Below, piece after piece: positions 1 through 64,000 of a stretch of DNA of 64,000 nucleotides (positions are counted from its first letter, which is position 1; each line of letters begins with the position of its first letter). The notes beneath the pieces are model-generated. The model saw nothing but the letters and a program-made list of their open reading frames with translations, made no database searches and was not told the DNA's origin. The position numbers were made by a program, and so were the translations under genes. Source of the stretch: Parietichytrium sp. I65-24A. Its lineage: Eukaryota; Sar; Bigyra; Thraustochytrida; Thraustochytriidae. Location of the stretch: the NCBI GenBank assembly GCA_012862575.1, contig BLSF01000061.1, positions 214,349 to 278,348 of the forward strand, in the 5' to 3' direction.

Positions 1-54
1 GTATTGTATGTGTTGAAATCAGTGTTGTCGCAACTCAACCTAACCTAAATTTTG
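1..54. repeat. Boundary repeat of the duplicated block, copy 1
   Basis: A segment of about 52 bp beginning GTATTGTATGTGTTGAAATC and ending in CAACCTAACCTAA is present here and again at about 2006-2057 and 4734-4785. Copies 2 and 3 also share about 30 bp of sequence on their left side, containing GGTTAGCGACACTGTTGATT. It marks the edges of the duplicated units in 1-8.7 kb. Confidence 0.8.
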
Positions 55-172
55 TTCTTTATGAAGTCAAACGATCGGTGATGATGATAAACAGAACGAC
101 CAATCGGTTACAAATGCAACGACTGGGTCATTGCCATCAGTATTGTTAGCCAATCCTAAAATTAAAAAAAAT
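55..172 (-). pseudogene. Remnant of Na/Ca exchanger gene, copy 1
   Basis: The segment containing GATGATGATAAACAGAACGA, then GTTACAAATGCAACGACTGG and ending in GGGATTGATCAACGCTTAT is a deleted copy of the 5' coding end and leader of the exchanger gene at 2061-3122 (same strings at about 3020-3150). Nearly the whole coding region is missing and the downstream boundary repeat abuts it directly. It is debris of the segmental duplication, not a gene. Confidence 0.75.
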
Positions 173-202
173 GGGATTGATCAACGCTTATTATTAGTTC
201 AT

Positions 203-868
203 CTACTTCCTCCTCCTCCTCCTGACCTCTGTTTCCTCGTCAGACCCTTCATTCTCACTCTCCGTCGCATCTGGGTCGTCCAAGATCAATTTTCTCTTTT
301 TCGAAAATCTTTTTGTCATGGTGCAGTGAAAGAAAGAGTAGAGTTCATTAACTTGTTTGTCAAACGTCTTGTCGACAGACTGCTGCTGCTGCTGCTGTTG
401 CTTCTTCTCCGGGTACGCCATCCAGAACGCCTCGTGGTTGCACATCAAGTAGAGTTTTCGATTCTTGTCAAATAGCAAATGTAGCATTCTGATGTGTGTT
501 TTCAGTAGTTGCGAATCAGCAAAGATGACCTTGAGCAATGGATGATATTCATGGATGATACTCAACATCCATTCCGTCAGTTTCTGGTCACAGCACCCCA
601 TTGTCAGCTGCTTGATCTGTAGACGCATCCATGTCAGTAGCATCCCCGAAGCGATTACATCGTTCCAAATGATCGATCGAATGTATTTCTCCAGAGTTGC
701 TTTGGAGGCGGTCGTCTTGTATCGAAACAAGGTCTTGTACACAACGTCGACATCTTGGAGTGTCTTGTGTCGCTGCATCAACTGCGGCTGAAGACCTACA
801 AACGCCGTCTGCTCGACTTGGTTTCCTTGACCACCCGCCAAGGCACGTCTCATTGTTTCTGCTTGCAT
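203..868 (-). CDS. Unknown nuclear-type protein with polyglutamine tract (paralogue of 4918-5607)
   Basis: Predicted 221 aa. The start chosen is the ATG at 868 (MQAETMRRALAGG), because the same M-Q-A-x-T-M-R-R start is conserved in the paralogue at 5607 and the frame upstream has only a GTG. Upstream lies a leader of GCAAGCAAGC repeats and CAGACACCCA that recurs before other genes in the window. The middle is alpha-helical by composition and has no recognised domain. A CAG-encoded run of seven Gln follows, then an acidic stretch (DDPDATESE) and a terminal run of Arg/Lys that could be a nuclear localisation signal. No function is assigned; the duplicate with conserved protein sequence but a variable repeat tract suggests both are expressed. 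Confidence 0.7.
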   Translation of the reverse strand: MQAETMRRALAGGQGNQVEQTAFVGLQPQLMQRHKTLQDVDVVYKTLFRYKTTASKATLEKYIRSIIWNDVIASGMLLTWMRLQIKQLTMGCCDQKLTEWMLSIIHEYHPLLKVIFADSQLLKTHIRMLHLLFDKNRKLYLMCNHEAFWMAYPEKKQQQQQQQSVDKTFDKQVNELYSFFHCTMTKRFSKKRKLILDDPDATESENEGSDEETEVRRRRRK

Positions 869-951
869 CGTTGCTTGCTTGCTTGCTTGCTCTTGCTTGC
901 TTGCGCATTGGGTGTCTGCCTGCCTGCCTGCCTGCGTGAAAATCACACAGG

Positions 952-1205
952 GTCTTAAAAAAACGGATCTACATGACTTGAGGAAACTCTATGAACAAAG
1001 TTTGCTTCATCAAGTTCCAGGGAATGAATGGGAGAAATTAGATGAAACCACCATTGGAATCAAGTAAAAGAAGCACATGCGCATCGTTGATTCCAACGGT
1101 GGTTTCACTGGGTGTCTGTCTGTGGGTCTAAAAAACGGATCTGCATGGCTTGAGGGATCTCTATGAACAAAGTTTGCTTCATCAAGTTCCAGGGAATAAA
1201 TTTCT
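952..1205. repeat. Dispersed spacer repeat around a hairpin
   Basis: Two copies (about 952-1030 and 1108-1205) of a segment containing ACGGATCTACATGACTTGAG or its variant, then CTATGAACAAAGTTTGCTTC and ATCAAGTTCCAG flank the hairpin at 1044-1106. Further copies lie at about 5679-5760, 7190-7250, 7274-7375 and 8735-8790. Each holds a mini reading frame (MNKVCFI...) of about 14 codons, but its surroundings are too variable to call a gene. Confidence 0.6.
1044..1106. repeat. Palindromic hairpin element 1
   Basis: Left arm GAAACCACCATTGGAATCA at 1044-1062 pairs with TGATTCCAACGGTGGTTTC at 1088-1106, with one G-T type mismatch and a 25-nt loop. Confidence 0.9.
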
Positions 1206-1278
1206 AATTTAAACTACCAGAGCTTTGGAGAACAAGCACATGCGCTTGATTAGATAAAATAGAATACTGATTTATGAT

Positions 1279-1742
1279 TTATTTTTTTGGATGATGACAA
1301 ACTGAACATATAATTCTTCTGGAGGAACGCAGTCCATTCGTTTTCGAGGACGGCATAGTCGTTTCTAAATCACGTGGTATGTTACCGTACTTAAAAAAAT
1401 CTTTGGCGTCCGCCCTAGTCTCCTCGAAACATATTCCGATCAACTCCATATTGTGTTGATTAAACCAAAATTCCTTGTCCTTCATACCTTGGCGCACAAA
1501 CACTTCTCGATAGAGTGGTTGTTTCAATTCCCAAGAGCGGATGATTGTCTTCGAAACTGCATTTTGAAAAACCACATTCTTTGAACACCATTTTTCACGC
1601 AAATTTTCTTTATAACCATACTTGAAGTATTCATTCCACAAATACCCAAGTATATAGTTCGCAGATTGAGCCTCTTCTTTGTTTACAATTGCCATATTCA
1701 CCAGTTCGTTAACCTTTTCTTTGATTTCATTTTCATCTTTTT
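1279..1742 (-). pseudogene. 5'-truncated copy of the SSRR-CxxC gene at 5827-6924
   Basis: About 154 codons from QKDENEIKEKVNELVN to the tail SSRRIICSVCHHPKK match the C-terminal half of the 365-aa protein encoded at 5827-6924 almost residue for residue. The match stops at an N (1744), after which the frame runs into unrelated TTCGAATTTGCCATCG-type repeats. The first two thirds of the gene are therefore missing. Either the duplication was incomplete or the assembly collapsed here. Its 3' end is intact, including the two tail cysteines. Confidence 0.8.
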
Positions 1743-1744
1743 GT

Positions 1745-1960
1745 NCAATAAGAGTTGCTGCAAGAGAGTTGGTGACTTCGAATTTGCCATTGGGGCTAGT
1801 GAACAACTTCCTTGTTCTCGAATTTGACATCGAATTTGTGACTTCGAATTTGCCATCGGGTCTAGTGAACACATTCCTTGTTCTCTCGAAACTTCGAATC
1901 TGCCATCGAAACTAAGTGAACAACTTGCTTGTTTTCTAGTTTGGTGACTTCGAATTTTCC
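1745..1960. repeat. Degenerate TTCGAATTTGCCATC repeat block
   Basis: Three to four copies of a unit with GACTTCGAATTTGCCATCGG, TCTAGTGAAC and TTCCTTGTTCTC. It is the same material as the longer field at 3190-4690 and directly abuts the N at 1744. Confidence 0.8.
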
Positions 1961-2060
1961 GTCTTCCATGGGTTAGCGACACTGTTGATTTCAGCAATCC
2001 AATAGGTATTGTATGTGTTGAAATCAGTGTTGTCGCAACTCAACCTAACCTAATTTTTGT

Positions 2061-3122
2061 TTAAGTCAAATACTTGATGTAAAATAAAAAGCCTAAATAA
2101 GCATAGTTCAACGACATGCCACCCACAAGCTTTGAGCCCCATGAAAAGTTGTGATAGTATGCGACGATGACAGCAGATGTCCCAAGCAGACATGACGCAA
2201 ACATCCACCCAAACATGGAGCTCATCATAAAACCATCGTTTACAAGCACGTTGGTCAAGAGGCCAACTCCGAGGATAAAGAGGATGTTGAACACATTCGA
2301 TGCAATTGCATTCGACACCGCAATATCAAAATCACCACTTGCAGACATTCGAAGGGATGTCCATAAATCTGGCACACTGCTGCCGATCGCACTGACCACC
2401 ATCCCCATCATCAACCCCGAAATCTCCCAGACACATCCAAGTTGAAGCAAGATCTTGACGATGAGGAAGGAGCAACTAAATGACACGACAAGTCCACCAA
2501 TCAGAGTGATCCATGCCCTGTGTATGTTGTTGTTTTTTTCCTCCTTGCTGTTGCTAATGCTGCTGCTGTTTGATTTGACATCTGTGATGAGCAACACAAA
2601 GACGTAGATCAAGTATGAAAGGATCAAGATGATACCAAATACAACCGGGATAAACTCTAGTACGATGATTGCAGTGTACACCAACAGAGCACCTCCAAGA
2701 AAAAAGGACGTATCGCGAAGCATGTGCTTGATTGTGATGACACTATCTTCCTTCTTGTTATCCGTGGGCAAAGCAACCAACAACGACAACCCAATGATGA
2801 TCAGGAAATTAAACACGGCAGAGCCAACAATTGTACCAACACCTAAAAAGTGATTCCCCACCGCAACATCCACAACGGTGATGCATAGCTCAGGCAGCGA
2901 CGAACCAACCGCAAAGACAAACGAGCCGATGAAATTCTTGTTGGCATGAAAGTCTTGCTTGGTGTGATGTTGATAGATGGTGATCACATTGTCGATGAAG
3001 AACCTATCGGTGATGAATGCGATGATGATAAACAGAACGACCAATCCAGGTAGTAAGGTTACAAATGCAACGATTGGATCATCTACAATGTTGCCATCAC
3101 AGACAGTAGTATTGTTGGCCAT
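2061..3122 (-). CDS. Potassium-dependent Na+/Ca2+ exchanger-like transporter (CaCA superfamily)
   Basis: A 353-aa, about ten-helix membrane protein. The two alpha repeats that define the CaCA exchangers are visible: GSSLPE at residues 73-78 followed by VGTIVGSAVFN, and GSSVPD at 247-252 followed by IAVSNAIASNVFNILF. The Asp in the second repeat (PDL) is the arrangement seen in the NCKX/YrbG branch rather than NCX, where it is tied to K+ dependence. A hydrophilic, Ser/Asn/Lys-rich cytosolic loop lies at about 181-202. The family exchanges Na+ (and K+) for Ca2+ across a membrane. A TATA-type motif lies at 3148-3157, about 28 nt upstream of the ATG. Two deleted copies flank it at 55-172 and 4786-4895, so this is the surviving member of a duplication. 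In a viral setting it would be an unusual host-derived transporter. Confidence 0.9.
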   Translation of the reverse strand: MANNTTVCDGNIVDDPIVAFVTLLPGLVVLFIIIAFITDRFFIDNVITIYQHHTKQDFHANKNFIGSFVFAVGSSLPELCITVVDVAVGNHFLGVGTIVGSAVFNFLIIIGLSLLVALPTDNKKEDSVITIKHMLRDTSFFLGGALLVYTAIIVLEFIPVVFGIILILSYLIYVFVLLITDVKSNSSSISNSKEEKNNNIHRAWITLIGGLVVSFSCSFLIVKILLQLGCVWEISGLMMGMVVSAIGSSVPDLWTSLRMSASGDFDIAVSNAIASNVFNILFILGVGLLTNVLVNDGFMMSSMFGWMFASCLLGTSAVIVAYYHNFSWGSKLVGGMSLNYAYLGFLFYIKYLT

Positions 3123-3147
3123 TTTAAGAAATTGGGATTGATCAACG

Positions 3148-3157
3148 CTTATATATG
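3148..3157 (-). promoter_or_regulatory. TATA-type motif upstream of exchanger gene
   Basis: CATATATAAG on the coding strand, about 28 nt upstream of the ATG at 3122; it lies slightly closer to the start than in most other genes of the window. Confidence 0.5.
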
Positions 3158-3189
3158 TTCATCTTCTGTTACCATAATTTGGGACTAGG

Positions 3190-4690
3190 TGATCAATTCC
3201 TTGTTCCATCGAGTCTAGTGAATAACTTCCTTGTTCTCAAGTTTGATCAATTCTTTGTTCTATTCTTACCAGTTTATTAAAGTATTGAAATCAATAAAAG
3301 TTCTTGTTGGAGAGTTGGTGTCTTCGAATTTACCGGTACCACCTACCATCGAGTATAGTGATCAATTCTTTGTTCTCTCTAAACTTCGAATTTGCCATTG
3401 AGTTTAGTGAACAACTTCCTTGTTCTCTAGTTTGATTAATTCTTTGTTCTTTTCTTACCAGTCTTCTTACCAGTTCACTTACCAGTTTAAAGTATTGAAA
3501 TCAATAAAAGTTCTTGCTAGAGAGTTGGTGACTTCGAATTTGCCATCGAGGCTAAAGTAAACAACTTCCTTGATGTCAGAGAGTTGGTGACTTTGCCATC
3601 GCGTCTAGTGATCAATTCCTTGCTCTCTCTAAGCTTCGAATTTGCCATCGAGATTAAGTGAAGAACTTCCTTGTTCACTAGTTCGAACAATTCTTTGTTC
3701 TTTTCTTACCAGTCTTCTTACCAGTTGTCTTACCAGTTAAAAGTATTGAAATCAATAACAGTTCCTGCAAGAGAGTTGGTGACTTCGAGTTTGCCATTGG
3801 GTCTAGTGATCAATTCCTTGTTCTCTCGAAACTTTCAATTTGCCATCGTGACCCAATCAACAACTCCTTGTTCTCTCTAAACTTCGAATTTGCCATTGAG
3901 TCTATTGAACAACTTCCTTGTTCTCCAGTCAGATCAGTTCTTTGTTCTTTTCTTACCAGTCTTCTTACCAGTTGTCTTACCAAATAAAAGTATTGAAATC
4001 AATAAAAGTTCCTGCAAGAGAGTTGGTGACTTCGAATTTGCCATCGGGTCTAGTGATCAATTCTTTGTTCTCTCTAAACTTCGAATTTGACATCGAGAAT
4101 AAGTGAACAACGAATTTGACATCAAGATTAAGTGAACAACTTCCTTGTTCCCTAGTTCGATCAATTCTTTGTTCTTTTCATACCAGTCTTCTTACCAGTT
4201 GTCTTACCAGTTAAAAGTATTGAAATCATGAAAAGTTCCTGCTAGAGAGTTGGTGACTTCGAATTTTCCATCGAGTCTAGTGATCAATTCTTTGATCTCT
4301 CTAAACTTCGAATTTGCCATCGGGTCTAGTGACTACGACTTTGCCATCGAGTCTAGTGATCAATTCCTTGTTCTCTCTAAACTTCGAATTTGTTAACGAG
4401 TCTGGTGATCTATTCTTTGTTCTATCTAAACTTCGAAATTGCCATCAAGGCTAGTGAACACTTCCTTGCTCTCTATTTTGATCAATTCTTTGTTCTCTTC
4501 TTACCAGTCTTCTTACCAGTTCTCTTACCAAATAAAAGTATTGAAAACAATAAAAGTTCTTGCTAGAGAGTTGGTGACTTCGAATTTGCCATCGGGTCTA
4601 GTGATCAATTCCTTGTTCTCGAATTTGCCATCGAGATTAAGTGAACAACTTCCTTGTTTTCTAGTTTGGTGACTTCGAATTTTTCCGTCT
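3190..4690. repeat. 1.5-kb degenerate tandem repeat field
   Basis: Irregular units built from GACTTCGAATTTGCCATCG, TCTAGTGATCAATTCCTTG, TTCTTTTCTTACCAGTCTTC and AGTATTGAAATCAATAAAAG recur many times with substitutions and deletions. Longer super-units of roughly 230-340 bp can be followed. Reading frames through it are short and accidental. No gene seen. Confidence 0.85.
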
Positions 4691-4785
4691 TACCAGTAGG
4701 TTAGCGACACTGTTGATTTCACTAATGCAATAGGTATTGTATGTGTTGAAATCAGTGTTGTCGCAACTCAACCTAACCTAAATTT

Positions 4786-4895
4786 TGAAGTCAAATACTC
4801 GGTGATGATGATAAACGGAACGACCAATCGGTTACAAATGCAACGACTGGGTCATTGCCATCAGTATTGTTAGTCATTCCTAAAATTAAAAAAAA
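4786..4895 (-). pseudogene. Remnant of Na/Ca exchanger gene, copy 2
   Basis: Same deletion derivative as at 55-172 (GATGATGATAAACGGAACGA then GTTACAAATGCAACGACTGG), preceded by boundary repeat copy 3 at 4734-4785. The shared deletion endpoints show that copies 1 and 2 come from one event that was later duplicated together with the neighbouring polyglutamine gene. Confidence 0.75.
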
Positions 4896-4917
4896 TGGGA
4901 TTGATCAACGCTTATTC

Positions 4918-5607
4918 TTAGTTCGTCTTATTCCTCCTCTTCTCAGTTTCTCTGTCCGATTCTTCATCCTCACTCTCCGTTGCATCTGGGTCGTCCAAGA
5001 TCAACTTTCTCTTTTTCAAAATTCTCTTCATCACGGTGGACTGAAAGAAAGAGTAGAGTGCATTGACTTGGTTGTCAAACGTCTTGTCGACAGACTGCTG
5101 CTGCTGCTGCTGTTGTTGCTTCTCCCCCGGGTAGGCCATCCAGAATGCCTCGTGGTTGCACATCACGTAGAGTTTTCGATTCTTGTCAAATAGCAAATGT
5201 AGCATTCTGATGTGTGTTTTCAGTAGTTGCGAATCAGCAAAGATGACCTTGAGCAATGGATGATATTCATGGATGATACTCAACATCCATTCCGTCAGTT
5301 TCTGGTCACAGCACCCCATTGTCAGCTGCTTGATCTGTAGACGCATCCATGTCAGTAGCATCCCCGAAGCGATTACATCGTTCCAAATGATCGATCGAAT
5401 GTATTTCTCCAGAGTCGCCTTGGAGGCGGTTGCCTTGGAGGCGGTCGTCTTGTATCGAAACAAGGTCTTGTACACAACGTCGACATCCTGGAGTGTCTTG
5501 TGTCGCTGCATTGACTGCGACGACTGAAGGAGACCTACTAACGCCGTCTGCTCGACTTGGTTTCCTTGACCACCCGCCAAGGCACGTCTCATTGTTACTG
5601 CTTGCAT
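4918..5607 (-). CDS. Unknown nuclear-type protein with polyglutamine tract, second copy
   Basis: 229 aa from the conserved ATG at 5607 (MQAVTMRRALAGG); an in-frame ATG 12 codons upstream (5643) lies inside the GCAAGCAAGC leader and is absent as a start in the paralogue. The central 150 residues match the protein at 203-868 nearly perfectly. Differences cluster in repeats: an extra ASKATASKAT unit, eight rather than seven Gln, and a different charged C-terminus (EKRRNKTN). The acidic DDPDATESEDEE block is kept. Function unknown. Confidence 0.7.
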   Translation of the reverse strand: MQAVTMRRALAGGQGNQVEQTALVGLLQSSQSMQRHKTLQDVDVVYKTLFRYKTTASKATASKATLEKYIRSIIWNDVIASGMLLTWMRLQIKQLTMGCCDQKLTEWMLSIIHEYHPLLKVIFADSQLLKTHIRMLHLLFDKNRKLYVMCNHEAFWMAYPGEKQQQQQQQQSVDKTFDNQVNALYSFFQSTVMKRILKKRKLILDDPDATESEDEESDRETEKRRNKTN

Positions 5608-5826
5608 CGTTGCTTGCTTGCTCTTGCTTGCTTGCTTGCGCATTGGGTGTCTGCCTGCCTGCCTGCGAGAAAATCACACAGGGTCTTAAAAAACGGATCT
5701 ACATGACTTGAGGAAACTCTATGAACAAAGTTTGCTTCATCAAGTTCCAGTGAATAAATTCCTACCAGAGCTTTGGAAAACAAGCACATGCGCTTGATTA
5801 GATAAAATAGAATACTGTTTTATGAT

Positions 5827-6924
5827 TTATTTTTTTGGATGATGGCAAACTGAACATATAATTCTTCTGGAGGAACGCAGTCCATTCGTTTTCGAGGACG
5901 GCATAGTCGTTTCTAAATCACGTGGTATGTTACCGTACTTATAAAAATCTTTGGCGTCCACCTTAGTCTCCTTGAAACATATTCCGATCAACTCCATATT
6001 GTGTTGATTAAACCAAAATTCCTTGTCCTTCATACCTTGGCGCACAAACACTTCTCGATAGAGTGGTTGTTTCAATTCCCAAGAGCGGATGATTGTCTTT
6101 GAAACTGCATTTTGAAAAACCACATTCTTTGAACACCATTTTTCACGCAAATTTTCTTTATAACCATACTTGAAGTATTCATTCCACAAATACCCAAGTA
6201 TATAGTTCGCAGATTGAGCCTCTTCTTTGTTTACAATTGCCATATTCACCAGTTCGTTAACCTTTCCTTTGATTTCATTTTCATCTTTTTGTTCTTGTTC
6301 TTCAAGTTCCTTTTGACGGTCAGCGATACGAACCTTGATTCTGGCTCGAATAGATGGGCTTATAGTGATTTTGGCTCCATCTTTACTATCTATCTCATTT
6401 ATGCAAAACTTATTGAAGTCATTCATGAAGCTTACATTCTTGTATGGCTTTTCTAACTTCGGATATTTTCTATCAAGTTCGTAAACGGCATCAGATAAAC
6501 AAGTACTGAATTTTTTTCTGAGGGCTCCATTGTAGCATATGAAGGTCAAGTCACGTCCTGCTTTTTCAAAATCATCGAATAAATAACAGTTAACTGAATC
6601 ATATTTCCACCTGGACCATAATTTTGGAATAGCGATGACCTTTTTAGAGGTTTCGCTGTCTATATTTGGCCAAACATATTTAATAAAGTCGTCTATTTCA
6701 GGCTTTGTGTATATTAAACCTCGTTCATCGCAACAAATAAACAAGTTTAAAAGAGCTTTATTGTCGTCGTTTAGATTTTCCTCAAGATTAGGAAAATTTT
6801 TCTTTTGTATTTCGAATGCCCATGGAGCCCGGTTCAATATTGCTTCCGTAAACTCTTCCTGAGAACATTTGCCGCGAGATTCCACAATTTCCTTTACAAT
6901 ATCGTTGATGTCTTTTTCATCCAT
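5827..6924 (-). CDS. Unknown protein of the SSRR-CxxC tail group
   Basis: 365 aa starting MDEKDINDIVKEIV. No recognised domain. The N-terminal half is mixed alpha/beta with several Trp and Cys. Residues about 200-245 (ARIKVRIADRQKELEEQEQ onward) are strongly charged and likely coiled coil. The C-terminal third is shared with the fragment at 1279-1742 and the gene at 7447-8571. The protein ends RSSRRIICSVCHHPKK: a CxxC pair followed by basic residues, the same design as the tails of the proteins encoded at 37,764, 40,925 and 42,130. The ATG is supported by the paralogue and by a TATA motif about 30 nt upstream, with a hairpin just beyond. Role unknown. Confidence 0.75.
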   Translation of the reverse strand: MDEKDINDIVKEIVESRGKCSQEEFTEAILNRAPWAFEIQKKNFPNLEENLNDDNKALLNLFICCDERGLIYTKPEIDDFIKYVWPNIDSETSKKVIAIPKLWSRWKYDSVNCYLFDDFEKAGRDLTFICYNGALRKKFSTCLSDAVYELDRKYPKLEKPYKNVSFMNDFNKFCINEIDSKDGAKITISPSIRARIKVRIADRQKELEEQEQKDENEIKGKVNELVNMAIVNKEEAQSANYILGYLWNEYFKYGYKENLREKWCSKNVVFQNAVSKTIIRSWELKQPLYREVFVRQGMKDKEFWFNQHNMELIGICFKETKVDAKDFYKYGNIPRDLETTMPSSKTNGLRSSRRIICSVCHHPKK

Positions 6925-6953
6925 TCTCCAATAGTAAACAAAAAATATTCACA

Positions 6954-6966
6954 AGTATATATATAA
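6954..6966 (-). promoter_or_regulatory. TATA-type motif upstream of 5827-6924 gene
   Basis: TATATATATACTT on the coding strand, about 30 nt upstream of the ATG at 6924; hairpin element 2 starts 20 bp further upstream. Confidence 0.6.
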
Positions 6967-6986
6967 AACGTTTTGAATTCAGAGAT

Positions 6987-7073
6987 GAAACCACCATTGG
7001 AATCACGGCTTGCAAATAAGAGCCTTTATGTCTGCAAGGGCTGACAGACAGCGTTGATTCAAACTGTGGTTTC
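6987..7073. repeat. Palindromic hairpin element 2
   Basis: Arms at 6987-7005 (GAAACCACCATTGGAATCA) and 7055-7073 (TGATTCAAACTGTGGTTTC). The right arm has three changes, and the 49-nt loop is the longest of the family. Confidence 0.8.
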
Positions 7074-7100
7074 AATATAACACGCTTTGAATTCAGAGAT

Positions 7101-7161
7101 GAAACCACCATTGGAATCAGAGCTTGCAGAGAAGCACACTCGTGATTCCAACGGTGGTTTC
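7101..7161. repeat. Palindromic hairpin element 3
   Basis: Arms 7101-7119 and 7143-7161. Together with the preceding ACGCTTTGAATTCAGAGAT it is nearly identical to element 4 at 8636-8696, so the two were copied with the adjoining genes. Solo right arms (TGATTCAAACGGTGGTTTC or close) follow at 7256-7274 and 7401-7419. Confidence 0.9.
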
Positions 7162-7446
7162 ACTGAGTGGTAAACCTAGGGATAGGGTTTCGATGTGCGG
7201 AACGGATCTCTATGAACAAAGTTTGCTTCATCCAGTTCCAGGGAATTCATCCGGTTGGTTCAAACGGTGGTTTCACTGGGTGTCTGTCTGTCTGTGGGTC
7301 TAAAAAAACGGATCGACATGGCTTGAGGGATCCCTATGAACAAAGATTGCTTCATCAAGTTCCAGGGAATAAATTGGGTTAATACTACAAGCACAAGCGT
7401 TGATTCAAACGGTGGTTTCAATATGAAAAGAATACTGATTTATTAT

Positions 7447-8571
7447 CTATTTTTTTGGAAGATGACAAGACGAACATATAATTCTTCTGGAAGAACGCAG
7501 TCCATTCGTTTTCGAGGACGGTACAATCGTTTCTAATGGTGAATCACGTGGCTTGTTACCATACATGTGATAGCCTTCGGTTTTCTCCTCAGTCTCCTCG
7601 AAACATCTTTCGATCAACTCCATATTGTATTGATTAAACCAAAATTCCTTATCCTCCATACCTCTGCGCATAAACACTTCTCTAATGAGTGGTTGTTTCA
7701 ATTCCCAAGAGCGGATGATTGTCTTTGAAACTGCATTTTGAAAAACCACATTCTTTGAACACAATTTTTTACGCAAATTTTCTTTATGACCATACATAAA
7801 GTATTCATGCCACAAATATCCAAGTATACTGTTCGCAGATCGAGCCTCTTCTTTGTCTACAATTGCTATACCCTTCAGTTTGTCAACCTTTCCTTTGATT
7901 TCGTTTTCATCTTTTCGTTCTCGTTCTTTGAGTTTCTTTTGACGCTCAGCGATACGTTCCTCGATTCTGGCTCGAATAGATGGGCTTATCGTGATACTGG
8001 CTCCATGTAGCTTTTCTCTGTAGTATTCTTTTTGTTTAATGTACGTATTGTTGAATTTATTCATGAAATCCTTGTCCTTAAAGTCAGGTTCTAACGTAAA
8101 CCCATCTAAAACTTCACGACGGACATTATATAAACGTGTTTTAAACTCATCATTGAGGGCTTCGTTGTAGCATGTGAAGGTTACGTTCTTTTCCTCATCT
8201 TCTTCAAAACCGTTGAATAAATAGTAGTTTGTTGGTTTTTCGTGCGGATCTGCCCAATAGGGAATTACGATGACTCTATTATAACACTCTTTGTCGTTTA
8301 TACCTGACCAAACATATTTAATAAATTCGTCTATATCAAGTTTTGTGCATATGTCGTCCGAATCAAATGTGGGACAGATAAACAAGTGAAAAAGAGCTCT
8401 ATTGTCGTCATTTAGATATTTCTCCAGCTCAGAAAGATCAGTCGTTAGGAATCTGAATTCCATTTGAGTCCAGTTCAATATTGCTTTCGTAAACTTCTTC
8501 TGAGTATCATCATGATTGCCTTTATTATCAATGATTGTCTTTACAATAGCGTTGATATCTTTTTCATCCAT
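7447..8571 (-). CDS. Unknown protein of the SSRR-CxxC tail group, second paralogue
   Basis: 374 aa from the ATG at 8571 (MDEKDINAIVKTII). A longer reading frame exists, but its extra residues come from the upstream TATA/hairpin region; the paralogue at 6924 starts at the same MDEKDIN. It is about half identical to that protein across its length. The shared part includes the coiled-coil-like stretch (RIEERIAERQKKLKERERK) and the C-terminal third. The tail reads RSSRRIICSSCHLPKK, keeping both cysteines and the basic end. Divergence is highest in the N-terminal 200 residues, as expected for an older duplication than the 1279/5827 pair. Function unknown. Confidence 0.75.
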   Translation of the reverse strand: MDEKDINAIVKTIIDNKGNHDDTQKKFTKAILNWTQMEFRFLTTDLSELEKYLNDDNRALFHLFICPTFDSDDICTKLDIDEFIKYVWSGINDKECYNRVIVIPYWADPHEKPTNYYLFNGFEEDEEKNVTFTCYNEALNDEFKTRLYNVRREVLDGFTLEPDFKDKDFMNKFNNTYIKQKEYYREKLHGASITISPSIRARIEERIAERQKKLKERERKDENEIKGKVDKLKGIAIVDKEEARSANSILGYLWHEYFMYGHKENLRKKLCSKNVVFQNAVSKTIIRSWELKQPLIREVFMRRGMEDKEFWFNQYNMELIERCFEETEEKTEGYHMYGNKPRDSPLETIVPSSKTNGLRSSRRIICSSCHLPKK

Positions 8572-8603
8572 TCTCCAATAGTAAACAAAAAAAATATTCA
8601 CAA

Positions 8604-8614
8604 GCATATATATA
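8604..8614 (-). promoter_or_regulatory. TATA-type motif upstream of 7447-8571 gene
   Basis: TATATATATGC on the coding strand about 33 nt upstream of the ATG; hairpin element 4 follows 21 bp upstream, reproducing the layout at 6954-7073. Confidence 0.6.
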
Positions 8615-8635
8615 ACACGCTTTGAATTCAGAGAT

Positions 8636-8696
8636 GAAACCACCATTGGAATCAGAGCTTGCAGAGAAGCACACTCGTGATTCCAACGGTGGTTTC
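8636..8696. repeat. Palindromic hairpin element 4
   Basis: Arms 8636-8654 and 8678-8696 around a 23-nt loop. A solo right arm lies at 8798-8816. TTAGGGTTTT-type sequence (CCTAGGGTTAGGGTTTTTAC) lies between them at about 8711-8730. Confidence 0.9.
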
Positions 8697-9032
8697 ACTG
8701 ACCTATAAACTACACCTAGGGTTAGGGTTTTTACATACGGAACGATCTCTATGAACAAAGTTTGCTTCATCCAGTTGGCGAAGCACATGCGCTTGATTGA
8801 TTCCAACGGTGGTTTCACCTCCCGACTATAACTCACATCTAGAGTCGGGGCTGAGTGTTTTGCTGCGCTTGATTCCATCACTGATTCGGGAGCTGTGTGT
8901 TTTGCTTCTTCCGTTGCCTACCCCCTCTCTAGCGCAAACGCTAGTAGTTCTAACGGTCGGGACTTGCCAACTCACCAAGCAGAGAGCAAGCAAGCAGAGA
9001 GCAACCAGCAGACACCCAAAACCCAAACTATC

Positions 9033-10199
9033 ATGCTCGCACGGCATTATGATGACGAGTTCCGACAAGCAGACAAAAGGCAAAGTGACAACTTGATCTT
9101 GTCCTTCTCTTCTCCCAAACGACGACGAAAAACGATCCACAGACTTCCATCCGACGTTCACGACGATGATGACCTGTATTTTACCTATGCAGCAGAAGAT
9201 GGACAAACAGACGTGGTCGAATATCTCCTCAAATCAGCGAGAATCGACCCCGGTGCCTATGATGATCGCGCAATTATCAATGCAGCAAGGAACGGGCATG
9301 ATGGCATCGTGGAGCTGCTGTTGAAGGACGCTCGTGTCAACCCTGCTGCACAACGAAACATGGCCTTTCGACGAGCTGCTGAAAATGGCAAGCACCAGAT
9401 CATTACACGGCTGCTGAACGATGATCGAGTTGACCCAAATGCGGAGCATGGGTATGCGCTCCTCTACGCAGTGATGCATCGACATGTCAATGTCGTCAAA
9501 GTCATGGCAGAGCATGTCAAAGTCAACGTAGACTTTTATTTAATCACTTATCTCCTTCAGGCCATCAGAGATGACAACTTGGAGATGGTAAACGTGCTAC
9601 TATTCTCAAGCAGCCAAATCACTGATGACCGGCGCATCGAGTGCATCCAACGGATTCTCAATGAGCATGACCATCGACTCATCTCGAAACCAAGGATCAT
9701 GGAATGGGTACTCGCTAGATTTTCTTCGATCCAGATTCCAACGATTGCAATCTTGCGCGCTGCATACATTGGTAACAACACGTTTCTGAAACTTGCGCTG
9801 AAACATCGTCCTTTATGGTTGCAGGAAGAGGGAAAAAACATCGATCGCTACTATCCCGGTGCCCAAGTGTTTCTCAACTATTTGTTGGATAAACACCACC
9901 TCAACTTGAAAGACTCGTTGAAAGACTGGATGATCACTGCGTTGATGAATATGAACCACTATTCTACGCTAGCAAAACTTGGGATATTTTTATTGCCAGC
10001 GAGAAAGAAATTCAAAGACCCGGTGCTTTGTAAAGAAAAGCTGCTTCCAAACAGAGAGACCATCCAATACCAATACGAGTTGTGGCAGGTCGAAAATCAA
10101 TGGCGTCAATACGGTGTTGCGATTGTATGCCAAGAAAAGATGCTTCCAGTAGAGATCTCACATCTCCTTTCGGGATATCTGGACATTGTTATATACTAG
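9033..10199 (+). CDS. Ankyrin-repeat protein
   Basis: 388 aa from the ATG at 9033 (MLARHYDDEFRQ). Upstream in-frame codons lie in a GCAAGCAAGC/CAGACACCCAAAA leader like that of other genes here, so the longer frame is not preferred. A basic KRRRK near residue 32 may direct it to the nucleus. Four ankyrin-type repeats are legible at about residues 45-165, with the usual signature hydrophobic pairs (YAAEDGQTDVVEYLL, NAARNGHDGIVELLL, RAAENGKHQIITRLL, YAVMHRHVNVVKVM). The C-terminal 220 residues are helical without repeats and could hold a degenerate F-box-like end (VEISHLLSGYLDIVIY). Ankyrin proteins of large DNA viruses commonly act as host-protein adaptors; the partner here is unknown. Confidence 0.85.
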   Translation: MLARHYDDEFRQADKRQSDNLILSFSSPKRRRKTIHRLPSDVHDDDDLYFTYAAEDGQTDVVEYLLKSARIDPGAYDDRAIINAARNGHDGIVELLLKDARVNPAAQRNMAFRRAAENGKHQIITRLLNDDRVDPNAEHGYALLYAVMHRHVNVVKVMAEHVKVNVDFYLITYLLQAIRDDNLEMVNVLLFSSSQITDDRRIECIQRILNEHDHRLISKPRIMEWVLARFSSIQIPTIAILRAAYIGNNTFLKLALKHRPLWLQEEGKNIDRYYPGAQVFLNYLLDKHHLNLKDSLKDWMITALMNMNHYSTLAKLGIFLLPARKKFKDPVLCKEKLLPNRETIQYQYELWQVENQWRQYGVAIVCQEKMLPVEISHLLSGYLDIVIY

Positions 10200-10306
10200 T
10201 CAAATTTTTTTTTGATGATGAATTCAAGAAAAATGGAATCGAACAATCTATTTGTTAGGTTGATTTTTTTCTTGTACTAGTAACACCATGCGTGTTGTGA
10301 CTTGTA

Positions 10307-10528
10307 ATGTACATCAAAATTCTTGTGGATGAGGAGATTGGCTCGGCATGTTTCTTGAGTTTGGCACCTATTGCTTGGATCACACTGATCACAGGTATCA
10401 TCAGTCTCATCACTGAATGCATTACAAAATCTTCATTTCAATTGATCGCATCTGCCCTGCTGAAAAGCACTATCCTGAATGCGGTCACCGTTACCATAAT
10501 GCTTATAAAAGACATATTCCGCAGGTAA
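10307..10528 (+). CDS. Small two-helix membrane protein (hypothetical)
   Basis: 73 aa, MYIKILVDEE start with ATG. Two hydrophobic segments (about residues 14-34 and 46-66) separated by a short polar turn containing Cys and Lys, ending in a positively charged IKDIFRR. It lies immediately beyond the 3' end of the convergent Fanzor gene with 16 bp between them. No homologue recognised; it could instead be a chance frame in IS607-flanking DNA. Confidence 0.4.
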   Translation: MYIKILVDEEIGSACFLSLAPIAWITLITGIISLITECITKSSFQLIASALLKSTILNAVTVTIMLIKDIFRR

Positions 10529-10544
10529 CTACGGGAAAATCATA

Positions 10545-12458
10545 TCAAACTTCTGTGCCTTGACCGCTGAGATCTTTGATGTAGATGCAAACTGCACCGT
10601 TGTCATCTCGGCCAAATTCACTTTTGCAAGACGGACAATTGAACACTCTCTGAGCCTTCAAGTTTTTGTGAATTTTTCCGCAATTGCAGCAAGTTTTTGA
10701 TGTGTATGATTCTGCGACCACTGTTATGTTTCTCACAGCGGAGTAGGATAAGAGTCTCTGACGAAACTCATAATGAGATAAAAAGGAGAACTGTGACTTG
10801 ACATCATTGTTCATCTTTTTGCTTTGCATGACGAATTTCGAACCGAAATCACCAACGCGGATGTTGTTAAAGTTCGACACCAAGAATGCAGTCGTTTTCC
10901 TGTGCAAATCGAGTTTTTTGTCCTTTAATTTCCTCCACAACATCAAGAATCGATTGCTCCAGTATTGTGCTTGTCCTCGACACTTTGCCTTGTCTCTGAG
11001 TGATTGAGCAAGACGAATCTTAATCAGTAGTTTTCCAATTTCGTTTCGACGATTTTGAAGATCAATCCCACCTGTCATCTTTGCGTCATTGGAATAGAAG
11101 GTCTGGAAAGTACATTCCCCAGGATCCATTGTGATATCATCAAATGGAGCTTGAGTTTTCTCGATTTCGACATCGTAGGGAATCAGCATGTACCACCGAT
11201 TTGGATGCTCATAAACAATCTGACAGTCGTGGAGTCGTGGATCAGGAAGTGGTTTTCGACGTTTCTTACTCCCTTGCATCTTGTATTTGAGTCTTTTAAA
11301 GTATATCGGTTTCCCATCTTTGTCTTGTCCAATTTGCGTTCTGGGATACAAAAAGATGTAGTCTGCATCGTACGCAGTCTTTGGAAATGTCCTGCCCTCT
11401 ACATGAATGTTCACTCTCCCGAGTTTGTCTTTCTTTGTACTGAACCTCATTTTGAATCTTTTGATCACGCCAGTTTTCACCCGTTTGAAACACTCCTCGT
11501 ATTGCTCTTCGAGTTTACGAAGGCAGTTTTTACGAAGTGTATAAGGCGCACTGTCGATTGACTTCCATTTTGCTTCGTGTTTTTGCCGTTGTTCTGGATC
11601 ATCCGGGAGTCTTTGTGCAACCGAGTTGATTGTCTTGTCACCATTCTCAGATTTGAGCATTTGTTGACGAATCTCAGACACTTTAATCCTGCCACTATTT
11701 ACTTCGTCAATTGCAGCATTACGAAGTGCACGTAATTTATGTTGCGTTTCTACCAGCCATTTTCTTTGAGTTTTTGTTGGGTAGATCTTGACTTTCATCA
11801 TGCGAAGTGCTCTCACAGTGCTTTCGTTTAGTGTATCGTCTTCTCCCTTGCATTTTACAGTCAAACACCGTTGTGATTGCGAGGAGATCTTTTGCGAGTT
11901 CAACTTCTGGAGAAGACTGGCCTTGTCTTCCTCCTTCTTCAAGTTCAGCGACAACTCGAACCCTCCCGCCGTTCCTACAGATGATCCACTCAATGAGATC
12001 GAAGCCGAATCTTGCAAGTCTGTCTTTGTGGGCAACCACAACTTCTTGGAGATTTCCTTGCATTGCAAGTTCCAAAATGGTCTGAAGCCCCTTCCTTTTA
12101 AAATTGATTCCTGAGGCGACGTCTGATATGATTCGATGCTCTGGAAAGTCTCTTCGTAAGGACTCTTTCTGTCGGACGAGGTCGTCTTTTTGATGAGCCG
12201 AACTGACTCTTGCCTAGGCAATTTTCTCTTTTTCTTTACAGGCAGTTCGTTGTTGGTCACTATTTCCTCTCGTTCTCGCTTGGATGTATTCCTCAATGGA
12301 CTCTGAGCAGTACCGTCGGTAGCCACCTGGTGTAGTAATTGTTCTAATACAGCCGCTATCTCCGAGTCGACGGACTGTTTGCAACTCAAGTCCGAGTCTT
12401 CTTGATGCATGTTTTCCATTGATGAACATCTGGATTCACCACCACTCGTCTCTGACAT
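10545..12458. mobile_element. IS607-family transposon (IStron-like arrangement tnpA-tnpB/Fanzor)
   Basis: On the minus strand a serine-recombinase gene of the IS607 type (HTH plus catalytic domain, 12429-11737) is followed by and overlaps a TnpB/Fanzor gene. This order is diagnostic of IS607 elements. Members of this family have no terminal inverted repeats and no target duplication, so exact ends cannot be read from sequence. The coordinates given are those of the coding part only. An omega RNA would be expected to overlap the 3' end of the nuclease gene near 10,545, but no structure was verified. IS607-type elements with Fanzor2 proteins are known from several groups of giant viruses. Confidence 0.85.
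10545..12458 (-). CDS. Fanzor/TnpB RNA-guided nuclease with NLS-bearing N-terminal extension
   Basis: 637 aa. The core (from about Met220, 418 aa) has the TnpB/Fanzor2 layout. A helical beginning (MMKVKIYPTKTQRKWLVETQ) is followed by a wedge-like region and a split RuvC domain with D445 in MDPGECTF, E583 in VVAESYTSKTC and D618 in FGRDDNGA. A zinc ribbon has C590/C593 and C608/C611. All three acidic catalytic positions are present, so it could be active as an RNA-guided DNA nuclease. Residues 1-219 are an extra, Ser/Glu/Lys-rich, probably disordered segment with PVKKKRKL at 73-80, a classical nuclear-localisation-like string. They are encoded over the tnpA gene in another frame. If the gene starts at the inner ATG (11801) it has normal TnpB length. 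A TATA run lies about 50 nt upstream of the long start. Confidence 0.9.
   Translation of the reverse strand: MSETSGGESRCSSMENMHQEDSDLSCKQSVDSEIAAVLEQLLHQVATDGTAQSPLRNTSKREREEIVTNNELPVKKKRKLPRQESVRLIKKTTSSDRKSPYEETFQSIESYQTSPQESILKGRGFRPFWNLQCKEISKKLWLPTKTDLQDSASISLSGSSVGTAGGFELSLNLKKEEDKASLLQKLNSQKISSQSQRCLTVKCKGEDDTLNESTVRALRMMKVKIYPTKTQRKWLVETQHKLRALRNAAIDEVNSGRIKVSEIRQQMLKSENGDKTINSVAQRLPDDPEQRQKHEAKWKSIDSAPYTLRKNCLRKLEEQYEECFKRVKTGVIKRFKMRFSTKKDKLGRVNIHVEGRTFPKTAYDADYIFLYPRTQIGQDKDGKPIYFKRLKYKMQGSKKRRKPLPDPRLHDCQIVYEHPNRWYMLIPYDVEIEKTQAPFDDITMDPGECTFQTFYSNDAKMTGGIDLQNRRNEIGKLLIKIRLAQSLRDKAKCRGQAQYWSNRFLMLWRKLKDKKLDLHRKTTAFLVSNFNNIRVGDFGSKFVMQSKKMNNDVKSQFSFLSHYEFRQRLLSYSAVRNITVVAESYTSKTCCNCGKIHKNLKAQRVFNCPSCKSEFGRDDNGAVCIYIKDLSGQGTEV
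11737..12429 (-). pseudogene. tnpA: IS607 TnpA serine recombinase interrupted by one TAG
   Basis: Codons 1-71 (ATG at 12429) encode a MerR-like helix-turn-helix typical of IS607 recombinases (ASRRLGLELQTVRRL, then TITTPGGYRRY). The same frame then meets TAG at 12216-12214 and continues for 158 codons. That part contains the serine-recombinase core: ARVSSAHQKDDLVRQKESL, IISDVASGINFKRKGL, and HKDRLARFGFDLIEW near the C-terminal end, followed by ITTVFDCKMQGRRRY. The TAG falls exactly where family members have the Tyr of YARVSS, so a single base change explains it. Apart from this codon the gene looks intact, so it is either recently inactivated, read through, or affected by a sequence error. The last 65 nt overlap the core nuclease start. 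Confidence 0.88.
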
Positions 12459-12508
12459 TTAGTTTGATGTCTGGTCGTCTGTCGAATTACTTTCCTTTTT
12501 ATTTCACT

Positions 12509-12522
12509 CATATATATATATA
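12509..12522 (-). promoter_or_regulatory. TATA run upstream of IS607 genes
   Basis: An alternating TATATATATATA tract, about 50 nt upstream of the ATG at 12458 and 80 nt upstream of the tnpA ATG. The spacing favours the long Fanzor start over tnpA. Confidence 0.45.
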
Positions 12523-12585
12523 CTTTCTTATTTCGGACATGTATAATAACAAATTGTAACAATTAGAAACTAATATTACATATGT

Positions 12586-12750
12586 GACTTGCTGCTGTCA
12601 GCCCTTTATTTGCTCAGTGACGATGAGATTGCCGACACTTGTTCAACCAACATTGATTTTTATCGCCCAATTAGTATTGCTCTGGTCATTATTTTGTCCA
12701 TATTTTTTGTCGTAACCCAGACACTCGCACTATTTGAAGTTACCGATTGA
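12586..12750 (+). pseudogene. Possible 5'-truncated membrane-protein fragment
   Basis: A 54-codon open stretch without ATG reads DLLLSALYLLSDDEIADTC, then a hydrophobic helix (ISIALVIILSIFFVVTQTLA) and stops at TGA. Codon usage looks gene-like and the end is clean, but there is no start. It fills most of the 300-bp gap between the IS607 genes and the next gene, and may have been truncated by the element's arrival. Confidence 0.35.
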
Positions 12751-12765
12751 AAAATAAAATCTGAT

Positions 12766-13506
12766 CTATTTTTTTATATTTTGTGATTTGGTTGGTGGCG
12801 GTGTACCTGCTTTTGTTGGTGTGGTAGTTAGGTCCGTAGGTGTATTCGTTGGCGACACGGTTGGTACATCAGTTGGAGACACGGTTGGTAGATCCGTTGG
12901 AGACACGGTTGGTAGATCCGTTGGAGCATCAGTTGGCGACATGGTTGGTAGATCAGTCGGTGCATTCGTTGGCGATATCGTTGGAGACACGGTTGGTACA
13001 TCAGTTGGAGACACGGTTGGCACATCAGTCGGTGCATCAGTTGGCGATACGGTTGGTAGATCCGTTGGAGCATCAGTTGGTGACACGGTTGGAGCATCAG
13101 TTGGTGACACGGTTGGCACATCGGTTGGAGACACGGTAGGCGACACGGTTGGTGCATCAGTCGGTGCATCAGTTGGTGACACGGTTGGCGACACGGTTGG
13201 AGAACTTGTGCTTGGATCGTAACAATAATTTGTGCAAAAGTTGTCATGCCACTCGTCGCATTTCTTTGCGGACCAGTTTACATCTCGTCGACGTGGAATA
13301 CCAGGGCAAGTATTCTTTTTGGTGATGTATTCAGTGACATCTTGTGCAGTACTCTCATTCTCACAATACTTGATGCAAAACTTGTCATGCCATTTTTGAC
13401 AATTACTGATGGACCGTTTCACACGACTTTGTCTGGGAATTCCAGGGCACTTTTTGGCATTGATCAGATGTAAAAGTAGACAACAAGCAAGGACGAATGT
13501 TTTCAT
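12766..13506 (-). CDS. Secreted Cys-rich protein with Ser-Pro-Thr stalk repeats
   Basis: 246 aa. Signal peptide at residues 1-17 (MKTFVLACCLLLHLINA). Two copies of a Cys-rich module of about 33 residues follow, each with the pattern CPGIPR....C..WHD.FC..YC, at about 20-50 and 66-96. The remainder is a low-complexity stalk of repeats of the type PTVSPTDAPT, encoded by 12- to 24-bp DNA repeats, ending in a short basic tail (KSQNIKK). Such S/P/T stalks are usually O-glycosylated and common in stramenopile secreted proteins. The two Cys modules are presumably the functional heads. It shares a TATA motif (13541-13550) with the divergent gene at 13587. Two further proteins here (29618, 36870) use the same stalk. 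Confidence 0.85.
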   Translation of the reverse strand: MKTFVLACCLLLHLINAKKCPGIPRQSRVKRSISNCQKWHDKFCIKYCENESTAQDVTEYITKKNTCPGIPRRRDVNWSAKKCDEWHDNFCTNYCYDPSTSSPTVSPTVSPTDAPTDAPTVSPTVSPTDVPTVSPTDAPTVSPTDAPTDLPTVSPTDAPTDVPTVSPTDVPTVSPTISPTNAPTDLPTMSPTDAPTDLPTVSPTDLPTVSPTDVPTVSPTNTPTDLTTTPTKAGTPPPTKSQNIKK

Positions 13507-13540
13507 GGTTTTGCCGATGTTGGTTTCTCTTTTCCATGTA

Positions 13541-13550
13541 CATATATACT
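13541..13550. promoter_or_regulatory. Shared TATA motif between divergent genes
   Basis: CATATATACT lies 35-44 nt from the ATG at 13506 (minus) and 46 nt before the ATG at 13587 (plus), so one motif may serve both. Confidence 0.5.
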
Positions 13551-13586
13551 ATCAATTTTGGAGAATGTACATAGTTGAGTGCGGAG

Positions 13587-14078
13587 ATGATGTCGATTTT
13601 CGAGTTGTTTCATACTGCGTGCTGGTGGGTGATTGGTACATGCGTGTTTTTCATGCTTAGTTCAATCGTATATGATATGAATAGTTCCGCGTCGACGACC
13701 TGTATCACTCTCCCGTACTTTAACTATGTGATGGTATTGGTGATGTATCTACTTGCTGTATTGTTCGTTCTGATGATCTTCCATGGTTACATTGCAGATT
13801 TTGCTAAAAAGCAACAAAAAGCTGCAATGATACTTCGTTTCATTCTCTTTGATGTACCATTCGTCATCTACCTGATCTTTTATTTGATCATGCTGATTGA
13901 TTTCAACGACCTCATGTCAGACGGGTGCCAAAAGTACACTGTCCCAGGTTTTGTTTTGTTTTCGACGTGCAGTCTGTATGAACTTGTTTTACTAGGAATG
14001 CTACTGTTTACGTTCATGCGAACGAATCATCAAATACCAGGAACAAACGAGGAGCAAAAGCCTCTAAAAGATATTTGA
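13587..14078 (+). CDS. Four-helix membrane protein, unknown
   Basis: 163 aa from the first ATG of MMSIFELFHTACWW; an upstream in-frame TTG is not used. Four transmembrane segments are evident at roughly residues 8-28, 43-66, 83-104 and 121-142, with two Cys in the first extracytoplasmic loop and Cys in the second, a tetraspan topology. Charged KQQK follows helix 2, and the C-terminal tail is hydrophilic (TNEEQKPLKDI). No family recognised. Confidence 0.7.
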   Translation: MMSIFELFHTACWWVIGTCVFFMLSSIVYDMNSSASTTCITLPYFNYVMVLVMYLLAVLFVLMIFHGYIADFAKKQQKAAMILRFILFDVPFVIYLIFYLIMLIDFNDLMSDGCQKYTVPGFVLFSTCSLYELVLLGMLLFTFMRTNHQIPGTNEEQKPLKDI

Positions 14079-14200
14079 AAATAAATGTATAATGAATAAC
14101 GAATTTTTCCATAGAAACAAGAGTCACTTGCAGAACTTGAACGCAAGTCAAGACCGAGCCAAGCAAAGCAAAGCAAAGCAAAGCCAGGCAGCAACCAACG

Positions 14201-15700
14201 ATGAAGCGAAAGAGTCAGAGCAGTAGCGTCAGCAGCAGCCAGAGCGAGAGCGTCACCAAGCGGGTGCGATCCCATCACCCAAAAGTGGATTTACTGACCA
14301 TGGGCGTGCCTGATGAGATTAAACACATCATCGGCTCGTTTCTCTCCTTTCTCTCATGCGAGATGCTCAGTCAAGCATGTCGCGATGAGCGTTGGATGCA
14401 ATGGTATACACCCATCAATGCATTGTCATTGCATGCTCACGCGCGTAAAACAGCACCATCACCAAACGCACGACCGGAGCAGTTGGAATTCGCGGCGGTG
14501 AAAATTTGTTATCTGTGCATGAGCTCGTGGGCAGGCAGTTTTGATACCACCTTTGGTGTGTATGCACATAAGAAATGTGTGCGTAGTCGCTTGATTCCTG
14601 ACTTTAAGATGTCAAAAGAAGATGCTGCAGTTTGTTCTTCGATACTACCCAAAGTAACAATCCAGGCATTCTCTCGAGGTCTCGGTGAGAGTTCATATGA
14701 GGCATTTTGGGAGCATGATGATGGGATTCTTCTGTCCAATGAAACGTACGATGGATTTATGCAAAGCCTCAGTAGCGACAGCGAGAACAGCAGCACGAAC
14801 CGCATTCGTGCAACTCGAATGCAAAAATTCCTGGAGCTCGAGCGCGCGCAAGAAAACGTGCGCAGGCAAAAACAATCTGCTCAACAGGAAAAAAAACGTC
14901 AGCTAGTAGAAGCAAAAACCATCCAACAAGACACTATCAATGCACTGGGACTTACCAATCTTGCTCGGTTTCGTATCCTCACGGCACATTTTCTTGCGGA
15001 AAACACAGAATTATTTCATCCATTGAAAGGCTGTCAAGACCGGCGCGAGTCGATCATTCGCAAATTTGCGCCACTCAAGTCATTGCTGGAAATTCAGACG
15101 GACGCTTCCTTGCGATGGTTTGCTTTGTATGGATCAATCATCGGTCAAAGAGAAATTAGACGGATGGCATTGCATAAACGTTGTGCTCGAAATGGGATAA
15201 ATACATCATCTCTTCCACTCCAGGAAGACCCTGCAATGTCATACGTAAATCTGGTACATATCATTCTTGATTATCCATACAGATGCGTTCTTGCGCGAAA
15301 GTTAGTCATTTCTTCGCGCTATGGATTGAACTATTATACACTTCCCGAGTTTCTACTTTCCAAACAGTATTCATTTGCGTGGAAGAAGGATGAATTTCTG
15401 AATGCATCAACATCAAAAGAATTGTGGAATTCCCTCAGTGTGGATGGTGATTATGCTGAGATGATCTGGCAATTGCAGCACAAGTATGGCATTCTGACAT
15501 TTGAACGTCTGAAATACATTCGAATATCACTCGGAGTGATCAACAGCCTTACACAAAAATTCAGTCGCGGGTGCAATAAATTTTGTAATAATGTACCAGC
15601 AAAAAAGTGTGCGAAAAGAGCATGTTCACATTGCTGTCGTCGGATACCAGGGACGTGTGCAAGACACAAGCAATTCGCGGGCAACTTGGTGCATGCGTGA
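14201..15700 (+). CDS. F-box-like protein with C-terminal Cys cluster
   Basis: 499 aa. The ATG follows an unusual leader of AAGCAAAGCAAAGC repeats. An N-terminal Ser-rich/basic stretch (KRKSQSSS...KRVRSHH) precedes an F-box-like motif at about residues 36-75 (PDEIKHIIGSFLSFLSCEML). A CYLC pair near 105 and a long helical region follow, including an EKKRQLVEAKTIQ coiled-coil segment. The end (about 455-490) holds eight or more Cys in CNKFCNNVPAKKCAKRACSH and the following CC..., plausibly zinc-binding. F-box proteins link substrates to SCF ubiquitin ligases. It is paralogous to the next gene with about 70 percent identity over the first 450 residues, but the Cys cluster is unique to this copy. 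Confidence 0.75.
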   Translation: MKRKSQSSSVSSSQSESVTKRVRSHHPKVDLLTMGVPDEIKHIIGSFLSFLSCEMLSQACRDERWMQWYTPINALSLHAHARKTAPSPNARPEQLEFAAVKICYLCMSSWAGSFDTTFGVYAHKKCVRSRLIPDFKMSKEDAAVCSSILPKVTIQAFSRGLGESSYEAFWEHDDGILLSNETYDGFMQSLSSDSENSSTNRIRATRMQKFLELERAQENVRRQKQSAQQEKKRQLVEAKTIQQDTINALGLTNLARFRILTAHFLAENTELFHPLKGCQDRRESIIRKFAPLKSLLEIQTDASLRWFALYGSIIGQREIRRMALHKRCARNGINTSSLPLQEDPAMSYVNLVHIILDYPYRCVLARKLVISSRYGLNYYTLPEFLLSKQYSFAWKKDEFLNASTSKELWNSLSVDGDYAEMIWQLQHKYGILTFERLKYIRISLGVINSLTQKFSRGCNKFCNNVPAKKCAKRACSHCCRRIPGTCARHKQFAGNLVHA

Positions 15701-15904
15701 AAGCCATTGTTAAAATCACCATCAAGCGGATGATTCTAATGGTGGTTTCCATCTGAATGACTTGAGCGAATGCCTCTCAATAAATTTCTAGTGGAACTCA
15801 AAAAAATATAGGTATAATGCACCCTTGAAACAAGTGTCACTTGCAGAACTTGAACGCAAGTCAAGACCAGGGTCAAACAAAGCCAAGCCAGGCAGCAACC
15901 AACG

Positions 15905-17215
15905 ATGAAAAAGCGAAAGAGTCACAGCAGCAGTAGCAGCAGCGAGAGCGAGAGCGAGAGCAGCACCAAGCGGGTGCGATCTCATCGCTCAAAAGTGGAT
16001 TTCCTAACCACAGGCATACCCGAAGAGATTAAACACATCATCGGCTCGTTTCTCTCCTTTCTATCATGCGAGATGCTCAGCCAAGCATGTCGCGATGGGC
16101 GATGGATGAAATGGTACACGCCCATCAATATTTTATCATTGCATGCTCACGCGCGTAAAACAGCACCAACACCAAATGCACGTCCGGAGCAGCTGGAATT
16201 TGCAGCGGCGAAAATTTGTTATCTGTGCATGGACTCGTGGACAGGTAGCTTTGACACCACCTTTGGCGTTTATGCACATGACTTATGTGTGCATAGTCGC
16301 TTGAAGATGATAGATGAATATGCCGATGCTTGTTCGACGATACTATGCAAAGTAACAATTCGACGACTCGGTAAGAGTTTACGTGAAGCATTTTGGGAGC
16401 TTGATGATGGGATTCTTCCGACCAATGAAACGTACGAGGGAGTTAAGCAAAGCCGCAAGAACAGCAGCAGCAGCAGTAGCGACAGCAGTAACAACAGCAA
16501 CCGCATTCATGTAATTCGAATGGAAAAATTACAGGAAATAAAACGTCAGCTAGCAGAAGCAAAAACCATTCAAAAATACACTATCAAAGCACTGGGACTT
16601 ACCAATCTTGCTCGGCTTCGTATCCTCATAGCATATTTTCTTGGGGAAGACACTAAAATGTCAGAATTCTTTCATCCATTGAAACGCTCTCAAGACTTGC
16701 GGAATTTGATCATTCGCAAATTTGCACCGCTCAAGTCATTGCTTAAAATTCAGTCAGACGTTTCCTTGCGATGGTTTGCTTTGTATGGATCAATCATCGA
16801 TCAAGAAGAAATTAGACGGATGGCATTGCATAAATGTTGTGCTCGAAATGGGATAAATTCATCTCTTCCACTATGGGAAGACCCTGTAATGTCACACGTA
16901 ACTCTCATACATTTCATTCTTGATCGGCGGCTCGAGAGAATTTTCACGCGAAATATAACCATCTCTCGGTGTTATGGCTTGAACTCTTACACGCTGCCTG
17001 AGTTGCTACTTTCCAAACAGTTTGTATGTGCGGGGAAATTGGATGAATTTGTGAATGCATCAACATCAAAAGAATTATGTATTGCTCTCAAGGTGGATGG
17101 TTATTATGCCAAGATGATCTGGCAATTGCAGCACAAGTATGGCATTCTGACATTTGAACGTCTGAAATACATTCGAACATCACTTGGAGTGATCAAAAGC
17201 CTTAAATACTGGTGA
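15905..17215 (+). CDS. F-box-like protein, second paralogue without Cys cluster
   Basis: 436 aa, ATG after the same leader (ACTTGAACGCAAGTCAAGAC). F-box-like PEEIKHIIGSFLSFLSCEML at about 38-60. It has a Ser/Asn-rich insert in place of part of the first copy's central linker and lacks the Arg-rich coiled-coil segment found there. It stops at LKYW, about 60 residues before the Cys-rich end of its paralogue, although the preceding HKYGILTFERLKYIRTSLGV is conserved. The truncation is clean, with a stop codon rather than a frame break. It may recruit different targets from its sister. A solo hairpin arm lies in the spacer between the two genes (15731-15749). Confidence 0.75.
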   Translation: MKKRKSHSSSSSSESESESSTKRVRSHRSKVDFLTTGIPEEIKHIIGSFLSFLSCEMLSQACRDGRWMKWYTPINILSLHAHARKTAPTPNARPEQLEFAAAKICYLCMDSWTGSFDTTFGVYAHDLCVHSRLKMIDEYADACSTILCKVTIRRLGKSLREAFWELDDGILPTNETYEGVKQSRKNSSSSSSDSSNNSNRIHVIRMEKLQEIKRQLAEAKTIQKYTIKALGLTNLARLRILIAYFLGEDTKMSEFFHPLKRSQDLRNLIIRKFAPLKSLLKIQSDVSLRWFALYGSIIDQEEIRRMALHKCCARNGINSSLPLWEDPVMSHVTLIHFILDRRLERIFTRNITISRCYGLNSYTLPELLLSKQFVCAGKLDEFVNASTSKELCIALKVDGYYAKMIWQLQHKYGILTFERLKYIRTSLGVIKSLKYW

Positions 17216-17282
17216 ATGATGTTTGATAAAACTACCATTGGAATGGTGATTATTACGTCAGGTTCCTGTAGAAACCCCGCGT

Positions 17283-17292
17283 CACTATATAT
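17283..17292 (+). promoter_or_regulatory. TATA-type motif upstream of 17321 gene
   Basis: ACTATATATT about 38 nt before the ATG. A half hairpin arm (about 17228-17244, ACTACCATTGGAAT) lies 40 bp further upstream. Confidence 0.45.
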
Positions 17293-17320
17293 TGAATGAC
17301 TTATAAAAACAAATTACATC

Positions 17321-18958
17321 ATGATGAAAGTAGACTTAAAGCACCAACTCCAATTATATGTATTTGCCGAGTACCTGTTAACTAAACTGGATTCCAAAAC
17401 CAGTCTGCAGATGCGCCTTGACTCCAAGCGATTACTCCAAGAATGTTACTTTTTATGGTCCATGTGGATTGTATGTTGTGAATGCTTTCAGGAGGGATTC
17501 TTAGAAGTGTGTTTGAAGAGTGATCAACAATTGATCGACTACATCAAGGATGCGCCATCATTTAGAAAAAACTTGCAAGAGTTGCATGAGCGCTGTGCGA
17601 TGAAATTGTCATGCTCTAGTGGTGGGGTTTATACCTTCGTAGTTGGATTTTGTCGTGATCAAAAGTTGTTTGCGTCGCTACTGACCAGAATTTCGGACTA
17701 TCTCATCGACAATAGATTTCCATGGATGCTCAATCTGGTCGAAGAAAAGCGCAAAACGTGGATCAAACCATTTGATTCGAGTATCGATGTCAACAGGGTC
17801 AAACTGTTCAAACCATACGTCAAAACAAAAAAATTACCCGATCGAAGAAAGGATGCAGAGTTTGACTGCTTTTGTAGGATGCTCAAGTCCTACCTGAGTA
17901 AAAATAGTAGTACGTCCATTATTGCATCCAACAACTCGTCGTCCTCTACATCTGGTTTGTTTCGAAAAAAAACAGATGCAAAGAAAATTCTCCTAAAAGG
18001 TTTCGTTGAAGACCTCGAACGTAAGCTTCTTCCAAGACTTTATGAATGTCTATCGGAAGATAAGCTGGATGAAAGCCTTGCTCTATGGGTCTACTATGTC
18101 ATTTGTACCGAGATGTTTGACTTTGGAAAGAGACTATGGTGTTACGAGTTTTTCTTGTTTGAAAAAAAGAAAAAGTACTCTGCGCTCTACAATACACACA
18201 AGAGTATCGCGGATATGGTGAAACACAAGCTATTCCGATACAAGCGATTGTCAATAAAAGCAGCGGTGATTGAACTTTACCGTCAGGATTGGAAAATGTC
18301 AAAGCTTGTTTTTGATTCATTGAATCAAAATTATAGATTAATCGCAGATGACTCAAAGTTTGATGGATCGTTGTTTTCCAAGGACAAGATGATATTTGCC
18401 CCCATCGACAACCAAACCATCCAAGACATGCAAGAAAGATTGAATCGATGGCTGAAGACAATCAGCCCGTATCAATCAAACACCTCTGGGTGGCGTCGTG
18501 ATAAGATAAGGAGATCAGGCGAAGAACGTCAAGTGATGGATTCTGTACTAGAATTGTTTACAAAAAACATCAAAGTGTGTCAAGAATCGGATGATGAACT
18601 CCTTGCTCTATGGATGTACTTTGTCATCTCAGTCAAATTGCTGGGTCTACCAGAAGAGTTTTATTATGCAAAAATGGAACCGTTGGTCAAAGCCAAGCTG
18701 TTTTCATCATCTCAGGTGTCGCCTAGGGAAGCAGTAGTCAAACTATTTAATCAGCAATGGAGATTGTCGGTGATTGTTCATTCCACCATGGATCGAACAG
18801 TCAATCCACTTTCGAAAAATGTCTTTGATGAAAGCAAACTACCAGACTTGTTTGCTGAGGAGAAAATAAAACATGTCGATGATGAGGATCCGATTCTCCA
18901 AGAGATGATTGAACGTTTGATGCTATGGCTACAAGTCCAAGGTGTGATCAAATCATGA
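17321..18958 (+). CDS. Large helical protein with internal duplication, unknown
   Basis: 545 aa. Two related modules are legible. One, at about residues 230-390, has LPRLYECLSEDKLDESLALW, the VYYVICTEM segment and a WKMSKLVFDSL block, ending QDMQERLNRWL. The other, at about 410-540, has ESDDELLALWMYFVISVKLL, WRLSVIVHSTM and LQEMIERLMLWL. Between and before them are Ser/Asn-rich linkers. A third, more distant copy may occupy the N-terminal 170 residues (FLWSMWIVCCECFQEGFLEV). The layout of repeated helical modules suggests a scaffold, but no known domain is recognised. Confidence 0.7.
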   Translation: MMKVDLKHQLQLYVFAEYLLTKLDSKTSLQMRLDSKRLLQECYFLWSMWIVCCECFQEGFLEVCLKSDQQLIDYIKDAPSFRKNLQELHERCAMKLSCSSGGVYTFVVGFCRDQKLFASLLTRISDYLIDNRFPWMLNLVEEKRKTWIKPFDSSIDVNRVKLFKPYVKTKKLPDRRKDAEFDCFCRMLKSYLSKNSSTSIIASNNSSSSTSGLFRKKTDAKKILLKGFVEDLERKLLPRLYECLSEDKLDESLALWVYYVICTEMFDFGKRLWCYEFFLFEKKKKYSALYNTHKSIADMVKHKLFRYKRLSIKAAVIELYRQDWKMSKLVFDSLNQNYRLIADDSKFDGSLFSKDKMIFAPIDNQTIQDMQERLNRWLKTISPYQSNTSGWRRDKIRRSGEERQVMDSVLELFTKNIKVCQESDDELLALWMYFVISVKLLGLPEEFYYAKMEPLVKAKLFSSSQVSPREAVVKLFNQQWRLSVIVHSTMDRTVNPLSKNVFDESKLPDLFAEEKIKHVDDEDPILQEMIERLMLWLQVQGVIKS

Positions 18959-19029
18959 CGAAAGAAGATACTTGCAAATTAGATTTAGTTTTTCTAGTTT
19001 ACCAGTTTCATCCAAATCCGGTTTGTTGT

Positions 19030-19494
19030 TCATGAGACAATCAACGACTTGCTGAAACGTGTCTTGCCAGGCCACAGTGACTTTTTGTTTCGTCTGCCTT
19101 TTGCTACTGCTATTGCTACTGCTACTGCTACTGCTACTACTCCTACTAAATCGACTAAATAATTTCTTTTTTGGTAATAATGCTGGCTTTTTTGGATAAA
19201 AATGTCCAATAGGTCAACATTGGACGTGTTCAGAAAAGTATTCTCGTCATCTAACAGTTGTTCAACTTGATGAACCATCTCAAGCTTGGACTTCCAGCTC
19301 ATCAGAATGATATGCGCGAATTCATATTGCAGAAAATGTTGTTTCTTGAGAAACATCTTTGACTCTCGATTGAGTAGCATGGACATCTGATCAAACAGCT
19401 GAAACTTTTCTTGAATGGAACGTCGTTTGTCCACAATTTCCGTGACATATTTGTTAAGTAATGAAACATCCATGAGATCCTCTGATGAATCCAT
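19030..19494 (-). CDS. Unknown helical protein with Val-Ala repeat
   Basis: 154 aa, ATG at 19494 (MDSSEDLMDVSLLNK). Mostly amphipathic helix (residues 1-110) with many charged residues. A (GTAGCA)n microsatellite then encodes VAVAVAVAIAVA, a hydrophobic stretch that could insert in a membrane, followed by a basic GRRNKK end. Length variation in the hexanucleotide repeat would change the hydrophobic segment in frame. No family recognised. Confidence 0.55.
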   Translation of the reverse strand: MDSSEDLMDVSLLNKYVTEIVDKRRSIQEKFQLFDQMSMLLNRESKMFLKKQHFLQYEFAHIILMSWKSKLEMVHQVEQLLDDENTFLNTSNVDLLDIFIQKSQHYYQKRNYLVDLVGVVAVAVAVAIAVAKGRRNKKSLWPGKTRFSKSLIVS

Positions 19495-19520
19495 TTTTTG
19501 GTGGAAACCTATACTGAATT

Positions 19521-19791
19521 CCTGATCTCGCCAACGACTCTGCCAACGACTTTAACCAACGGCTCTACCGATGACATCGTATGTTGGCATTAGCATACGA
19601 TCTATGAGGGTTGATAGTATGGGACTCTAAGAATGAGACATAGGAATGGGGATGCAAGCTCAGAGACTATTGTTTTATCTCTCAATACGACAGCTGCGCC
19701 AACTGTCTCGCCAACGACTTTGTCAACAACTGCGCCAACGGCTGCGCCAACGGCTGCGCCAAGTTCTTCTAACAAAGTTACTGGAAGTTGA
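19521..19791 (+). pseudogene. Remnant of a Ser-Pro-Thr stalk protein
   Basis: Two short open stretches on the plus strand encode stalk-like sequence: LISPTTLPTTLTNG at about 19523-19564, and a frame from an ATG at 19633 containing NTTAAPTVSPTTLSTTAPTA before a stop at 19791. No signal peptide or Cys module is present. This is probably what is left of a fourth member of the stalk-protein group (12766, 29618, 36870). Confidence 0.5.
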
Positions 19792-19923
19792 ACCAAAGAC
19801 TTGCTAGACCAGTGGTAGTGGTGCGTCTGATCTCCTAGTTTAGTTCCTCCAATAGATAAAGTGTCGCATTTTCTGAGGAAAGGAGGATGACAATTCCCAA
19901 ACTCAAGGACGAAGGAAAAAAAA

Positions 19924-21795
19924 ATGCAGTCAAATATTGAAACTCTCCTCAACGAGTCGCACAACAACGACTCGGGATCAAGCGAAGCACTGAACAACGC
20001 GTTGAACGCGTGTCTCGCGTCCGAAGATCAGAGAGTGGCGCTCTCCGACCTTTTGCGCAACAACGACGCGTTGGCGTCGAAATTGGTCGCGCGAGGGGGG
20101 AGAGATGATGACGTGCTGGATTTTTTCCAAGTCTTATGCGAGGCATCGGTGGAAGCTAGCGTGAGTCTTGTACGAAACGGCCTCGTGGAGCTCGTAGTTG
20201 AACTCTACAAAAAAGAAGCGGTGGGCTTACACAACGTTGAGAATGACGTGGAGCTACATTACAAGTCAATGGATCTCATCCTCACACTTCTAAAGTGGCA
20301 ACATGACGAAATCGTCCCAATAGTCGACAAGATCCTCATTGCCCCAGATGATAACCCGCGCGACGACGAATTCTGCCTCTTCCACGCATCGCTGAGAGGG
20401 CGGAGCAACACACTGGATGTCCTAGAGTACTTTTCCGACGTTTATGCGTCGCGAATACTGAATTCGTGTGAATTCAAAGTAATCACCCTACCAGGCGCGC
20501 TTGAGATCCAACGCTGGCGAAAAGTCGGCCTGAAACTCGCCCAAAAGCTCTTACGTTTCGATACCGAATGGCTGTTCAGGTATGGTGGGTATTTTTACAG
20601 AGAGTTCGACGCGCTGATCGATCAAAACGGCTTCGATGATGAGGATCAGCGCGTCTGGGGGGAGATCTTTCACATCCTTATTTATGATTCCCCTGGCATA
20701 TGCAACATCTCGGCAAAGAGATTACCGCTGACAATGAAGAAAATCACGGAAACGTTCGATGAACGCGCGCTGAACACAATGTATCAGATTGTGAAAACAT
20801 TCACGTCAGACGAAGAGTTTGATTACTACAAGTTTGCATATGGTCGTCATTACGACTATTTCATGAATCACTGGTGGAGATTTACGACCCAAGCCTTTGG
20901 ATTCTTTGAGCGCTTTCATAAAAACGACCCACTCTGCAACCTCGCGTCCAAACTCATCTGCCTGATCATCTTACGACAAAATGGTTTTAGTTGGATATTC
21001 TCACGCGAGGATACAGGAGCGTTAACCAACTATCTCCTCGATATGGACAATGACTACACGCGCGCAGCTTTCGTTTACATGTACAATGAAGTGGAAAGCG
21101 TTCAGAGAATGGAGAATTTCTTCGACAAGTGTCTCTCACCAACGCTCACATTCTTCTCTAGAAACCACAAGGACGTGTGCTACAATCCACAAAGAATAGT
21201 ACCCACCCTCTCCAAATTCCTGGAAACTTCCCTCGACGGGTTTGACATGGCCGCGCAAATCTGCTCGATCGCGCGTACAAGGTACCCGACGATCTTTGTA
21301 GGTGACGTAAACACGGAAGCGTACAAGCTCGTCGACAAATATTTCTGCGCGGAAATATTCATGAAAGCCAAACAAAATAGACGCAAGACTACGACAAGTC
21401 TCCAGTCATTCTTCACAAATGTAACGGACATGACGGCCATATCCAACGTGGACGGAGACATAGTCCACGTGCACAAGAGCGCCCTCGCTCCCTACTTTGA
21501 GTTTATGAGAGATCTCCACGCCATCTCCTTCGATTGCACGGGAACCACCATGCGCGCGATCTTGGAATATTTCTACACTGGCAAGACTGAAAACGTGTCG
21601 GTGGAGATGATGTTGACTGCGCATGAAATGAACCAGTCTGACCTTCTGTTCTACTGCCAAAAACACCTACTGCATCGTATCCACACCACAAAAGACGCGG
21701 AGAGAGCGCTGGCTGTGATGGGGGGCATGAAGATCACCCCCCTATACTACCATTGCCAGAGTATTCTGGAAGATGGCGAGATTAAGATCGAATAG
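19924..21795 (+). CDS. BTB/POZ-domain protein with helical-repeat N-terminus
   Basis: 623 aa; ATG preceded by a purine-rich leader. Residues about 1-490 are helical and resemble armadillo/HEAT-like solenoids (NNDALASKLVARGG, VSLVRNGLVELVVELYKK). A BTB/POZ domain lies at about 505-590, with the usual landmarks VHKSALAPYFEFM, then TMRAILEYFYTGKTENV and the final CQKHLLHRI. BTB proteins dimerise and act as substrate adaptors of cullin-3 ubiquitin ligases, and an N-terminal substrate-binding solenoid fits that role. The gene is GC-richer than its neighbours, with frequent GCG codons, which may indicate more recent acquisition. The N-terminal part resembles the protein at 33439-34485. Confidence 0.8.
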   Translation: MQSNIETLLNESHNNDSGSSEALNNALNACLASEDQRVALSDLLRNNDALASKLVARGGRDDDVLDFFQVLCEASVEASVSLVRNGLVELVVELYKKEAVGLHNVENDVELHYKSMDLILTLLKWQHDEIVPIVDKILIAPDDNPRDDEFCLFHASLRGRSNTLDVLEYFSDVYASRILNSCEFKVITLPGALEIQRWRKVGLKLAQKLLRFDTEWLFRYGGYFYREFDALIDQNGFDDEDQRVWGEIFHILIYDSPGICNISAKRLPLTMKKITETFDERALNTMYQIVKTFTSDEEFDYYKFAYGRHYDYFMNHWWRFTTQAFGFFERFHKNDPLCNLASKLICLIILRQNGFSWIFSREDTGALTNYLLDMDNDYTRAAFVYMYNEVESVQRMENFFDKCLSPTLTFFSRNHKDVCYNPQRIVPTLSKFLETSLDGFDMAAQICSIARTRYPTIFVGDVNTEAYKLVDKYFCAEIFMKAKQNRRKTTTSLQSFFTNVTDMTAISNVDGDIVHVHKSALAPYFEFMRDLHAISFDCTGTTMRAILEYFYTGKTENVSVEMMLTAHEMNQSDLLFYCQKHLLHRIHTTKDAERALAVMGGMKITPLYYHCQSILEDGEIKIE

Positions 21796-21948
21796 ATTCT
21801 TGAAAAAAGTCTAATAAATTATATTACACCCCATGAGAAACTTTAATGAATCCATTTCTTTCTTATAAATCTATTATGAATTCCTGATTGTGTACTTTTC
21901 CTTGCATCTGACGAATCTACTATGTCCATTTTCTTTATAGATATGAAA

Positions 21949-21958
21949 CATATATACT
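21949..21958 (+). promoter_or_regulatory. TATA-type motif upstream of surface-protein gene
   Basis: CATATATACT 50 nt before the ATG at 21999; it supports that ATG, rather than the later GTG of the long frame, as the true start. Confidence 0.55.
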
Positions 21959-21998
21959 TACAACGAGTTTCAGTCACTGAACACAAGGCGAAGAAAAG

Positions 21999-23509
21999 AT
22001 GTCAGTATTTGTTGTTTCATTGTTGCTGTCTATCAATTCGATGTGGATCGTTCTCAAACCGACGACTGTAACTCGGGATCATCCGAAGATACTGATTTGA
22101 ATACCATCACGCAATCGCTCGTCTTCAAGTTTACTGTACAGGATGCATTCAGGTCCGAGACATGCTCATCTGTCTTTGATGTCCCAACCGGTGAGGATAC
22201 CCTCGAGTTTTCATACATTTCTTCGTCGTCCACTGTGGTTGTCAGTGGTGATACCGAGATTGTCGGAAACATTCTTTCCGAAATCCTATCTTATACCATT
22301 GTTACATGTGAAGGCCGTATGAAGCCAATGGCCCAGATTCAGATTGTCACCGAGACGCGATTTTACCAATCCGCTAGTGTCGTGGTAGCTAATCGAGATT
22401 TTCAGACCGGTTACATGGATGGCGATGTCACTCTTGCGAAAATCGACGAGACTGAAGTTTCATCAGGCAATGAACTCGTGGTTACTTCAACGTATCAGTC
22501 GAGTGAATGTCTATTGATGGAAATCGATGAAAGCGACTCGTCTTGTGCGTTCAAGTACCTCGGTGAAGTGAGTCTCCCAGTGTCCGCGACCTACACAGAT
22601 GCTAGTGGAAACAATGCCTATGATAGTCGTGTGGTGGATGTGTCCAACCCACAGCTTGAACTTGTCGAGTTTGAATCGTCTGAATGTCCGGTGGTTGCCG
22701 AGCAGCAGGATGTGACCACCCAGTTTCCAGTTGAATTGCCCATTACATCCACTGGAACCATCGATCAGCCAGTTAATTTGGTCACCCAATTTACAGAGCT
22801 GGACGACAGTGCATCTGTCACGCTTCGTATTGTCACCATCACTACCGAAATGGAAGGCATCACCCGTGTCTTTGACGTGAACGACAAGATGAGCATGATG
22901 GATGTGGAACAATCGCCATACTATTCTGATGCTCATTTCTGCCGCTTTGAGGATGCAGATGGTGCGACGGCAGGAACTTGTAATGCATTTTACCAAACCG
23001 GTGTGGAAGGACATAGCAATGCGATGACTGACGCAGCACCGTCTGAGTACGGGGTGGTCAACCAGGGGTACGAGTCGTGCCAGATCAACTCTCAGCGAGC
23101 ACAGGACCGGTGGTCGTTTACCCCTTCTAACTGGGCGTTCAAGGAAATGCAGGCGACGTCTGGTACCCTGTCTGTCCAGGTACTTGCAATCATTACCACT
23201 TGTGACACTCCAGTAGAGTCGTCTCGTCTTCTTCGTATGCTGGAGGATGATGAGGACAATACTACCAAGGTCATCACTGTAAACGGAACGATCACTTTTA
23301 TCGACGGTGCATCTTCTTCCATCCAGGAGCAGGTGAACACGTTGACGATTGTTGTGGCTGCAGTTGTTGTCTGTGTCATTGTGGTTGCGCTCAGTGGAAC
23401 GGTGTACTATTTCTTTGTCTACAAGAAGAAGAAGAATCAGAACCAGACCCAGAATCCCGTGCTTGCCGAGCAGCCAGCATTCGCTGATGTAGATTTGGAA
23501 GACAAGTAA
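21999..23509 (+). CDS. Type I membrane surface protein with frame break after signal peptide
   Basis: The long open frame (about 487 codons from 22043) has no ATG start. Just upstream, another frame begins with ATG at 21999 and encodes a signal-peptide-like MSVFVVSLLLSINSMWIV, with a TATA motif correctly placed. A frame shift somewhere in 22001-22043 would join them. The mature part is an acidic, Thr/Ser/Val-rich ectodomain with paired Cys and likely beta structure. It is followed by a single transmembrane helix near the C-terminus (TIVVAAVVVCVIVVALSGTV), a basic stop-transfer (YKKKKNQ) and an acidic cytosolic tail. This is a typical cell-surface or virion glycoprotein layout. The break may be a sequence error, programmed frameshift or inactivation. 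Confidence 0.75.
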
Positions 23510-23536
23510 GAGAAATATTCTACTTGCATTTATCGA

Positions 23537-24196
23537 TTATAAATTCATAAGATATATTATTAATGACATTTTGTCAAGTCGAAATTCCTTGGAGAATGAA
23601 AGGTGATGATCTCTCGTCATGCCATCATCGAAATACACGGCAGTCATAAATTCTTGATTGTAAATGTCGTCAATATCATTGGGTATCATTGGATCGTCTC
23701 TGACACGGAAACAGATTGATGGTATAGTGCATGATCGCATATGTACTTTGACTTCCTTGTCAACAGCTTTAACATTTGTGCCGGTCGCCACGAGCAGGCC
23801 AGTATTCGCAATTCGTGAGAAGATGGTAGGGACTCGTTTGATTTTGGGACTGATCATGGTGCGGGCTAGTGTCAGACAAAGACCATCTTTCTTGTAATAC
23901 ACAGGTCCACCAAGATAGATGATGCATGTTGGTGGTGACTTTAGGAAATGCCGGGCCATATTCTGGTAAATGAATGATCCAAAGGAGATCAAGATGATGC
24001 AGTCGTACTTGACTTGGTTGAAATTTTTTGCCACAAACTTTTTTTCGACCTGGTGTCTGGAGTTTTTGATGGAGTATGTAAAGATATCAATGGACGAGTC
24101 ATTCATGAGAATTACGTCAGGCATGCAACTCTTCAAGTATCGAGAGATCCTCTCTTTTGACATCCTTGCACCACCAATGGCGAGAAAACGAGGCAT
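23537..24196 (-). CDS. Alpha/beta-hydrolase-like protein
   Basis: 219 aa from the ATG at 24196 (MPRFLAIGGARMSKERISRY); the frame is open further upstream but without ATG. The order of elements resembles DUF829/TMEM53-type alpha/beta hydrolases: a strand plus turn CIILISFGSFIYQN at the nucleophile position, IIYLGGPVYY after it, a possible acid in RVRDDPMIPNDIDD and a His pair in RDHHLSF. The nucleophile elbow is not a clean GxSxG, so catalytic activity is uncertain. It is divergently arranged with the gene at 24280 across a shared TATA region. Compare the related protein at 32231. Confidence 0.55.
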   Translation of the reverse strand: MPRFLAIGGARMSKERISRYLKSCMPDVILMNDSSIDIFTYSIKNSRHQVEKKFVAKNFNQVKYDCIILISFGSFIYQNMARHFLKSPPTCIIYLGGPVYYKKDGLCLTLARTMISPKIKRVPTIFSRIANTGLLVATGTNVKAVDKEVKVHMRSCTIPSICFRVRDDPMIPNDIDDIYNQEFMTAVYFDDGMTRDHHLSFSKEFRLDKMSLIIYLMNL

Positions 24197-24230
24197 GATG
24201 AAGTTTATTTCAAAATTCTCAGATCGATTG

Positions 24231-24245
24231 TATACACATATACAG
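24231..24245. promoter_or_regulatory. Bidirectional TATA region
   Basis: TATACACATATACAG sits 35 nt from the minus-strand ATG at 24196 and about 40 nt before the plus-strand ATG at 24280, the same arrangement as at 13541. Confidence 0.45.
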
Positions 24246-24279
24246 CAAACATCACCCAAACCCACGAAAAACAAAAAAA

Positions 24280-25188
24280 ATGACTAAACTCTTCACCAAA
24301 CACGACCCATACCATGTCCATGCCATCCTGGGATTTGTTGTACTTTTACACTATGTTTACCGGATCATCTACCGAGGAATTTTCACAACGTTTGGTGATT
24401 TTGGGTTTGACGAAGAACCGAATGACATCATCTACGTCTGCTCTGTTGTCGTACATCTCCTTCTTTCGCTCACATCTCTTGTGTTTCAACACGTCCCAAA
24501 AGCGAGGCAAGTGAATACAAATCGCCCAATGATATGGCAAGAGTACCGTCTTCATTCCATCCTCTTTGTAGCAAGGCCAGTCGCAGCGATGCTCTTGCAT
24601 CGATTTGTACACGAATCTCGCTTTGCGCGAGTGATACTGATATTCTTCACCATGTTGATTGCTGACCTAATCTCGGCTTTTTTTCATCAGACGGAGGAAG
24701 AAAAGACCATCCGCAACATGCCGTTCCCGGAAAACATTAATCCCGTGCTCATGAGCAAAATTAAACGTTTCCATAGCAGTTGTCAGTTTGGTGCGACAAT
24801 TTTGACACTATCCAACAACCCGTCGCTTATTTTCTCGTCTATTCTTGCGGTGCAACTGTCAGCATTGTGCATGACCCTTGTGAGAAAGGGGAAACTTAAC
24901 GCCCAAGGTTGGCACATTATTTACGGATTTAGTTTGTTGATTGTCTACCTATTCTCAATCCATTCTATACTGACTGGGAAAGAAGGAGTTTCGCTCTTTG
25001 TGTTTGGTGCAGCACTAGCGCCTAGACTTCGAATTCGATACAAGATGAACAAGTATCTTGTATGGGGAATCGTAATCGGACTTACTTACTCGACACTTCA
25101 AATATTTGACGTTTACATCGCGCTTCCCATGGCATTTTACATGACGTTTTTAGCACTCAAATCCATCAAGCTTATTTTATCTATTTAG
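24280..25188 (+). CDS. Multipass membrane protein of an algal/protist conserved type
   Basis: 302 aa, ATG after a poly-A run. About eight hydrophobic segments spread over the whole length. The N-terminus (KHDPYHVHAILGFVVLLHYV) and the conserved block RQVNTNRPMIWQEYRLHSI are recognisable as belonging to a membrane-protein family seen in algae and other protists. I cannot name a function from sequence. His and Arg residues at membrane borders are conserved-looking. The last codons overlap a decayed fragment on the opposite strand (25181-25330). Confidence 0.7.
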   Translation: MTKLFTKHDPYHVHAILGFVVLLHYVYRIIYRGIFTTFGDFGFDEEPNDIIYVCSVVVHLLLSLTSLVFQHVPKARQVNTNRPMIWQEYRLHSILFVARPVAAMLLHRFVHESRFARVILIFFTMLIADLISAFFHQTEEEKTIRNMPFPENINPVLMSKIKRFHSSCQFGATILTLSNNPSLIFSSILAVQLSALCMTLVRKGKLNAQGWHIIYGFSLLIVYLFSIHSILTGKEGVSLFVFGAALAPRLRIRYKMNKYLVWGIVIGLTYSTLQIFDVYIALPMAFYMTFLALKSIKLILSI

Positions 25189-25330
25189 TTGTAAGATAAT
25201 CTTGAATGCTATCATGAATGATGTCCCAATCTTCTCTATGGTACCGATTCACTAGACGCAGCAGATGAATATTGATAACATCGCCACACATCGAGCAAAG
25301 ATGTTTATTACTAGTGGGACAAGACGGCAA
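25181..25330 (-). pseudogene. C-terminal remnant of the paralogue family at 25928/26630
   Basis: On the minus strand the bases encode LLRLVNRYHREDWDIIHDSI followed by QDYLTTK and a stop. This matches the last 30 residues of the protein at 25928-26566 (LRLVNRYQREDWDIIHDSIQ). Upstream the similarity is lost after about 40 codons. A third copy of that gene once lay here. Confidence 0.7.
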
Positions 25331-25398
25331 CGGAAATTTTGAACAGGAATCGTCATTTAGTTGATACGCTTGCGGACTTGGGTAAATAGTTCAAAACT

Positions 25399-25893
25399 CT
25401 AAAAGATCATCTTTAATTCTATCTGAGGATTGGTTATGAATTTTTGCCAACTTGATTGAGTCCATTTGTAGTTATTCTTAGCCAAAGCGAGAAATGCAAG
25501 GGTAGATGTAGAGTCCATGAATCGAGAAACGTAGATGTAAAACAGTGATGGGACTCGAATCAGAAACATGACCACTAGATGAAGAAGTGGCCATAGTGGA
25601 CTGTCTTTCAAAACGCCTGCACTCTTGAACAGCGATTTACAATATGACACGAGATGTAATGAAGCATCTGACATTACAAAGAGATTTTTGAGATTGGGCG
25701 GTGTATCGTATCGATTTATCAACGTCCCAATGATAATCGAAAAGACTCGGTGAAGACTTTTTTTGTTCAGAAGTAGATCAATGTATAAAAACTGAAGATG
25801 ATCATCTAATATATCGCGCTTTCTCGATGCTGCAAAGAACAGTGAACGTCCCGTTGCTGCAACACATAATAAATCGTATATTGAAAGTTTCAT
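25399..25893 (-). CDS. Unknown helical protein
   Basis: 164 aa, ATG at 25893 (MKLSIYDLLCVAATGRSLFF). Leu/Ser/Phe-rich with a hydrophobic stretch at about 100-118 (LLHLVVMFLIRVPSLFYIYV) that may be membrane-associated; the rest looks like a small all-helical fold. No relatives recognised. It ends at the border of the preceding decayed copy. Confidence 0.5.
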   Translation of the reverse strand: MKLSIYDLLCVAATGRSLFFAASRKRDILDDHLQFLYIDLLLNKKSLHRVFSIIIGTLINRYDTPPNLKNLFVMSDASLHLVSYCKSLFKSAGVLKDSPLWPLLHLVVMFLIRVPSLFYIYVSRFMDSTSTLAFLALAKNNYKWTQSSWQKFITNPQIELKMIF

Positions 25894-25927
25894 CGTTTTC
25901 TAATTGTTTTTTAAGCTATGCATATGT

Positions 25928-26566
25928 CTACGCTTTTTTCGTGGCGCATGTGGTGAGATAGTCTTGGATGCTATCATGGATGATATCCCAATCTTCTCTC
26001 TGGTACCGATTCACCAGACGCAACTTGTGGCCAATCTTGACGCGATGTCGTTCTGGGTCATGTTTTCCGCGTTTTTGAATGAATCTGGATTTGACCAAGT
26101 GTCCAATGCTTTTATACGCCCCACCGCGAATTTTTGCGCCTGGAAAATCTTGTTTGACGACATCTGAGATGCGCAAGGTATTTTTCTTTATCTCTCTTCC
26201 TTCTTCTTCTTCTTCGAGTTCGTCATCATCGTCATCAATGTCGTCGTCATCGAATTCTTCTTCTTCGTCGTCGTCCTCATCTTCGTCTTCAGTGACGTAA
26301 TCGTCATCTCGCTCGTGGACTTCATGCTTGGGATTTCCCCCTTCTCTCAGTGCTCCAACGGACGGCCGGACACGTTTCGGTGACAGTGGTGGAAAAGGCG
26401 ACGTTGGCGTTGGTGGTTCAGTGCGCTTGTTACTAGAGGATGAGGAAGGAAACACAAATGCACATTTAGACAACTCTTGATGAATCATCGGAAAACGCTC
26501 GCGCATGTCCGGACACGCGCAAAAAGCACGAATCTCATCGCTCGTTTGATTAAAGATTTCAAACAT
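25928..26566 (-). CDS. Paralogue 1 of a family with acidic linker and conserved C-terminal module
   Basis: 212 aa. The N-terminal 30 residues (FNQTSDEIRAFCACPDMRER) are shared with the neighbour at 26630-27304. A Ser/Pro-rich segment and a long Asp/Glu-rich linker (about residues 85-130) follow. The C-terminal module of about 80 residues has TLRISDVVKQDFPGAKIRGG and then YKSIGHLVKSRFIQKRG, ending in DWDIIHDSIQDYL. The spacing of basic and glycine residues suggests nucleic-acid binding, but no named domain is recognised. The leader contains CAGACCCCAAAC, as in the sister gene. Confidence 0.7.
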   Translation of the reverse strand: MFEIFNQTSDEIRAFCACPDMRERFPMIHQELSKCAFVFPSSSSSNKRTEPPTPTSPFPPLSPKRVRPSVGALREGGNPKHEVHERDDDYVTEDEDEDDDEEEEFDDDDIDDDDDELEEEEEGREIKKNTLRISDVVKQDFPGAKIRGGAYKSIGHLVKSRFIQKRGKHDPERHRVKIGHKLRLVNRYQREDWDIIHDSIQDYLTTCATKKA

Positions 26567-26629
26567 TTTTTCTTCCTAACCTCGTGAGTTTGGGGTCTGC
26601 TTCTGCTTTTGCTTCTCCTGCTGATGCTA

Positions 26630-27304
26630 TTACACACATCGATTAGTTATTTTAATGTATTCGTCTATACTTTCGTGAATGATTGACCAATCTTCTAGGA
26701 AATAGCGGGGAATTAGTCTGATCTGCTGTTTGGTGTTAACACGGTCGTGTAGTGGTGGTAGATGCTCCCCCTTCCGTTGGAAGATCTTCTCACGGACAAT
26801 GTTGCTGATTCGTTTGTACGAACCGCCACTGATTGTCAAGTAAGGAAAGTCTTTTCTTGCAACATCTGAAATTCTCATCGTGTTTTCTTTGGTCGCAACT
26901 TTTTCAGTGGGTGCAGTAGGCGGAGGAAGAGGAGTTGGAGCTAACCTTCTCCGTTTGCGTGGTGCGTCAAGTTCAGTTTTCGTCGAATTCTTGAAAGAGC
27001 TGCGGTTTGCGTGACGTTTTTCTTCAGAGTTATTCAATCGTATTGAATTGTCGAAGCTTGTTTTTGCGCCACCAATTGCGCCACTACTTGAGCTGCTGCT
27101 CAATCGGTTGGCGCGAATCTTGGCGCGACTCTTTTCTTCTTCGTCTTTTTTCGTGCTGACAACATCACTTGCGTCATTCTTACTGTGCCTAAGCTTGAAG
27201 TGTTTACAGACTTCTTGATAGATCATGGGGAACTCTCTGCGCATCTGCTCGTTTGCGCAAAACCTTCGAATCTCATCATTCAAGATGTTGAACTGAGCAA
27301 ACAT
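26630..27304 (-). CDS. Paralogue 2 of the same family with basic linker
   Basis: 224 aa, ATG at 27304. The N-terminus FNILNDEIRRFCANEQMRRE and C-terminal module TMRISDVARKDFPYLTISGG, then SYKRISNIVREKI and DWSIIHESIDEYI, align with the neighbour. The linker is different: Lys/Arg/Ser-rich and proline-rich (KRRRLAPTPLPPPTAP) instead of acidic. Conserved ends with opposite linker charge suggest that the two proteins were retained for distinct partners. A third copy has decayed at 25181. Confidence 0.7.
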   Translation of the reverse strand: MFAQFNILNDEIRRFCANEQMRREFPMIYQEVCKHFKLRHSKNDASDVVSTKKDEEEKSRAKIRANRLSSSSSSGAIGGAKTSFDNSIRLNNSEEKRHANRSSFKNSTKTELDAPRKRRRLAPTPLPPPTAPTEKVATKENTMRISDVARKDFPYLTISGGSYKRISNIVREKIFQRKGEHLPPLHDRVNTKQQIRLIPRYFLEDWSIIHESIDEYIKITNRCV

Positions 27305-27520
27305 TTCTTGGGAGAGAGACTCGTGATCGGTCGCATTTGGGGTCTGCCATTCTCTAACGGAATACCCACTACAAATTACTAGTTACGCATAATGAAGCAT
27401 AGTAAGTATATGGCACTTGGATAGCATCCATTCAACGGAAAATGCAGAGCAGAGCAGAGCAGAGCAGACCCGAAATACCCAAGGCAAGCAACAAGTGGAC
27501 AAGTAAGCAAGCAAGCAGCG

Positions 27521-28528
27521 ATGGCAACGCAGGCAACGCGCACGAGACCGTACGTTCGAATGACCGATAAGGAAAGGGGGGCGGTCCATGTACTATACAA
27601 CCCGGCATTCCTGGGTGAGGTCCGGAGCAGTAGCAGCAGCAGCAGCAGCAGTACTAGTAGATCGAACGCTGATGTGAATGCTTTTATTTCATCTGTGCTG
27701 GATGTATTGGAACCTTCCCATGCGCCACATCTGCACATCAATTCCTATCGAACCACTTTCAATCGAACTGATTCGGCGCTGGATTACTCAGTTCTGTACA
27801 AGTCGCACTTGTCGACCCGTGAACGCTTACAAGAGGAGATAGGCCGGTTTACTGAGCAGCACAGAGAGGGGTTACAAACAAGAGACGCTGCATTTGTAAA
27901 AACCGTTGCGAATTGGCTCAAGACTCTTTTGAAATTCGATTTCATTCTGTCCCTTGATGATAGTAGTGATGACGAAGAAGAAGATGGTGACAATTCATTT
28001 GGGAGCGATGAAGAGACTGACCTTTCTGATGGTGAGAACGATGAAAAAAGTTCGGCTCTCAGCACATCAAACGAGTTGTCAAAGCGTATCACCGAGATTC
28101 TCAGTGCGTGCGGACCAGATGTTGATCTGGTGCAAGCGCTCACAAAGGTGACTGACTTTTGTACGGAGCAAGTCAGGCTAATCAAGATTGAAGACGAAAA
28201 ACTGGAGTTCTGTAGTATCTGCCAAGAAGATTTGCATCGTGATGGAGTGATTGCAGCATGTGGTCATGTCTTTTGTATCACGGATTACATCAAGCATACC
28301 TCGAGTTGTATTTCAAATTATACGTCCCGCAGTCACCGTTGCCCCAATTGTCGCAAGTCATGGGATGAGCCTGGGCTAGTTGTGGTCGTTCAACGGTCAG
28401 ACAAGCCATTGAGTAGGAAAAGGTGCCGAGAGATGCATCAGAACGCAAAGAAAACTCATGAAGAAGATCGTGCCAAGCAAAAGAAGAAAGAATCAACGAT
28501 GCGCGACCCATTCGCCCCGGCATCTTAG
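27521..28528 (+). CDS. RING-finger protein, probable E3 ubiquitin ligase
   Basis: 335 aa. The ATG follows a leader with GCAGAGCAGA repeats and AAGCAAGCAAGCAGCG. A poly-Ser tract lies near 35-45, a helical middle at 85-140, and an acidic Asp/Glu-rich region at 145-175. A C3HC4 RING finger lies at about 231-277, with CSICQED, ACGHVFC and CPNCRKSW and an insertion between the H-x-x-C and the last CxxC. A basic C-terminus follows. RING proteins recruit E2 enzymes and transfer ubiquitin. It adds to the F-box and BTB proteins of this region. Confidence 0.88.
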   Translation: MATQATRTRPYVRMTDKERGAVHVLYNPAFLGEVRSSSSSSSSSTSRSNADVNAFISSVLDVLEPSHAPHLHINSYRTTFNRTDSALDYSVLYKSHLSTRERLQEEIGRFTEQHREGLQTRDAAFVKTVANWLKTLLKFDFILSLDDSSDDEEEDGDNSFGSDEETDLSDGENDEKSSALSTSNELSKRITEILSACGPDVDLVQALTKVTDFCTEQVRLIKIEDEKLEFCSICQEDLHRDGVIAACGHVFCITDYIKHTSSCISNYTSRSHRCPNCRKSWDEPGLVVVVQRSDKPLSRKRCREMHQNAKKTHEEDRAKQKKKESTMRDPFAPAS

Positions 28529-28614
28529 CGTTAAAGACTAGTGTATATGACGTAAAAAAAAAAAACTTGAAAAAAACTGTGCGACCCAAACTATAGTCTC
28601 TAAAACCCATAGCA

Positions 28615-29592
28615 ATGTACGATATGATGGCATACATTCACGTTCACGGTGTCTGGGCATTCGCTGCGTTTTGGAGCTTGTGGTCTGATTCAAACCGTCA
28701 ATGGCACAAGCGTCTGCTCTCTATGTTCCTATGGCTGCTTTTTTCCGTTCATTTTGTCGTTGGCGAACCAAATGAAACTGTCAATCGCTATGTCGGAACA
28801 GCATTATTAATGTTTCTGCACGTTGACGTTCGAAATATGCTGATTGTCTTTGTATTTGCGTATTCACTCCAATATGTGTTGGTTACATATGATCCAATCA
28901 TGTGGCTCTTTATGTTGATCATTCATTATCATCTCATGAAGAGCGTTGATCTGAGTCCCATTGGCATTGTTGATAGCTCCTACTTGTTCTTTCTAGGCTT
29001 TCTGTTCATGTTTCCAACACATGACGTGATCGATCATGGAATGAAACATCTTGCGTACATGGTACTAAATCTCTTGTTGGTTCATGTGCTTTACGAAAAT
29101 CACTTATTGACTGCGAAAAGAGACTGGATTTTCCTCGGCATCATCGTCTTGATTCTCTTTGTTGGGACCATTTTCCAAACACTTTGTGTGGCGGACGAAT
29201 GTTATCAGCATCATCACGTTGAGATGAACGCCAATGTCGCATCGATCGTGCTCTACTCTCAACTTTCGGCGTTCCAAAAAGCTCGGCGAATCTTTTTCTA
29301 TCCAGTCACTTCAAATGTTGGAAACATTGCGTCACTTTTGTACACTTCGAGTCTTCGTATTTCGTCGTCGTCAAACAACAAAATCCTCGATCCATTTGAT
29401 AATGGCGAACATTTCTGGAACGAAACAACCTTGTCACTGATGGTGTTTCTCTTTGGGATCTGGTTGGCACTTTTTGCATACTTTGGTGACGAAAAGAACA
29501 ACCCGTCGCTTTCCTACCTTAGCGTGCTGATCATGGTGTTCATACCAACGATTAGTTCAATGCGAGAAATCTTGCGAATGTTCTCTTTCTAA
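28615..29592 (+). CDS. Multipass membrane protein, unknown
   Basis: 325 aa; ATG at 28615 (MYDMMAYIHVHGVWAFAAFW). Nine or so hydrophobic segments from residue 10 to the C-terminus, interrupted by a polar loop at about 190-265 (CVADECYQHHHVEMNANVAS and SSLRISSSSNNK). His-rich HHHVEMN could bind metal. The overall look is similar to the membrane protein at 24280 (similar length, N-terminal His motif) but no clear sequence identity is visible. Function unknown. Confidence 0.65.
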   Translation: MYDMMAYIHVHGVWAFAAFWSLWSDSNRQWHKRLLSMFLWLLFSVHFVVGEPNETVNRYVGTALLMFLHVDVRNMLIVFVFAYSLQYVLVTYDPIMWLFMLIIHYHLMKSVDLSPIGIVDSSYLFFLGFLFMFPTHDVIDHGMKHLAYMVLNLLLVHVLYENHLLTAKRDWIFLGIIVLILFVGTIFQTLCVADECYQHHHVEMNANVASIVLYSQLSAFQKARRIFFYPVTSNVGNIASLLYTSSLRISSSSNNKILDPFDNGEHFWNETTLSLMVFLFGIWLALFAYFGDEKNNPSLSYLSVLIMVFIPTISSMREILRMFSF

Positions 29593-29617
29593 CGAAACTT
29601 ATAAATTCTTAGTTTAT

Positions 29618-30286
29618 TTAGTAGTCGATCTTACCAGTACTTCCATCTTCGATTTTACTAGGTCCAGTATCAGTTGCTATTTTGACTGCTGTTGGGTGTG
29701 GCGTTGGAGCCTTGGTAGGAGAGCTGGTCGTTGGAGATTTGGTAGGAGAACGGGTCGTTGGATATTTGGTAGGAGAACGGGTCGTTGGCATGGGAGTTGG
29801 TGGTTGATAGCAACATGCTGTCTTGGATGGCGAACCCCAGCCAACACACTTTCCCACACCACATTTCAGTCCTGACTGGCATTCATTGTCGTTGCTGCAG
29901 ATTCCTTCGTTCACATCACATGGTTCACATTCAGAGCAACCGACACTGTGTTCGATCGGTCGAATCATGATACTTTTTGGTTGATTGAACTCGTAACCGT
30001 ACCAAGATACACTTTTCCCAGCTACATTGTTCTCACCAGACACAGAATGTAGTTTGGCAGCCGGCGAACATCCTGGGTAAAGATAAAAATCAGCTTCGTA
30101 ACCGCCAGCAATCTTGTAGCTTGCAATTGTAAACGGAATAGTGTGGCAATACGATCCACCAGACAGTGATGTTGAGAGATATCTCACGCTACCATAATAA
30201 TTATAATGGGAGTAAATGATCATGCTTGCCTCAGATGACAGAACAGTGGCTGCAGCAGCAATAGTAGCAAAAAACGTGGTTCGCAT
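29618..30286 (-). CDS. Secreted Cys-rich protein with SPT stalk, second type
   Basis: 222 aa. Signal peptide about 1-20 (MRTTFFATIAAAATVLSSEA). Residues 21-110 form a compact beta-rich module (IIYSHYNYYGSVRYLSTSL, then GGSYCHTIPF and YEADFYLYPGC) reminiscent of beta/gamma-crystallin-like folds. A small Cys-rich block at about 115-160 (CSECEPCDVNEGICSNDNEC, CGVGKC) looks like a disulfide-rich knot. A stalk of PTTRSPTKYPTTRSPTK-type repeats and an acidic end follow. Start supported by a TATA motif at 30324-30333. Confidence 0.75.
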   Translation of the reverse strand: MRTTFFATIAAAATVLSSEASMIIYSHYNYYGSVRYLSTSLSGGSYCHTIPFTIASYKIAGGYEADFYLYPGCSPAAKLHSVSGENNVAGKSVSWYGYEFNQPKSIMIRPIEHSVGCSECEPCDVNEGICSNDNECQSGLKCGVGKCVGWGSPSKTACCYQPPTPMPTTRSPTKYPTTRSPTKSPTTSSPTKAPTPHPTAVKIATDTGPSKIEDGSTGKIDY

Positions 30287-30323
30287 GTTGAACTTTTATT
30301 TGATTGATTGATTGATACTCGCA

Positions 30324-30333
30324 CGTATATATG
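30324..30333 (-). promoter_or_regulatory. TATA-type motif upstream of 29618-30286 gene
   Basis: CATATATACG on the coding strand, about 38-47 nt upstream of the ATG at 30286; matches the 10-mer at 43611 and 41857 exactly. Confidence 0.6.
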
Positions 30334-30348
30334 AAAAAAAAGTTGTAG

Positions 30349-31137
30349 TCAAACCAGGTTTCTTAATCTCAGTCTATTTCGAATCAACAAGAGTTTGCAT
30401 AGGATAAACACACGCAATGAACGATAAACCGCCTCAATGATGTGAAACAATGGTAGTTTTTTAAATCTTGTGGACATTGCATTTTTGGTGAGCACAAGAT
30501 AGACATTCAAGTATGGCTTGTCAATTCCTCTTTCAGTACAAGAAATATGCACTCGTTTCACATCATCTCCACTTAGATCCAATTTGGCTTCAAACAGATT
30601 GTCAAGACGACTCATTGGAGTGAAAAGATACCCAGCATCACCAGAGATGCGTTGTTTCTCGATTGGAACATCAATGTTGTTCGGTGCATAAAGAACAGCC
30701 GGTTGCCCAAGCGCGTTATTCGATTGTAGAATGAATGTTTTCAATTCCTTTTTGTCACCAACATAGACCAGGTAGATGGAGAGCGAACCAAACTTGTGAT
30801 ACCATGCATGCGCGGGTGTCGTCAACAATTCGATCGATGTGATGGAATTCTGGATGGACTGTAGTGCAGGGAATGATGAACCAGAACGTAAGAATCCATC
30901 TGTTAGATGCTCAACAGTCTGAATCATGTGATCTTTCGAATGAATGACCCATCCATCCTGCTTGGACTCGATGCTTGGCATGCTTGTGCCCTTGAGTGGC
31001 AACTCGAATCGAACAAAAAGCAATGGTTTGTCGTTCCCACCTCCGTGGAATTTGGACACCAATGGTGATTGACGGCAATGGACTGCATTTGCATAGTATG
31101 TAGCTAGCACCACGTTGTTTGAAGGCGAAAAAAGCAT
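30349..31137 (-). CDS. Unknown protein with basic C-terminus
   Basis: 262 aa, ATG at 31137 (MLFSPSNNVVLATYYANAVH). Mixed alpha/beta composition with no recognised motif. The last 35 residues are hydrophobic then strongly basic (YRSLRVFILCKLLLIRNRLR), suggesting a membrane-associated amphipathic tail. The leader contains CAGACACCCAGGACACCCAG, similar to leaders before 9033, 26566 and 27304, and no TATA motif is seen. Confidence 0.6.
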   Translation of the reverse strand: MLFSPSNNVVLATYYANAVHCRQSPLVSKFHGGGNDKPLLFVRFELPLKGTSMPSIESKQDGWVIHSKDHMIQTVEHLTDGFLRSGSSFPALQSIQNSITSIELLTTPAHAWYHKFGSLSIYLVYVGDKKELKTFILQSNNALGQPAVLYAPNNIDVPIEKQRISGDAGYLFTPMSRLDNLFEAKLDLSGDDVKRVHISCTERGIDKPYLNVYLVLTKNAMSTRFKKLPLFHIIEAVYRSLRVFILCKLLLIRNRLRLRNLV

Positions 31138-31279
31138 TTTTTCTCAAGCGGTTGAGGGTCTGGGTGTCCTGGGTGTCTGTCTCAAGTTTTAGATGATCAG
31201 CTGGTTTCGTCCGGTAAACGTTTTTGGGTGCTACAAGTATATACATTCAATCGTAAATTATTTGTTGTAAGCGAGGAAG

Positions 31280-32203
31280 ATGATTAGTGGGCACTTGTAT
31301 AAGTTTCATAGTCCGATCACGATTTCTGCACGATCTCTAACCGTCCATCGATTTGAATTCATCAAGGCGCCGCGAGAAAGAACGTTCTTCAAGCTCTATA
31401 CTTCAACGGCAAATGAACATCTCGACACCCCCACGTTGTACTATACCCATTTTATCGATGTATCAAGAAAAAACAACGACAAACTCATACTTCGAGAAAA
31501 CGATTCTTACATGCCGTTGGTAATTCGATATGGGCACTATGAGAACATCGTTGATTCCATCCCTCGCAAACGGGCACCTAACGTATCACAAACCTACACT
31601 ACAGAAGCATTGTTCAAGGCTTTGTTGAATGATCCAACGTCATACATTGATCGAGGGGAAGCGAAAACCATCAATGATGATGCTTTATATGAACTCAACA
31701 AGCCACAAACGCTAACTCTCAAAGTCGGTTTCGAAGATTATAGGGAGCTCATTGAGAAGAGCACATCAGTGTATCAATTTGAACGCTCAACGAAGCTGAA
31801 TCTCCCTCGAGGTTTAACCAACCACGAACGAGCTAAAAACCAGCTTGCGCCGGTTTACTATAGTGGCAAGCTAAGTGAACGATGTTACAAGCTCTACACA
31901 AAAGACTGGCAGCGGAAGACAAATTTACAGGCGGATCAACATCCAAATAGTCAGTTGAAATTTTCTTGGGTGTTGATAGAAATTTACGTCACAGACACGT
32001 TGATGATAGTAGATCGATACATCCGACGTCCGATGCTGAATGAAAATGGCCGATATCCACGTGAGGAGAAGGAGGAGGACGAGGATGAGGAAAGAGTATT
32101 GCATAGTTCATTTCTCCCATGGCGAACTTGCCTGGACCCAAGCTTGAGTGAAAAAATTGATCAATGTTTTGTTTGTGGGAAATATAGGTATATAACGAAT
32201 TAA
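31280..32203 (+). CDS. Unknown protein with C-terminal CxxCGK tail
   Basis: 307 aa, ATG at 31280 (MISGHLYKFHSPITISARSL); TATA-type GTATATAC about 43 nt upstream. Mixed alpha/beta protein rich in Tyr, Arg and Thr. An acidic Glu/Asp run occurs at about 270-282 (REEKEEDEDEERV). It ends DQCFVCGKYRYITN, so a CxxC pair sits 13 residues from the C-terminus, followed by Lys/Arg, as in the otherwise unrelated proteins at 34529 and 42130. Function unknown. Confidence 0.65.
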   Translation: MISGHLYKFHSPITISARSLTVHRFEFIKAPRERTFFKLYTSTANEHLDTPTLYYTHFIDVSRKNNDKLILRENDSYMPLVIRYGHYENIVDSIPRKRAPNVSQTYTTEALFKALLNDPTSYIDRGEAKTINDDALYELNKPQTLTLKVGFEDYRELIEKSTSVYQFERSTKLNLPRGLTNHERAKNQLAPVYYSGKLSERCYKLYTKDWQRKTNLQADQHPNSQLKFSWVLIEIYVTDTLMIVDRYIRRPMLNENGRYPREEKEEDEDEERVLHSSFLPWRTCLDPSLSEKIDQCFVCGKYRYITN

Positions 32204-32230
32204 ATTACATGAAACACAAGCAAAAACACT

Positions 32231-32884
32231 ATGAACAAAAAAGTCCTCATTATTCCGTACTGGTTTGGAAAAACACGAAATGTCAACTATCTTGTCCAAT
32301 TGTATCATGGCCTTGGCTATCAACTGGAAGACATTGAAGTCATGCAATGCTCTACACTTGGATACATAAATGTTCACGAGTGCGAATCTAAATCAAGAAA
32401 ACTTATCCAGTACCATCAACATTACGACGTTGTTCATTGCATGAGCGCGGGATGTTTTTGGCTGACGGCTGGGTTAATGCAGATTCCTAACTTTTCGGCG
32501 AACAGAATCGTATTTGAGAGTGGTCCAGTCGTGCCAAACAGCCAGACTTGTACACAAGCATTACAAGGTCGATTTAGATACATGCCGTATTGGATTCTAA
32601 AGCTGCTCATTACTCCACTTGATCTCTATTGGCGTTATGTGGATATTCTGGGCATCATGAAGCGTGGAATTGAAAAATTTGATCCAGATGATATGATGGT
32701 AATTCAATCTGAATTCGATAATGTTACCACGAATTCACAAACAATGCGTGCTTATGGAGCACTCTCAATTGGACATTGGATGGTACTGAAGAATTGTAAA
32801 CAACATCTCTGGTTGTACAAGATTGCCAAACAAGAGTATGAGATGAATCTAGTAAAATTTCTGAAGATAAAAACAAAATTATGA
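32231..32884 (+). CDS. Alpha/beta-hydrolase-like protein (DUF829/TMEM53 type)
   Basis: 217 aa, ATG at 32231, 27 bp after the previous gene and with GGTATATAACG about 43 nt upstream inside that gene's end. It opens with a strand and glycine turn (KKVLIIPYWFGKTRNVNYL). The nucleophile-elbow-like VVHCMSAGCFWLTAGL contains Ser before Ala-Gly. FESGPVVPNS follows, a possible acid lies in QSEFDNVTTNSQTM, and a His near the end (SIGHWMVLKNCKQHLWLYK). This matches the order in DUF829-type hydrolases of unknown substrate. A hairpin element lies 12 bp beyond the stop. Confidence 0.6.
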   Translation: MNKKVLIIPYWFGKTRNVNYLVQLYHGLGYQLEDIEVMQCSTLGYINVHECESKSRKLIQYHQHYDVVHCMSAGCFWLTAGLMQIPNFSANRIVFESGPVVPNSQTCTQALQGRFRYMPYWILKLLITPLDLYWRYVDILGIMKRGIEKFDPDDMMVIQSEFDNVTTNSQTMRAYGALSIGHWMVLKNCKQHLWLYKIAKQEYEMNLVKFLKIKTKL

Positions 32885-32895
32885 TTGCTTGATTT

Positions 32896-32961
32896 AAAAC
32901 CACCATTGGAATGACCCGTGATTTTCGTGAAAACAAAAGAAATGATTCCACGGGTGGTTTC
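32896..32961. repeat. Palindromic hairpin element 5
   Basis: Arms 32896-32914 (AAAACCACCATTGGAATGA) and 32943-32961 (TGATTCCACGGGTGGTTTC), more diverged than the others. A solo left arm follows at 33201-33219. Confidence 0.75.
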
Positions 32962-33102
32962 ATGACAAGTTAAAATCAAAATTTATGATTGATTGGTTGA
33001 ACCTCAGCAGATTAAAATTAATATAAGATTAGCAATCGCTGTCGTCGTTGCTGTACTGGTTCTCGTATTTTCTTGGTTGCCGGTAGCGGTCCACTATGAC
33101 TT

Positions 33103-33186
33103 CGATCCATCGTATTCTTCATATCCAGGACAACAACCGTCAGAAAAGTCCCACGGTGAGTCCCAATCTACACCGCAACCGTCGTT
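33103..33186 (+). pseudogene. Fragment copied from the 3' end of the gene at 36870
   Basis: CGATCCATCGTATTCTTC, ATATCCAGGACAACA and CACGGTGAGTCCCA recur at 36909-36992, where they encode (on the minus strand) the Cys-rich end of the stalk protein. Here the surrounding sequence is unrelated and no usable frame remains. The rest of 32,885-33,438 holds only hairpin elements and no gene. Confidence 0.7.
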
Positions 33187-33438
33187 TGATTGCTGAATTT
33201 AAAACCACCATTGGAATGACATCGTACTAGGTAGTGTCTGATTAGCTCTTTCATACCCTGCATGTACTTGAAAATAAGACTCTATGCGACTTGCTAGTGA
33301 ATGTATAGACACCGTATATTCCACGGCTATTGCTGAGTAATGATCCGAATATGGTTGTTTGTTTGCTTGTTGTGTTGATTGTTTGGTGTCGTCTCCAAAC
33401 CCCAAACGGAGAAGGAGGTAGACAACAAACGAGTGAAG

Positions 33439-34485
33439 ATGACGAGCGAGAAGATTATGTGTGATGAGCGCGAGCAAGAGAATGGTGGTTCTGATGACCA
33501 CGAAGGGCTCAAAATGGCGCAATTGGAAGAAAAGATGGTACGCGAATGCAATAAAGAAAGGGAGGGTGATGAGGATGACGAGGAGGAAACCGAAAGGCAA
33601 AAGCTAGAGAAAGAGCTGCTGCTACTGCTGACGAACGCGGATGCGGATGTGGGTATCCATGCGGGGTTAAGCGTGTTGGAGTGTTTGCGCGGTGTTGCGG
33701 ACAGTCGTTGGATCTATCTTGAAAGACTTCAGAGCTGCTTGAGCGATGACAAGAAACGGGAAGCCTGCGCGGAGAGCATTGCTCGTCAAGGGGGGGTGAA
33801 GCTCCTGCTTCAAGTCAGGTACAAGTCGACGACTTTCGATAATGTTGCGAATGAACACATGGTGGACATCTTCGACGATGGTATCGAGTGTTGCGAGCAC
33901 TTTGAGCGCGCGGCCGTGGAGGAGCTGAAGATTGGTTGGGTCGCAAGGCAGCTACTCGATAATGTCCAAACGTGTGCGCATACAAAGAGATTCGTCAGAG
34001 CTCTTCTGAAAACCTCCTCGGCGGTGGCTCGAACCTTGATTGAAGCAGGGCTTATTGAAATCATCCACGGCTTGTACGTCTCTGAGCTGCACTCTCGTCC
34101 TTTTTGGTTCGCCTCATTGTCCACACTCACGTCCCTTGTTGATTCTAGGTCGGATGGATGGCAAGCAGTGGAAGATAATGGTCCCGATGAAGCGATATTG
34201 GAGTGTTTTTTCCAACATGATGACAACGGGCTGCTCTCCGCGAACGCACCACAGCGTGCACAAACATTCAACTTACTTCATCAATTTGCAATACGCGACA
34301 GCAGATACAAGGAGCGCATACTTGCTTCGGATGTTTTATGTGAACGAATAAAGACGAGCGAGGACGCTGAGAAACTTTGTGACCTTTTGTTTGGAACGGA
34401 AGAGACCACCAATAAGAGGCCCATTGAAGAATGTTCTCGTCCGCTTGTTCACGAGAGTGTAAAAGTTCAGCGAACAAATAAATAA
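33439..34485 (+). CDS. Helical-repeat (armadillo-like) protein
   Basis: 348 aa from the first ATG (MTSEKIMCDEREQ); a second ATG lies six codons later. The N-terminal 75 residues are very acidic (GDEDDEEETERQKLEKE) with an EELLLLL-type helix. From about 80 on, the protein reads as an alpha-solenoid (CLRGVADSRWIYLERLQSCL, FVRALLKTSSAVARTLIEAG, LIEIIHGLYVSEL). It resembles the N-terminal half of the BTB protein at 19924 in pattern and local sequence. It lacks a BTB domain and ends with a basic tail (ESVKVQRTNK), so the two may share a substrate-binding architecture. Confidence 0.6.
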   Translation: MTSEKIMCDEREQENGGSDDHEGLKMAQLEEKMVRECNKEREGDEDDEEETERQKLEKELLLLLTNADADVGIHAGLSVLECLRGVADSRWIYLERLQSCLSDDKKREACAESIARQGGVKLLLQVRYKSTTFDNVANEHMVDIFDDGIECCEHFERAAVEELKIGWVARQLLDNVQTCAHTKRFVRALLKTSSAVARTLIEAGLIEIIHGLYVSELHSRPFWFASLSTLTSLVDSRSDGWQAVEDNGPDEAILECFFQHDDNGLLSANAPQRAQTFNLLHQFAIRDSRYKERILASDVLCERIKTSEDAEKLCDLLFGTEETTNKRPIEECSRPLVHESVKVQRTNK

Positions 34486-34528
34486 ATAAAAGATGGTTTC
34501 ATGATTCGTTTGCCACATGTCTCAGTGA

Positions 34529-35545
34529 TTAAATAAAAGATGGTTCCATGATTCGTTTGCCGCATGTCTTGCATTTCTTGCTGGGCCGCAGCTCGGTATC
34601 GTCATCTAATATTTTCATCAGATCTTTAGTTACTTTACCACTATGAATTTGAAAGAGTTTTTCATGCTCAATACATGATTTTATGCATTTATGTCCGCCT
34701 TTGCATCTTTTTCCATACTTGTGACATTCTTCACAGTCGCGAAATAATTTAGATAAACACCTTGTTTGTAATGTATCATAGCCAGTGTTTTTAAACATGC
34801 ATGTATCGAAAACAGCGTTGTAGAAATAATCCCAGATCCCATCTCGTAGTAAAAATAATTTTGCATCGGGATAAAGCTCCTTCCATGCTGTAAAATAGTC
34901 TCTTTTCTCCCATGTGCTTTTCACTTTGTCAAAGTCTGGAAATTCCGTCTTTTGGTCGTGGTTCCTACTAACTGCTCCACGGAACGACCTTAATTTGAAA
35001 TTATTTTCTGCAATGATGAGTTGCTTAAACTTCAATCCATCATTGAGTTCCCTGGGGGAGTTTTCATAAACATCATAAGGGTTTGTATACACAAAGTGCA
35101 TCCGGAAATCAACCGGATCATCTCTTTGGATGACGTCTTTCAATAGTTTCGATTTGTCGTATTTAAAATTTGAAAAGTCCACCACATACTCGAGTCCTAG
35201 TATACTAAGGTTTGGCATAGGATACTGAATTAAGACAGTTATATCCCATGCTTCTGTCAATTTGGGGTTTGAAAGATACTCATACAGATCAAAATTATCC
35301 GTGATTGTCTGCTCTATCTTTGGAGAATCTGATGAAAACACTGATACTGCTTTCTTGTCTTTCGAGTTCTGGAGAATCAGTGGGTACCTTGGACTACGAA
35401 AAGCCGCAGGAGTGAATCTTGAATGGAATAAAAAGTTTGACGAGATTCCTGCTAGTAAATTCATATAGTAGCTCGTTCCTAGAACGCCCCCACATTCATC
35501 TGTTGTAATGACAAGTATTCGCTGACGACTACTGTTTTCGCTCAT
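34529..35545 (-). CDS. Unknown Cys-rich protein with C-terminal CxxCGKR tail
   Basis: 338 aa, ATG at 35545 (MSENSSRQRILVITTDECGG), TATA-type motif at 35574-35584. The N-terminal half looks like an alpha/beta fold with a glycine-rich first loop (DECGGVLGTSYY). A dense Cys/His cluster lies at about 255-290 (CEECHKYGKRCKGGHKCIKS), probably zinc-binding. The tail is KKCKTCGKRIMEPSFI, again CxxC followed by GK. A 3' piece of the gene is duplicated just downstream (34491-34525 repeats 34538-34573). Function unknown. Confidence 0.7.
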   Translation of the reverse strand: MSENSSRQRILVITTDECGGVLGTSYYMNLLAGISSNFLFHSRFTPAAFRSPRYPLILQNSKDKKAVSVFSSDSPKIEQTITDNFDLYEYLSNPKLTEAWDITVLIQYPMPNLSILGLEYVVDFSNFKYDKSKLLKDVIQRDDPVDFRMHFVYTNPYDVYENSPRELNDGLKFKQLIIAENNFKLRSFRGAVSRNHDQKTEFPDFDKVKSTWEKRDYFTAWKELYPDAKLFLLRDGIWDYFYNAVFDTCMFKNTGYDTLQTRCLSKLFRDCEECHKYGKRCKGGHKCIKSCIEHEKLFQIHSGKVTKDLMKILDDDTELRPSKKCKTCGKRIMEPSFI

Positions 35546-35573
35546 GGATTTTAAAAAGGAACTTTCCTTCCAA

Positions 35574-35584
35574 GCATATATATC
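35574..35584 (-). promoter_or_regulatory. TATA-type motif upstream of 34529-35545 gene
   Basis: GATATATATGC on the coding strand, about 30-39 nt upstream of the ATG. Confidence 0.5.
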
Positions 35585-35612
35585 ATCTTGATGTCGGTTA
35601 GCTTTTCAAGAT

Positions 35613-36767
35613 TTATGCGTACAAATCGCTAATCACCGCGACGGGCGCTTCTCGGTCAATCTCACCACCGTCACCGATGGCGTAATGGTTATTCAATCCC
35701 ATGCATTGAAGGTCGTCAGAACTCAGCATTGTAAAACATGCCCTGTATTTTCCACTGAACGCAGCTTTGTAATCGCTGCCACCTAGAACTTGCACGGGCA
35801 CAAGCTCCAATTCGTAACCCAGTAATCTTCCCCAATACAATGCCGTTCCATTTGCAAGCACAGCGACTGTATGTGAATGTCCCGCGCTAATATCAACAAC
35901 ATCTTCAACGTCTGGGACAATCGTGGGAATTCGATTCTCAACATCGCCGACAGAGCTTTGGTATTGTTATCCAAGTTGCGCCTGGCCATTGTATCCCCAG
36001 CAAGCCACTGTACCATTCGTAAAAAGTGCACATGAATGCACAAATCCGCATGAAATTTTGACAACATCCGCCTCGAGACCGATCGGAGTGACGGGTTCAA
36101 ACACCTGGTCGGATGTAGAGTTGATCCCAAGTGCACCATACACAGCGTTGTAGCCCCAGCATCTCACCTCACCAGAGTCAACCAACAATGCACATGAAAA
36201 CAAGTCCGAGACTGACAATTGTTTTGCTTCCGATCCATCGAGTCCAGAGACATTACGAGGATAGTATGAATGGCGCAACTCAGCTTCACCACAACCAAGC
36301 TGGTTGTAGACATTGTTGCCCCAGCATTGAACGCTGTTGTCATCAAGTACTACACAAGTATGAACCTCACCAGCACCTGTTTCGATGATTGAATTCGGCT
36401 CAAAAAATGGTGTGTCACATAACTCTGCTTCGTTTGTGGTATTCGAGCAGGTTTTAGATGGACTCCAACGCTGTCCCCAGCAATACAGATTGTTGTCAGA
36501 CGTCACGCCACATGCATGGTTTCGTCCGACAGAAATTTGTACAAGATCCGAAACACCAGACACGAGCGATTCCGGGGTTTGTACTGGTGTTGTCGTGCTT
36601 GATCCATGCCATTCTTCCGAATCGTAGCTATAGCCCCAGCACTGCGGCACCCCCGAAACGATGGCACAATTCCAGAGCCTCGACAATGCCAGATCGACGA
36701 TTGCCGCGTCTGTACATGCGTCAAGAACGAACGCCAAGAAGACAACACGACGAAAGAAGGACGACAT
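35613..36767 (-). pseudogene. Secreted RCC1-repeat protein interrupted by one in-frame TAA
   Basis: ATG at 36767 with a signal peptide (MSSFFRRVVFLAFVLDACTD). At least five RCC1/BLIP-II-type repeats follow, recognisable by C-x-x-x-x-x-G-x-x-x-CWG patterns (NCAIVSGVPQCWGYS, HACGVTSDNNLYCWG, HTCVVLDDNSVQCWG, FSCALLVDSGEVRCWG, HSCALFTNGTVACWG). The frame stops at TAA (35969-35967), right after GQAQLG. The same frame then continues with another repeat (VVDISAGHSHTVAVLANGTA...YWG) for about 117 codons to 35613. RCC1-type propellers usually need seven blades, so the break matters. The first 266 codons could still give a secreted protein. Either a recent nonsense mutation or a base error. Confidence 0.8.
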
Positions 36768-36833
36768 TTTTTTCTGCGCTTTTTTATTTGCAAACTCAGG
36801 TCAATTAAGGGACTGTCTGAAATCGATCTGTTG

Positions 36834-36855
36834 GTTAGGGTTAGGGTTTTTTGGA
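36834..36855 (+). repeat. Short TTAGGG-type tract
   Basis: GGTTAGGGTTAGGGTTTT, two to three telomere-like units, between the RCC1 gene and the stalk-protein gene. Other short TTAGGG or AACCTA tracts lie at 41-50, 8711-8730, 43118-43128 and 44114-44130. Confidence 0.6.
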
Positions 36856-36869
36856 AAACGGTTCTTTTT

Positions 36870-37610
36870 TCAACGGCTTGGGACACACCACGGCTCTTTT
36901 CTCCCACCCGATCCATCGTATTCTTCGTATCCAGGACAACAGCCGTCGGAATAGTCCCACGGTGAGTCCCATTCTACACCGCAACCGTCGTAAACGCATG
37001 ACGAAGCGACTGCGATAAGACCATCACAGCATGTTTGTGTATTTGAATTAAACTGTCCACCAGCTTCATAGACGCATCCTTTGGTAGGTGGGGCCGTTGG
37101 TGAGCGCGTGGTCGGTGCACGGGTGGTCGGTTGCGCGGTAATAAGACTAGGCAACGTTGGTTTTGGAGTCGATGTCGGTTGGTTGGTGGGTCGCGTGTTT
37201 GGGTTGCTGGCGATGATTTCTTCACTTTTGCGTGCGCTTAGAATCAGTAGTTGACCGTTGAGTTTGTTGACATAAGATAAAGTAGTAGTAGTGTACATCT
37301 CTGGTGAGTTGCAATTGTTGGTAATCAAGCAAAGGCCAGCGATTTGTACAGTATAGTCAAACACTGCTGTGCATGTATCGTCTGACATGGCCAAACATGC
37401 ACTCAAGCAAGTTTCTGAGGATGATTGGAGTCGTATGGCGGTGTATAAAGCATCAGAAGAGCACGTGACGGGTCCACGAAATATGGTGGTACTGTAGTCA
37501 AACGTGTTGAGATTGTGATCTGTAGATTGTGTGACAAAGATGATCAGGATGATGATGATGATGGCGACGGTTGCAATGGAAACGATGAATGAGAGCGGGT
37601 TGGTGGGCAT
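36870..37610 (-). CDS. Membrane-anchored Cys-rich protein with PT stalk
   Basis: 246 aa, ATG at 37610 (MPTNPLSFIVSIATVAIIII). A single hydrophobic helix at about 7-27 anchors it as a type II protein or uncleaved signal. Residues 30-130 contain a PAN/apple-like spacing of Cys (CSSDALYTAIRL, CLSACLAMSDDTCTAVFDY, CLITNNC). A stalk of PTNQPTSTPKPTLP and PTTRAPTTRSPTAPPT follows, then a Cys-rich head (CVYEAGGQFNSNTQTCCDGL, CGVEWDSPWDYSDGCCPGYE). TATA-type motif at 37645-37652. Pieces of this gene are scattered at 33103 and 38500. Confidence 0.7.
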   Translation of the reverse strand: MPTNPLSFIVSIATVAIIIIILIIFVTQSTDHNLNTFDYSTTIFRGPVTCSSDALYTAIRLQSSSETCLSACLAMSDDTCTAVFDYTVQIAGLCLITNNCNSPEMYTTTTLSYVNKLNGQLLILSARKSEEIIASNPNTRPTNQPTSTPKPTLPSLITAQPTTRAPTTRSPTAPPTKGCVYEAGGQFNSNTQTCCDGLIAVASSCVYDGCGVEWDSPWDYSDGCCPGYEEYDGSGGRKEPWCVPSR

Positions 37611-37644
37611 TTTCTTTTGAGTTTAAATTAGATTTGTATAGAAA

Positions 37645-37652
37645 CGTATATG
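37645..37652 (-). promoter_or_regulatory. TATA-type motif upstream of 36870-37610 gene
   Basis: CATATACG on the coding strand, about 35 nt upstream of the ATG. Confidence 0.5.
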
Positions 37653-37763
37653 AAAATTGCATCTGCACAATTTCTTGAGATTATGAGATGGCGTGAGTCT
37701 CTTCACGGTCGACAAGATCGCTCTAATTTTAGTTTGGAATAGCTTTTTGATTTTTAATAGTTA

Positions 37764-38234
37764 TCAACGTCTTCTCTTGCCGCACAAATGACAACATTTA
37801 CTGGAAGTTCGATCAAACAACCCAATTTGTTCGCTGCAACGTCGACTACTTGTATCCCATCTCTTTATTGTAGTTACCTCTTTTTCAAACGCTTCAAAGA
37901 TACCCTTATCGTTTAGCAGTTTATACGTTTCTACCGAGAAAATACCATTCTCTGCCCATTCACTTTCATTATATAAAGATGTAATAACATCTAAATATCT
38001 AAACTTTTCCTCCCGATCCGTAATTTTAATGCTTTGCAGGGACAAAACGATCTCATATATTTTATTTTGGAGAGACCTGTTCTTTTGAATTTTTCTAATA
38101 ATCTTTTCATTTGAATTCTCGACAAGTCTCAGATACTTGATAAGTAACCTAACCGTAGAGGCATAGTCTAATGTTTTCTCTCCATGAAAACTTTCAATCT
38201 CTGTCTTCAATTTTTCATAGTTTAAGCTCTGCAT
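37764..38234 (-). CDS. CxxC-tail family, single-module member
   Basis: 156 aa, ATG at 38234 (MQSLNYEKLKTEIESFHGEK). One all-helical module of about 120 residues, with RKIQKNRSLQNKIYEIVLSL, IKITDREEKFRYLDVITSLY and GIFSVETYKLL, is shared with the proteins at 40925, 43658, 46244 and 47594. The end contains the tail twice: a degenerate copy (WDTSSRRCSEQIG) and a final intact one (RTSSKCCHLCGKRRR). This shows that tail-coding DNA can be tandemly duplicated. TATA-type motif at 38266-38274. Function unknown. Confidence 0.7.
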   Translation of the reverse strand: MQSLNYEKLKTEIESFHGEKTLDYASTVRLLIKYLRLVENSNEKIIRKIQKNRSLQNKIYEIVLSLQSIKITDREEKFRYLDVITSLYNESEWAENGIFSVETYKLLNDKGIFEAFEKEVTTIKRWDTSSRRCSEQIGLFDRTSSKCCHLCGKRRR

Positions 38235-38265
38235 TTTTTTTCTTAAGTTTAAGTTTTCGTCTCCA

Positions 38266-38274
38266 CGTATATAT
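38266..38274 (-). promoter_or_regulatory. TATA-type motif upstream of 37764-38234 gene
   Basis: ATATATACG on the coding strand about 32-40 nt upstream of the ATG. Confidence 0.55.
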
Positions 38275-38288
38275 CTAATTTTTCTGTC

Positions 38289-38400
38289 AGCAACGAGGTG
38301 ATGTCCATGTAGACACTTCCAGTTTCGTATTCTCTAACCTAAACAATATTTGACATTCAGCCTGAAAACGATCATTTTCGCGTAATTTTTCGATAAGATT
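38289..38400 (-). pseudogene. Decayed C-terminus of a CxxC-tail gene
   Basis: Minus-strand reading gives KLRENDRFQAECQILFRLEN, then TKLEVSTWTSPRC and a stop. This matches the last 40 residues of the protein at 40925 (ELCENVLFQQECLKVFREVN, TKLKTLEWTSSRRC), but the CxxC is cut after its first Cys. Upstream similarity is lost. Confidence 0.7.
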
Positions 38401-38499
38401 AGGTTTAGGTGATGTTGTAGTCTTTTCTCTCACCGGTGGATTGTCTTCAGCTTTCCCTTCAGAGCATGAAATGATGAAAAATCTTAGGTTACATAGATG

Positions 38500-38567
38500 A
38501 TTAGGATGATGATGATGGTGACAGTTGAAAAGGAAACGATGAATGGGAGTGGGTTGGTGGACATTTT
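38500..38567 (-). pseudogene. Fragment of the N-terminus of the 36870 gene
   Basis: GATGATGATGGTGACAG and GAAACGATGAATGGGAGTGG repeat the start region at 37550-37612. On the minus strand it encodes MSTNPLPFIVSFSTVTIIII, then soon stops. Only the membrane anchor was copied. Confidence 0.65.
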
Positions 38568-38575
38568 ATTTGAGT

Positions 38576-40522
38576 TTAAGTTTTGAATAGTTTGCCGGTT
38601 ATGTCATATATAAGTATTCTTAAAACTAATGAATCCCCGAATGGTTTACAAGTTGATTGTCCTGCTTGTTCTCGTTCTATACGATCAAGAGTTACAGGCT
38701 TGATGTATTTTTCTAATCGACGAAATAACGAGTTCAAGAACTTATAAACAGGTTCATCGATATCTTGACCCGAATTGGTGCTTTGGTACTTTTGCATGAT
38801 CTCTCTGATTTCAGTTACCTGTCTACGAACAACGACTCTGTCTCTTTCAGAAATCTTTTCAAAAAGTAAGTGCAATAACACTTTCGTAGTTCTGGACAGA
38901 CCATCAGTGACTCCCTTATCAGGATCAAACATTATTGTGATGTACGGTTGTTCTTTCTCGCCGTAATTTTTAAAGCTATCAGTAATCGATTTTACACATT
39001 TCTCTTGAAACTCATCATCCATTTCCAGAACGTGAACAGTCCTCGAAATCACTTCAGATATAGTATCTGGATCCATATTAAAGTATCTTACATTCGTTTT
39101 GATGTAATCCATACTAAAAATGATTTGTGAAAGTCTCCAAATCTCTGGTAACTTAAGGAACTCATTATAGCTTTGTACGAATATCTGAACGATACCATTC
39201 TTTTTATACTTGGGATCAAACAACGTATCACATCGTTTTCGGGAGAAACAACTAAAGAAACTACCACTAGTAGTAGTAGTAGTATCCCGTTCACAAGAAT
39301 TTTTAGTACTGCGACGGCGCGAAGCTGCTTGTGCTGGATATACAGTGGCTTCTTTGCTACTCTCCATACGAGCAGGAGTTTGTTCTCGTTCTATACGATC
39401 AAGAGTTTCAGGAGTGATGTATATTTTTAATAGACGAATCCCCGAGTTCCAATAGCTGTATTCAGAGATATCGATAAATTGACCCGAATTGACTATATCG
39501 GTGCTTTGGCACGCTTCAATGATCTTTCTGATTTCAGATACATGTCTGCGAACAATATCTCCTTCATAATTCTCTTCAAAAACTAAGTCCAAGAACGCTA
39601 TCGTAGAGTTGGACAGACCATTAGTGAAATCCGCGTCAGGCCAAAACATTTTACTGATGTGTATTTGTTTGTTCTCGTCGTAAGTTTTAAAGCAATTTGC
39701 AATTGATTCTGCACATTTATTTTGAAACGTTTCATCCATTTTCAGAAAGTCAGCAGTCTCCGAAATAACTTTAGAGACAGTATTTGGATCCATACTAAAG
39801 ACCGTTGGGTTAATTTCCATTCGATCCAATCTTCCAGTGATACTTGAAAGTATGTTAATCTTCGGAGAATCAAGAAACATGTCATACCATCTTACCCATG
39901 TCTGAACGTCACGATTCTCTTTATACTTGCTATCAAACAACGTAGTACGTCGTTTTTGTTTTCGTTTTCGTTGTCGGTTTCTCCCACCAGTAGTATTATC
40001 TGATTCATTTCTAGGAGATATCGAAATGTATTTATTCAACATCGATTCCGTTAATCCACATTTAAGAGCTTTTTTCCTGATTTGAGATAACTCTCTGTGA
40101 ACAATACGTCCATAAGCATTCTTTACAAAAAGTAACTGCAATAAATGGATTGTACACTCGGAGAGACAGATTCTGAATGACGTGTTTTCATACATCGCGG
40201 TGATACAAGACTCATCATCATCATCGTATTCTTGAAAGCATTTTGCCATCAATTCTGCGCATTTAGATTGAAAATCATCATCGTTTTTCAGAAAGTCGAC
40301 AGTCTTTTCAACTTCTTCCGTAACGTAGTCAGGATCTATATCCTTCCTGGCGTTCATTGTATAGTCACCTGGACGCCACTTCATTGAAGACAACTGATCA
40401 TTGATTTGACAGAGCTTGTCAAGATTGGGCTTTCTACAAAATGATTTATACGTCTCTCTAAATGGAGAAACCCAGACAATTGAGACAAACGTGTCACCAA
40501 ATAAACCTTCTTGACCAGACAT
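38576..40522 (-). CDS. Three-module helical repeat protein (module B family)
   Basis: 648 aa, ATG at 40522 (MSGQEGLFGDTFVSIVWVSP). Three copies of a helical module of about 150 residues can be aligned. Each has F(L/F)K.D..FQ.KC...(I/M)..CF..Y, then LS..T...L.L.F, then a VRR..SEIRKI block, at about 20-170, 205-370 and 440-610. The linkers are basic or Ser/Thr-rich (RNRQRKRKQKRR, RDTTTTTSGSFFSCFSRKR). The same module occurs once in the CxxC-tail protein at 42130 and in the decayed gene at 40573. This protein itself lacks the CxxC tail. TATA-type motif at 40551-40562. Function unknown. Confidence 0.7.
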   Translation of the reverse strand: MSGQEGLFGDTFVSIVWVSPFRETYKSFCRKPNLDKLCQINDQLSSMKWRPGDYTMNARKDIDPDYVTEEVEKTVDFLKNDDDFQSKCAELMAKCFQEYDDDDESCITAMYENTSFRICLSECTIHLLQLLFVKNAYGRIVHRELSQIRKKALKCGLTESMLNKYISISPRNESDNTTGGRNRQRKRKQKRRTTLFDSKYKENRDVQTWVRWYDMFLDSPKINILSSITGRLDRMEINPTVFSMDPNTVSKVISETADFLKMDETFQNKCAESIANCFKTYDENKQIHISKMFWPDADFTNGLSNSTIAFLDLVFEENYEGDIVRRHVSEIRKIIEACQSTDIVNSGQFIDISEYSYWNSGIRLLKIYITPETLDRIEREQTPARMESSKEATVYPAQAASRRRSTKNSCERDTTTTTSGSFFSCFSRKRCDTLFDPKYKKNGIVQIFVQSYNEFLKLPEIWRLSQIIFSMDYIKTNVRYFNMDPDTISEVISRTVHVLEMDDEFQEKCVKSITDSFKNYGEKEQPYITIMFDPDKGVTDGLSRTTKVLLHLLFEKISERDRVVVRRQVTEIREIMQKYQSTNSGQDIDEPVYKFLNSLFRRLEKYIKPVTLDRIEREQAGQSTCKPFGDSLVLRILIYDITGKLFKT

Positions 40523-40550
40523 ATTTTATATAATTTTTGAGTTTACGTGT

Positions 40551-40562
40551 CCACATATATAT
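40551..40562 (-). promoter_or_regulatory. TATA-type motif upstream of 38576-40522 gene
   Basis: ATATATATGTGG on the coding strand, about 29-40 nt upstream of the ATG; it overlaps the 3' end of the decayed gene at 40573. Confidence 0.5.
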
Positions 40563-40572
40563 TTAAATAACC

Positions 40573-40881
40573 TCAACGCCTTTTCCTACCGCAAACGGTA
40601 CAACGACGACTTGATGTACTTATACCCGATTGTTTAACATAATTTAGATAATTCTAGATACGATTAAAGGTTTACTTTCCTTCAGAGCTTTGACAGCATT
40701 TTCAATGTCATCAGGTTTGATATCGCCTGGTTCCTTAATGATTTCATAGTGCAATAGAAAGGTTGGGTGTAGAAAAACCTTTGACATCTATCGTGAACCC
40801 AACGAACGCTATAGTTTGATGGATATTTTTCCAATAGAGCATTGTATCTAAAAAATCGTCTATATAAAAGGTTTTCTTCAT
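40573..40881 (-). pseudogene. Decayed module-B gene with intact CxxC tail
   Basis: An ATG at 40881 opens MKKTFYIDDFLDTMLYW and about 47 codons before a stop. A second frame continues with HYEIIKEPGDIKPDDIENAV (compare EADDIKNEDIRGAINIL in the gene at 42130) to a stop near 40650. A third gives YVKQSGISTSSRRCTVCGRK-RR and TGA at 40573. The pieces are colinear with a single module plus tail, so two frame breaks have destroyed the gene. The tail shares the SGISTSS string with an internal segment of the 40925 protein. Confidence 0.7.
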
Positions 40882-40924
40882 ATCTTTTCTTTTGTTTATT
40901 TTAGGAAATCGAAACTCGTAATAA

Positions 40925-41824
40925 TTATTTCATGCGATGCTTCCCGCAGACATTACAACGACGAGATGATGTCCATTCCAACGTTTTCAGCTTTGTATTC
41001 ACTTCACGGAACACTTTTAGACACTCTTGTTGAAAAAGCACGTTTTCGCATAATTCTACGTTAATAGTATGCTTAGTTTGGTCCCATTTCGAGTTGATTA
41101 GAATTAAACCACGAGAAAATTCCAAGAGTGAATCGACACCGGGATCATTTAGGAAGTTATCCAAGTTCTTTTCATAATGGTCGAAATAGTCTTGTCTACT
41201 CCATATAAGATGTGTCTTGTCGTCGTGCTCGGCACGTATTCTAATACGCCCACGCGCGTCCTTTCCCAAAAGACTGCGAATATAAGCCATCGACTTAATT
41301 TCTGATTTTGTCTCTTCGGATAGGCAATCGAGAGGAAAAACTCCTAGCATATGCTTCAGTTGGTCAGTCATTTCAAAACTACCACTAGTAGGAGAACTTG
41401 ACCAACGAGATGATGTACTTATACCCGATTTTTGAACAAAAATTAGATAATTCTCGATACGTTTAAAGGTACCATTGATGGTTAGCTTACGAAGCGTATC
41501 TTTCGAGAAAATTGTGTACTTATGATGTTGGTAATAAAAAGTGTTACAAAGCTTGATAAATGTCTGCCTTTGGTCATCATTAATATCAATTGTTCTCATG
41601 GCAAAAATGATGTCAAAAATTTTATCTTGGATATCCATATCGTCTCGAATTCTTTGAATCAACGTTTCATCTGAACCTTTGTTATCTCTCACATGCTCGA
41701 TAAGTACTTGAATTGCAACGGCACATTGAAATGCATACTGGTGAGTATAGTTTTCAATATTAAAGCTTCGAATCAGTTCCAATTGTTCGGACATCTCCGG
41801 TAGCAATTCTTCTACGCTCTGCAT
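40925..41824 (-). CDS. CxxC-tail family, two-module member
   Basis: 299 aa from the ATG at 41824 (MQSVEELLPEMSEQLELIRS). The open frame extends upstream but only through a fragment of another gene (41850-41990), and the TATA motif at 41857-41866 lies inside that extension. Module 1 (about 1-145) has the family blocks (RIRDDMDIQDKIFDIIFAMR, IDINDDQRQ, YTIFSKDTLRKL). A relic of an internal tail (KSGISTSSRWSSSPTSG) separates it from a second region ending in LCENVLFQQECLKVF. The C-terminus is EWTSSRRCNVCGKHRMK. The internal relic shows that this protein arose by fusion of two tail-bearing units. Confidence 0.72.
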   Translation of the reverse strand: MQSVEELLPEMSEQLELIRSFNIENYTHQYAFQCAVAIQVLIEHVRDNKGSDETLIQRIRDDMDIQDKIFDIIFAMRTIDINDDQRQTFIKLCNTFYYQHHKYTIFSKDTLRKLTINGTFKRIENYLIFVQKSGISTSSRWSSSPTSGSFEMTDQLKHMLGVFPLDCLSEETKSEIKSMAYIRSLLGKDARGRIRIRAEHDDKTHLIWSRQDYFDHYEKNLDNFLNDPGVDSLLEFSRGLILINSKWDQTKHTINVELCENVLFQQECLKVFREVNTKLKTLEWTSSRRCNVCGKHRMK

Positions 41825-41849
41825 TTTTTTTCTTAAAGTTTGAGTTTTC

Positions 41850-41990
41850 GTCTCTACGTATATATGAAATTTCTCATTTTTTCTTCCATGATGTTTTCCA
41901 TGTCGTTTGTACAACCCAAGATGTTGCGTTCCATGGGGAAAGATCAAATGATGATCAAATTTGAATCCAATCGAATACGTCTACTGAAAC
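41850..41990 (-). pseudogene. Fragment of an alpha/beta-hydrolase gene used as upstream region
   Basis: Encodes KFDHHLIFPHGTQHLGLYKR-type sequence continuous with the frame above, but truncated on both sides. About 110 bp are nearly identical to 42720-42860. It now forms the upstream flank (including the TATA motif) of the gene starting at 41824. Confidence 0.7.
41857..41866 (-). promoter_or_regulatory. TATA-type motif upstream of 40925-41824 gene
   Basis: CATATATACG followed by TAGAGACG on the coding strand, 33-42 nt upstream of the ATG. The extended form CATATATACGTAGAGAC resembles 44170-44187. Confidence 0.6.
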
Positions 41991-42129
41991 CGCAAACGGT
42001 ACAGTATCTACGAGAAGATACGATGGTCTCTTTTAGCTTAGGAGTTTGTTCGAATCCATCAAGATGTGAGCGTTAGGTAGGTAGAGAGCATAAAAATGTG
42101 GTAGATGGAAAAATGCTTTTTAATTGTTA

Positions 42130-42678
42130 TTAATTATTTCTCTTGCCGCAGACGTGGCAACGTTTACTGGAAGTTACAGCATAACTATTCATTGATTGTT
42201 CATTATCTGACTTACTGCGGCGAACAACTTTTTTAGACAGCCCTTTTTGCCAAAAACAAGATTCCAATACCTTTTTTGTATTGTCGGAGAGACAGATAGT
42301 GAAACGCTCAGGTTCAACAAACATTCCGCCGATGAGCATTCCTACAGACTCCCATATGTTTTTAAAGCGATTTTGAAGTAGTTTTACACACTTTGATTGA
42401 AATTCAATATCTTTCTTCAGAATATTGATAGCTCCCCGAATATCCTCATTTTTGATATCGTCTGCTTCTTTAAGCATTGAAAACAAAACATAATTGATTT
42501 CACTGAGTACTAAAAGATTCGGGCTTTTATCAAATTGTCGAATTCTATCTGTAAGAATACAAACATATTCGTTCTCAGTATATTCTGTCAATCCAATGGT
42601 TTGAGCAATTACTTCATTTTCTTTCTTTCTTAGATAAATTTCTTTTCTTTTTTCCTCTCTTGTGTTCTCGACAGACAT
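42130..42678 (-). CDS. CxxC-tail protein with single module B
   Basis: 182 aa, ATG at 42678 (MSVENTREEKRKEIYLRKKE). One module of the type found three times in the 38576-40522 protein: ILKKDIEFQSKCVKLLQNRF, GGMFVEPERFTICLSDNTKK, then a KKVVRRSKSDNEQS segment. It ends AVTSSKRCHVCGKRNN. So the CxxC tail is attached here to a module different from that of 37764 or 40925, showing that the tail moves between families. TATA-type motif at 42711-42720. Confidence 0.7.
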   Translation of the reverse strand: MSVENTREEKRKEIYLRKKENEVIAQTIGLTEYTENEYVCILTDRIRQFDKSPNLLVLSEINYVLFSMLKEADDIKNEDIRGAINILKKDIEFQSKCVKLLQNRFKNIWESVGMLIGGMFVEPERFTICLSDNTKKVLESCFWQKGLSKKVVRRSKSDNEQSMNSYAVTSSKRCHVCGKRNN

Positions 42679-42710
42679 TTTTTTCTTGTTTTATAAATAT
42701 TTTATCTCTA

Positions 42711-42720
42711 CGTATGTATG
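42711..42720 (-). promoter_or_regulatory. TATA-type motif upstream of 42130-42678 gene
   Basis: CATACATACG on the coding strand about 33-42 nt before the ATG; one base different from the motif at 41857, and the flank is a copy of the same hydrolase fragment. Confidence 0.5.
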
Positions 42721-42990
42721 AAATCTCTCATTTTTTCTTCCATGATGTTTTCCATGTCGTTTGTACAACCCAAGATGTTGCGTTCCATGGGGAAAGATCA
42801 AATGATGATCAAATTTGTATCCAATCGAATACGTCTGCTGAATCTTGGCAAGCGTAGTGACGGGGTCGTGCTCATTGTGTATCATCATGATGTTTTCCTC
42901 GCCACCAAGTTTTGCATGAATGTTTGATCGCACGATTTCTGTGATATTGACCTTATCCGCGTCTGAAAGAACGATTCAAGCATGTTTTCA
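42720..42990 (-). pseudogene. C-terminal remnant of an alpha/beta-hydrolase gene
   Basis: A frame without start reads VNITEIVRSNIHAKLGGEEN, then IMMIHNEHDPVTTLAKIQQT and FDHHLIFPHGTQHLGLYKRH. The Asp of NEHDP and the His of HGTQH are in the right order for the acid and histidine of an alpha/beta hydrolase. An upstream stop and the lack of a nucleophile region show it is truncated. Its closest copy is at 41850-41990. Confidence 0.65.
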
Positions 42991-43200
42991 TCGTTGATCA
43001 TTGTTGTCTGTATGTGTCCTGAATATCCATTCATCCATCCAGGTTAGGATCCTCAATATGTATATGTGTGACATTTCAAAGCACTATGAGCACAATGAAT
43101 GAATGTATGAAACCACTTAGGTTAGGTTAATAATGCATGGTTTCTTGAAATAATGAGGTGACGAGAATCATTAGTAAGATTAGTGTTGAAACTAGTTTAG

Positions 43201-43500
43201 TCATTCTTCTTCTTCTTGATCACTTAAAATCATTTCGTCAAGACCGACATTGTACAACCTTGAAACTACTCCTCGTCCTAAATCGTTGTGTTCCAAGTCG
43301 AGAAACGTGAGTTTGGAATTTTCTATCACTTCAACAAATGCATCGCCACCATCGTCCTTGATAGAATTGCATCCTAGGTCGCGTTCCTCCACGTTACAAT
43401 CTCTCAAAGCATCTGCCAAAGCACGCGCACCGTTGTCTCCAAATTTACAAGTGTTTAGCCCGAGGATTTTTAGAAAAGTACAACTCGAGAGGCTATCATC
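43201..43500 (-). pseudogene. 5'-truncated leucine-rich-repeat gene
   Basis: About 98 codons without ATG read as ribonuclease-inhibitor-type LRRs: CTFLKILGLNTCKFGDNGAR, ALADALRDCNVEERDLGCNS, then LTFLDLEHNDLGRGV, ending in a very acidic SDQEEEE. The upstream end reaches an ACATATACGATGATA string at about 43497-43509, which looks like the TATA module seen at 47554. However, the ATG there is out of frame. A larger LRR gene appears to have been cut by a rearrangement that brought in a promoter. Confidence 0.65.
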
Positions 43501-43610
43501 GTATATGTGCGCGTGAAATCATGCCATCGATTAATGAACATCATGATGAAGCGGCAACAGACGATCGAAATCTGAAAAAATGGGTACATGTGAATTTTGT
43601 ATTGGACGTA

Positions 43611-43620
43611 CATATATACG
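43611..43620 (+). promoter_or_regulatory. TATA-type motif upstream of 43658 gene
   Basis: CATATATACG followed by ACGATGAAAAAA, 47 nt before the ATG. The same extended string occurs at 46201 and 47554. Confidence 0.65.
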
Positions 43621-43657
43621 ACGATGAAAAAATTGTCTTTATATAGAGAGAAGAAAA

Positions 43658-44128
43658 ATGACATCTTTGTTTCGGAAAAAAAGAAGTGAACAAGAGCATG
43701 GATTGACAAATACACTTAAGCAAGTTAACCAGTCATCATCGGATATTTATGAACAACTCAAGGTGATTTCATCAATCCGTGATCGTATAAATGATTTCGA
43801 AGAATTAGAAAGAGATGAAATAACTCAACGCATTCGTGGCGATGAAAGACTCCAAAAAAAATTTAGAGACATATTTTCCAAGCTTAATCTTGAATTTATC
43901 AATGGGGACGGGCGATATTTTGCAGGAAGGTACATTGACACTTTAAACATTCTTCAAAAAATTTTGAAAGAATTCAAACGCGTTCAGAATGAATCAATAT
44001 TTAGTGAATTTACTAGAGATTTTGAAGACATGGTCACGCTACCGCTTGATGGAATAAAGACAAAACTCGGTCCGGAATATCAAAAATATTGTGCAAAATG
44101 TGGTGGTAGAAAGAAAAACCTAACCTAA
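43658..44128 (+). CDS. CxxC-tail family, single-module member (GGRK type)
   Basis: 156 aa, ATG at 43658 (MTSLFRKKRSEQEHGLTNTL). One helical module: EQLKVISSIRDRINDFEELE, ITQRIRGDERLQKKFRDIFS, then FAGRYIDTLNILQKILKEF and SIFSEFTRDFEDMV. The blocks match the first module of the proteins at 46244 and 47594 and, more weakly, 37764 and 40925. It ends KYCAKCGGRKKNLT; the last residues and stop are provided by a CCTAACCTAACCTA tract. Helical and charged; probably a protein-binding scaffold. Function unknown. Confidence 0.72.
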   Translation: MTSLFRKKRSEQEHGLTNTLKQVNQSSSDIYEQLKVISSIRDRINDFEELERDEITQRIRGDERLQKKFRDIFSKLNLEFINGDGRYFAGRYIDTLNILQKILKEFKRVQNESIFSEFTRDFEDMVTLPLDGIKTKLGPEYQKYCAKCGGRKKNLT

Positions 44129-44169
44129 CCTAGAATCATGTCATTGTGTTACCTAACCAGGAAAAAAAA

Positions 44170-44180
44170 CATATATACGT
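44170..44180 (+). promoter_or_regulatory. TATA-type motif upstream of 44221 gene
   Basis: CATATATACGT then GTAGAGACG, 51 nt before the ATG at 44221. Confidence 0.6.
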
Positions 44181-44220
44181 GTAGAGACGTTTTCAGTAAA
44201 AAAAAGAAAGGAAAGAAATC

Positions 44221-44850
44221 ATGACAACCGATAGAGACGCAGAGAGTATTCAAAATGACATCAACTCTTTTCTGGCCATGTTGCCAGTTGAACAAAGTGT
44301 ATCCAATTTACATCAATTGTATATGGAACACTCGATGAGACTCTATGGTAGTGAAAGAAATAGTTCGAATCATGTGATTGCATATTGCATCCGCCGTTCT
44401 GGAAAGACGAGTTCAATTGCATCATTTGCTCTTGCACTAGCATTATGTGTCTCTAAAAAGAACATCAGCATCGTTACAGTATCTGAGCTTACGCGAAATC
44501 ACATGATCGATGCGATCTTGGCAATCGCCAAAGTATTCGGTGTATCGAAGATGATCACCGTAGAAAGACATGGTTCCATTCGAGTCTCTCACAGAAATGG
44601 TGATGAAAGTGTCATCCAAGTGTATCCAGCTCACATGCATTCACATTCTTCGGACATCTATTTTATAGACGGTGCTGAAAATATGCATGTAACGATGGAT
44701 CTGAAAGAGGTGCCAATTATTGGTGTGATGACGAAACCTCCATCTGACGTGAGAATGGATTGTGGGCAAATCTACGATTTCACCGAGCAGCAATTCGATT
44801 GGATGAAATCTAGGATGAGTGAAGCTCCAATACTACGCGCCATGAGTTAA
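44221..44850 (+). CDS. P-loop ATPase, possibly a terminase/packaging-type ATPase domain
   Basis: 209 aa, ATG at 44221 (MTTDRDAESIQNDINSFLAM). A Walker A-like motif RRSGKT at 58-63 follows a hydrophobic strand (VIAYC). A helix comes next (SSIASFALALALCVS), then a strand NISIVTVSEL, and a Walker B-like DIYFIDGAEN with Asp at 150. The RRxGKT form and the following ALALA helix plus strand are as in terminase large-subunit ATPases of tailed phages, herpesviruses and mirusviruses. Against this, the usual acidic residue after the Walker B Asp is displaced (DGAE rather than DE) and there is no nuclease domain. It may be a stand-alone or decayed ATPase. Its neighbours are CxxC-tail genes. Confidence 0.5.
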   Translation: MTTDRDAESIQNDINSFLAMLPVEQSVSNLHQLYMEHSMRLYGSERNSSNHVIAYCIRRSGKTSSIASFALALALCVSKKNISIVTVSELTRNHMIDAILAIAKVFGVSKMITVERHGSIRVSHRNGDESVIQVYPAHMHSHSSDIYFIDGAENMHVTMDLKEVPIIGVMTKPPSDVRMDCGQIYDFTEQQFDWMKSRMSEAPILRAMS

Positions 44851-44917
44851 ACTTAGGTCGACTCTGAAATAATTGCATCAATCAAATAAATAAATAAATA
44901 AAAAGAATGGAATGATT

Positions 44918-44980
44918 GAAACCACCGTTGGAATCAACGATTTCTTTGGTGAAAGCACGGGTGATTCCAATGGTGGTTTC
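44918..44980. repeat. Palindromic hairpin element 6
   Basis: Arms 44918-44936 (GAAACCACCGTTGGAATCA) and 44962-44980 (TGATTCCAATGGTGGTTTC); loop CGATTTCTTTGG... is shared with elements 7 to 11. It ends 17 bp before the TATA motif of the next gene. Confidence 0.9.
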
Positions 44981-44997
44981 ATTCGTTACAACCTAAT

Positions 44998-45008
44998 CAT
45001 ATACGACG
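44998..45008 (+). promoter_or_regulatory. TATA-type motif upstream of 45044 gene
   Basis: CATATACGACG 46 nt before the ATG and 17 bp after hairpin element 6. Confidence 0.6.
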
Positions 45009-45043
45009 AAACAAAATTTTAGAAAAGAAACGCACTCTTGATC

Positions 45044-45655
45044 ATGTCTGATTTGCAAGAACGAGATCAGTGGAAATGTTATCTCAAAATTTTCAAAGTT
45101 GGCTTTATTAGAAAAAGACTGAAAGACTCAGATTTGAAACAAATTCTAGATGGACTTGGGTTTCACGATGTGTTCATGAGGTTCCAAAAAAATAAAGTTC
45201 AGGCCGAGGTTTTTTCTGGTGATTTGATAGATTGTATAGTTGACTGTTTCCAAAAGACAACATCAACTGAACGTGACATCACCTGTCTATTTAACGAGAT
45301 CGTGGGAAATGACAATTTTGGGTACGCTTCGCATCAATATTCTCTACAATTTGGCGATAGGATCAATTTTGGATCGCTATTGGAATTCACCCCGAGGTGT
45401 GAACAACCTCACTTTACGTTTGAGTTCTTATTGGCTCGTATCCTTGTCCATAAATTAAAAGGACCATGGGAAGCAGTCTTTGATTTCGTTTCACATCGAG
45501 TTCTAGTCATGAACAACCCGAGGGAAGTGGAAATACTTGAAGAAATCTTGACAAGTCATGTACACAACAACAAAGCCATTCGAACCAAAATTGAGTTAAT
45601 TCTTGATCGTATTGATAGAAGAAATAAAACATGCAATCAACTAACTAGTCAATGA
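45044..45655 (+). CDS. Unknown helical protein
   Basis: 203 aa from the ATG of MSDLQERDQWKCYLKIFKVG; two codons upstream lies only a TTG. Helical throughout, with several Cys and aromatic residues (CYLKIF, FHDVFMRFQKN, HFTFEFLLARILVHKLKG) and a conserved C-terminal helix (NNPREVEILEEILTSHVHNN). That helix is duplicated as a separate small frame at 48689-48814. No CxxC tail (ends CNQLTSQ). It lies under the hairpin-TATA layout of its neighbours. Function unknown. Confidence 0.65.
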   Translation: MSDLQERDQWKCYLKIFKVGFIRKRLKDSDLKQILDGLGFHDVFMRFQKNKVQAEVFSGDLIDCIVDCFQKTTSTERDITCLFNEIVGNDNFGYASHQYSLQFGDRINFGSLLEFTPRCEQPHFTFEFLLARILVHKLKGPWEAVFDFVSHRVLVMNNPREVEILEEILTSHVHNNKAIRTKIELILDRIDRRNKTCNQLTSQ

Positions 45656-45952
45656 CCGTCCTTGCAGAAAGTGAAACACGTGATAATAACTCACATGATC
45701 TTTGGTTGATGTCATAAAACCACCATTGGAGTCATCGGTGTTTTCGCGCGATGATAATTTATCAGCAATTAAATCACCATGATTTAATCGACTCGGTCAG
45801 CTTTTAATTCATATTCTACGATTCATTAGCACCCGCGGTTTAAGTTTGAGTCGGTAAAGTTTAATTTTCGATGACATGAATTCAGACTGATGGTTTTTGC
45901 TATATGGAATGTGGAAAGTCAAACGGTGAATCCGCAGATGAGAGAAAGCGTG

Positions 45953-46020
45953 AGTGAGTGAGTGAGTGAGTGAATGAAATGGAATGTGGAATGGAATGGA
46001 TGAAACCACCATTGGAATCA
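45953..46020 (+). repeat. GAGT/GGAAT microsatellite with solo hairpin arm
   Basis: (GAGT)n at about 45953-45975 followed by GGAATGTGGAATGGAATGG and a left arm at 46002-46020. The same microsatellite-then-hairpin order occurs at 47105-47166 and 47250-47344. Nothing coding is seen in 45,656-46,200. Confidence 0.75.
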
Positions 46021-46128
46021 CTTCACTCCTGCGCGCAGAAACACTCGTTCACCATCGCTTGGGCAGCTGCTACTACTACTGATGCTCATCTGCAGGATGC
46101 ATTGACCCAAAATCAGTCCCATCTAGAT

Positions 46129-46193
46129 GAAACCACCGTTGGAATCAACGATTTCTTTGGCTAAAGCAAGCGGGTGATTCCAATGGTGGTTTC
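46129..46193. repeat. Palindromic hairpin element 7
   Basis: Arms 46129-46147 and 46175-46193, ending 7 bp before the TATA motif. Just upstream, GCATTGACCCAAAATCAGTC recurs at about 49152-49172. Confidence 0.9.
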
Positions 46194-46200
46194 ATACGTG

Positions 46201-46211
46201 TTATATATACG
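46201..46211 (+). promoter_or_regulatory. TATA-type motif upstream of 46244 gene
   Basis: TTATATATACG followed by ACGATGAAGAAA, 43 nt before the ATG at 46244. Confidence 0.65.
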
Positions 46212-46243
46212 ACGATGAAGAAATGCTTTTTCAAAACAGGAGA

Positions 46244-47083
46244 ATGTCATTGTTTTCCTTTGAAAACCGAAAGGATTTTCTAGGACGGCTTGAACCAATG
46301 CAGAAATTAGAACAGTTAAAAACACAAGTTAGTGATGAAAATTTGTCGTATTTTCAACGACTCGAGGCAATTTCATCAATTAGTACTTGTTTAACATTGT
46401 TCAATGAATCCGTTGGCAGTTTTGAAATGAGTGAAATTCGTCGAGATGAAGCACTTCAGTCTAGTTTTAAAGATATAATTTCGGGATCTGATGCATCAAT
46501 TCCTAAAAATTACAGTAAAAGTCTTGAAATTCTTTATGAAATTGTGATGGAGTGCAACCGTGATTTGGATCATTGTATGTTTTCTGAAAAAGAACGTATT
46601 GGAAGAGGAGTTGAAAAATTGATTGATATCATGAAGACTGAAGAATACAAGGCTAACGTAATCATACCTCAAGACGATCCAATAGAAAGTTTAGAGTTTC
46701 ACATCCGAGAAGTGAAAAATGATGAAAGAACTATTTTGCATCGATTCATGTCGATCTTTGGAATCTTTTATGATTTATCCCTTATGGGAAGGTATACAAA
46801 CTTTTTTTCAAGAGCGAGAATATCCCGTGACAAAGAGCTCCAGGAAAAAGTTTTAAAGATCATCAGGAATATCAGCTCTCATAAAATTCCTGAGGAGCAT
46901 CTTGATGATTTCTATTCGGCTGTGAAGACTATTCATGAACGTTCAAATAAATCAGGCTTCATTTTTTCCCCCAACGAGGATCAAATCCGTGCAAAAACCG
47001 GAGAAATATTACGTGAACGAGATACAACTGATGAAACGAGTGATAGCTGTGCAAAATGTGGGGGGAGAAAAGTCAATCGGTGA
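46244..47083 (+). CDS. CxxC-tail family, two-module member (GGRK type)
   Basis: 279 aa from the ATG at 46244 (MSLFSFENRKDFLGRLEPMQ), chosen because its distance from the TATA motif matches the sister genes; an in-frame ATG seven codons upstream is possible. Module 1 (about 15-130) has YFQRLEAISSISTCLTLFNE and RRDEALQSSFKDII. Module 2 (about 145-245) has HRFMSIFGIFYDLSLMGRYT and SRDKELQEKVLKIIRNIS, then GFIFSPNEDQIRAKTGEIL. It ends SDSCAKCGGRKVNR. It is closest to the protein at 47594, and module 1 is closest to the single-module protein at 43658. Confidence 0.72.
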   Translation: MSLFSFENRKDFLGRLEPMQKLEQLKTQVSDENLSYFQRLEAISSISTCLTLFNESVGSFEMSEIRRDEALQSSFKDIISGSDASIPKNYSKSLEILYEIVMECNRDLDHCMFSEKERIGRGVEKLIDIMKTEEYKANVIIPQDDPIESLEFHIREVKNDERTILHRFMSIFGIFYDLSLMGRYTNFFSRARISRDKELQEKVLKIIRNISSHKIPEEHLDDFYSAVKTIHERSNKSGFIFSPNEDQIRAKTGEILRERDTTDETSDSCAKCGGRKVNR

Positions 47084-47147
47084 ATCCGCACATGAGAGAA
47101 AGACTGAGTGAGTGAGGGAATGAAATGGAATGTGGAATGGAAGGGAT

Positions 47148-47212
47148 GAAACCACCGTTGGAATCAACGATTTCTTTTGGTAAAAAGCACGGGTGATTCC
47201 AATGGTGGTTTC
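47148..47212. repeat. Palindromic hairpin element 8
   Basis: Arms 47148-47166 and 47194-47212. It follows a GAGTGAGTGAGG / GGAATGTGGAATGG tract and precedes ACTGATTCACTTCGTTCAGA, a flank also present after element 9 and element 11. Confidence 0.9.
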
Positions 47213-47325
47213 ACTGATTCACTTCGTTCAGAGAAGACTTAGACTATGGGTGAGTGAGTGAGGGAGTGAGTGAGGGAGTGAGGGAATGGAATGTGGAATG
47301 GAATGGAATGTGGAATGGAATGGAT

Positions 47326-47390
47326 GACACCACCGTTGGAATCAACAATTTCTTTGGTAAAAAAGCACGGGTGATTCCAATGGTGGTTTC
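47326..47390. repeat. Palindromic hairpin element 9
   Basis: Arms 47326-47344 (GACACCACCGTTGGAATCA) and 47372-47390. It is a tandem near-copy of element 8 including the microsatellite on its left (47250-47325). Confidence 0.88.
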
Positions 47391-47477
47391 ACTGATTCAC
47401 TTCGTGTGGAGACTATTAATGAACGTTCATATGATCAACGTTCAGTTCAGAGAGACTCAGTTTACTCCTCACTCGTC

Positions 47478-47529
47478 GAAACCACTGTTAGAATCAACGA
47501 TTTCTTTTGATTATACCAATGGTGGTTTC
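47478..47529. repeat. Palindromic hairpin element 10 (degenerate, short loop)
   Basis: Arms 47478-47496 (GAAACCACTGTTAGAATCA) and 47511-47529 (TTATACCAATGGTGGTTTC); mismatches in both arms, ending 24 bp before the next TATA motif. Confidence 0.75.
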
Positions 47530-47553
47530 TACGGACAGAGTTTGACAGAAGTA

Positions 47554-47561
47554 CATATACG
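47554..47561 (+). promoter_or_regulatory. TATA-type motif upstream of 47594 gene
   Basis: CATATACG then ATGATGAAAAAA, 40 nt before the ATG at 47594. Confidence 0.6.
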
Positions 47562-47593
47562 ATGATGAAAAAACATCGTTTTTAACAAGAAAG

Positions 47594-48673
47594 ATGCAAC
47601 GCTTATTTTGTGGAAGGCATGAGTCATACCCAAGTTTAGGACGTTATTTTGATTGGAAAACAACTGAAATAATGGATAAAACTCAGACGATTATTGAGCG
47701 ATTCGATAATATTGTTCGTATCGGCGATGAAGCAAAGATGTTATATGATATTAAGAATGAACCCAAAATCATGAAGATTCTTAAGAACAACGACCTCCAG
47801 CTCTGTTTTCAGAGTATAATTACTGAATATTCTAGAGATTGTATTGAGCATTCTTTTCCTGTAACATGTTACAAAATTCTTATGCGATTGGATCATCTTG
47901 AGTACAAGTGCATTCAATCTTATCTTAAAACTGGATCAATTTTCACTGCTTCTACTCAACGTTTATTCTACGACACGATTGAAAAAATAAAGGATAAATT
48001 ACTAATGAGGACGCATGTTATATCAAAACATGTCAATGTACCAAGGATACAATACACCAAACATTTATCACCCTCAGAAGGGATAGAAGATCATATCAGA
48101 AAAGTGACAGATGATGGAAACACCCTATTGTATCGTTTCATTGCGATCCATGGAATCTTTCATTATTTATACCTTATGAAAGATGATGAATTTCGTCAAT
48201 GGCATAAAAGAATTAACTATGATATAGTACTCGAGGAAAACGTTTGGAACATCATTAAAGAGATAGGCTCCTATGACTATTCCGAAATCCCTCGGCAGTA
48301 TATGATCACTTTCGATTTTGTTCTGGATACTATTGGTTATTTTACTGGAAAGCGTTACGTGTACTCCTTTAACAGATTCAGAGAAATAATTCGGCCATTG
48401 ACCCAAATCTTGATAAACGAACGGAAGAAAAGTACATCTGTAAAATCAAAACAATCCTATACGTTTGATGGACCAGAGATAAATATTCCAACTGTGGAAA
48501 CTGCGTATGAGAAATCACTTTTTTCGAAAAAAATTAGGAGAATAGAGAAATGTGAGGAAGAAAACCGTGTGTTAGGTTACACTAAATTTTATATGCACGA
48601 CATCAAAGATGAACTACAGAGTGCTGAGGAAACTGGTGATAGCTGTGCAAAGTGTGGAGGGAGAAAAGTTTAA
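47594..48673 (+). CDS. CxxC-tail family, large two-module member (GGRK type)
   Basis: 359 aa, ATG at 47594 (MQRLFCGRHESYPSLGRYFD). Module 1 (about 30-130) contains KILKNNDLQLCFQSIITEYS and a GSIFTASTQRLFYDTIEKI block. Module 2 (about 150-275) has LLYRFIAIHGIFHYLYLMKD and ENVWNIIKEIGSYDYSEIP. A charged extension (about 275-340) is unique to this copy. The tail is EETGDSCAKCGGRKV. Compared with the sister at 46244, the modules have diverged more than the last ten residues, which suggests that the tail is under stronger constraint. Confidence 0.72.
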   Translation: MQRLFCGRHESYPSLGRYFDWKTTEIMDKTQTIIERFDNIVRIGDEAKMLYDIKNEPKIMKILKNNDLQLCFQSIITEYSRDCIEHSFPVTCYKILMRLDHLEYKCIQSYLKTGSIFTASTQRLFYDTIEKIKDKLLMRTHVISKHVNVPRIQYTKHLSPSEGIEDHIRKVTDDGNTLLYRFIAIHGIFHYLYLMKDDEFRQWHKRINYDIVLEENVWNIIKEIGSYDYSEIPRQYMITFDFVLDTIGYFTGKRYVYSFNRFREIIRPLTQILINERKKSTSVKSKQSYTFDGPEINIPTVETAYEKSLFSKKIRRIEKCEEENRVLGYTKFYMHDIKDELQSAEETGDSCAKCGGRKV

Positions 48674-48688
48674 CGGTGATTCCGCACC

Positions 48689-48814
48689 ATGAACAAGCCG
48701 AGGGAAGTGGAAATACTTAAAGACATCTTGGGAGGACATGTACATAACAACGCAGCCATTCGAACCAAAATTGAGTTGATTCTTGATCGTATTGCTAAAA
48801 GAAATAAAAAGTAA
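48689..48814 (+). pseudogene. Copied C-terminal helix of the 45044 gene
   Basis: ATG-initiated 41-codon frame MNKPREVEILKDILGGHVHN... matching the last 45 residues of the 45044 protein (NNPREVEILEEILTSHVHNN, then AIRTKIELILDRI). It starts 15 bp after the previous stop. It is likely a fragment left by duplication, although it could be expressed as a small protein. Confidence 0.65.
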
Positions 48815-48869
48815 CAAAACATGCAATCGACGTTCTCAACTAGTTTCTTTGGTTTAAAAGCGAATGGAT

Positions 48870-48933
48870 GAAACCACCGTTGGAATCAACGATTTCTTTG
48901 GTAAAAAGCACGGGTGATTCCAATGGTGGTTTC
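48870..48933. repeat. Palindromic hairpin element 11
   Basis: Arms 48870-48888 and 48915-48933, followed by the TGATTCACTTCGTTCA flank. It is the last hairpin toward the high-coordinate side and so marks the end of clearly viral-type sequence. Confidence 0.9.
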
Positions 48934-49189
48934 ACTGATTCACTTCGTTCAAAGAAACTACTCCTCACTCGTTCACTTCACTCTCGTTCACTTTACTCGT
49001 TTACCCTCGCTTCAACAGGTTCAAAAGTGCCTTTCCGCGAGTTTTCGTTAGATCCTCATAGTCAACAACTAAGACCACTCGCTGCATATTCTCAAATTTA
49101 GATGTCGCTTCTCGTATCGTTCACTGGCTCGTTTGCAGGGGTGCACACAGGGTGCATTGACCCAAAAATCAGTCCCATCTACCGGAAAC

Positions 49190-50280
49190 CATTACTTGAT
49201 AGTTGAATTACTAATCCTAATAAGTCTAATGTTATATGTCTTATTCAATAAACTATCGGAATCAACCATACTATCACAACCCTGCCAATCTGACAGAGAG
49301 TGACACACCAAAAAGGTCGTTTTGTTAGCAAGTCCTGCCAAACTACTACCGGATTCATCGCTGCATACAACTCACTCATACCGATCTAACACTGTGACCT
49401 ACCTACCACACCCAAGTCCATCCAACGAAATTCAGTGATAGAGGAGAATTGCATCCGAATTTCAGACAAAATCGCGCTTCTAAAGACAGAACTGTTCACT
49501 CATTCATCTCCATATACTGGTAATTTTCAGATTTAGATGTCGCGTCTTGGTGTCGCAGGGTGACTCGGTTAGTCAAATTAATTACTCTAGTTGAAACTCT
49601 AGCCTCAGTATTCACTTTGTTAGTTACTCTATGTAATCCTTTATCGGAATGGTATGTCTTATACTTATTACTAATAACATGGAAGGAGTGATACACCGAC
49701 AAGGGGCGATTTGTTACAGAGACCCAGCAAAAGTGCTATCAGATCGATCTTCCACTAGTCTTCATATAGATCAACATAAGCCAGTGACACACCGGTCGAG
49801 GGACGCGGAAGGGCAGTCCTGTGCCGAAATTCAGACTTAATCTGCTCGCATGTGGTTCAAACACAGAAGGTGCAACGGCCATGTTGGCACCGCCACTACA
49901 ACATCTAGTTGAATCACTGAGAGTGGTTGAAAAACACGGTGTACCACTAAGTGTCCTGCTAGTTCAAGCGCATGTTTGACTGCAATCCAACACGGAAAAG
50001 TGGGTCTTATTACTTGTATAGGTTAATCTGTTATGTAGGGGACAGAGTGACCCACCGACGTGATGATGACGTCATTTGGTGTGTGCATCCCCTCACAAGT
50101 TGGCACCATCTACGTCTCACCTAGTTCTAATACTAGCAGTATAGGAGAATAGGTGTATCCGCGGGATAGACTTAGACGGACTCCTACTAAATTGCAGTCC
50201 AGTCCAGTGGATTCCTGGACTTATACAGTTGTTTCTATATGGTCTTACTGCGCGTAGGTTCGGATACTGAAATTCCGTGG
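49190..50280. repeat. Gene-free region with diverged long repeats
   Basis: No gene is supported. Three strongly diverged units are recognisable, each with a TCTTATTACT/ATACTTATTAC-like segment followed by GA(C)AGAGTGACACACC / GGAGTGATACACCGAC / GACAGAGTGACCCACCGACG and a GGTCGTTTTG/GGGGCGATTTG block, at about 49240-49370, 49640-49760 and 50005-50080. Spacing is roughly 400 bp. Base composition changes gradually from viral-like to host-like. It lies directly beyond the 3' end of the 18S fragment, so it may be rDNA spacer or subtelomeric repeat. Confidence 0.5.
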
Positions 50281-50396
50281 AAAAGTGCCCTTTTGCCCGC
50301 TTCGTCCGGAGTTTCGCGGCCGAACCTGCGTTTGAGAGTTCGTCGAGGTTCTTTTCTGTTCCTTTTCTCGTTGGCCGGCGGTCGTGTTCCTGAATT

Positions 50397-50531
50397 TCAC
50401 CTACGGAAACCTTGTTACGACTTCACCTTCCTCTAAACGATAAGGTTTGCTCAAGTTCTTGCTACTGACTCTCCTCGTGAAAAGAAAATCGAGCAATCCC
50501 AAGGTCTCACCGGATCGTTCAATCGGTAGGT

Positions 50532-50565
<34 letters not shown>

Positions 50566-50681
50566 ATCAATGCAAGCTGATGACTTGCGTTTACTAGGAA
50601 TTCCTCGTTGGAGATTAACAATTGCAAAAATCTAGCCCCATCACGATCGGCGTTCAAAAGATTACCCAGGCATTCCTACCA
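50397..50681 (-). rRNA. 18S rRNA, 3'-terminal 285 nt
   Basis: The minus strand contains hallmark small-subunit sequences in order: TGATTACGTCCCTGCCCTTT, TACACACCGCCCGTCGCACC, TACCGATTGAACGATCCGGT, and near the end GAAGTCGTAACAAGGTTTCC GTAGGTGAA. The terminal CCTGCGGAAGGATCATT expected after GTAGGTGAA is missing and replaced by unrelated ATTCAGGAACACG. The 5' side ends at an N (50682), so only helix 44/45 and some upstream sequence are present. The insert between CGGTGAGACC and AAACCTTATCGTTTAGAGGA resembles labyrinthulomycete rRNA as I remember it. Partial copy, possibly a pseudogene or a contig end. Confidence 0.9.
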
Positions 50682-50682
50682 N

Positions 50683-52830
50683 CCAGGAGAATGAGTGGAC
50701 CAAAACAGACATGTGTAACCGCGTGTAATAGATGAATTACATTTCGAGCACCACTTGCCGTACTTGAGAACAAGTCCCACAACTCTGAAACTGCGCGCAT
50801 CTGTCTCATCTTACAACAAGACTTATGCGCGCACCTTCTGAGGACTGAAACTGCTCTCTCATACGCCGAATTTTGCCGAATCATACTCACTTTTACACGA
50901 GCGCGCAAAATTTGGCGCATAATAAGGTCTGAGGACATGTGATAAGCGTGCATTCGTTGTTTCTGCGTTGTGAATGAGCAATGAGGAGCAGAGAAAACAA
51001 AGGAGAAATGTGGTGTCGATGATGTCAAGCTGACCAAATTGGGTTGACAACTGAGAGAGTTATGGCTACTTGGAAGCAATTCAAAAACGGCATCATCACT
51101 TCACTGTAAATGCGCGTTCCGATACTCACGGTCAAGCACAGTCTCTTGCGCGGCACAGAGAGGGTTGCCTCTGCTGTCGATGACTCTCAACACCATGGCG
51201 GGCTGGCGGGCTGGAGACAGGAGGTAGGCGGCTTTCTTCTCTCGCGCAACCTCTATCGCTGAGGGGTGGTCTTGAAGATGCTCGCCTGCGCACTGGCATC
51301 ACGAGAGCTTACTTCCAGCACTCCAAACACCCGCTCGCTCTCGAAGGAAGCTTGGGCAATGGTGCAGAAGGAGGGGACTGGCAGTGCCGGGGTATACATG
51401 CGTCCTCTTCGCTCATTGTCTGTGCCTTGGGAAAGCTAGCAGGGAGATGTGGTGCTGGCTGGCTCGACTGGACTCGAGAAAGGAACACTTTCTTTATGCG
51501 CAAATCGTCCATTTCTTCGCGCCTTTGCAGGATTCTGGTCCAGCATGCACCGGGGAGGTCTGCGAGAGTGCGAGCCGCTTCTGTGCTGCTTCTGGACTCC
51601 TCAAACTGTAGATAATTGCAGACGAAAGGCGTATTGAACTCCACCACAACGGCGACGAAGCAGCGCCGCAAAGCAACAACACCAAGACGTTTCCATCAAA
51701 GATAATACCTGTCTCGGCCACCGCAGTGGGTCTGCTTTGCACTCTCCAATTATCTCGGCCGTGCACGCATTCCGTTTTGCATAGTTCCTTCTTGAAATAT
51801 AGTCCACTTTTTAACCCTCTGCATTTTCTCAACTTTCAGCTTCAATTAATGTTTCAGCAAAACAAATTTGCATGAACTTTTCAGACTCTCTTCTTCTTCA
51901 TAGGCATGGCATCCATGTTGTGGCATTTGGTTTGACAGAAAATGGATGGATACTGCTTTGCGACTGTGTCAAAAGCTGCTCTTTACTCGCAAAACTCCAA
52001 GTCTCGCGCAATACAAAAGTATGTGATCTTGGGCTTATCTCTCGGTCTATCGAAAAGCTTACCCCGCACTCCTATGCTGTGCGATACCTCCTGAATACCA
52101 ATCTGACTTTGCAGCCTCAAATTATGAGAATGCATAAGGCAACCAAGACTAATTCGTTTATACCCAAACGTGTAGCCCCTAGAAAACCTGGTCTCTTACC
52201 CACTTGGCTACCGCGCAGTTAAGTGCTCAAATTGGTTCCCCAACTACTAAGTTGGGAGTAGGGTATCTTGTTTGTTATCCACCTGGCTATTGAGCCTTTA
52301 AGAGCCTATTATCACCAGTGTCTCTAGGACTTCATCTATAGAACAAAAGAACGCCGGACGAACTCCAGCTTCGGGGTTTTACTCGTGCTGCTCCCAGACA
52401 TTACACCGAAGAAAGTGCAAATAAAAGACTCGGCAACTCTCCCCTCAATTAGGATTTAAAGATACCCCAACCACCTACTTGAACATTTCTTCATCTTAGG
52501 GTCGTTTCATAAAAGTCTTGTGCATCGTGGTTTTGCGCGAAAATCATCGCCTACTGACTTGTTTAGCAGGCAAATGCATAAGATTATGTGAGTTGTTTTG
52601 CTCGAGGGTACATCGAGGCTCTCAGGTTTGGACAGGGCGTTTGGGCACTGAAAGCTTCGTAGGCATCCAACACAAGAGGTGGGGACCCACAACAACAGGC
52701 CAGCAAGATCAGGCAAGCAGGTCTCTTCTCTCGCACACCGACATTGCACTTGCCTCGACCTTCCTCGCTCGTTCCTCTTGGTCGCAGCACACTCCAGCAA
52801 CACTTGGCGCAACTGGTGACCTGATGCCCT
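50683..52830. other. Non-coding host-type sequence
   Basis: No convincing coding region. Open frames on both strands are short and lack gene-like composition. From about 52,020 to 52,500 the sequence is less GC-rich and includes paired segments such as GGTTCCCCAACTACTAAGTTG GGAG (a perfect short stem CCCAACT/AGTTGGG), which hints at a structured RNA. I could not match it to a known RNA class. Confidence 0.4.
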
Positions 52831-52837
52831 GACTTCA

Positions 52838-53125
52838 GTGGAGGCAGGTGAAGCGGGTGAATAGCTTCGTGGCAGTGAGAGCTCGTCTTGATCGGGGCCG
52901 CGGGGGCGGTACGCACAGAGCCACCCGCTACATTCGCGCAGATGCTCTGGCTCGGCTACTTGCGCAGCTTCCTGGCTACCTGATTCCGGGCCTCAGTCGA
53001 CGGAGGTAAACGGGGTGAATAGCATACTGGAAAGGAGGGCTCGTCGTGGTCGGGGCTGCGGGGGCGGTACGCGCATAGCCACCCGGTACATTCGCGCAGA
53101 TGATTCAGCTCGGTGACCTGCGCAG
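52838..53125. repeat. Two tandem diverged repeats of about 150 bp
   Basis: TTCAGTGGAGGCAGGTGAAG ... GGTGAATAGC ... GCGGGGGCGGTACGC ... CATTCGCGCAGATG at about 52838-52960 is repeated as CTCAGTCGACGGAGGTAAAC ... GGTGAATAGC ... GCGGGGGCGGTACGC ... CATTCGCGCAGATG at 52991-53125, with about 80 percent identity. Confidence 0.75.
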
Positions 53126-53639
53126 GCTCTTGCCAACAGGAAACCAGGCTTGAGAGCGGTGTTACGGTAGATCTGGCATATCGCTACTGCGAGTAATTTA
53201 CAGGAGGGAAAAGCTGCACACCGAGGAGGCATTTATTTAGCATCATGCGCGGTCGTCAATATGGCGGAGCTTGAGGAACAAGGATGCGTGTGGAATACAA
53301 ATTAGCTTGCGGCGCCTGTAGCCTGTACCACATCTTTCGAGCCGCTTCGTTCTTGCCAACGGAAAGTTGCCGAAACATCTGCAATGCCTTGTGTGCTGAA
53401 GAGAGTTACAGCTGGTAGCTATTCCGAAGCCTTACTCCCCAGGCATTCCGGCGCACATTGGGGCAGAACGGACGAGAGTACGTGTACCCTGTGCTCCAGC
53501 CAGTGGACGTCGTTTGGTGGCGAGCTTTGCTACTTTGTAATGAAGCATTGTGGCTCTGGTTTCACAGCCTTTAACGGCGCTGCTACACGACCTGCAGTGC
53601 CTTGAATGTAAGATGAACGTGTGCTACTGCCTTCTACTT

Positions 53640-54180
53640 CAACGCTTCGGAGAAGGGCTTTGGAGTCCTGCGCGCGGCTGCGGGAGAATTAATTTGGCGG
53701 ACTCCATTCTATCTGCCAGCTGCGGACTAAGGAGCTAATGAATTTACTGTCGTGGGGGAGTTGGCCGCATGTTGAAATGTTCGCTTTAGCCTGAGCAGCA
53801 AGAGAGCAGATGGAGGGACGTCGTGTGCCATTGTCTTGGAGTTACCGCGTTTCCAGGAAAAAGTGCTTTGAGTTTCTGTGTGCCGCTGCGGGAAGATTAA
53901 CTTTGTAGGTTCAACATTGCTAGTGGTCTGCGGTGTGAAGAGCAAATGTGTTTTACATCATTGTGCTTTGCTTGTTTGCACTTGCTTTTCAACCTGGCGT
54001 CACAGCCCAAACCGGCGTTGCTATTCCCGACGGCGCCTGCCTGCGCGGGACCAAGCGTTGCAGCGCCTTTCATGTAAGAGGAGCGAGTGCTACTGCTTTT
54101 TACTCTTGCTTCCAGGGCATGCGGCTTTGGAGTCCTGTGTGCCGCTGCAGAGAGTTAACTTAATGGGTTCGATATCGTCC
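53640..54180. repeat. Three diverged repeats with GTGCCGCTGCGGGA core
   Basis: Cores at about 53662, 53879 and 54136 (GCGCGGCTGCGGGAGAATTA, GTGCCGCTGCGGGAAGATTA, GTGCCGCTGCAGAGAGTTAA), spaced 215-260 bp, each preceded by a TTTGGAGTCCTG-like string in two cases and followed by a TCTGCCAGCT/GTCCGCCAGCT or GTGGTCTGCGG block. No coding potential seen across 53,130-54,550. Confidence 0.6.
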
Positions 54181-54603
54181 GCCAGCTTCGGGGTGAAGCA
54201 GTCGGTTGGCTGTGTGTTGGAACGTGCGTTCTCTCACCTCTGCAGCGAGACAGCAGAAGGAGATCAGAAGACTCTGAAAGCCTTGGCGAGCAATTACTTT
54301 ACAGCATGCAACAAAAGGTAATTTATTTCCTCCAGCTTGCTTGCAAGGTATGGGTCTTGAGGCACACTTTGGGGGAAGCGTCTCGAGAGCGACAAACTCA
54401 AAGGCCCGCACCAATCAGAGCGGTGCGAGGCGTGCCGAGTGGGTGTTTGTTTACGTTGAGAGTTGTGAACCATGTCTTTTGCTCCCAGAAAGGTGAAAGA
54501 GGGAAGAGAGTGGGTGGTCGCGATGGAGGACTCAAGGAGATCGCGATCCGCGGTGCGGCAGTCATGCACCGGTCGGTCAGCGCTGTGACGGAGAAAGCGG
54601 AGG

Positions 54604-54830
54604 AGATCCCTGTTCCCTGTCCCTGTTGCACTCGCTGTTGGTGTCGGGGCCGCCGTTGTCGCACCGCCAATGGTTCTGGGTGCACTTTCTTGGGCAGGCT
54701 TTGGCGCCGGCGGTGTCGGTGATGGAACGTTGGCAGCGGGATGGCAGAGTGCCATGTGTATCGGACCGGTTTTCAGCGCCACCAAGCGGCGACAAGGTGT
54801 GTCAAGACCTGAAGGAAATCAGGAACAAAG
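54604..54830 (+). pseudogene. Glycine-zipper membrane segment resembling ISG12/Ifi6-16 proteins
   Basis: The plus strand (frame including the ATG at 54670) reads VPVALAVGVGAAVVAPPMVL, then GALSWAGFGAGGVGDGTLAA and GWQSAM. This A/G-rich double helix with GF..GG....T.AA.WQS is the pattern of the Ifi-6-16/ISG12 family of small membrane proteins. An ATG at 54564 in another frame encodes MHRSVSAVTEKAEEIPVP and would need a frame shift to connect. After SATKRRQGV the coding character moves to a different frame (KVCQDLKEIRNKVAHD). It is therefore broken or split, perhaps the start of the following locus. Confidence 0.4.
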
Positions 54831-54894
54831 TGGCCCACGACCCGGGGTACAACGAACGTGTCGAAGGAAAACCTGGAGCGCCTTCGGAAGCTGA

Positions 54895-56751
54895 ATTAGA
54901 CGTTCACTGTATCGATATGCTGTTTGTCGGGTTCAACCTAAGTTCGACGACGAGGAGCACGGCTCCGACTACCCAACGTACTTGGCGGTGGTGACCGACG
55001 ATGCGAGCAAGCAGGCAAGGGTGGCCGAGGTATCCAGGGACGATGTGGGGAGAAAGGCTTTGGACGACGACGCGGTGCGGGTGGCGACGCTGACCGAGCT
55101 CCAGGACCCCGCCTGTAAGCTGTCAAGTCAGTACCCGTGGCGGGCTGGACGGGTGTACAGACGTCATGAGGACCCGACCAACCCCACCTACTTCTTGGTG
55201 GAGAAGTGGGACGTGACGATGAAGCGCCTGTGCTCCGCCGCGGTGGTCCACTTTCTGATCAACCTGGGGCTTCGACTTCGCACGGTGTCGGAGACGCAAA
55301 GGGCCAAGGGGCACAAGAGCCTCAAGGCTCGCCTGTTTGGGGGTGGTGGTGGTGTCGACGCGGGGCTGGAAGGCAGCAACGTCCGTGCGGCGTCCACAGC
55401 AACCAGCCTGACCAGCACGCAAACGTACACCCCGCCAACGCAGCCGCCGTTCATCGACGAGGACCAGGACATGTTCTGGGTGAGAAACCCGGAGCGCTGC
55501 ATCATCCCGACGGAGGGGCGCACGCTGTACCAGCTCGGGCAAGCGTTTGTGGAGGCCGGTCAGCCCACGGTGGAGTCGGTGGACCTCAAAATCACCTTTG
55601 CGAGCAAGAACAAGACCATGAGGGACTTTGCTGCCAAGTTCAAGGCGCTGTTTGGCGGTGGTGGAGCGGGCGCCGACTGGGAGCAGGTGCACAAAGAGGA
55701 GAGCATCGTGGAGCTGCACCTGGAGTTCCACCCCCTGGAGGACTTCACGATCGCTGGCGACCTCCCGCTGGTGGAGAAGATCGACACGGTGCGCAAGCCT
55801 GCCGAGATCAAGACCAACTGCAGCTAGTACCTCAGCCTGCAGGCGAATGAGTCGTGGTTCTTCATTTTGTACAGCTTCAACATCGCATGCGTCGGCCCGG
55901 TGAAAGCTGGAAAGAGCAGTCTCATCCACTCTGCCAACGTGGCGCTAAACCAGCTCGTCGGCTACAACAACCCTATCAACACCGGCGAGGCTTTGGGGAA
56001 CCAGGGACTCTGCATTCGAAGTGACGCAAGGAAGGATTCGGACGGCACCAAGACGGGCACGTACGACCTGTACAAGATGCTCAACTGCAGGTTCAAGGCG
56101 GGGCGCAGCTGTCGCACGTACAAGGGAGAGCTCCGCTTCATGGACACCGCGGGCATGCCAGTGACCGACGCTGGTGCGGTGCAGTGGAAGGAGCGCGTCA
56201 TGCAAGACGAGCCGGGTGTGCGCAGCTCCATGAAGGCCTACCTGGTGGATGTCGCCATCCCGGATGTGACACTGCTGGTGTTTGACGCCAAGGACCTGTT
56301 CGAGCGGATTCCTCAGGCGCTTTCTGCACGGGCTTTCATGGCCCAGTACCGGCCCCTGATCGACGAGATCCGCACCGTGCTCCCCAACCACCCTTACCTC
56401 GTCGTGCTGACCAAGATGGACGAGCTCAACAGTTTCATGGACACCCAGGACGGGACTCTGGACGATGCCAAGACCCAGCTGGAGGAGGAAGTCAGAGCTG
56501 TGTTCCCCGACACGGCCGACGTGGTCTGCGTTACCAACTACACCATCCCGACGACGGAGGACAAGAATGCCTTTGCCGCGCTCGAGCCTGGAGCCACCAC
56601 GACGGGCCAAGCTCGCAAGGACTACCTCACCCAGGTCGCCGAGTGGACGGAGAATGAGCACCTCAACCTGGTGTTTCTAGCGACCAATGCGGCGCGCGAT
56701 ATTAAGGAGAAGCTTCGAGCAAGTGCGGAAAAGACGTGCACAGTCATGTGA
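54895..56751 (+). pseudogene. GTPase with novel N-terminal domain and CaaX end, interrupted by TAG
   Basis: One frame runs 618 codons, with a single TAG at 55825-55827 and no ATG before either half. The first part (about 310 codons) is an unrecognised domain with Gly-rich loops (FGGGGGVDAG, FGGGGAGADWE). After the TAG, the frame continues YLSLQANESWFFILYSFNIA and a G domain of 295 residues. This has a P-loop GPVKAGKSSL, a switch-like DTAG and a specificity loop LTKMDE, most like the IFI44-type family. It ends EKTCTVM, a CaaX prenylation box. Because the G domain has no own ATG, the stop must be a base error, read-through, or a true disabling mutation. Upstream, frame shifts near 54,830-54,930 also suggest decay or errors. 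Confidence 0.65.
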
Positions 56752-56758
56752 AGTCAAT

Positions 56759-58015
56759 TTAAAAAATATTACAGTTGTTTTGTTGTTCATCTACTTGGAC
56801 GACGTCATTGCTCAGTCGTGGCACCACCTTGTCTGTTGCCTCCAGTGCAAAAGGCTTGTCGGTTTGTCGACGCTTGGGGTTGTTAAACTCGCTCGGCGGA
56901 AAGTCGCGCAGGAACAGCCACCTTGGATACAGCAGCCGATAGTCTGCTGCGGCCACAATCTTGTCGCATACGTGATCTGGAAGGCTTGTGGTCGCACTCG
57001 GCCAGTAGCCCAGGTAGTGGCCGTCCCGCACTAGCTGGGCGAACGCTGGCTGGGCGTTTGTCGGTATGTCGCTGTTGTTGGCCTGATCAAACTCGGCAGC
57101 TAGTGCTTCTTCATTGTCGGTGTTCGCGACAAACTCCTCCCTGCAGTTGCTGGGTATGAACCAGTTGCCGAAGAGCATGTTGCCCCCACACGCCATCCAC
57201 AAACTCAGGAACCCTGGCTCGGTGTACTCGGCGTTGAAGTCGGTCCACTGGATAAAGTTGCCCTCGTCCTTCATCCACAGCAGGTACACGCCCAGGTCTT
57301 GCGTAGGGAGTGTTGTCAGGGTCTCCACAGTCTCGGGGTACGGCATCAGGTCAAAGTTGGCCCCAGCATCGCGGTAAAGCTTGCGGTAGTGCTCTAAATT
57401 GGTCTTCTCCTTCCATTCCTCTTGGCGCTGTTCCGGGAAGAAGCCGTAGCGAATGAGGACGGCCGTTTGAACGTCTCGGCCGCCTAGATGTGCTTGAAGC
57501 ATGGTCTCCAATGTTGCCGTCTTGGCGAGAAACGCTTTCTGATACGGGTTGTCCACACTACTGAATGCTGGCTCCTTGGACTTCCACTTGTTCAGAAAGG
57601 TACCTTGTCCTCCGAGATCGCCCATATCCAGCACCACGGTGGCCCTCAGCTCCGTCTTCTTGAACACCCGTTTGTCATCCCAGTAGAGTGGCAGCGTGAG
57701 CATCGCCGGGTCTTTGTCGTCGAACGGGAAGAGGGCGGCACCGCACCGTAGACAGCAGACAGAGCCCCCCACCCGCATCAAGTTGAAGGTCCGCGTGAAC
57801 GTGGCCGACAACTTCCACCTCTTCAAGGAGGGCTGCCTGCACACGTCGGCCTCCTGCGCGATGCGCACCTCGCACTCGGGACATCGGAACACACGCAGCT
57901 TGCCCTCCTCCGGCAGCACGTACGCCTTGACTGCCTCCTCGTCCGTCTCCCCCTCCCAGCCAGCCCTCCGTCGCCCGTCAGCGCGGGGGTGCTTGTCCCG
58001 CCGCAACCACTCCAT
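56759..58015 (-). CDS. Unknown protein with zinc-ribbon-like pairs and CaaX end
   Basis: 418 aa, ATG at 58015 (MEWLRRDKHPRADGRRRAGW). Two Cys pairs, CPEC at about 45 and CLRC at about 88, probably form one zinc site. The following 300 residues are mixed alpha/beta, rich in Trp, Phe and Asn (LTLPLYWDDKRVFKKTE, YLLWMKDEGNFIQWTDFNAE, GGNMLFGNWFIPSN). It ends QQNNCNIF: Cys-Asn-Ile-Phe is a possible CaaX box, of the geranylgeranyl type given the final Phe. It is convergent with the GTPase locus, whose product also ends in CaaX, with only 7 bp between the two stops. Continuous ORF without introns. Family not recognised. Confidence 0.75.
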   Translation of the reverse strand: MEWLRRDKHPRADGRRRAGWEGETDEEAVKAYVLPEEGKLRVFRCPECEVRIAQEADVCRQPSLKRWKLSATFTRTFNLMRVGGSVCCLRCGAALFPFDDKDPAMLTLPLYWDDKRVFKKTELRATVVLDMGDLGGQGTFLNKWKSKEPAFSSVDNPYQKAFLAKTATLETMLQAHLGGRDVQTAVLIRYGFFPEQRQEEWKEKTNLEHYRKLYRDAGANFDLMPYPETVETLTTLPTQDLGVYLLWMKDEGNFIQWTDFNAEYTEPGFLSLWMACGGNMLFGNWFIPSNCREEFVANTDNEEALAAEFDQANNSDIPTNAQPAFAQLVRDGHYLGYWPSATTSLPDHVCDKIVAAADYRLLYPRWLFLRDFPPSEFNNPKRRQTDKPFALEATDKVVPRLSNDVVQVDEQQNNCNIF

Positions 58016-58818
58016 CGTTGTGGGTCTGCCTGCTTCCCTGCTTCCTTTTTTCTTCCTTCAGATTTGTTTGGAACGTTCTTGGAACCACAAAAGGGCTTCA
58101 TATGTTGAAACCAAAAGGCACGATGAAAGACACAGTCGATGTCCATATACACAACAAAGATACAACCGAAGAAAAGAAGAAAGGGAAAAGGACGCATCAC
58201 ACAGGAGATGCAAAATGAATGGTTCATCTGATTTACCTCGTATGATACTTCGACCACAATTACCCGAAGGCATGGTTTTCCCGAATGACTGGCAAGTGTC
58301 TCTTGCCGATACCGGTTGCGTGGGATCGGCATAAAGTGAGGACTAGCGGAAGAAAAGTTCTCTGAGGTTCTTCTGGTTGCTTGGTTAGTTTGGGGTTGTA
58401 TGTCTTTGCTTCTACTTTCTCTGATGGTGTAGTCGCACCTTGCGGTTTCCGTCATCCGGCTTTCCTTGCAGGGGTATCCAGCGGATTCATTCTACAGTAG
58501 CAGTATCGCTGTTTCGGGGACTATTGCGAGTCTGCTTCAATCACCAGAAAACAACCACTTCTGTATTCCCTCGCTCGAAACTTTTCGTTTCCCGGGATAC
58601 CTCGTCTTAAACATGGCCACTTCTCTTCGTATCAACCCTACATGCACACGCTCTATGCCCTGCTGCCTCATGATCCTCTGCACGAGCTCTTGGACGAGTT
58701 TGAGCACAATCAGCGATTGAACTTGCTCAGTGCGAGTTGCCTTTGTGACGCCCGTTTGTCTTGCCACATTTGATTTCGGCGCAGCATTTCTACTCGTCAC
58801 TAAATCCGACTGAAGCTC

Positions 58819-59134
58819 TTAAAGCGCCTCGCGGGCACCGTCTTTCCAATCAACTGCATTCGCCCCTGGGTCAAACCCCCGCTTTTCGCTGCCAATAAAA
58901 ATCCCTTCTTGCTTTCCAGGCCTCACTCGCACTACGGTTGGGCAGCGAGTCACCGTTCCCCTTCCGGTGGGCAGCACGCCCCGAAGACCTGGTACAACTG
59001 ACGACAACCAGGAGGACTTTTTCCCCGAGTACACAGATCTGCGGGATCTCCAATTCGCCGCCGGCCTGCTCCCGAATGTCTTGGATGATCGAGAGTAAGT
59101 GGGCGTAGTCCGTGTCACTTCCAACGCTTGACAT
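58819..59134 (-). pseudogene. N-terminal fragment of a dynamin-family GTPase with broken P-loop
   Basis: From an ATG at 59134 the frame reads MSSVGSDTDYAHLLSIIQDI then GELEIPQICVLGE, a typical dynamin start. At the P-loop the reading shifts one frame and continues KSSWLSSVV, GLRGVLPTGRGTVTRCPTVV, the dynamin G1/G2 region with its conserved LPTGRGTVTR(C/R)PT. About four residues of the expected G-x-x-S-S-G-K-S loop are missing at the junction, so a deletion of roughly 11 bases explains both changes. After RVRPG the similarity ends and a stop follows. No remaining G domain, middle or GED region is seen in 58,020-58,818. A dead partial copy, or an exon with a sequence error. Confidence 0.6.
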
Positions 59135-59302
59135 GTTTCTCTCCTGCCCCTTCTCCCTTCTTCACGCGCACAGACAGGAGCTCCTACTCGCTGCACAGAG
59201 GTGTATATAATCTATATATATTTCTTCTTTAACCCGTCACCGTCAAACTATTCCCCAACTCCCACACATAACGGAAGAACCGCGAGCTGGAATATGGGGC
59301 CC

Positions 59303-62302
59303 TCAGCTCGCCGACGGAGCGCCGGAGGCGGACATGCTGAAAATTGACTTGGCTCGAGTGAGGCTTCTGATCTCTTCCTCGGATCTAGGCTGGTTATTCA
59401 AATCAAGGCCGGTTTCCACCCAGTGCCGCAAAAGGTCTTCCAAGCTCCACTCGCCTTTCTCCGACGGGAATCTTACGGCGTCAACAACTTTGTTGCCAAA
59501 CATGTTCCGCAAAGATCTTCGAAAGTCCCTACTTGCGCGGCTCAACTCCTTCCATTGCAGTGAAGAAGCAACCTCGTATCTCTCCTGTCTGTGCCACTCA
59601 TCCCAAGTGGAGAGAAACGCCTCCAAGTCTTCCTCGGTGAGGGCTTCACAAGTTCTTCGAACGTCCTCCAGTGCATCGTCATCTACGGTCATATAGTCTG
59701 GGAACCACATTCTTGTTGCGGATACGGGAAGATCTAGCTCTTGTTGGAGCTCCACTTCCAAGAACAGAGAGACGGAAACGTCGTCGACGGATCGTTCTGA
59801 AGCAAGCACAATCTCCTGTGCTTTCTGCTGCACCACGCGGAGTCGCAAAAGCCGCTTGGCAAGGTCCCGAAGCGCTTCCCGGTTCCCCCGCGCGCGTGTC
59901 GTTTCGACAACTACTTGCATCTGATTTAAAGCCCAAATGGGTTTATCGTTACACGCATCGATGCTGTCTCCCATACGCACCAGAAGAGGTGTCAAGACAT
60001 CCGGATTGTTCTTCATAGTCTCTAAGAGCTCGAGAACCCTTTTAGCTAACAAAACGTTTGTTTCTTCTAGCTCAAACTCCTTGGCGCCGCGGAGTTTGTG
60101 GAAAAACAATAAGACTCCTCGCTGGTATGCAGGCTCCACCTCCACGACAAGATCCAATACATTTACGTCCTCCACTTTGGCGCGCTTTACCCAGTAATTC
60201 ACCACGTCTGTCATGGTCTCAAACATCTTGGCATCTTCTTCGCCACCCACATAGAGCCTCGAAAATTCCATGTCTTCGAAATTACCTTCTACACCAAGGC
60301 TCGAAGCGAGTCTGACGAAGGCGCCCGCAGTTTGCTCAGGAAGGATGATGTCACTTCCAACAGTGCTAGCAAGCTCTTCAAAGCCAGCCTCTCGAATTAT
60401 GCTGTGCATTCGTTCGGAAGCAGCCATTGCAGTCAACCCTTCAAGTGCCACAATGGCAATTCTGTCGGACCCATGCTCGCTGACAACATTTACAAGGAAT
60501 TCGGCAATCTCAGACAAGTCTACGTCTTCCAAGACCTCCGTCTCGTTCGGGAACGTTCCGGACATAAGATTGCTCAACACCCAACAACACTCCTTCACGA
60601 CTTGAAAATTTCCATCCATACTTGTCATCTTGTCCATTACTGCCTTGGGCAGTCCTGATGCCACAAACTCTTTGATTTGACTAATACTGCCCGCCGCGAT
60701 GTTGCTGCACGTCCAAAATGCCTCCTTGACAATGTTAACCGTGGACCAAGTGTCCAAGATGTGCATCAATGCGGCAAGAAGACCACAGTCCAGCACACTT
60801 TGCGTTTGGGTTTCACTTCCAGTTGCAACGTTTCCAGCGGTGCGTAGAGCTGGAGTGACCAACGCCGAGTCCTCAGAATGCATGAACTCGACAATCTCTC
60901 CCAAAACACCACTTTCGAGAAAGGCATCGATTTCCGCTGATGAGCCATCACTCATATACGAAAAGCCCCAGCAAATATCAGTCCGAGCACCGTTAGACAA
61001 GTCGTCTCTCTGAAAGAAGAGTTGCAGAAGTTTAAGTAAAGTCGTTTGGTGATCGCGAGCAGGTCTTGGTTTGTTTCGCGCGAGGTTGGACAATGTCCAA
61101 GATGTATTCTCCACCATGCTCTTGCTGGCACTGGAAAAGAATCCCTTCTGTACTAGAGCCAAGATTACATCCGCCCCGCCAGCTTCGAGGACTCGGTCCC
61201 TCAGACTCCAGCTGTCCCCAGCAATGTTTCCCAGGGCCCATATTGACTGCTCGCTGACCTCGTTGCTCAAGGGATTTCGAAGTAGCTCCAAAAAGAGATC
61301 AAGTGCCTTGTCCGCAACCTCCAAGGTGTTCACGGTCGTCCCACTCGCTACATTGGTGAGCGCCCAGGTGATCTCAAACGCCAAAATGGCATCGTGCGAA
61401 CTCATGCAATCTCGGAGAGCATCGACTAATATGTCCACTCCTCCGTGGTCCACAACCTCCTGAATTGGCGGATCATACACTTGCGATAGCGCCATTCGGA
61501 CAGACTTCACGGCCCCCTGCTTAGAAACCGAATCTCCGGTTTTAATTTCCTCCAGAAGTGCCGGTATGCCCTTTTGCAACCACTCTTTGTCCTGAGGAGA
61601 AGTCTGTTGTGGGGAAAGTACATCATCGGATGTGTCAGCAATCTCATCAGGGGAGTCGGAGGATGAACGGCTCCCAACTGAGTGGCGGCTCCCAGAGGAG
61701 GTCCTTCGGCTGCCCTCACTTGTTCCACTGGACAAACTCAATCTTGAACTCTCTGGCTCCTGTGACTCTGTTTGAGATACGAAAGGGAGAGAGGACCTCG
61801 AGGTCCTGCTTTGTAGTTGCGATGATAAGCTGGTCCGTTCTGTTGAGAGAGGAAATTCGACTTCCACTTCACCAATACCTTCGTGTTCTTCTTCTATGAC
61901 GCTCACGAGCCGAAGGCTGCGTCGTCCGTCGTTCTGAGGCAGGCTTAGTCTGAGTTCAGTCGATCCACCATTTAGCGGCAAGCTCATTCTCAGCGACTTG
62001 CGGCTCTGTCTGGAGCCACCAGAAGCTCTCTTTTGCGAATCCGCTCCGCTACTGCCTCTCCGCTCTTCGCCTTGAGAATCTGCGTCATCTCTGTGCTGTG
62101 CCTCTTGAGTCGCCGCGCTGCTTCGTCTCTGCTCCGAATTCCTCGACGCGGTACTGTTCCTATTTTGTCCTCCACGAGCAGCTGCATTGGTTGATCTCCG
62201 CCCGGCGCCTCGCGACGCAGCACTGCTCCTGCGCTGTTCACCCTGGGCAGCGTCCTCCGTAAGCTCCTCGCGCACAATGCACTGGCGCAACACTCGGTAC
62301 AT
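59303..62302 (-). CDS. Importin-alpha-like armadillo protein with long extensions
   Basis: 999 aa from the ATG at 62302 (MYRVLRQCIVREELTEDAAQ); the frame is open a further 22 codons without ATG. The N-terminal 230 residues are low complexity, Arg/Ser/Ala-rich (EQRRSSAASRGAGRRSTNAA). Residues about 235-610 are armadillo repeats with the importin-alpha NLS-groove pattern: ITWALTNVASGTT, SIWALGNIAGDS, TSWTLSNLARNK, ICWGFSYMSDG, LRTAGNVATGSETQT, CCWVLSNLMSG. The last 380 residues are a helical extension without known domain. Importin-alpha (about 520 aa normally) carries NLS cargo into the nucleus; a canonical importin-beta-binding segment is not obvious. The size suggests a divergent, specialised relative. 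Confidence 0.85.
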   Translation of the reverse strand: MYRVLRQCIVREELTEDAAQGEQRRSSAASRGAGRRSTNAAARGGQNRNSTASRNSEQRRSSAATQEAQHRDDADSQGEERRGSSGADSQKRASGGSRQSRKSLRMSLPLNGGSTELRLSLPQNDGRRSLRLVSVIEEEHEGIGEVEVEFPLSTERTSLSSQLQSRTSRSSLPFVSQTESQEPESSRLSLSSGTSEGSRRTSSGSRHSVGSRSSSDSPDEIADTSDDVLSPQQTSPQDKEWLQKGIPALLEEIKTGDSVSKQGAVKSVRMALSQVYDPPIQEVVDHGGVDILVDALRDCMSSHDAILAFEITWALTNVASGTTVNTLEVADKALDLFLELLRNPLSNEVSEQSIWALGNIAGDSWSLRDRVLEAGGADVILALVQKGFFSSASKSMVENTSWTLSNLARNKPRPARDHQTTLLKLLQLFFQRDDLSNGARTDICWGFSYMSDGSSAEIDAFLESGVLGEIVEFMHSEDSALVTPALRTAGNVATGSETQTQSVLDCGLLAALMHILDTWSTVNIVKEAFWTCSNIAAGSISQIKEFVASGLPKAVMDKMTSMDGNFQVVKECCWVLSNLMSGTFPNETEVLEDVDLSEIAEFLVNVVSEHGSDRIAIVALEGLTAMAASERMHSIIREAGFEELASTVGSDIILPEQTAGAFVRLASSLGVEGNFEDMEFSRLYVGGEEDAKMFETMTDVVNYWVKRAKVEDVNVLDLVVEVEPAYQRGVLLFFHKLRGAKEFELEETNVLLAKRVLELLETMKNNPDVLTPLLVRMGDSIDACNDKPIWALNQMQVVVETTRARGNREALRDLAKRLLRLRVVQQKAQEIVLASERSVDDVSVSLFLEVELQQELDLPVSATRMWFPDYMTVDDDALEDVRRTCEALTEEDLEAFLSTWDEWHRQERYEVASSLQWKELSRASRDFRRSLRNMFGNKVVDAVRFPSEKGEWSLEDLLRHWVETGLDLNNQPRSEEEIRSLTRAKSIFSMSASGAPSAS

Positions 62303-62526
62303 CTTTCCTTCGACCCCAACACCAGTCGAGACAAACACGCCCACTTGGCCGCTTTCGACAAACCACACTGTGGCACCGGTATCTCGTCGCTCGCGTTAGC
62401 AAACCCTCGCACCTGCAAGCTCGCTGCGACACCTGTTAACCTGACTACCTATTGCGACAACACTGTGAGAAGCTTCACCGCTCCACAGCCGTACTGCCTC
62501 TTCTCCCGCCAGCCCGACAAAAAATC

Positions 62527-62667
62527 ACTGCTTCGAACCTGTCTGCACAACGACCCACTGCCTGTGCTGTATCCTCCGAATCGGCCCAGTGATTCANACT
62601 GCTTCGAACCTGTCTGCGCAACGACCCACTGCCTGTGCTGTATCCTCCGAATCGGCCCAGTGATTCA
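62527..62667. repeat. 70-bp tandem duplication separated by an N
   Basis: ACTGCTTCGAACCTGTCTGC ... CGGCCCAGTGATTCA at 62527-62596 is repeated at 62598-62667 with one difference; the single base between them is N. Either a real duplication or an assembly overlap that was not merged. Confidence 0.85.
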
Positions 62668-62899
62668 CTGACTGACGGACGGTCCCACACAAACTTGAAG
62701 AAGAGTAAGAAGAGGCAGGCGGCGGTCGAGAGCGGGAGTGGTAGGGACAGTAGCTGAGAGTAGCCCAGACAGTGTGCGCGCAAGGGAACCCTGGACTACT
62801 ATAGGTTGTGGTATGTTGTGGTAGCCCATCGGCACGAACTCAACTATCCAGCGCAGTAATGTCGCCCTAAGCCTCATCGGCGAGGGTGCAGAGGGTGCA

Positions 62900-64000
62900 G
62901 TGCACACCTTCGTTGGGTGTGAGAGAGATTGGCGGAAACCCGCATTTTCCAATCAAGACTGGTTTAAAAGCTTACTTGCCGCTTTTTATTCTTATTGAGA
63001 TTGTACTGAGACTGCTGGTCTTGTTCGGGCCTGTCTTTCCGTGCTTCGCCGCTGGCATACAGTGTCTGCCAGGGTACTAAAGCAGTACTAGTACGCAAGA
63101 GCACTCGTACTCATGTGTGATGTTTGGCGCGCATTGCGAGCTGAGTTAGCTGATTTGATCGAAACAAGGTGGACGTGAACAAGTCGCGAGCAACTTTACA
63201 CCAAGACGATCTGCGCGGCGTGCAAGTATGTGCAAGGCATTCCCAAGTCGTCCGAGTCGGTGGCCTTCAGAAAGGAACCGATGCTGAGGTTGCCGATGCA
63301 TGCAAATTGAGCCTGTTCGAAAGGCATCCGCCACGCCACGAAATGTGGCTCAGTGGCGTTGCGCCATCGTTGACAACTTCATTGTCCACCATCAAACACA
63401 TTGTGCGGTCATTTGAGCTCGAGCCTCTCTCTTGTGCTCCTTTGGAAGATCGTTCGAGTGGCCATCCAGTTTGCCTTCACGCGTTGCACCAGCCTCATGC
63501 CCACGCCTAGCTCGTCCAGTCGTCAGGCGCAAACTCGCGATCCATGGATTTCATATCAATGAATTCAGACGCTGCTCTGGCGTGTACGCCGGAGTCTGTC
63601 TTGGCTCTTTTTTTAAACCACAACCGTCCGCTGTTCAGGAGGTCAGCGCGATTCGACGAACCACTGACCGGGCAGCGTCGGGCATCCTGCCGGCGACCAC
63701 TGCTGCTCGCCTCCAGGGCTGTAATGGCTTCTTTTTAAGCTAAAAGCACTGGAGCCAAGCACCCCACCTTCCAGTAGGGTTGTTTCCGCCATCCTTGTCG
63801 TATACTCGTTGCGCTCCGGGGGTGAAGCCTGTGGGGCAGTGTCGAAGCGAAGTCGGGAGTGGCTGAGCTACGCGACTCTTGTTAGTCCAGTTTTTTACTG
63901 TCAAAAAGAAATTGGCCGGAAATACTTTCGTGAACGAACTTTTGCAAATTAGAGACAAGGCAAAGAAAGAAGGAACTTGCATCGATCGCATCGCCAAAGC
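62900..64000. other. Non-coding host-type sequence
   Basis: Open frames are short and overlap on both strands; none has recognisable motifs. No RNA gene or repeat was seen. The region may be intergenic or intronic. Confidence 0.4.

Follow-up and report, generated by a model that had tools for sequence, protein, structure and literature searches.

A C-terminal CxxC-basic tail shared by otherwise different orphan proteins in a gene-dense island of a thraustochytrid genome

The stretch of DNA analyzed here, called the window (64,000 nucleotides of contig BLSF01000061.1, or C61, of Parietichytrium sp. I65-24A), holds a gene-dense island with a syntenic copy on contig C134. The tail proteins encoded in it are fast-changing orphans, and their genes and relics are listed in Table 1. 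A ATATATACG block is shared among the tail genes, sites resembling the arms of the tabulated palindrome number 29 in the window, and positions 10545-12458 hold a TnpB-like gene. The gene that the initial annotation placed at 46244 is the ORF 46223-47083 with a later start, and in 34529 the tail DNA is apparently partly repeated right after the stop, as judged by eye.

Table 1. Tail genes, tail relics and neighboring elements, with positions in the window.
Feature	Position	Strand
Group C tail protein, ends RSSRRIICSVCHHPKK	5827..6924	-
Group C tail protein, ends RSSRRIICSSCHLPKK	7447..8646	-
Group C fragment, tail intact; 96% identity to 5827 over shared part	1279..1872	-
Group E protein, ends CFVCGKYRYITN; C134 orthologue retains CxxCGKYRY	31280..32203	+
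Group D protein, ends KKCKTCGKRIMEPSFI; C134 orthologue retains CKTCGKRI	34529..35545	-
Group B protein, double-tailed: TSSRRCSEQIG (internal, decayed) and TSSKCCHLCGKRRR (terminal)	37764..38234	-
Decayed gene end, stop after first Cys of tail (WTSPRC*; frame read by eye)	38287..38420	-
Fusion of three group A domains, no tail at the end; domains 2 and 3 separated by a decayed internal tail	38576..40522	-
Relic tail STSSRRCTVCGRKRR of decayed gene	40572..40620	-
Mosaic of group B domain, internal tail relic STSSRWSSS, segment resembling group A, and terminal tail TSSRRCNVCGKHRMK	40925..41824	-
5' module of 40925; 97.1% identity over 138 nt to 42130 module	41850..41987	-
Extra decayed tail SSRRYCTVCGFSRR, absent from the initial annotation; overlaps DNA upstream of 40925	41944..42072 (about)	-
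Group A protein, ends TSSKRCHVCGKRNN	42130..42678	-
5' module of 42130	42704..42841	-
Group B protein; tail CAKCGGRKKNLT holds both of its only Cys	43658..44128	+
Two group B domains and tail CAKCGGRKVNR	46223..47083	+
Two group B domains and tail CAKCGGRKV	47594..48673	+
Palindromic element (example), about 65 bp, arms TGAAACCACCRTTGGAATCA, between tail genes	46128..46194	.

The tail is a C-terminal CxxC plus basic residues, about 15 residues long and rich in Cys and Lys. Its pattern, C-x-x-C-G (or K, H or N in the last place) and then basic residues, is preceded by a Ser/Arg-rich linker in several genes. All ten intact proteins on which the initial annotation had reported it end as described there; among the fragment and decayed genes to which it was also assigned, those at 1279 and about 40573 hold a full tail, but the one at 38289 has lost the second Cys (WTSPRC, then stop). 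An ORF of at least 150 aa was counted as tailed if the second Cys of a CxxC fell among its last 15 residues and was followed by two or more K/R. By this count 10 of 39 non-overlapping ORFs at window positions 1-50000 are tailed, several of them paralogues and therefore not ten independent events, vs. a mean of 0.33 and a maximum of 3 when the last 40 residues were shuffled (2000 shuffles). The island copy on C134 has 6 tailed ORFs out of 30 (shuffles: mean 0.35, maximum 3), and fifteen 10-kb host samples have 2 out of 61 (mean 0.14, maximum 2). None of the four ORFs in the adjoining C61:200-214 kb is tailed, nor any of the five in the host part of the window. The tail sequence pattern itself is solidly real.

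For closer comparison we used 18 tails, from proteins selected for CxxC. The residue after the second Cys is Gly in 14 of them and H, H, K and N in the other four; these residues are the usual set at that turn of zinc knuckles. Five to eight residues lie beyond the second Cys in 15 of the 18 and the last residue varies, as would suit a binding element more than a signal read through the terminal carboxylate; in two C134 proteins 16-17 residues follow, so the free end is not strictly kept. All 18 have at least five residues after the second Cys, and none has a prenylation-type ending (CAAX, CC or CXC).

The bodies that bear these tails fall into six sequence groups (A, B, C, c6041, D and E). 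According to the initial annotation at least four of them were unrelated. That description is partly supported: for C, c6041, D and E no homology to A, B or one another was detected at the profile sensitivity used, but A and B may be distant relatives in one remote superfamily, as judged from profiles against shuffles. With the A profile, three of seven B members outscored 498 or more of 500 shuffles of their own sequence and six outscored at least 480, the match of 40925 being due to its appended A-like segment. The B profile did not separate the four tail-bearing A members it was tried on from their shuffles, 76 to 493 of 500 of which scored as high; for the tailless A member c9117 the number was 14 of 500, and for 34529, of group D, 33 of 500. 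The only between-group signal from hhalign was weak and joined A to the second half of 40925 (P 0.0037, probability 3.7%). A single family for all bodies was rejected, as the profile tests gave no between-group homology beyond the possible A-B link. With A and B merged, similarity of the tails across groups (A+B, C, c6041, D and E) is borderline, being matched by 99 of 2000 column shuffles, and the tails of D and E fit the set least well. Protein searches of the same genome with five groups (all except E), in which only the best candidates were scored, placed A, B and D on C61 and C134, C only on C61, and c6041 only on C134, with weak matches on C24 (E 0.0075), C4 (0.097), C72 (0.34) and C27 (0.38).

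The tail had also been proposed to be a transferable module whose units are duplicated and fused, and DNA comparisons support both parts. Genes with A and B bodies exchange 5' blocks and blocks made of the tail and 3' DNA, and their bodies do not align at the DNA level. Over 62 nt that span the tail codons and run 16 nt beyond the stop, gene 42130 (body A) is 81% identical in DNA to gene 37764 (body B), and blastn found no match between their bodies. At the other end, the A-body gene c432 and the B-body gene 40925 are 97% identical over 183 nt of 5' DNA, first codons included, again with no body alignment by blastn. This end-block comparison was made outside groups D and E. The internal tail relics reported for 37764 and 40925 are present, and the fused genes carry decayed internal tails; that of 40925 matches, at 88% DNA identity over 66 nt, the end of the degraded gene lying upstream of 38576. 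In the internal tail of 38576, CPVC is still present in the C134 copy. As a counterpoint, the three-domain 38576 and its orthologue have retained long open frames with no terminal tail.

Pooled over six gene pairs, pN/pS was 0.35 for the tail and had a median of 0.94 for body windows, and none of 5000 window draws was as low, in a small test of 65 tail codons whose divergent pairs are near saturation. In the pooled data the tail is thus constrained and the bodies are near-neutral (about 0.9). Tail identity clearly exceeds body identity in three of the six pairs (5827/7447, 43658/c7402 and 46223/47594), and shows no clear excess in 34529/c7741 (0.91 vs. 0.89), 31280/c2422 (0.91 vs. 0.93) and 42130/c432 (0.45 vs. 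0.41). The peptide CAKCGGRK is identical in five B genes that differ in their Gly and Lys codons.

Searches of 5.8 billion proteins with C (5827), B (alignment A2) and A (alignment A5) gave no match at E≤0.01 for any of the three. Scans of viral contigs with 37764 (B), 44221, 34529 (D), 31280 (E) and the TnpB-like 10545 yielded no confirmed relative, as did tblastn of 42130 against phages. Nothing in Pfam scored above cut-off for ten tail proteins, and eight window proteins (three of them tail-bearing) had no PHROGs match at E≤0.01. Two hallmark families of giant viruses (Nucleocytoviricota) were sought genome-wide: the capsid (PF04451) was found only on C116, and VLTF3 (PF04947, with one in-frame stop) only on C148. 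The island may derive from a giant virus. In the open papers searched, no title or abstract opening describes the tail, which does not prove that a description is absent.

Several comparisons relate the tail to zinc sites. Four of ten tail peptides gave sub-cutoff Pfam matches, three to zinc ribbons or fingers (topoisomerase I, Vps39, S14; TFIIB; ClpX) and one to TNFR; none passed the curated cut-offs, the best being 18.3 bits for TNFR_c6 (cut-off 29.4) and 17.5 for a zinc family (cut-off 27). A tail profile searched against the PDB had 17 matches (E 0.098-9.3), by name 16 zinc or metal proteins and one antibody, with alignments inspected for the best five only. The zinc matches are partly circular, because any CxxCGK resembles zinc fingers. 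AF2 models of A and B are confident compact helical bundles (mean pLDDT 86.5 and 84.7), with values of about 43-59 in the tail blocks. No other [CH]xx[CH], the one spacing considered, occurs in 14 of 18 bodies, and 43658, with no Cys outside its tail and one His, does not hold the two ligand pairs per chain of a zinc ribbon or finger. In group D, further Cys/His (CEEC and CIEH in 34529, and CIEH in its orthologue) could close the site within the chain.

Among the functions suggested in the initial annotation, a half zinc site completed by a partner appears the best. Two Cys are unable to close a Cys4 site and most bodies lack a second regular pair, so zinc binding would most likely be shared with another chain. 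The tail would then be a flexible half zinc knuckle, and the second chain either a sibling tail (in a homo- or hetero-dimer) or one common partner that holds the remaining ligands. Each body would thereby be plugged into the same assembly, and the bodies would diversify toward changing targets. Such an architecture, with a constant 5' control block, a variable helical body and a constant C-terminal tail, could belong to one multigene family or to a few converging ones. The reading that the tail is a disordered half zinc knuckle at the C terminus, by which diversifying helical bodies dock onto a shared partner that completes the zinc site, is one we hold with about equal belief and doubt. We consider doubtful its bolder form, a zinc handshake code in which interchangeable half zinc sites would join any two of the proteins, or gather all of them on one hub, through a shared metal ion, and tails and promoters swapped by recombination would make a combinatorial arsenal with a constant plug.

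Most tail genes are clustered, have 5' and 3' DNA blocks in common and include A and B bodies that are possibly remote relatives, all of which would be expected if the tails reflected shared ancestry and gene conversion with no common function, recombination homogenizing the ends of neighboring paralogues. We find this quite unlikely given the constancy of CAKCGGRK despite codon variation, the lower pooled pN/pS of the tail (0.35 vs. about 0.9 in bodies), and the similar tails on C, c6041, D and E, whose bodies show no detectable homology. A targeting tag for the nucleus, virus factory or virion, whose receptor would read the Cys and basic residues with or without zinc, is unlikely: it would suit the same tag on different bodies, the basic residues and an island that may be viral in origin, but no viral structural gene was recognized among the window ORFs scanned with Pfam.

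A membrane or S-acylation signal, with the Cys pair and basic residues as anchor, would agree with the Cys that lies beside at least one Lys/Arg at a flexible C terminus in all 18 tails. Acylation needs neither the exact C-x-x-C spacing nor a following Gly, yet the spacing is kept and so, in 14 of 18, is the Gly; together with the lack of CAAX, CC or CXC endings and the unconserved last residue, this makes such a signal improbable. Just as improbable is an ordinary intramolecular zinc site in which each tail is completed by ligands of its own body, as the extra Cys/His near the C terminus of group D might suggest, since 43658 has no other Cys, a second pair (of [CH]xx[CH] spacing only) is absent in 14 of 18, and the tails are of low confidence in both models. 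CxxC is also the classical redox spacing, and the tail might act as a dithiol shuttle or regulated disulphide. Pfam, and for A and B the fold search, identified no catalytic body, however, and thioredoxin-like names are absent from the 17 PDB matches of the tail profile (one is rubredoxin, an iron electron carrier); with Gly and basic residues after the second Cys better suited to the turn of a metal site, a redox role is very improbable.

Short C-terminal tags on otherwise different proteins are uncommon and usually point to a common machine, as in retrieval, lipidation, secretion or ubiquitin adaptors. If the half zinc knuckle reading is true, a half-metal-site tag would be a new route to a modular family with a constant plug and a varied body. 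The mosaic genes (5' block, body, tail) are a readable natural record of how the family was assembled and fused, and the tail is a search handle for an otherwise orphan set of proteins.

Among known systems, the tail resembles the first knuckle of zinc ribbons, as in topoisomerase I and the TNB domain of TnpB/Fanzor (PF07282), in its T-S-K-x-C-x-x-C-G-K pattern, and differs from them in that the second CxxC is missing. For six of twelve tails, no more than 3 of 106 host CxxC segments equal the match given by the knuckle of the TnpB-like protein in the window; the tails of c432, c8430, 5827 and 31280 match that knuckle no better than 18-105 of the 106. PF07282 had no match among ten tail proteins or ten tail peptides, and the tail itself has only one of the two TNB knuckles. 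Derivation of the tail from the TnpB-like gene was rejected, with DNA scores under the shuffle maximum in 12 of 12. Each chain of the Rad50 zinc hook has one CxxC and the zinc is completed between chains; the CD4/CD8-Lck zinc site is also named there (PMC5093744). The single CxxC per chain is common to the hook and the tail, for which inter-chain zinc is proposed. The hook sits at the apex of a coiled coil in one family, whereas the tail is a C terminus, predicted to be flexible, on several body types. No apex of a long coiled coil joined to an ATPase is seen in the A and B models, which are compact bundles with a C-terminal tail. Like the multigene families (MGFs) at the genome ends of large DNA viruses such as African swine fever virus, the tail genes are clustered, fast-diverging paralogues towards the end of an island, a likeness of arrangement; a fold search lists one MGF 505 fragment at E 4.4, which is no match. 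PRANC or F-box domains had no Pfam match at E≤0.1 in the ten window tail proteins. The poxviral ANKR/F-box (PRANC) proteins are similarly a multigene family with an N-terminal target-binding body, a role only proposed for the bodies here, and a constant C-terminal docking element (PMC9414399). There, however, the docking element is a folded helical domain on ankyrin repeats (PMC9414399), whereas here it would be a CxxC tail of about 15 residues, on orphan helical bundles in A and B.

A C-terminal CxxC followed by at least two Lys/Arg is found in 10 of 39 non-overlapping ORFs of at least 150 aa in window 1-50000, whereas 2000 shuffles average 0.33 such ends and never exceed 3, which bears out, within the island, the initial annotation's claim of a recurrent tail. 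The same strict rule selects 6 of 30 ORFs on C134, the contig with a syntenic copy of the island (one of the six is a tandem duplicate), and 2 of 61 in host samples. Three further C134 tails recognized by eye lie outside the rule: L016 6237 and 7402 have 16-17 residues past the second Cys, and L016 8430 has a single Lys after the motif. Fragmentary and decayed genes had also been said to carry the tail; this holds for 1279 and about 40573, where it is full-length, but not for 38289, which stops after the first Cys. The tandem duplicate of c6041 includes part of a neighboring RCC1-like gene and may be an assembly effect, as one junction contains N. A leucine-rich-repeat-like reading frame adjoining the C134 tail genes has a tail-like sequence at the wrong end, its N-terminus (RCTNCGGKCRGTGARK).

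Bodies, i.e., the proteins apart from their tails, were grouped by all-against-all BLAST and profiles (see table). At this sensitivity of sequence comparison, C, c6041, D, and E appear separate from A and B and from one another, and to that extent the earlier view of unrelated bodies under one tail stands; A and B, however, are possibly one superfamily. Inspection by eye picks out two motifs common to many members of both, D-x-x-[FL]-Q-x-K and, further along, [CI]-[LF]-S-x-x-T, and structure models predict helical bundles for both. Matched to the A profile, sequences of group B tend to outscore their shuffles; in the reverse search, A members show no such tendency. The part of 40925 that fits the A profile best is an A-like segment attached to its B domain.

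Coordinates of the features discussed. Bare numbers are window genes and c-numbers genes on C134; L016, L018, and L030 are stretches of C134, L017 is the stretch just left of the window, and G000 is the genome.
Feature	Window	Elsewhere
Group A	42130; 38576 (three domains)	c432, c1194, c8430, c9117 (tail-less); c1939 (orthologue of 38576, three domains)
Group B	43658; 37764; 40925 (first domain); 46223 and 47594 (two domains each)	c6237, c7402
Group C	5827, 7447, 1279	
c6041 (own group)		L018 6041-6556 and 7204-7719 (tandem duplicate)
Group D	34529	orthologue
Group E	31280	orthologue
Full-length relic tails	1279 (fragment), about 40573, about 41944-42072	L018 1064
Palindrome sites	1043-1107, 6986-8817, 44917-48934, and others	C134, C146, C157, C61:46 kb
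Na/Ca exchanger genes	2061-3122	L017 6341-7432
TnpB/Fanzor-like protein (TNB domain PF07282)	10545-12458	L030 6469-8382
488-aa ORF; 1420-aa C134 protein	22043-23509	L030 877-5139
Orphan ORF	44221-44850	
Leucine-rich-repeat-like frame		L016 4726-5715
SSU rRNA fragment	50387-50763	
Importin-alpha-like/NEL protein	59303-62368	
NCLDV capsid gene		C116:55066-55647 (G000)
VLTF3 gene (one in-frame stop)		C148:21541-22119

By blastn among 15 gene units drawn from four of the groups, namely A, B, C, and c6041, A and B genes have their ends in common but not their middles. Genes c432 (A) and 40925 (B) are 96.7% identical over 183 nt (-161 to +19). A 138-nt upstream stretch of 40925 is 97.1% identical to its counterpart in 42130 (A), and a 62-nt stretch that takes in the tail and runs 16 nt beyond the stop is 80.6% identical between 37764 (B) and 42130. 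The internal tail region of 38576 has a 32-nt match of 87.5% identity with the tail region of c6041. C and B genes match through palindromic repeats, not tails. Duplication and fusion of tail units, as initially proposed, is upheld by the internal relic of 40925, which is 87.9% identical across 66 nt to the decayed gene that lies upstream of 38576, and by a CPVC between domains 2 and 3 that is kept in the C134 orthologue of 38576 and gone in 38576 itself. We infer that single-domain tailed genes fused and that their internal tails then decayed.

The motif ATATAYACGTAGAGAC has six window sites (shuffle mean 0.48, maximum 4), four upstream of 37764, 38576, 40925, and 42130 and two, overlapping each other, before the tail-less 44221. 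A B-type variant precedes 43658, 46223, and 47594, its three sites comparing with a shuffle mean of 0.55 and a maximum of 2. A palindrome of ~65 bp, with TGAAACCACCRTTGGAATCA arms and a loop of about 23-27, is represented in the window by 29 arm-like sites, against an expectation of 0. Most of these sites lie around the tail genes of groups C and B; the element may be a hairpin terminator or MITE-like repeat. The orphan 44221-44850 contains RRSGKTSS and later FIDGAENM, by eye recalling a terminase or helicase ATPase; comparisons with protein families, PDB, and viral sequences brought up nothing notable.

Tail similarity over all six groups is reached by 5 of 2000 column shuffles and 31 of 2000 random host CxxC segments. 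With A and B merged it is borderline (99 of 2000 column shuffles), so the CxxC ends of D, E, c6041, and C could be independent to some extent. In this gap-free comparison the C tail, which carries two additional residues ahead of its first Cys, scores poorly against other groups. Across six gene pairs, pooled pN/pS is 0.35 in the tail (65 codons) vs. 0.89 in the body; for body windows matched to the tail in length the median is 0.94, and none of 5000 draws came down to the tail value. Tail pN alone was equally low in 15 of 5000 body-window draws, and amino-acid identity (0.80 in tails vs. 0.64 in bodies) was equally high in none of 5000. With the tail delimited more widely, a set of nine pairs that overlap in part yielded pN/pS values of 0.39 vs. 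0.85. In 34529/c7741, 31280/c2422, and 42130/c432, tail identity is not clearly above that of the body; per-pair pN/pS values involve small numbers, and some pairs are saturated.

The window is the final 64 kb of contig C61 in a 42.5-Mb eukaryote genome. In 4-kb steps, G+C is 0.36-0.46 over bases 1-52000 and 0.53-0.55 in the flank to its right, which starts at 52 kb. Per-kb values in fifteen stretches sampled from the host span 0.43-0.61, mostly about 0.5. A eukaryotic SSU rRNA fragment lies near this change, close to where the low-GC island ends on the right; past it, a protein combines importin-alpha-like armadillo repeats with an NEL E3-ligase domain, a domain known mostly from bacterial effectors. 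C134 (45.9 kb) copies much of the island, with protein identities of 83% (38576), 88% (34529), and 91-92% (31280) for the three genes compared. The 488-aa window ORF resembles the end of a 1420-aa C134 protein with jacalin-like domains, and 19924, a long ORF in the window, is shorter on C134; both copies seem to be eroding. By eye, the two Na/Ca exchanger genes are very similar, as are the two TnpB/Fanzor-like genes. The NCLDV capsid and VLTF3 genes on contigs C116 and C148 place giant-virus DNA in this genome, and a viral origin of the island is plausible; searches for these two families gave no match on C61 or C134.

In 14 of 18 tail proteins C-x-x-C is followed by G (otherwise H, H, K, N), and in 15 of 18 there are 5-8 residues past the second Cys; the last residue varies. 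Fourteen of the 18 bodies have no other [CH]xx[CH], and the tail pair are the sole Cys residues of 43658. Tail searches of Pfam and PDB yield sub-threshold matches, for the most part to zinc ribbons and zinc fingers, apart from one TNFR and one antibody. Models of A and B are confident in the body but not the tail. One CxxC provides half of a Cys4 site. In Rad50, the zinc site is completed between two chains (PMC5093744). We therefore favor a putative zinc site that would be shared between chains. The nearest functional analogy is with the poxviral ANKR/F-box adaptors (PMC9414399), in which a variable binding body is joined to a constant C-terminal plug.
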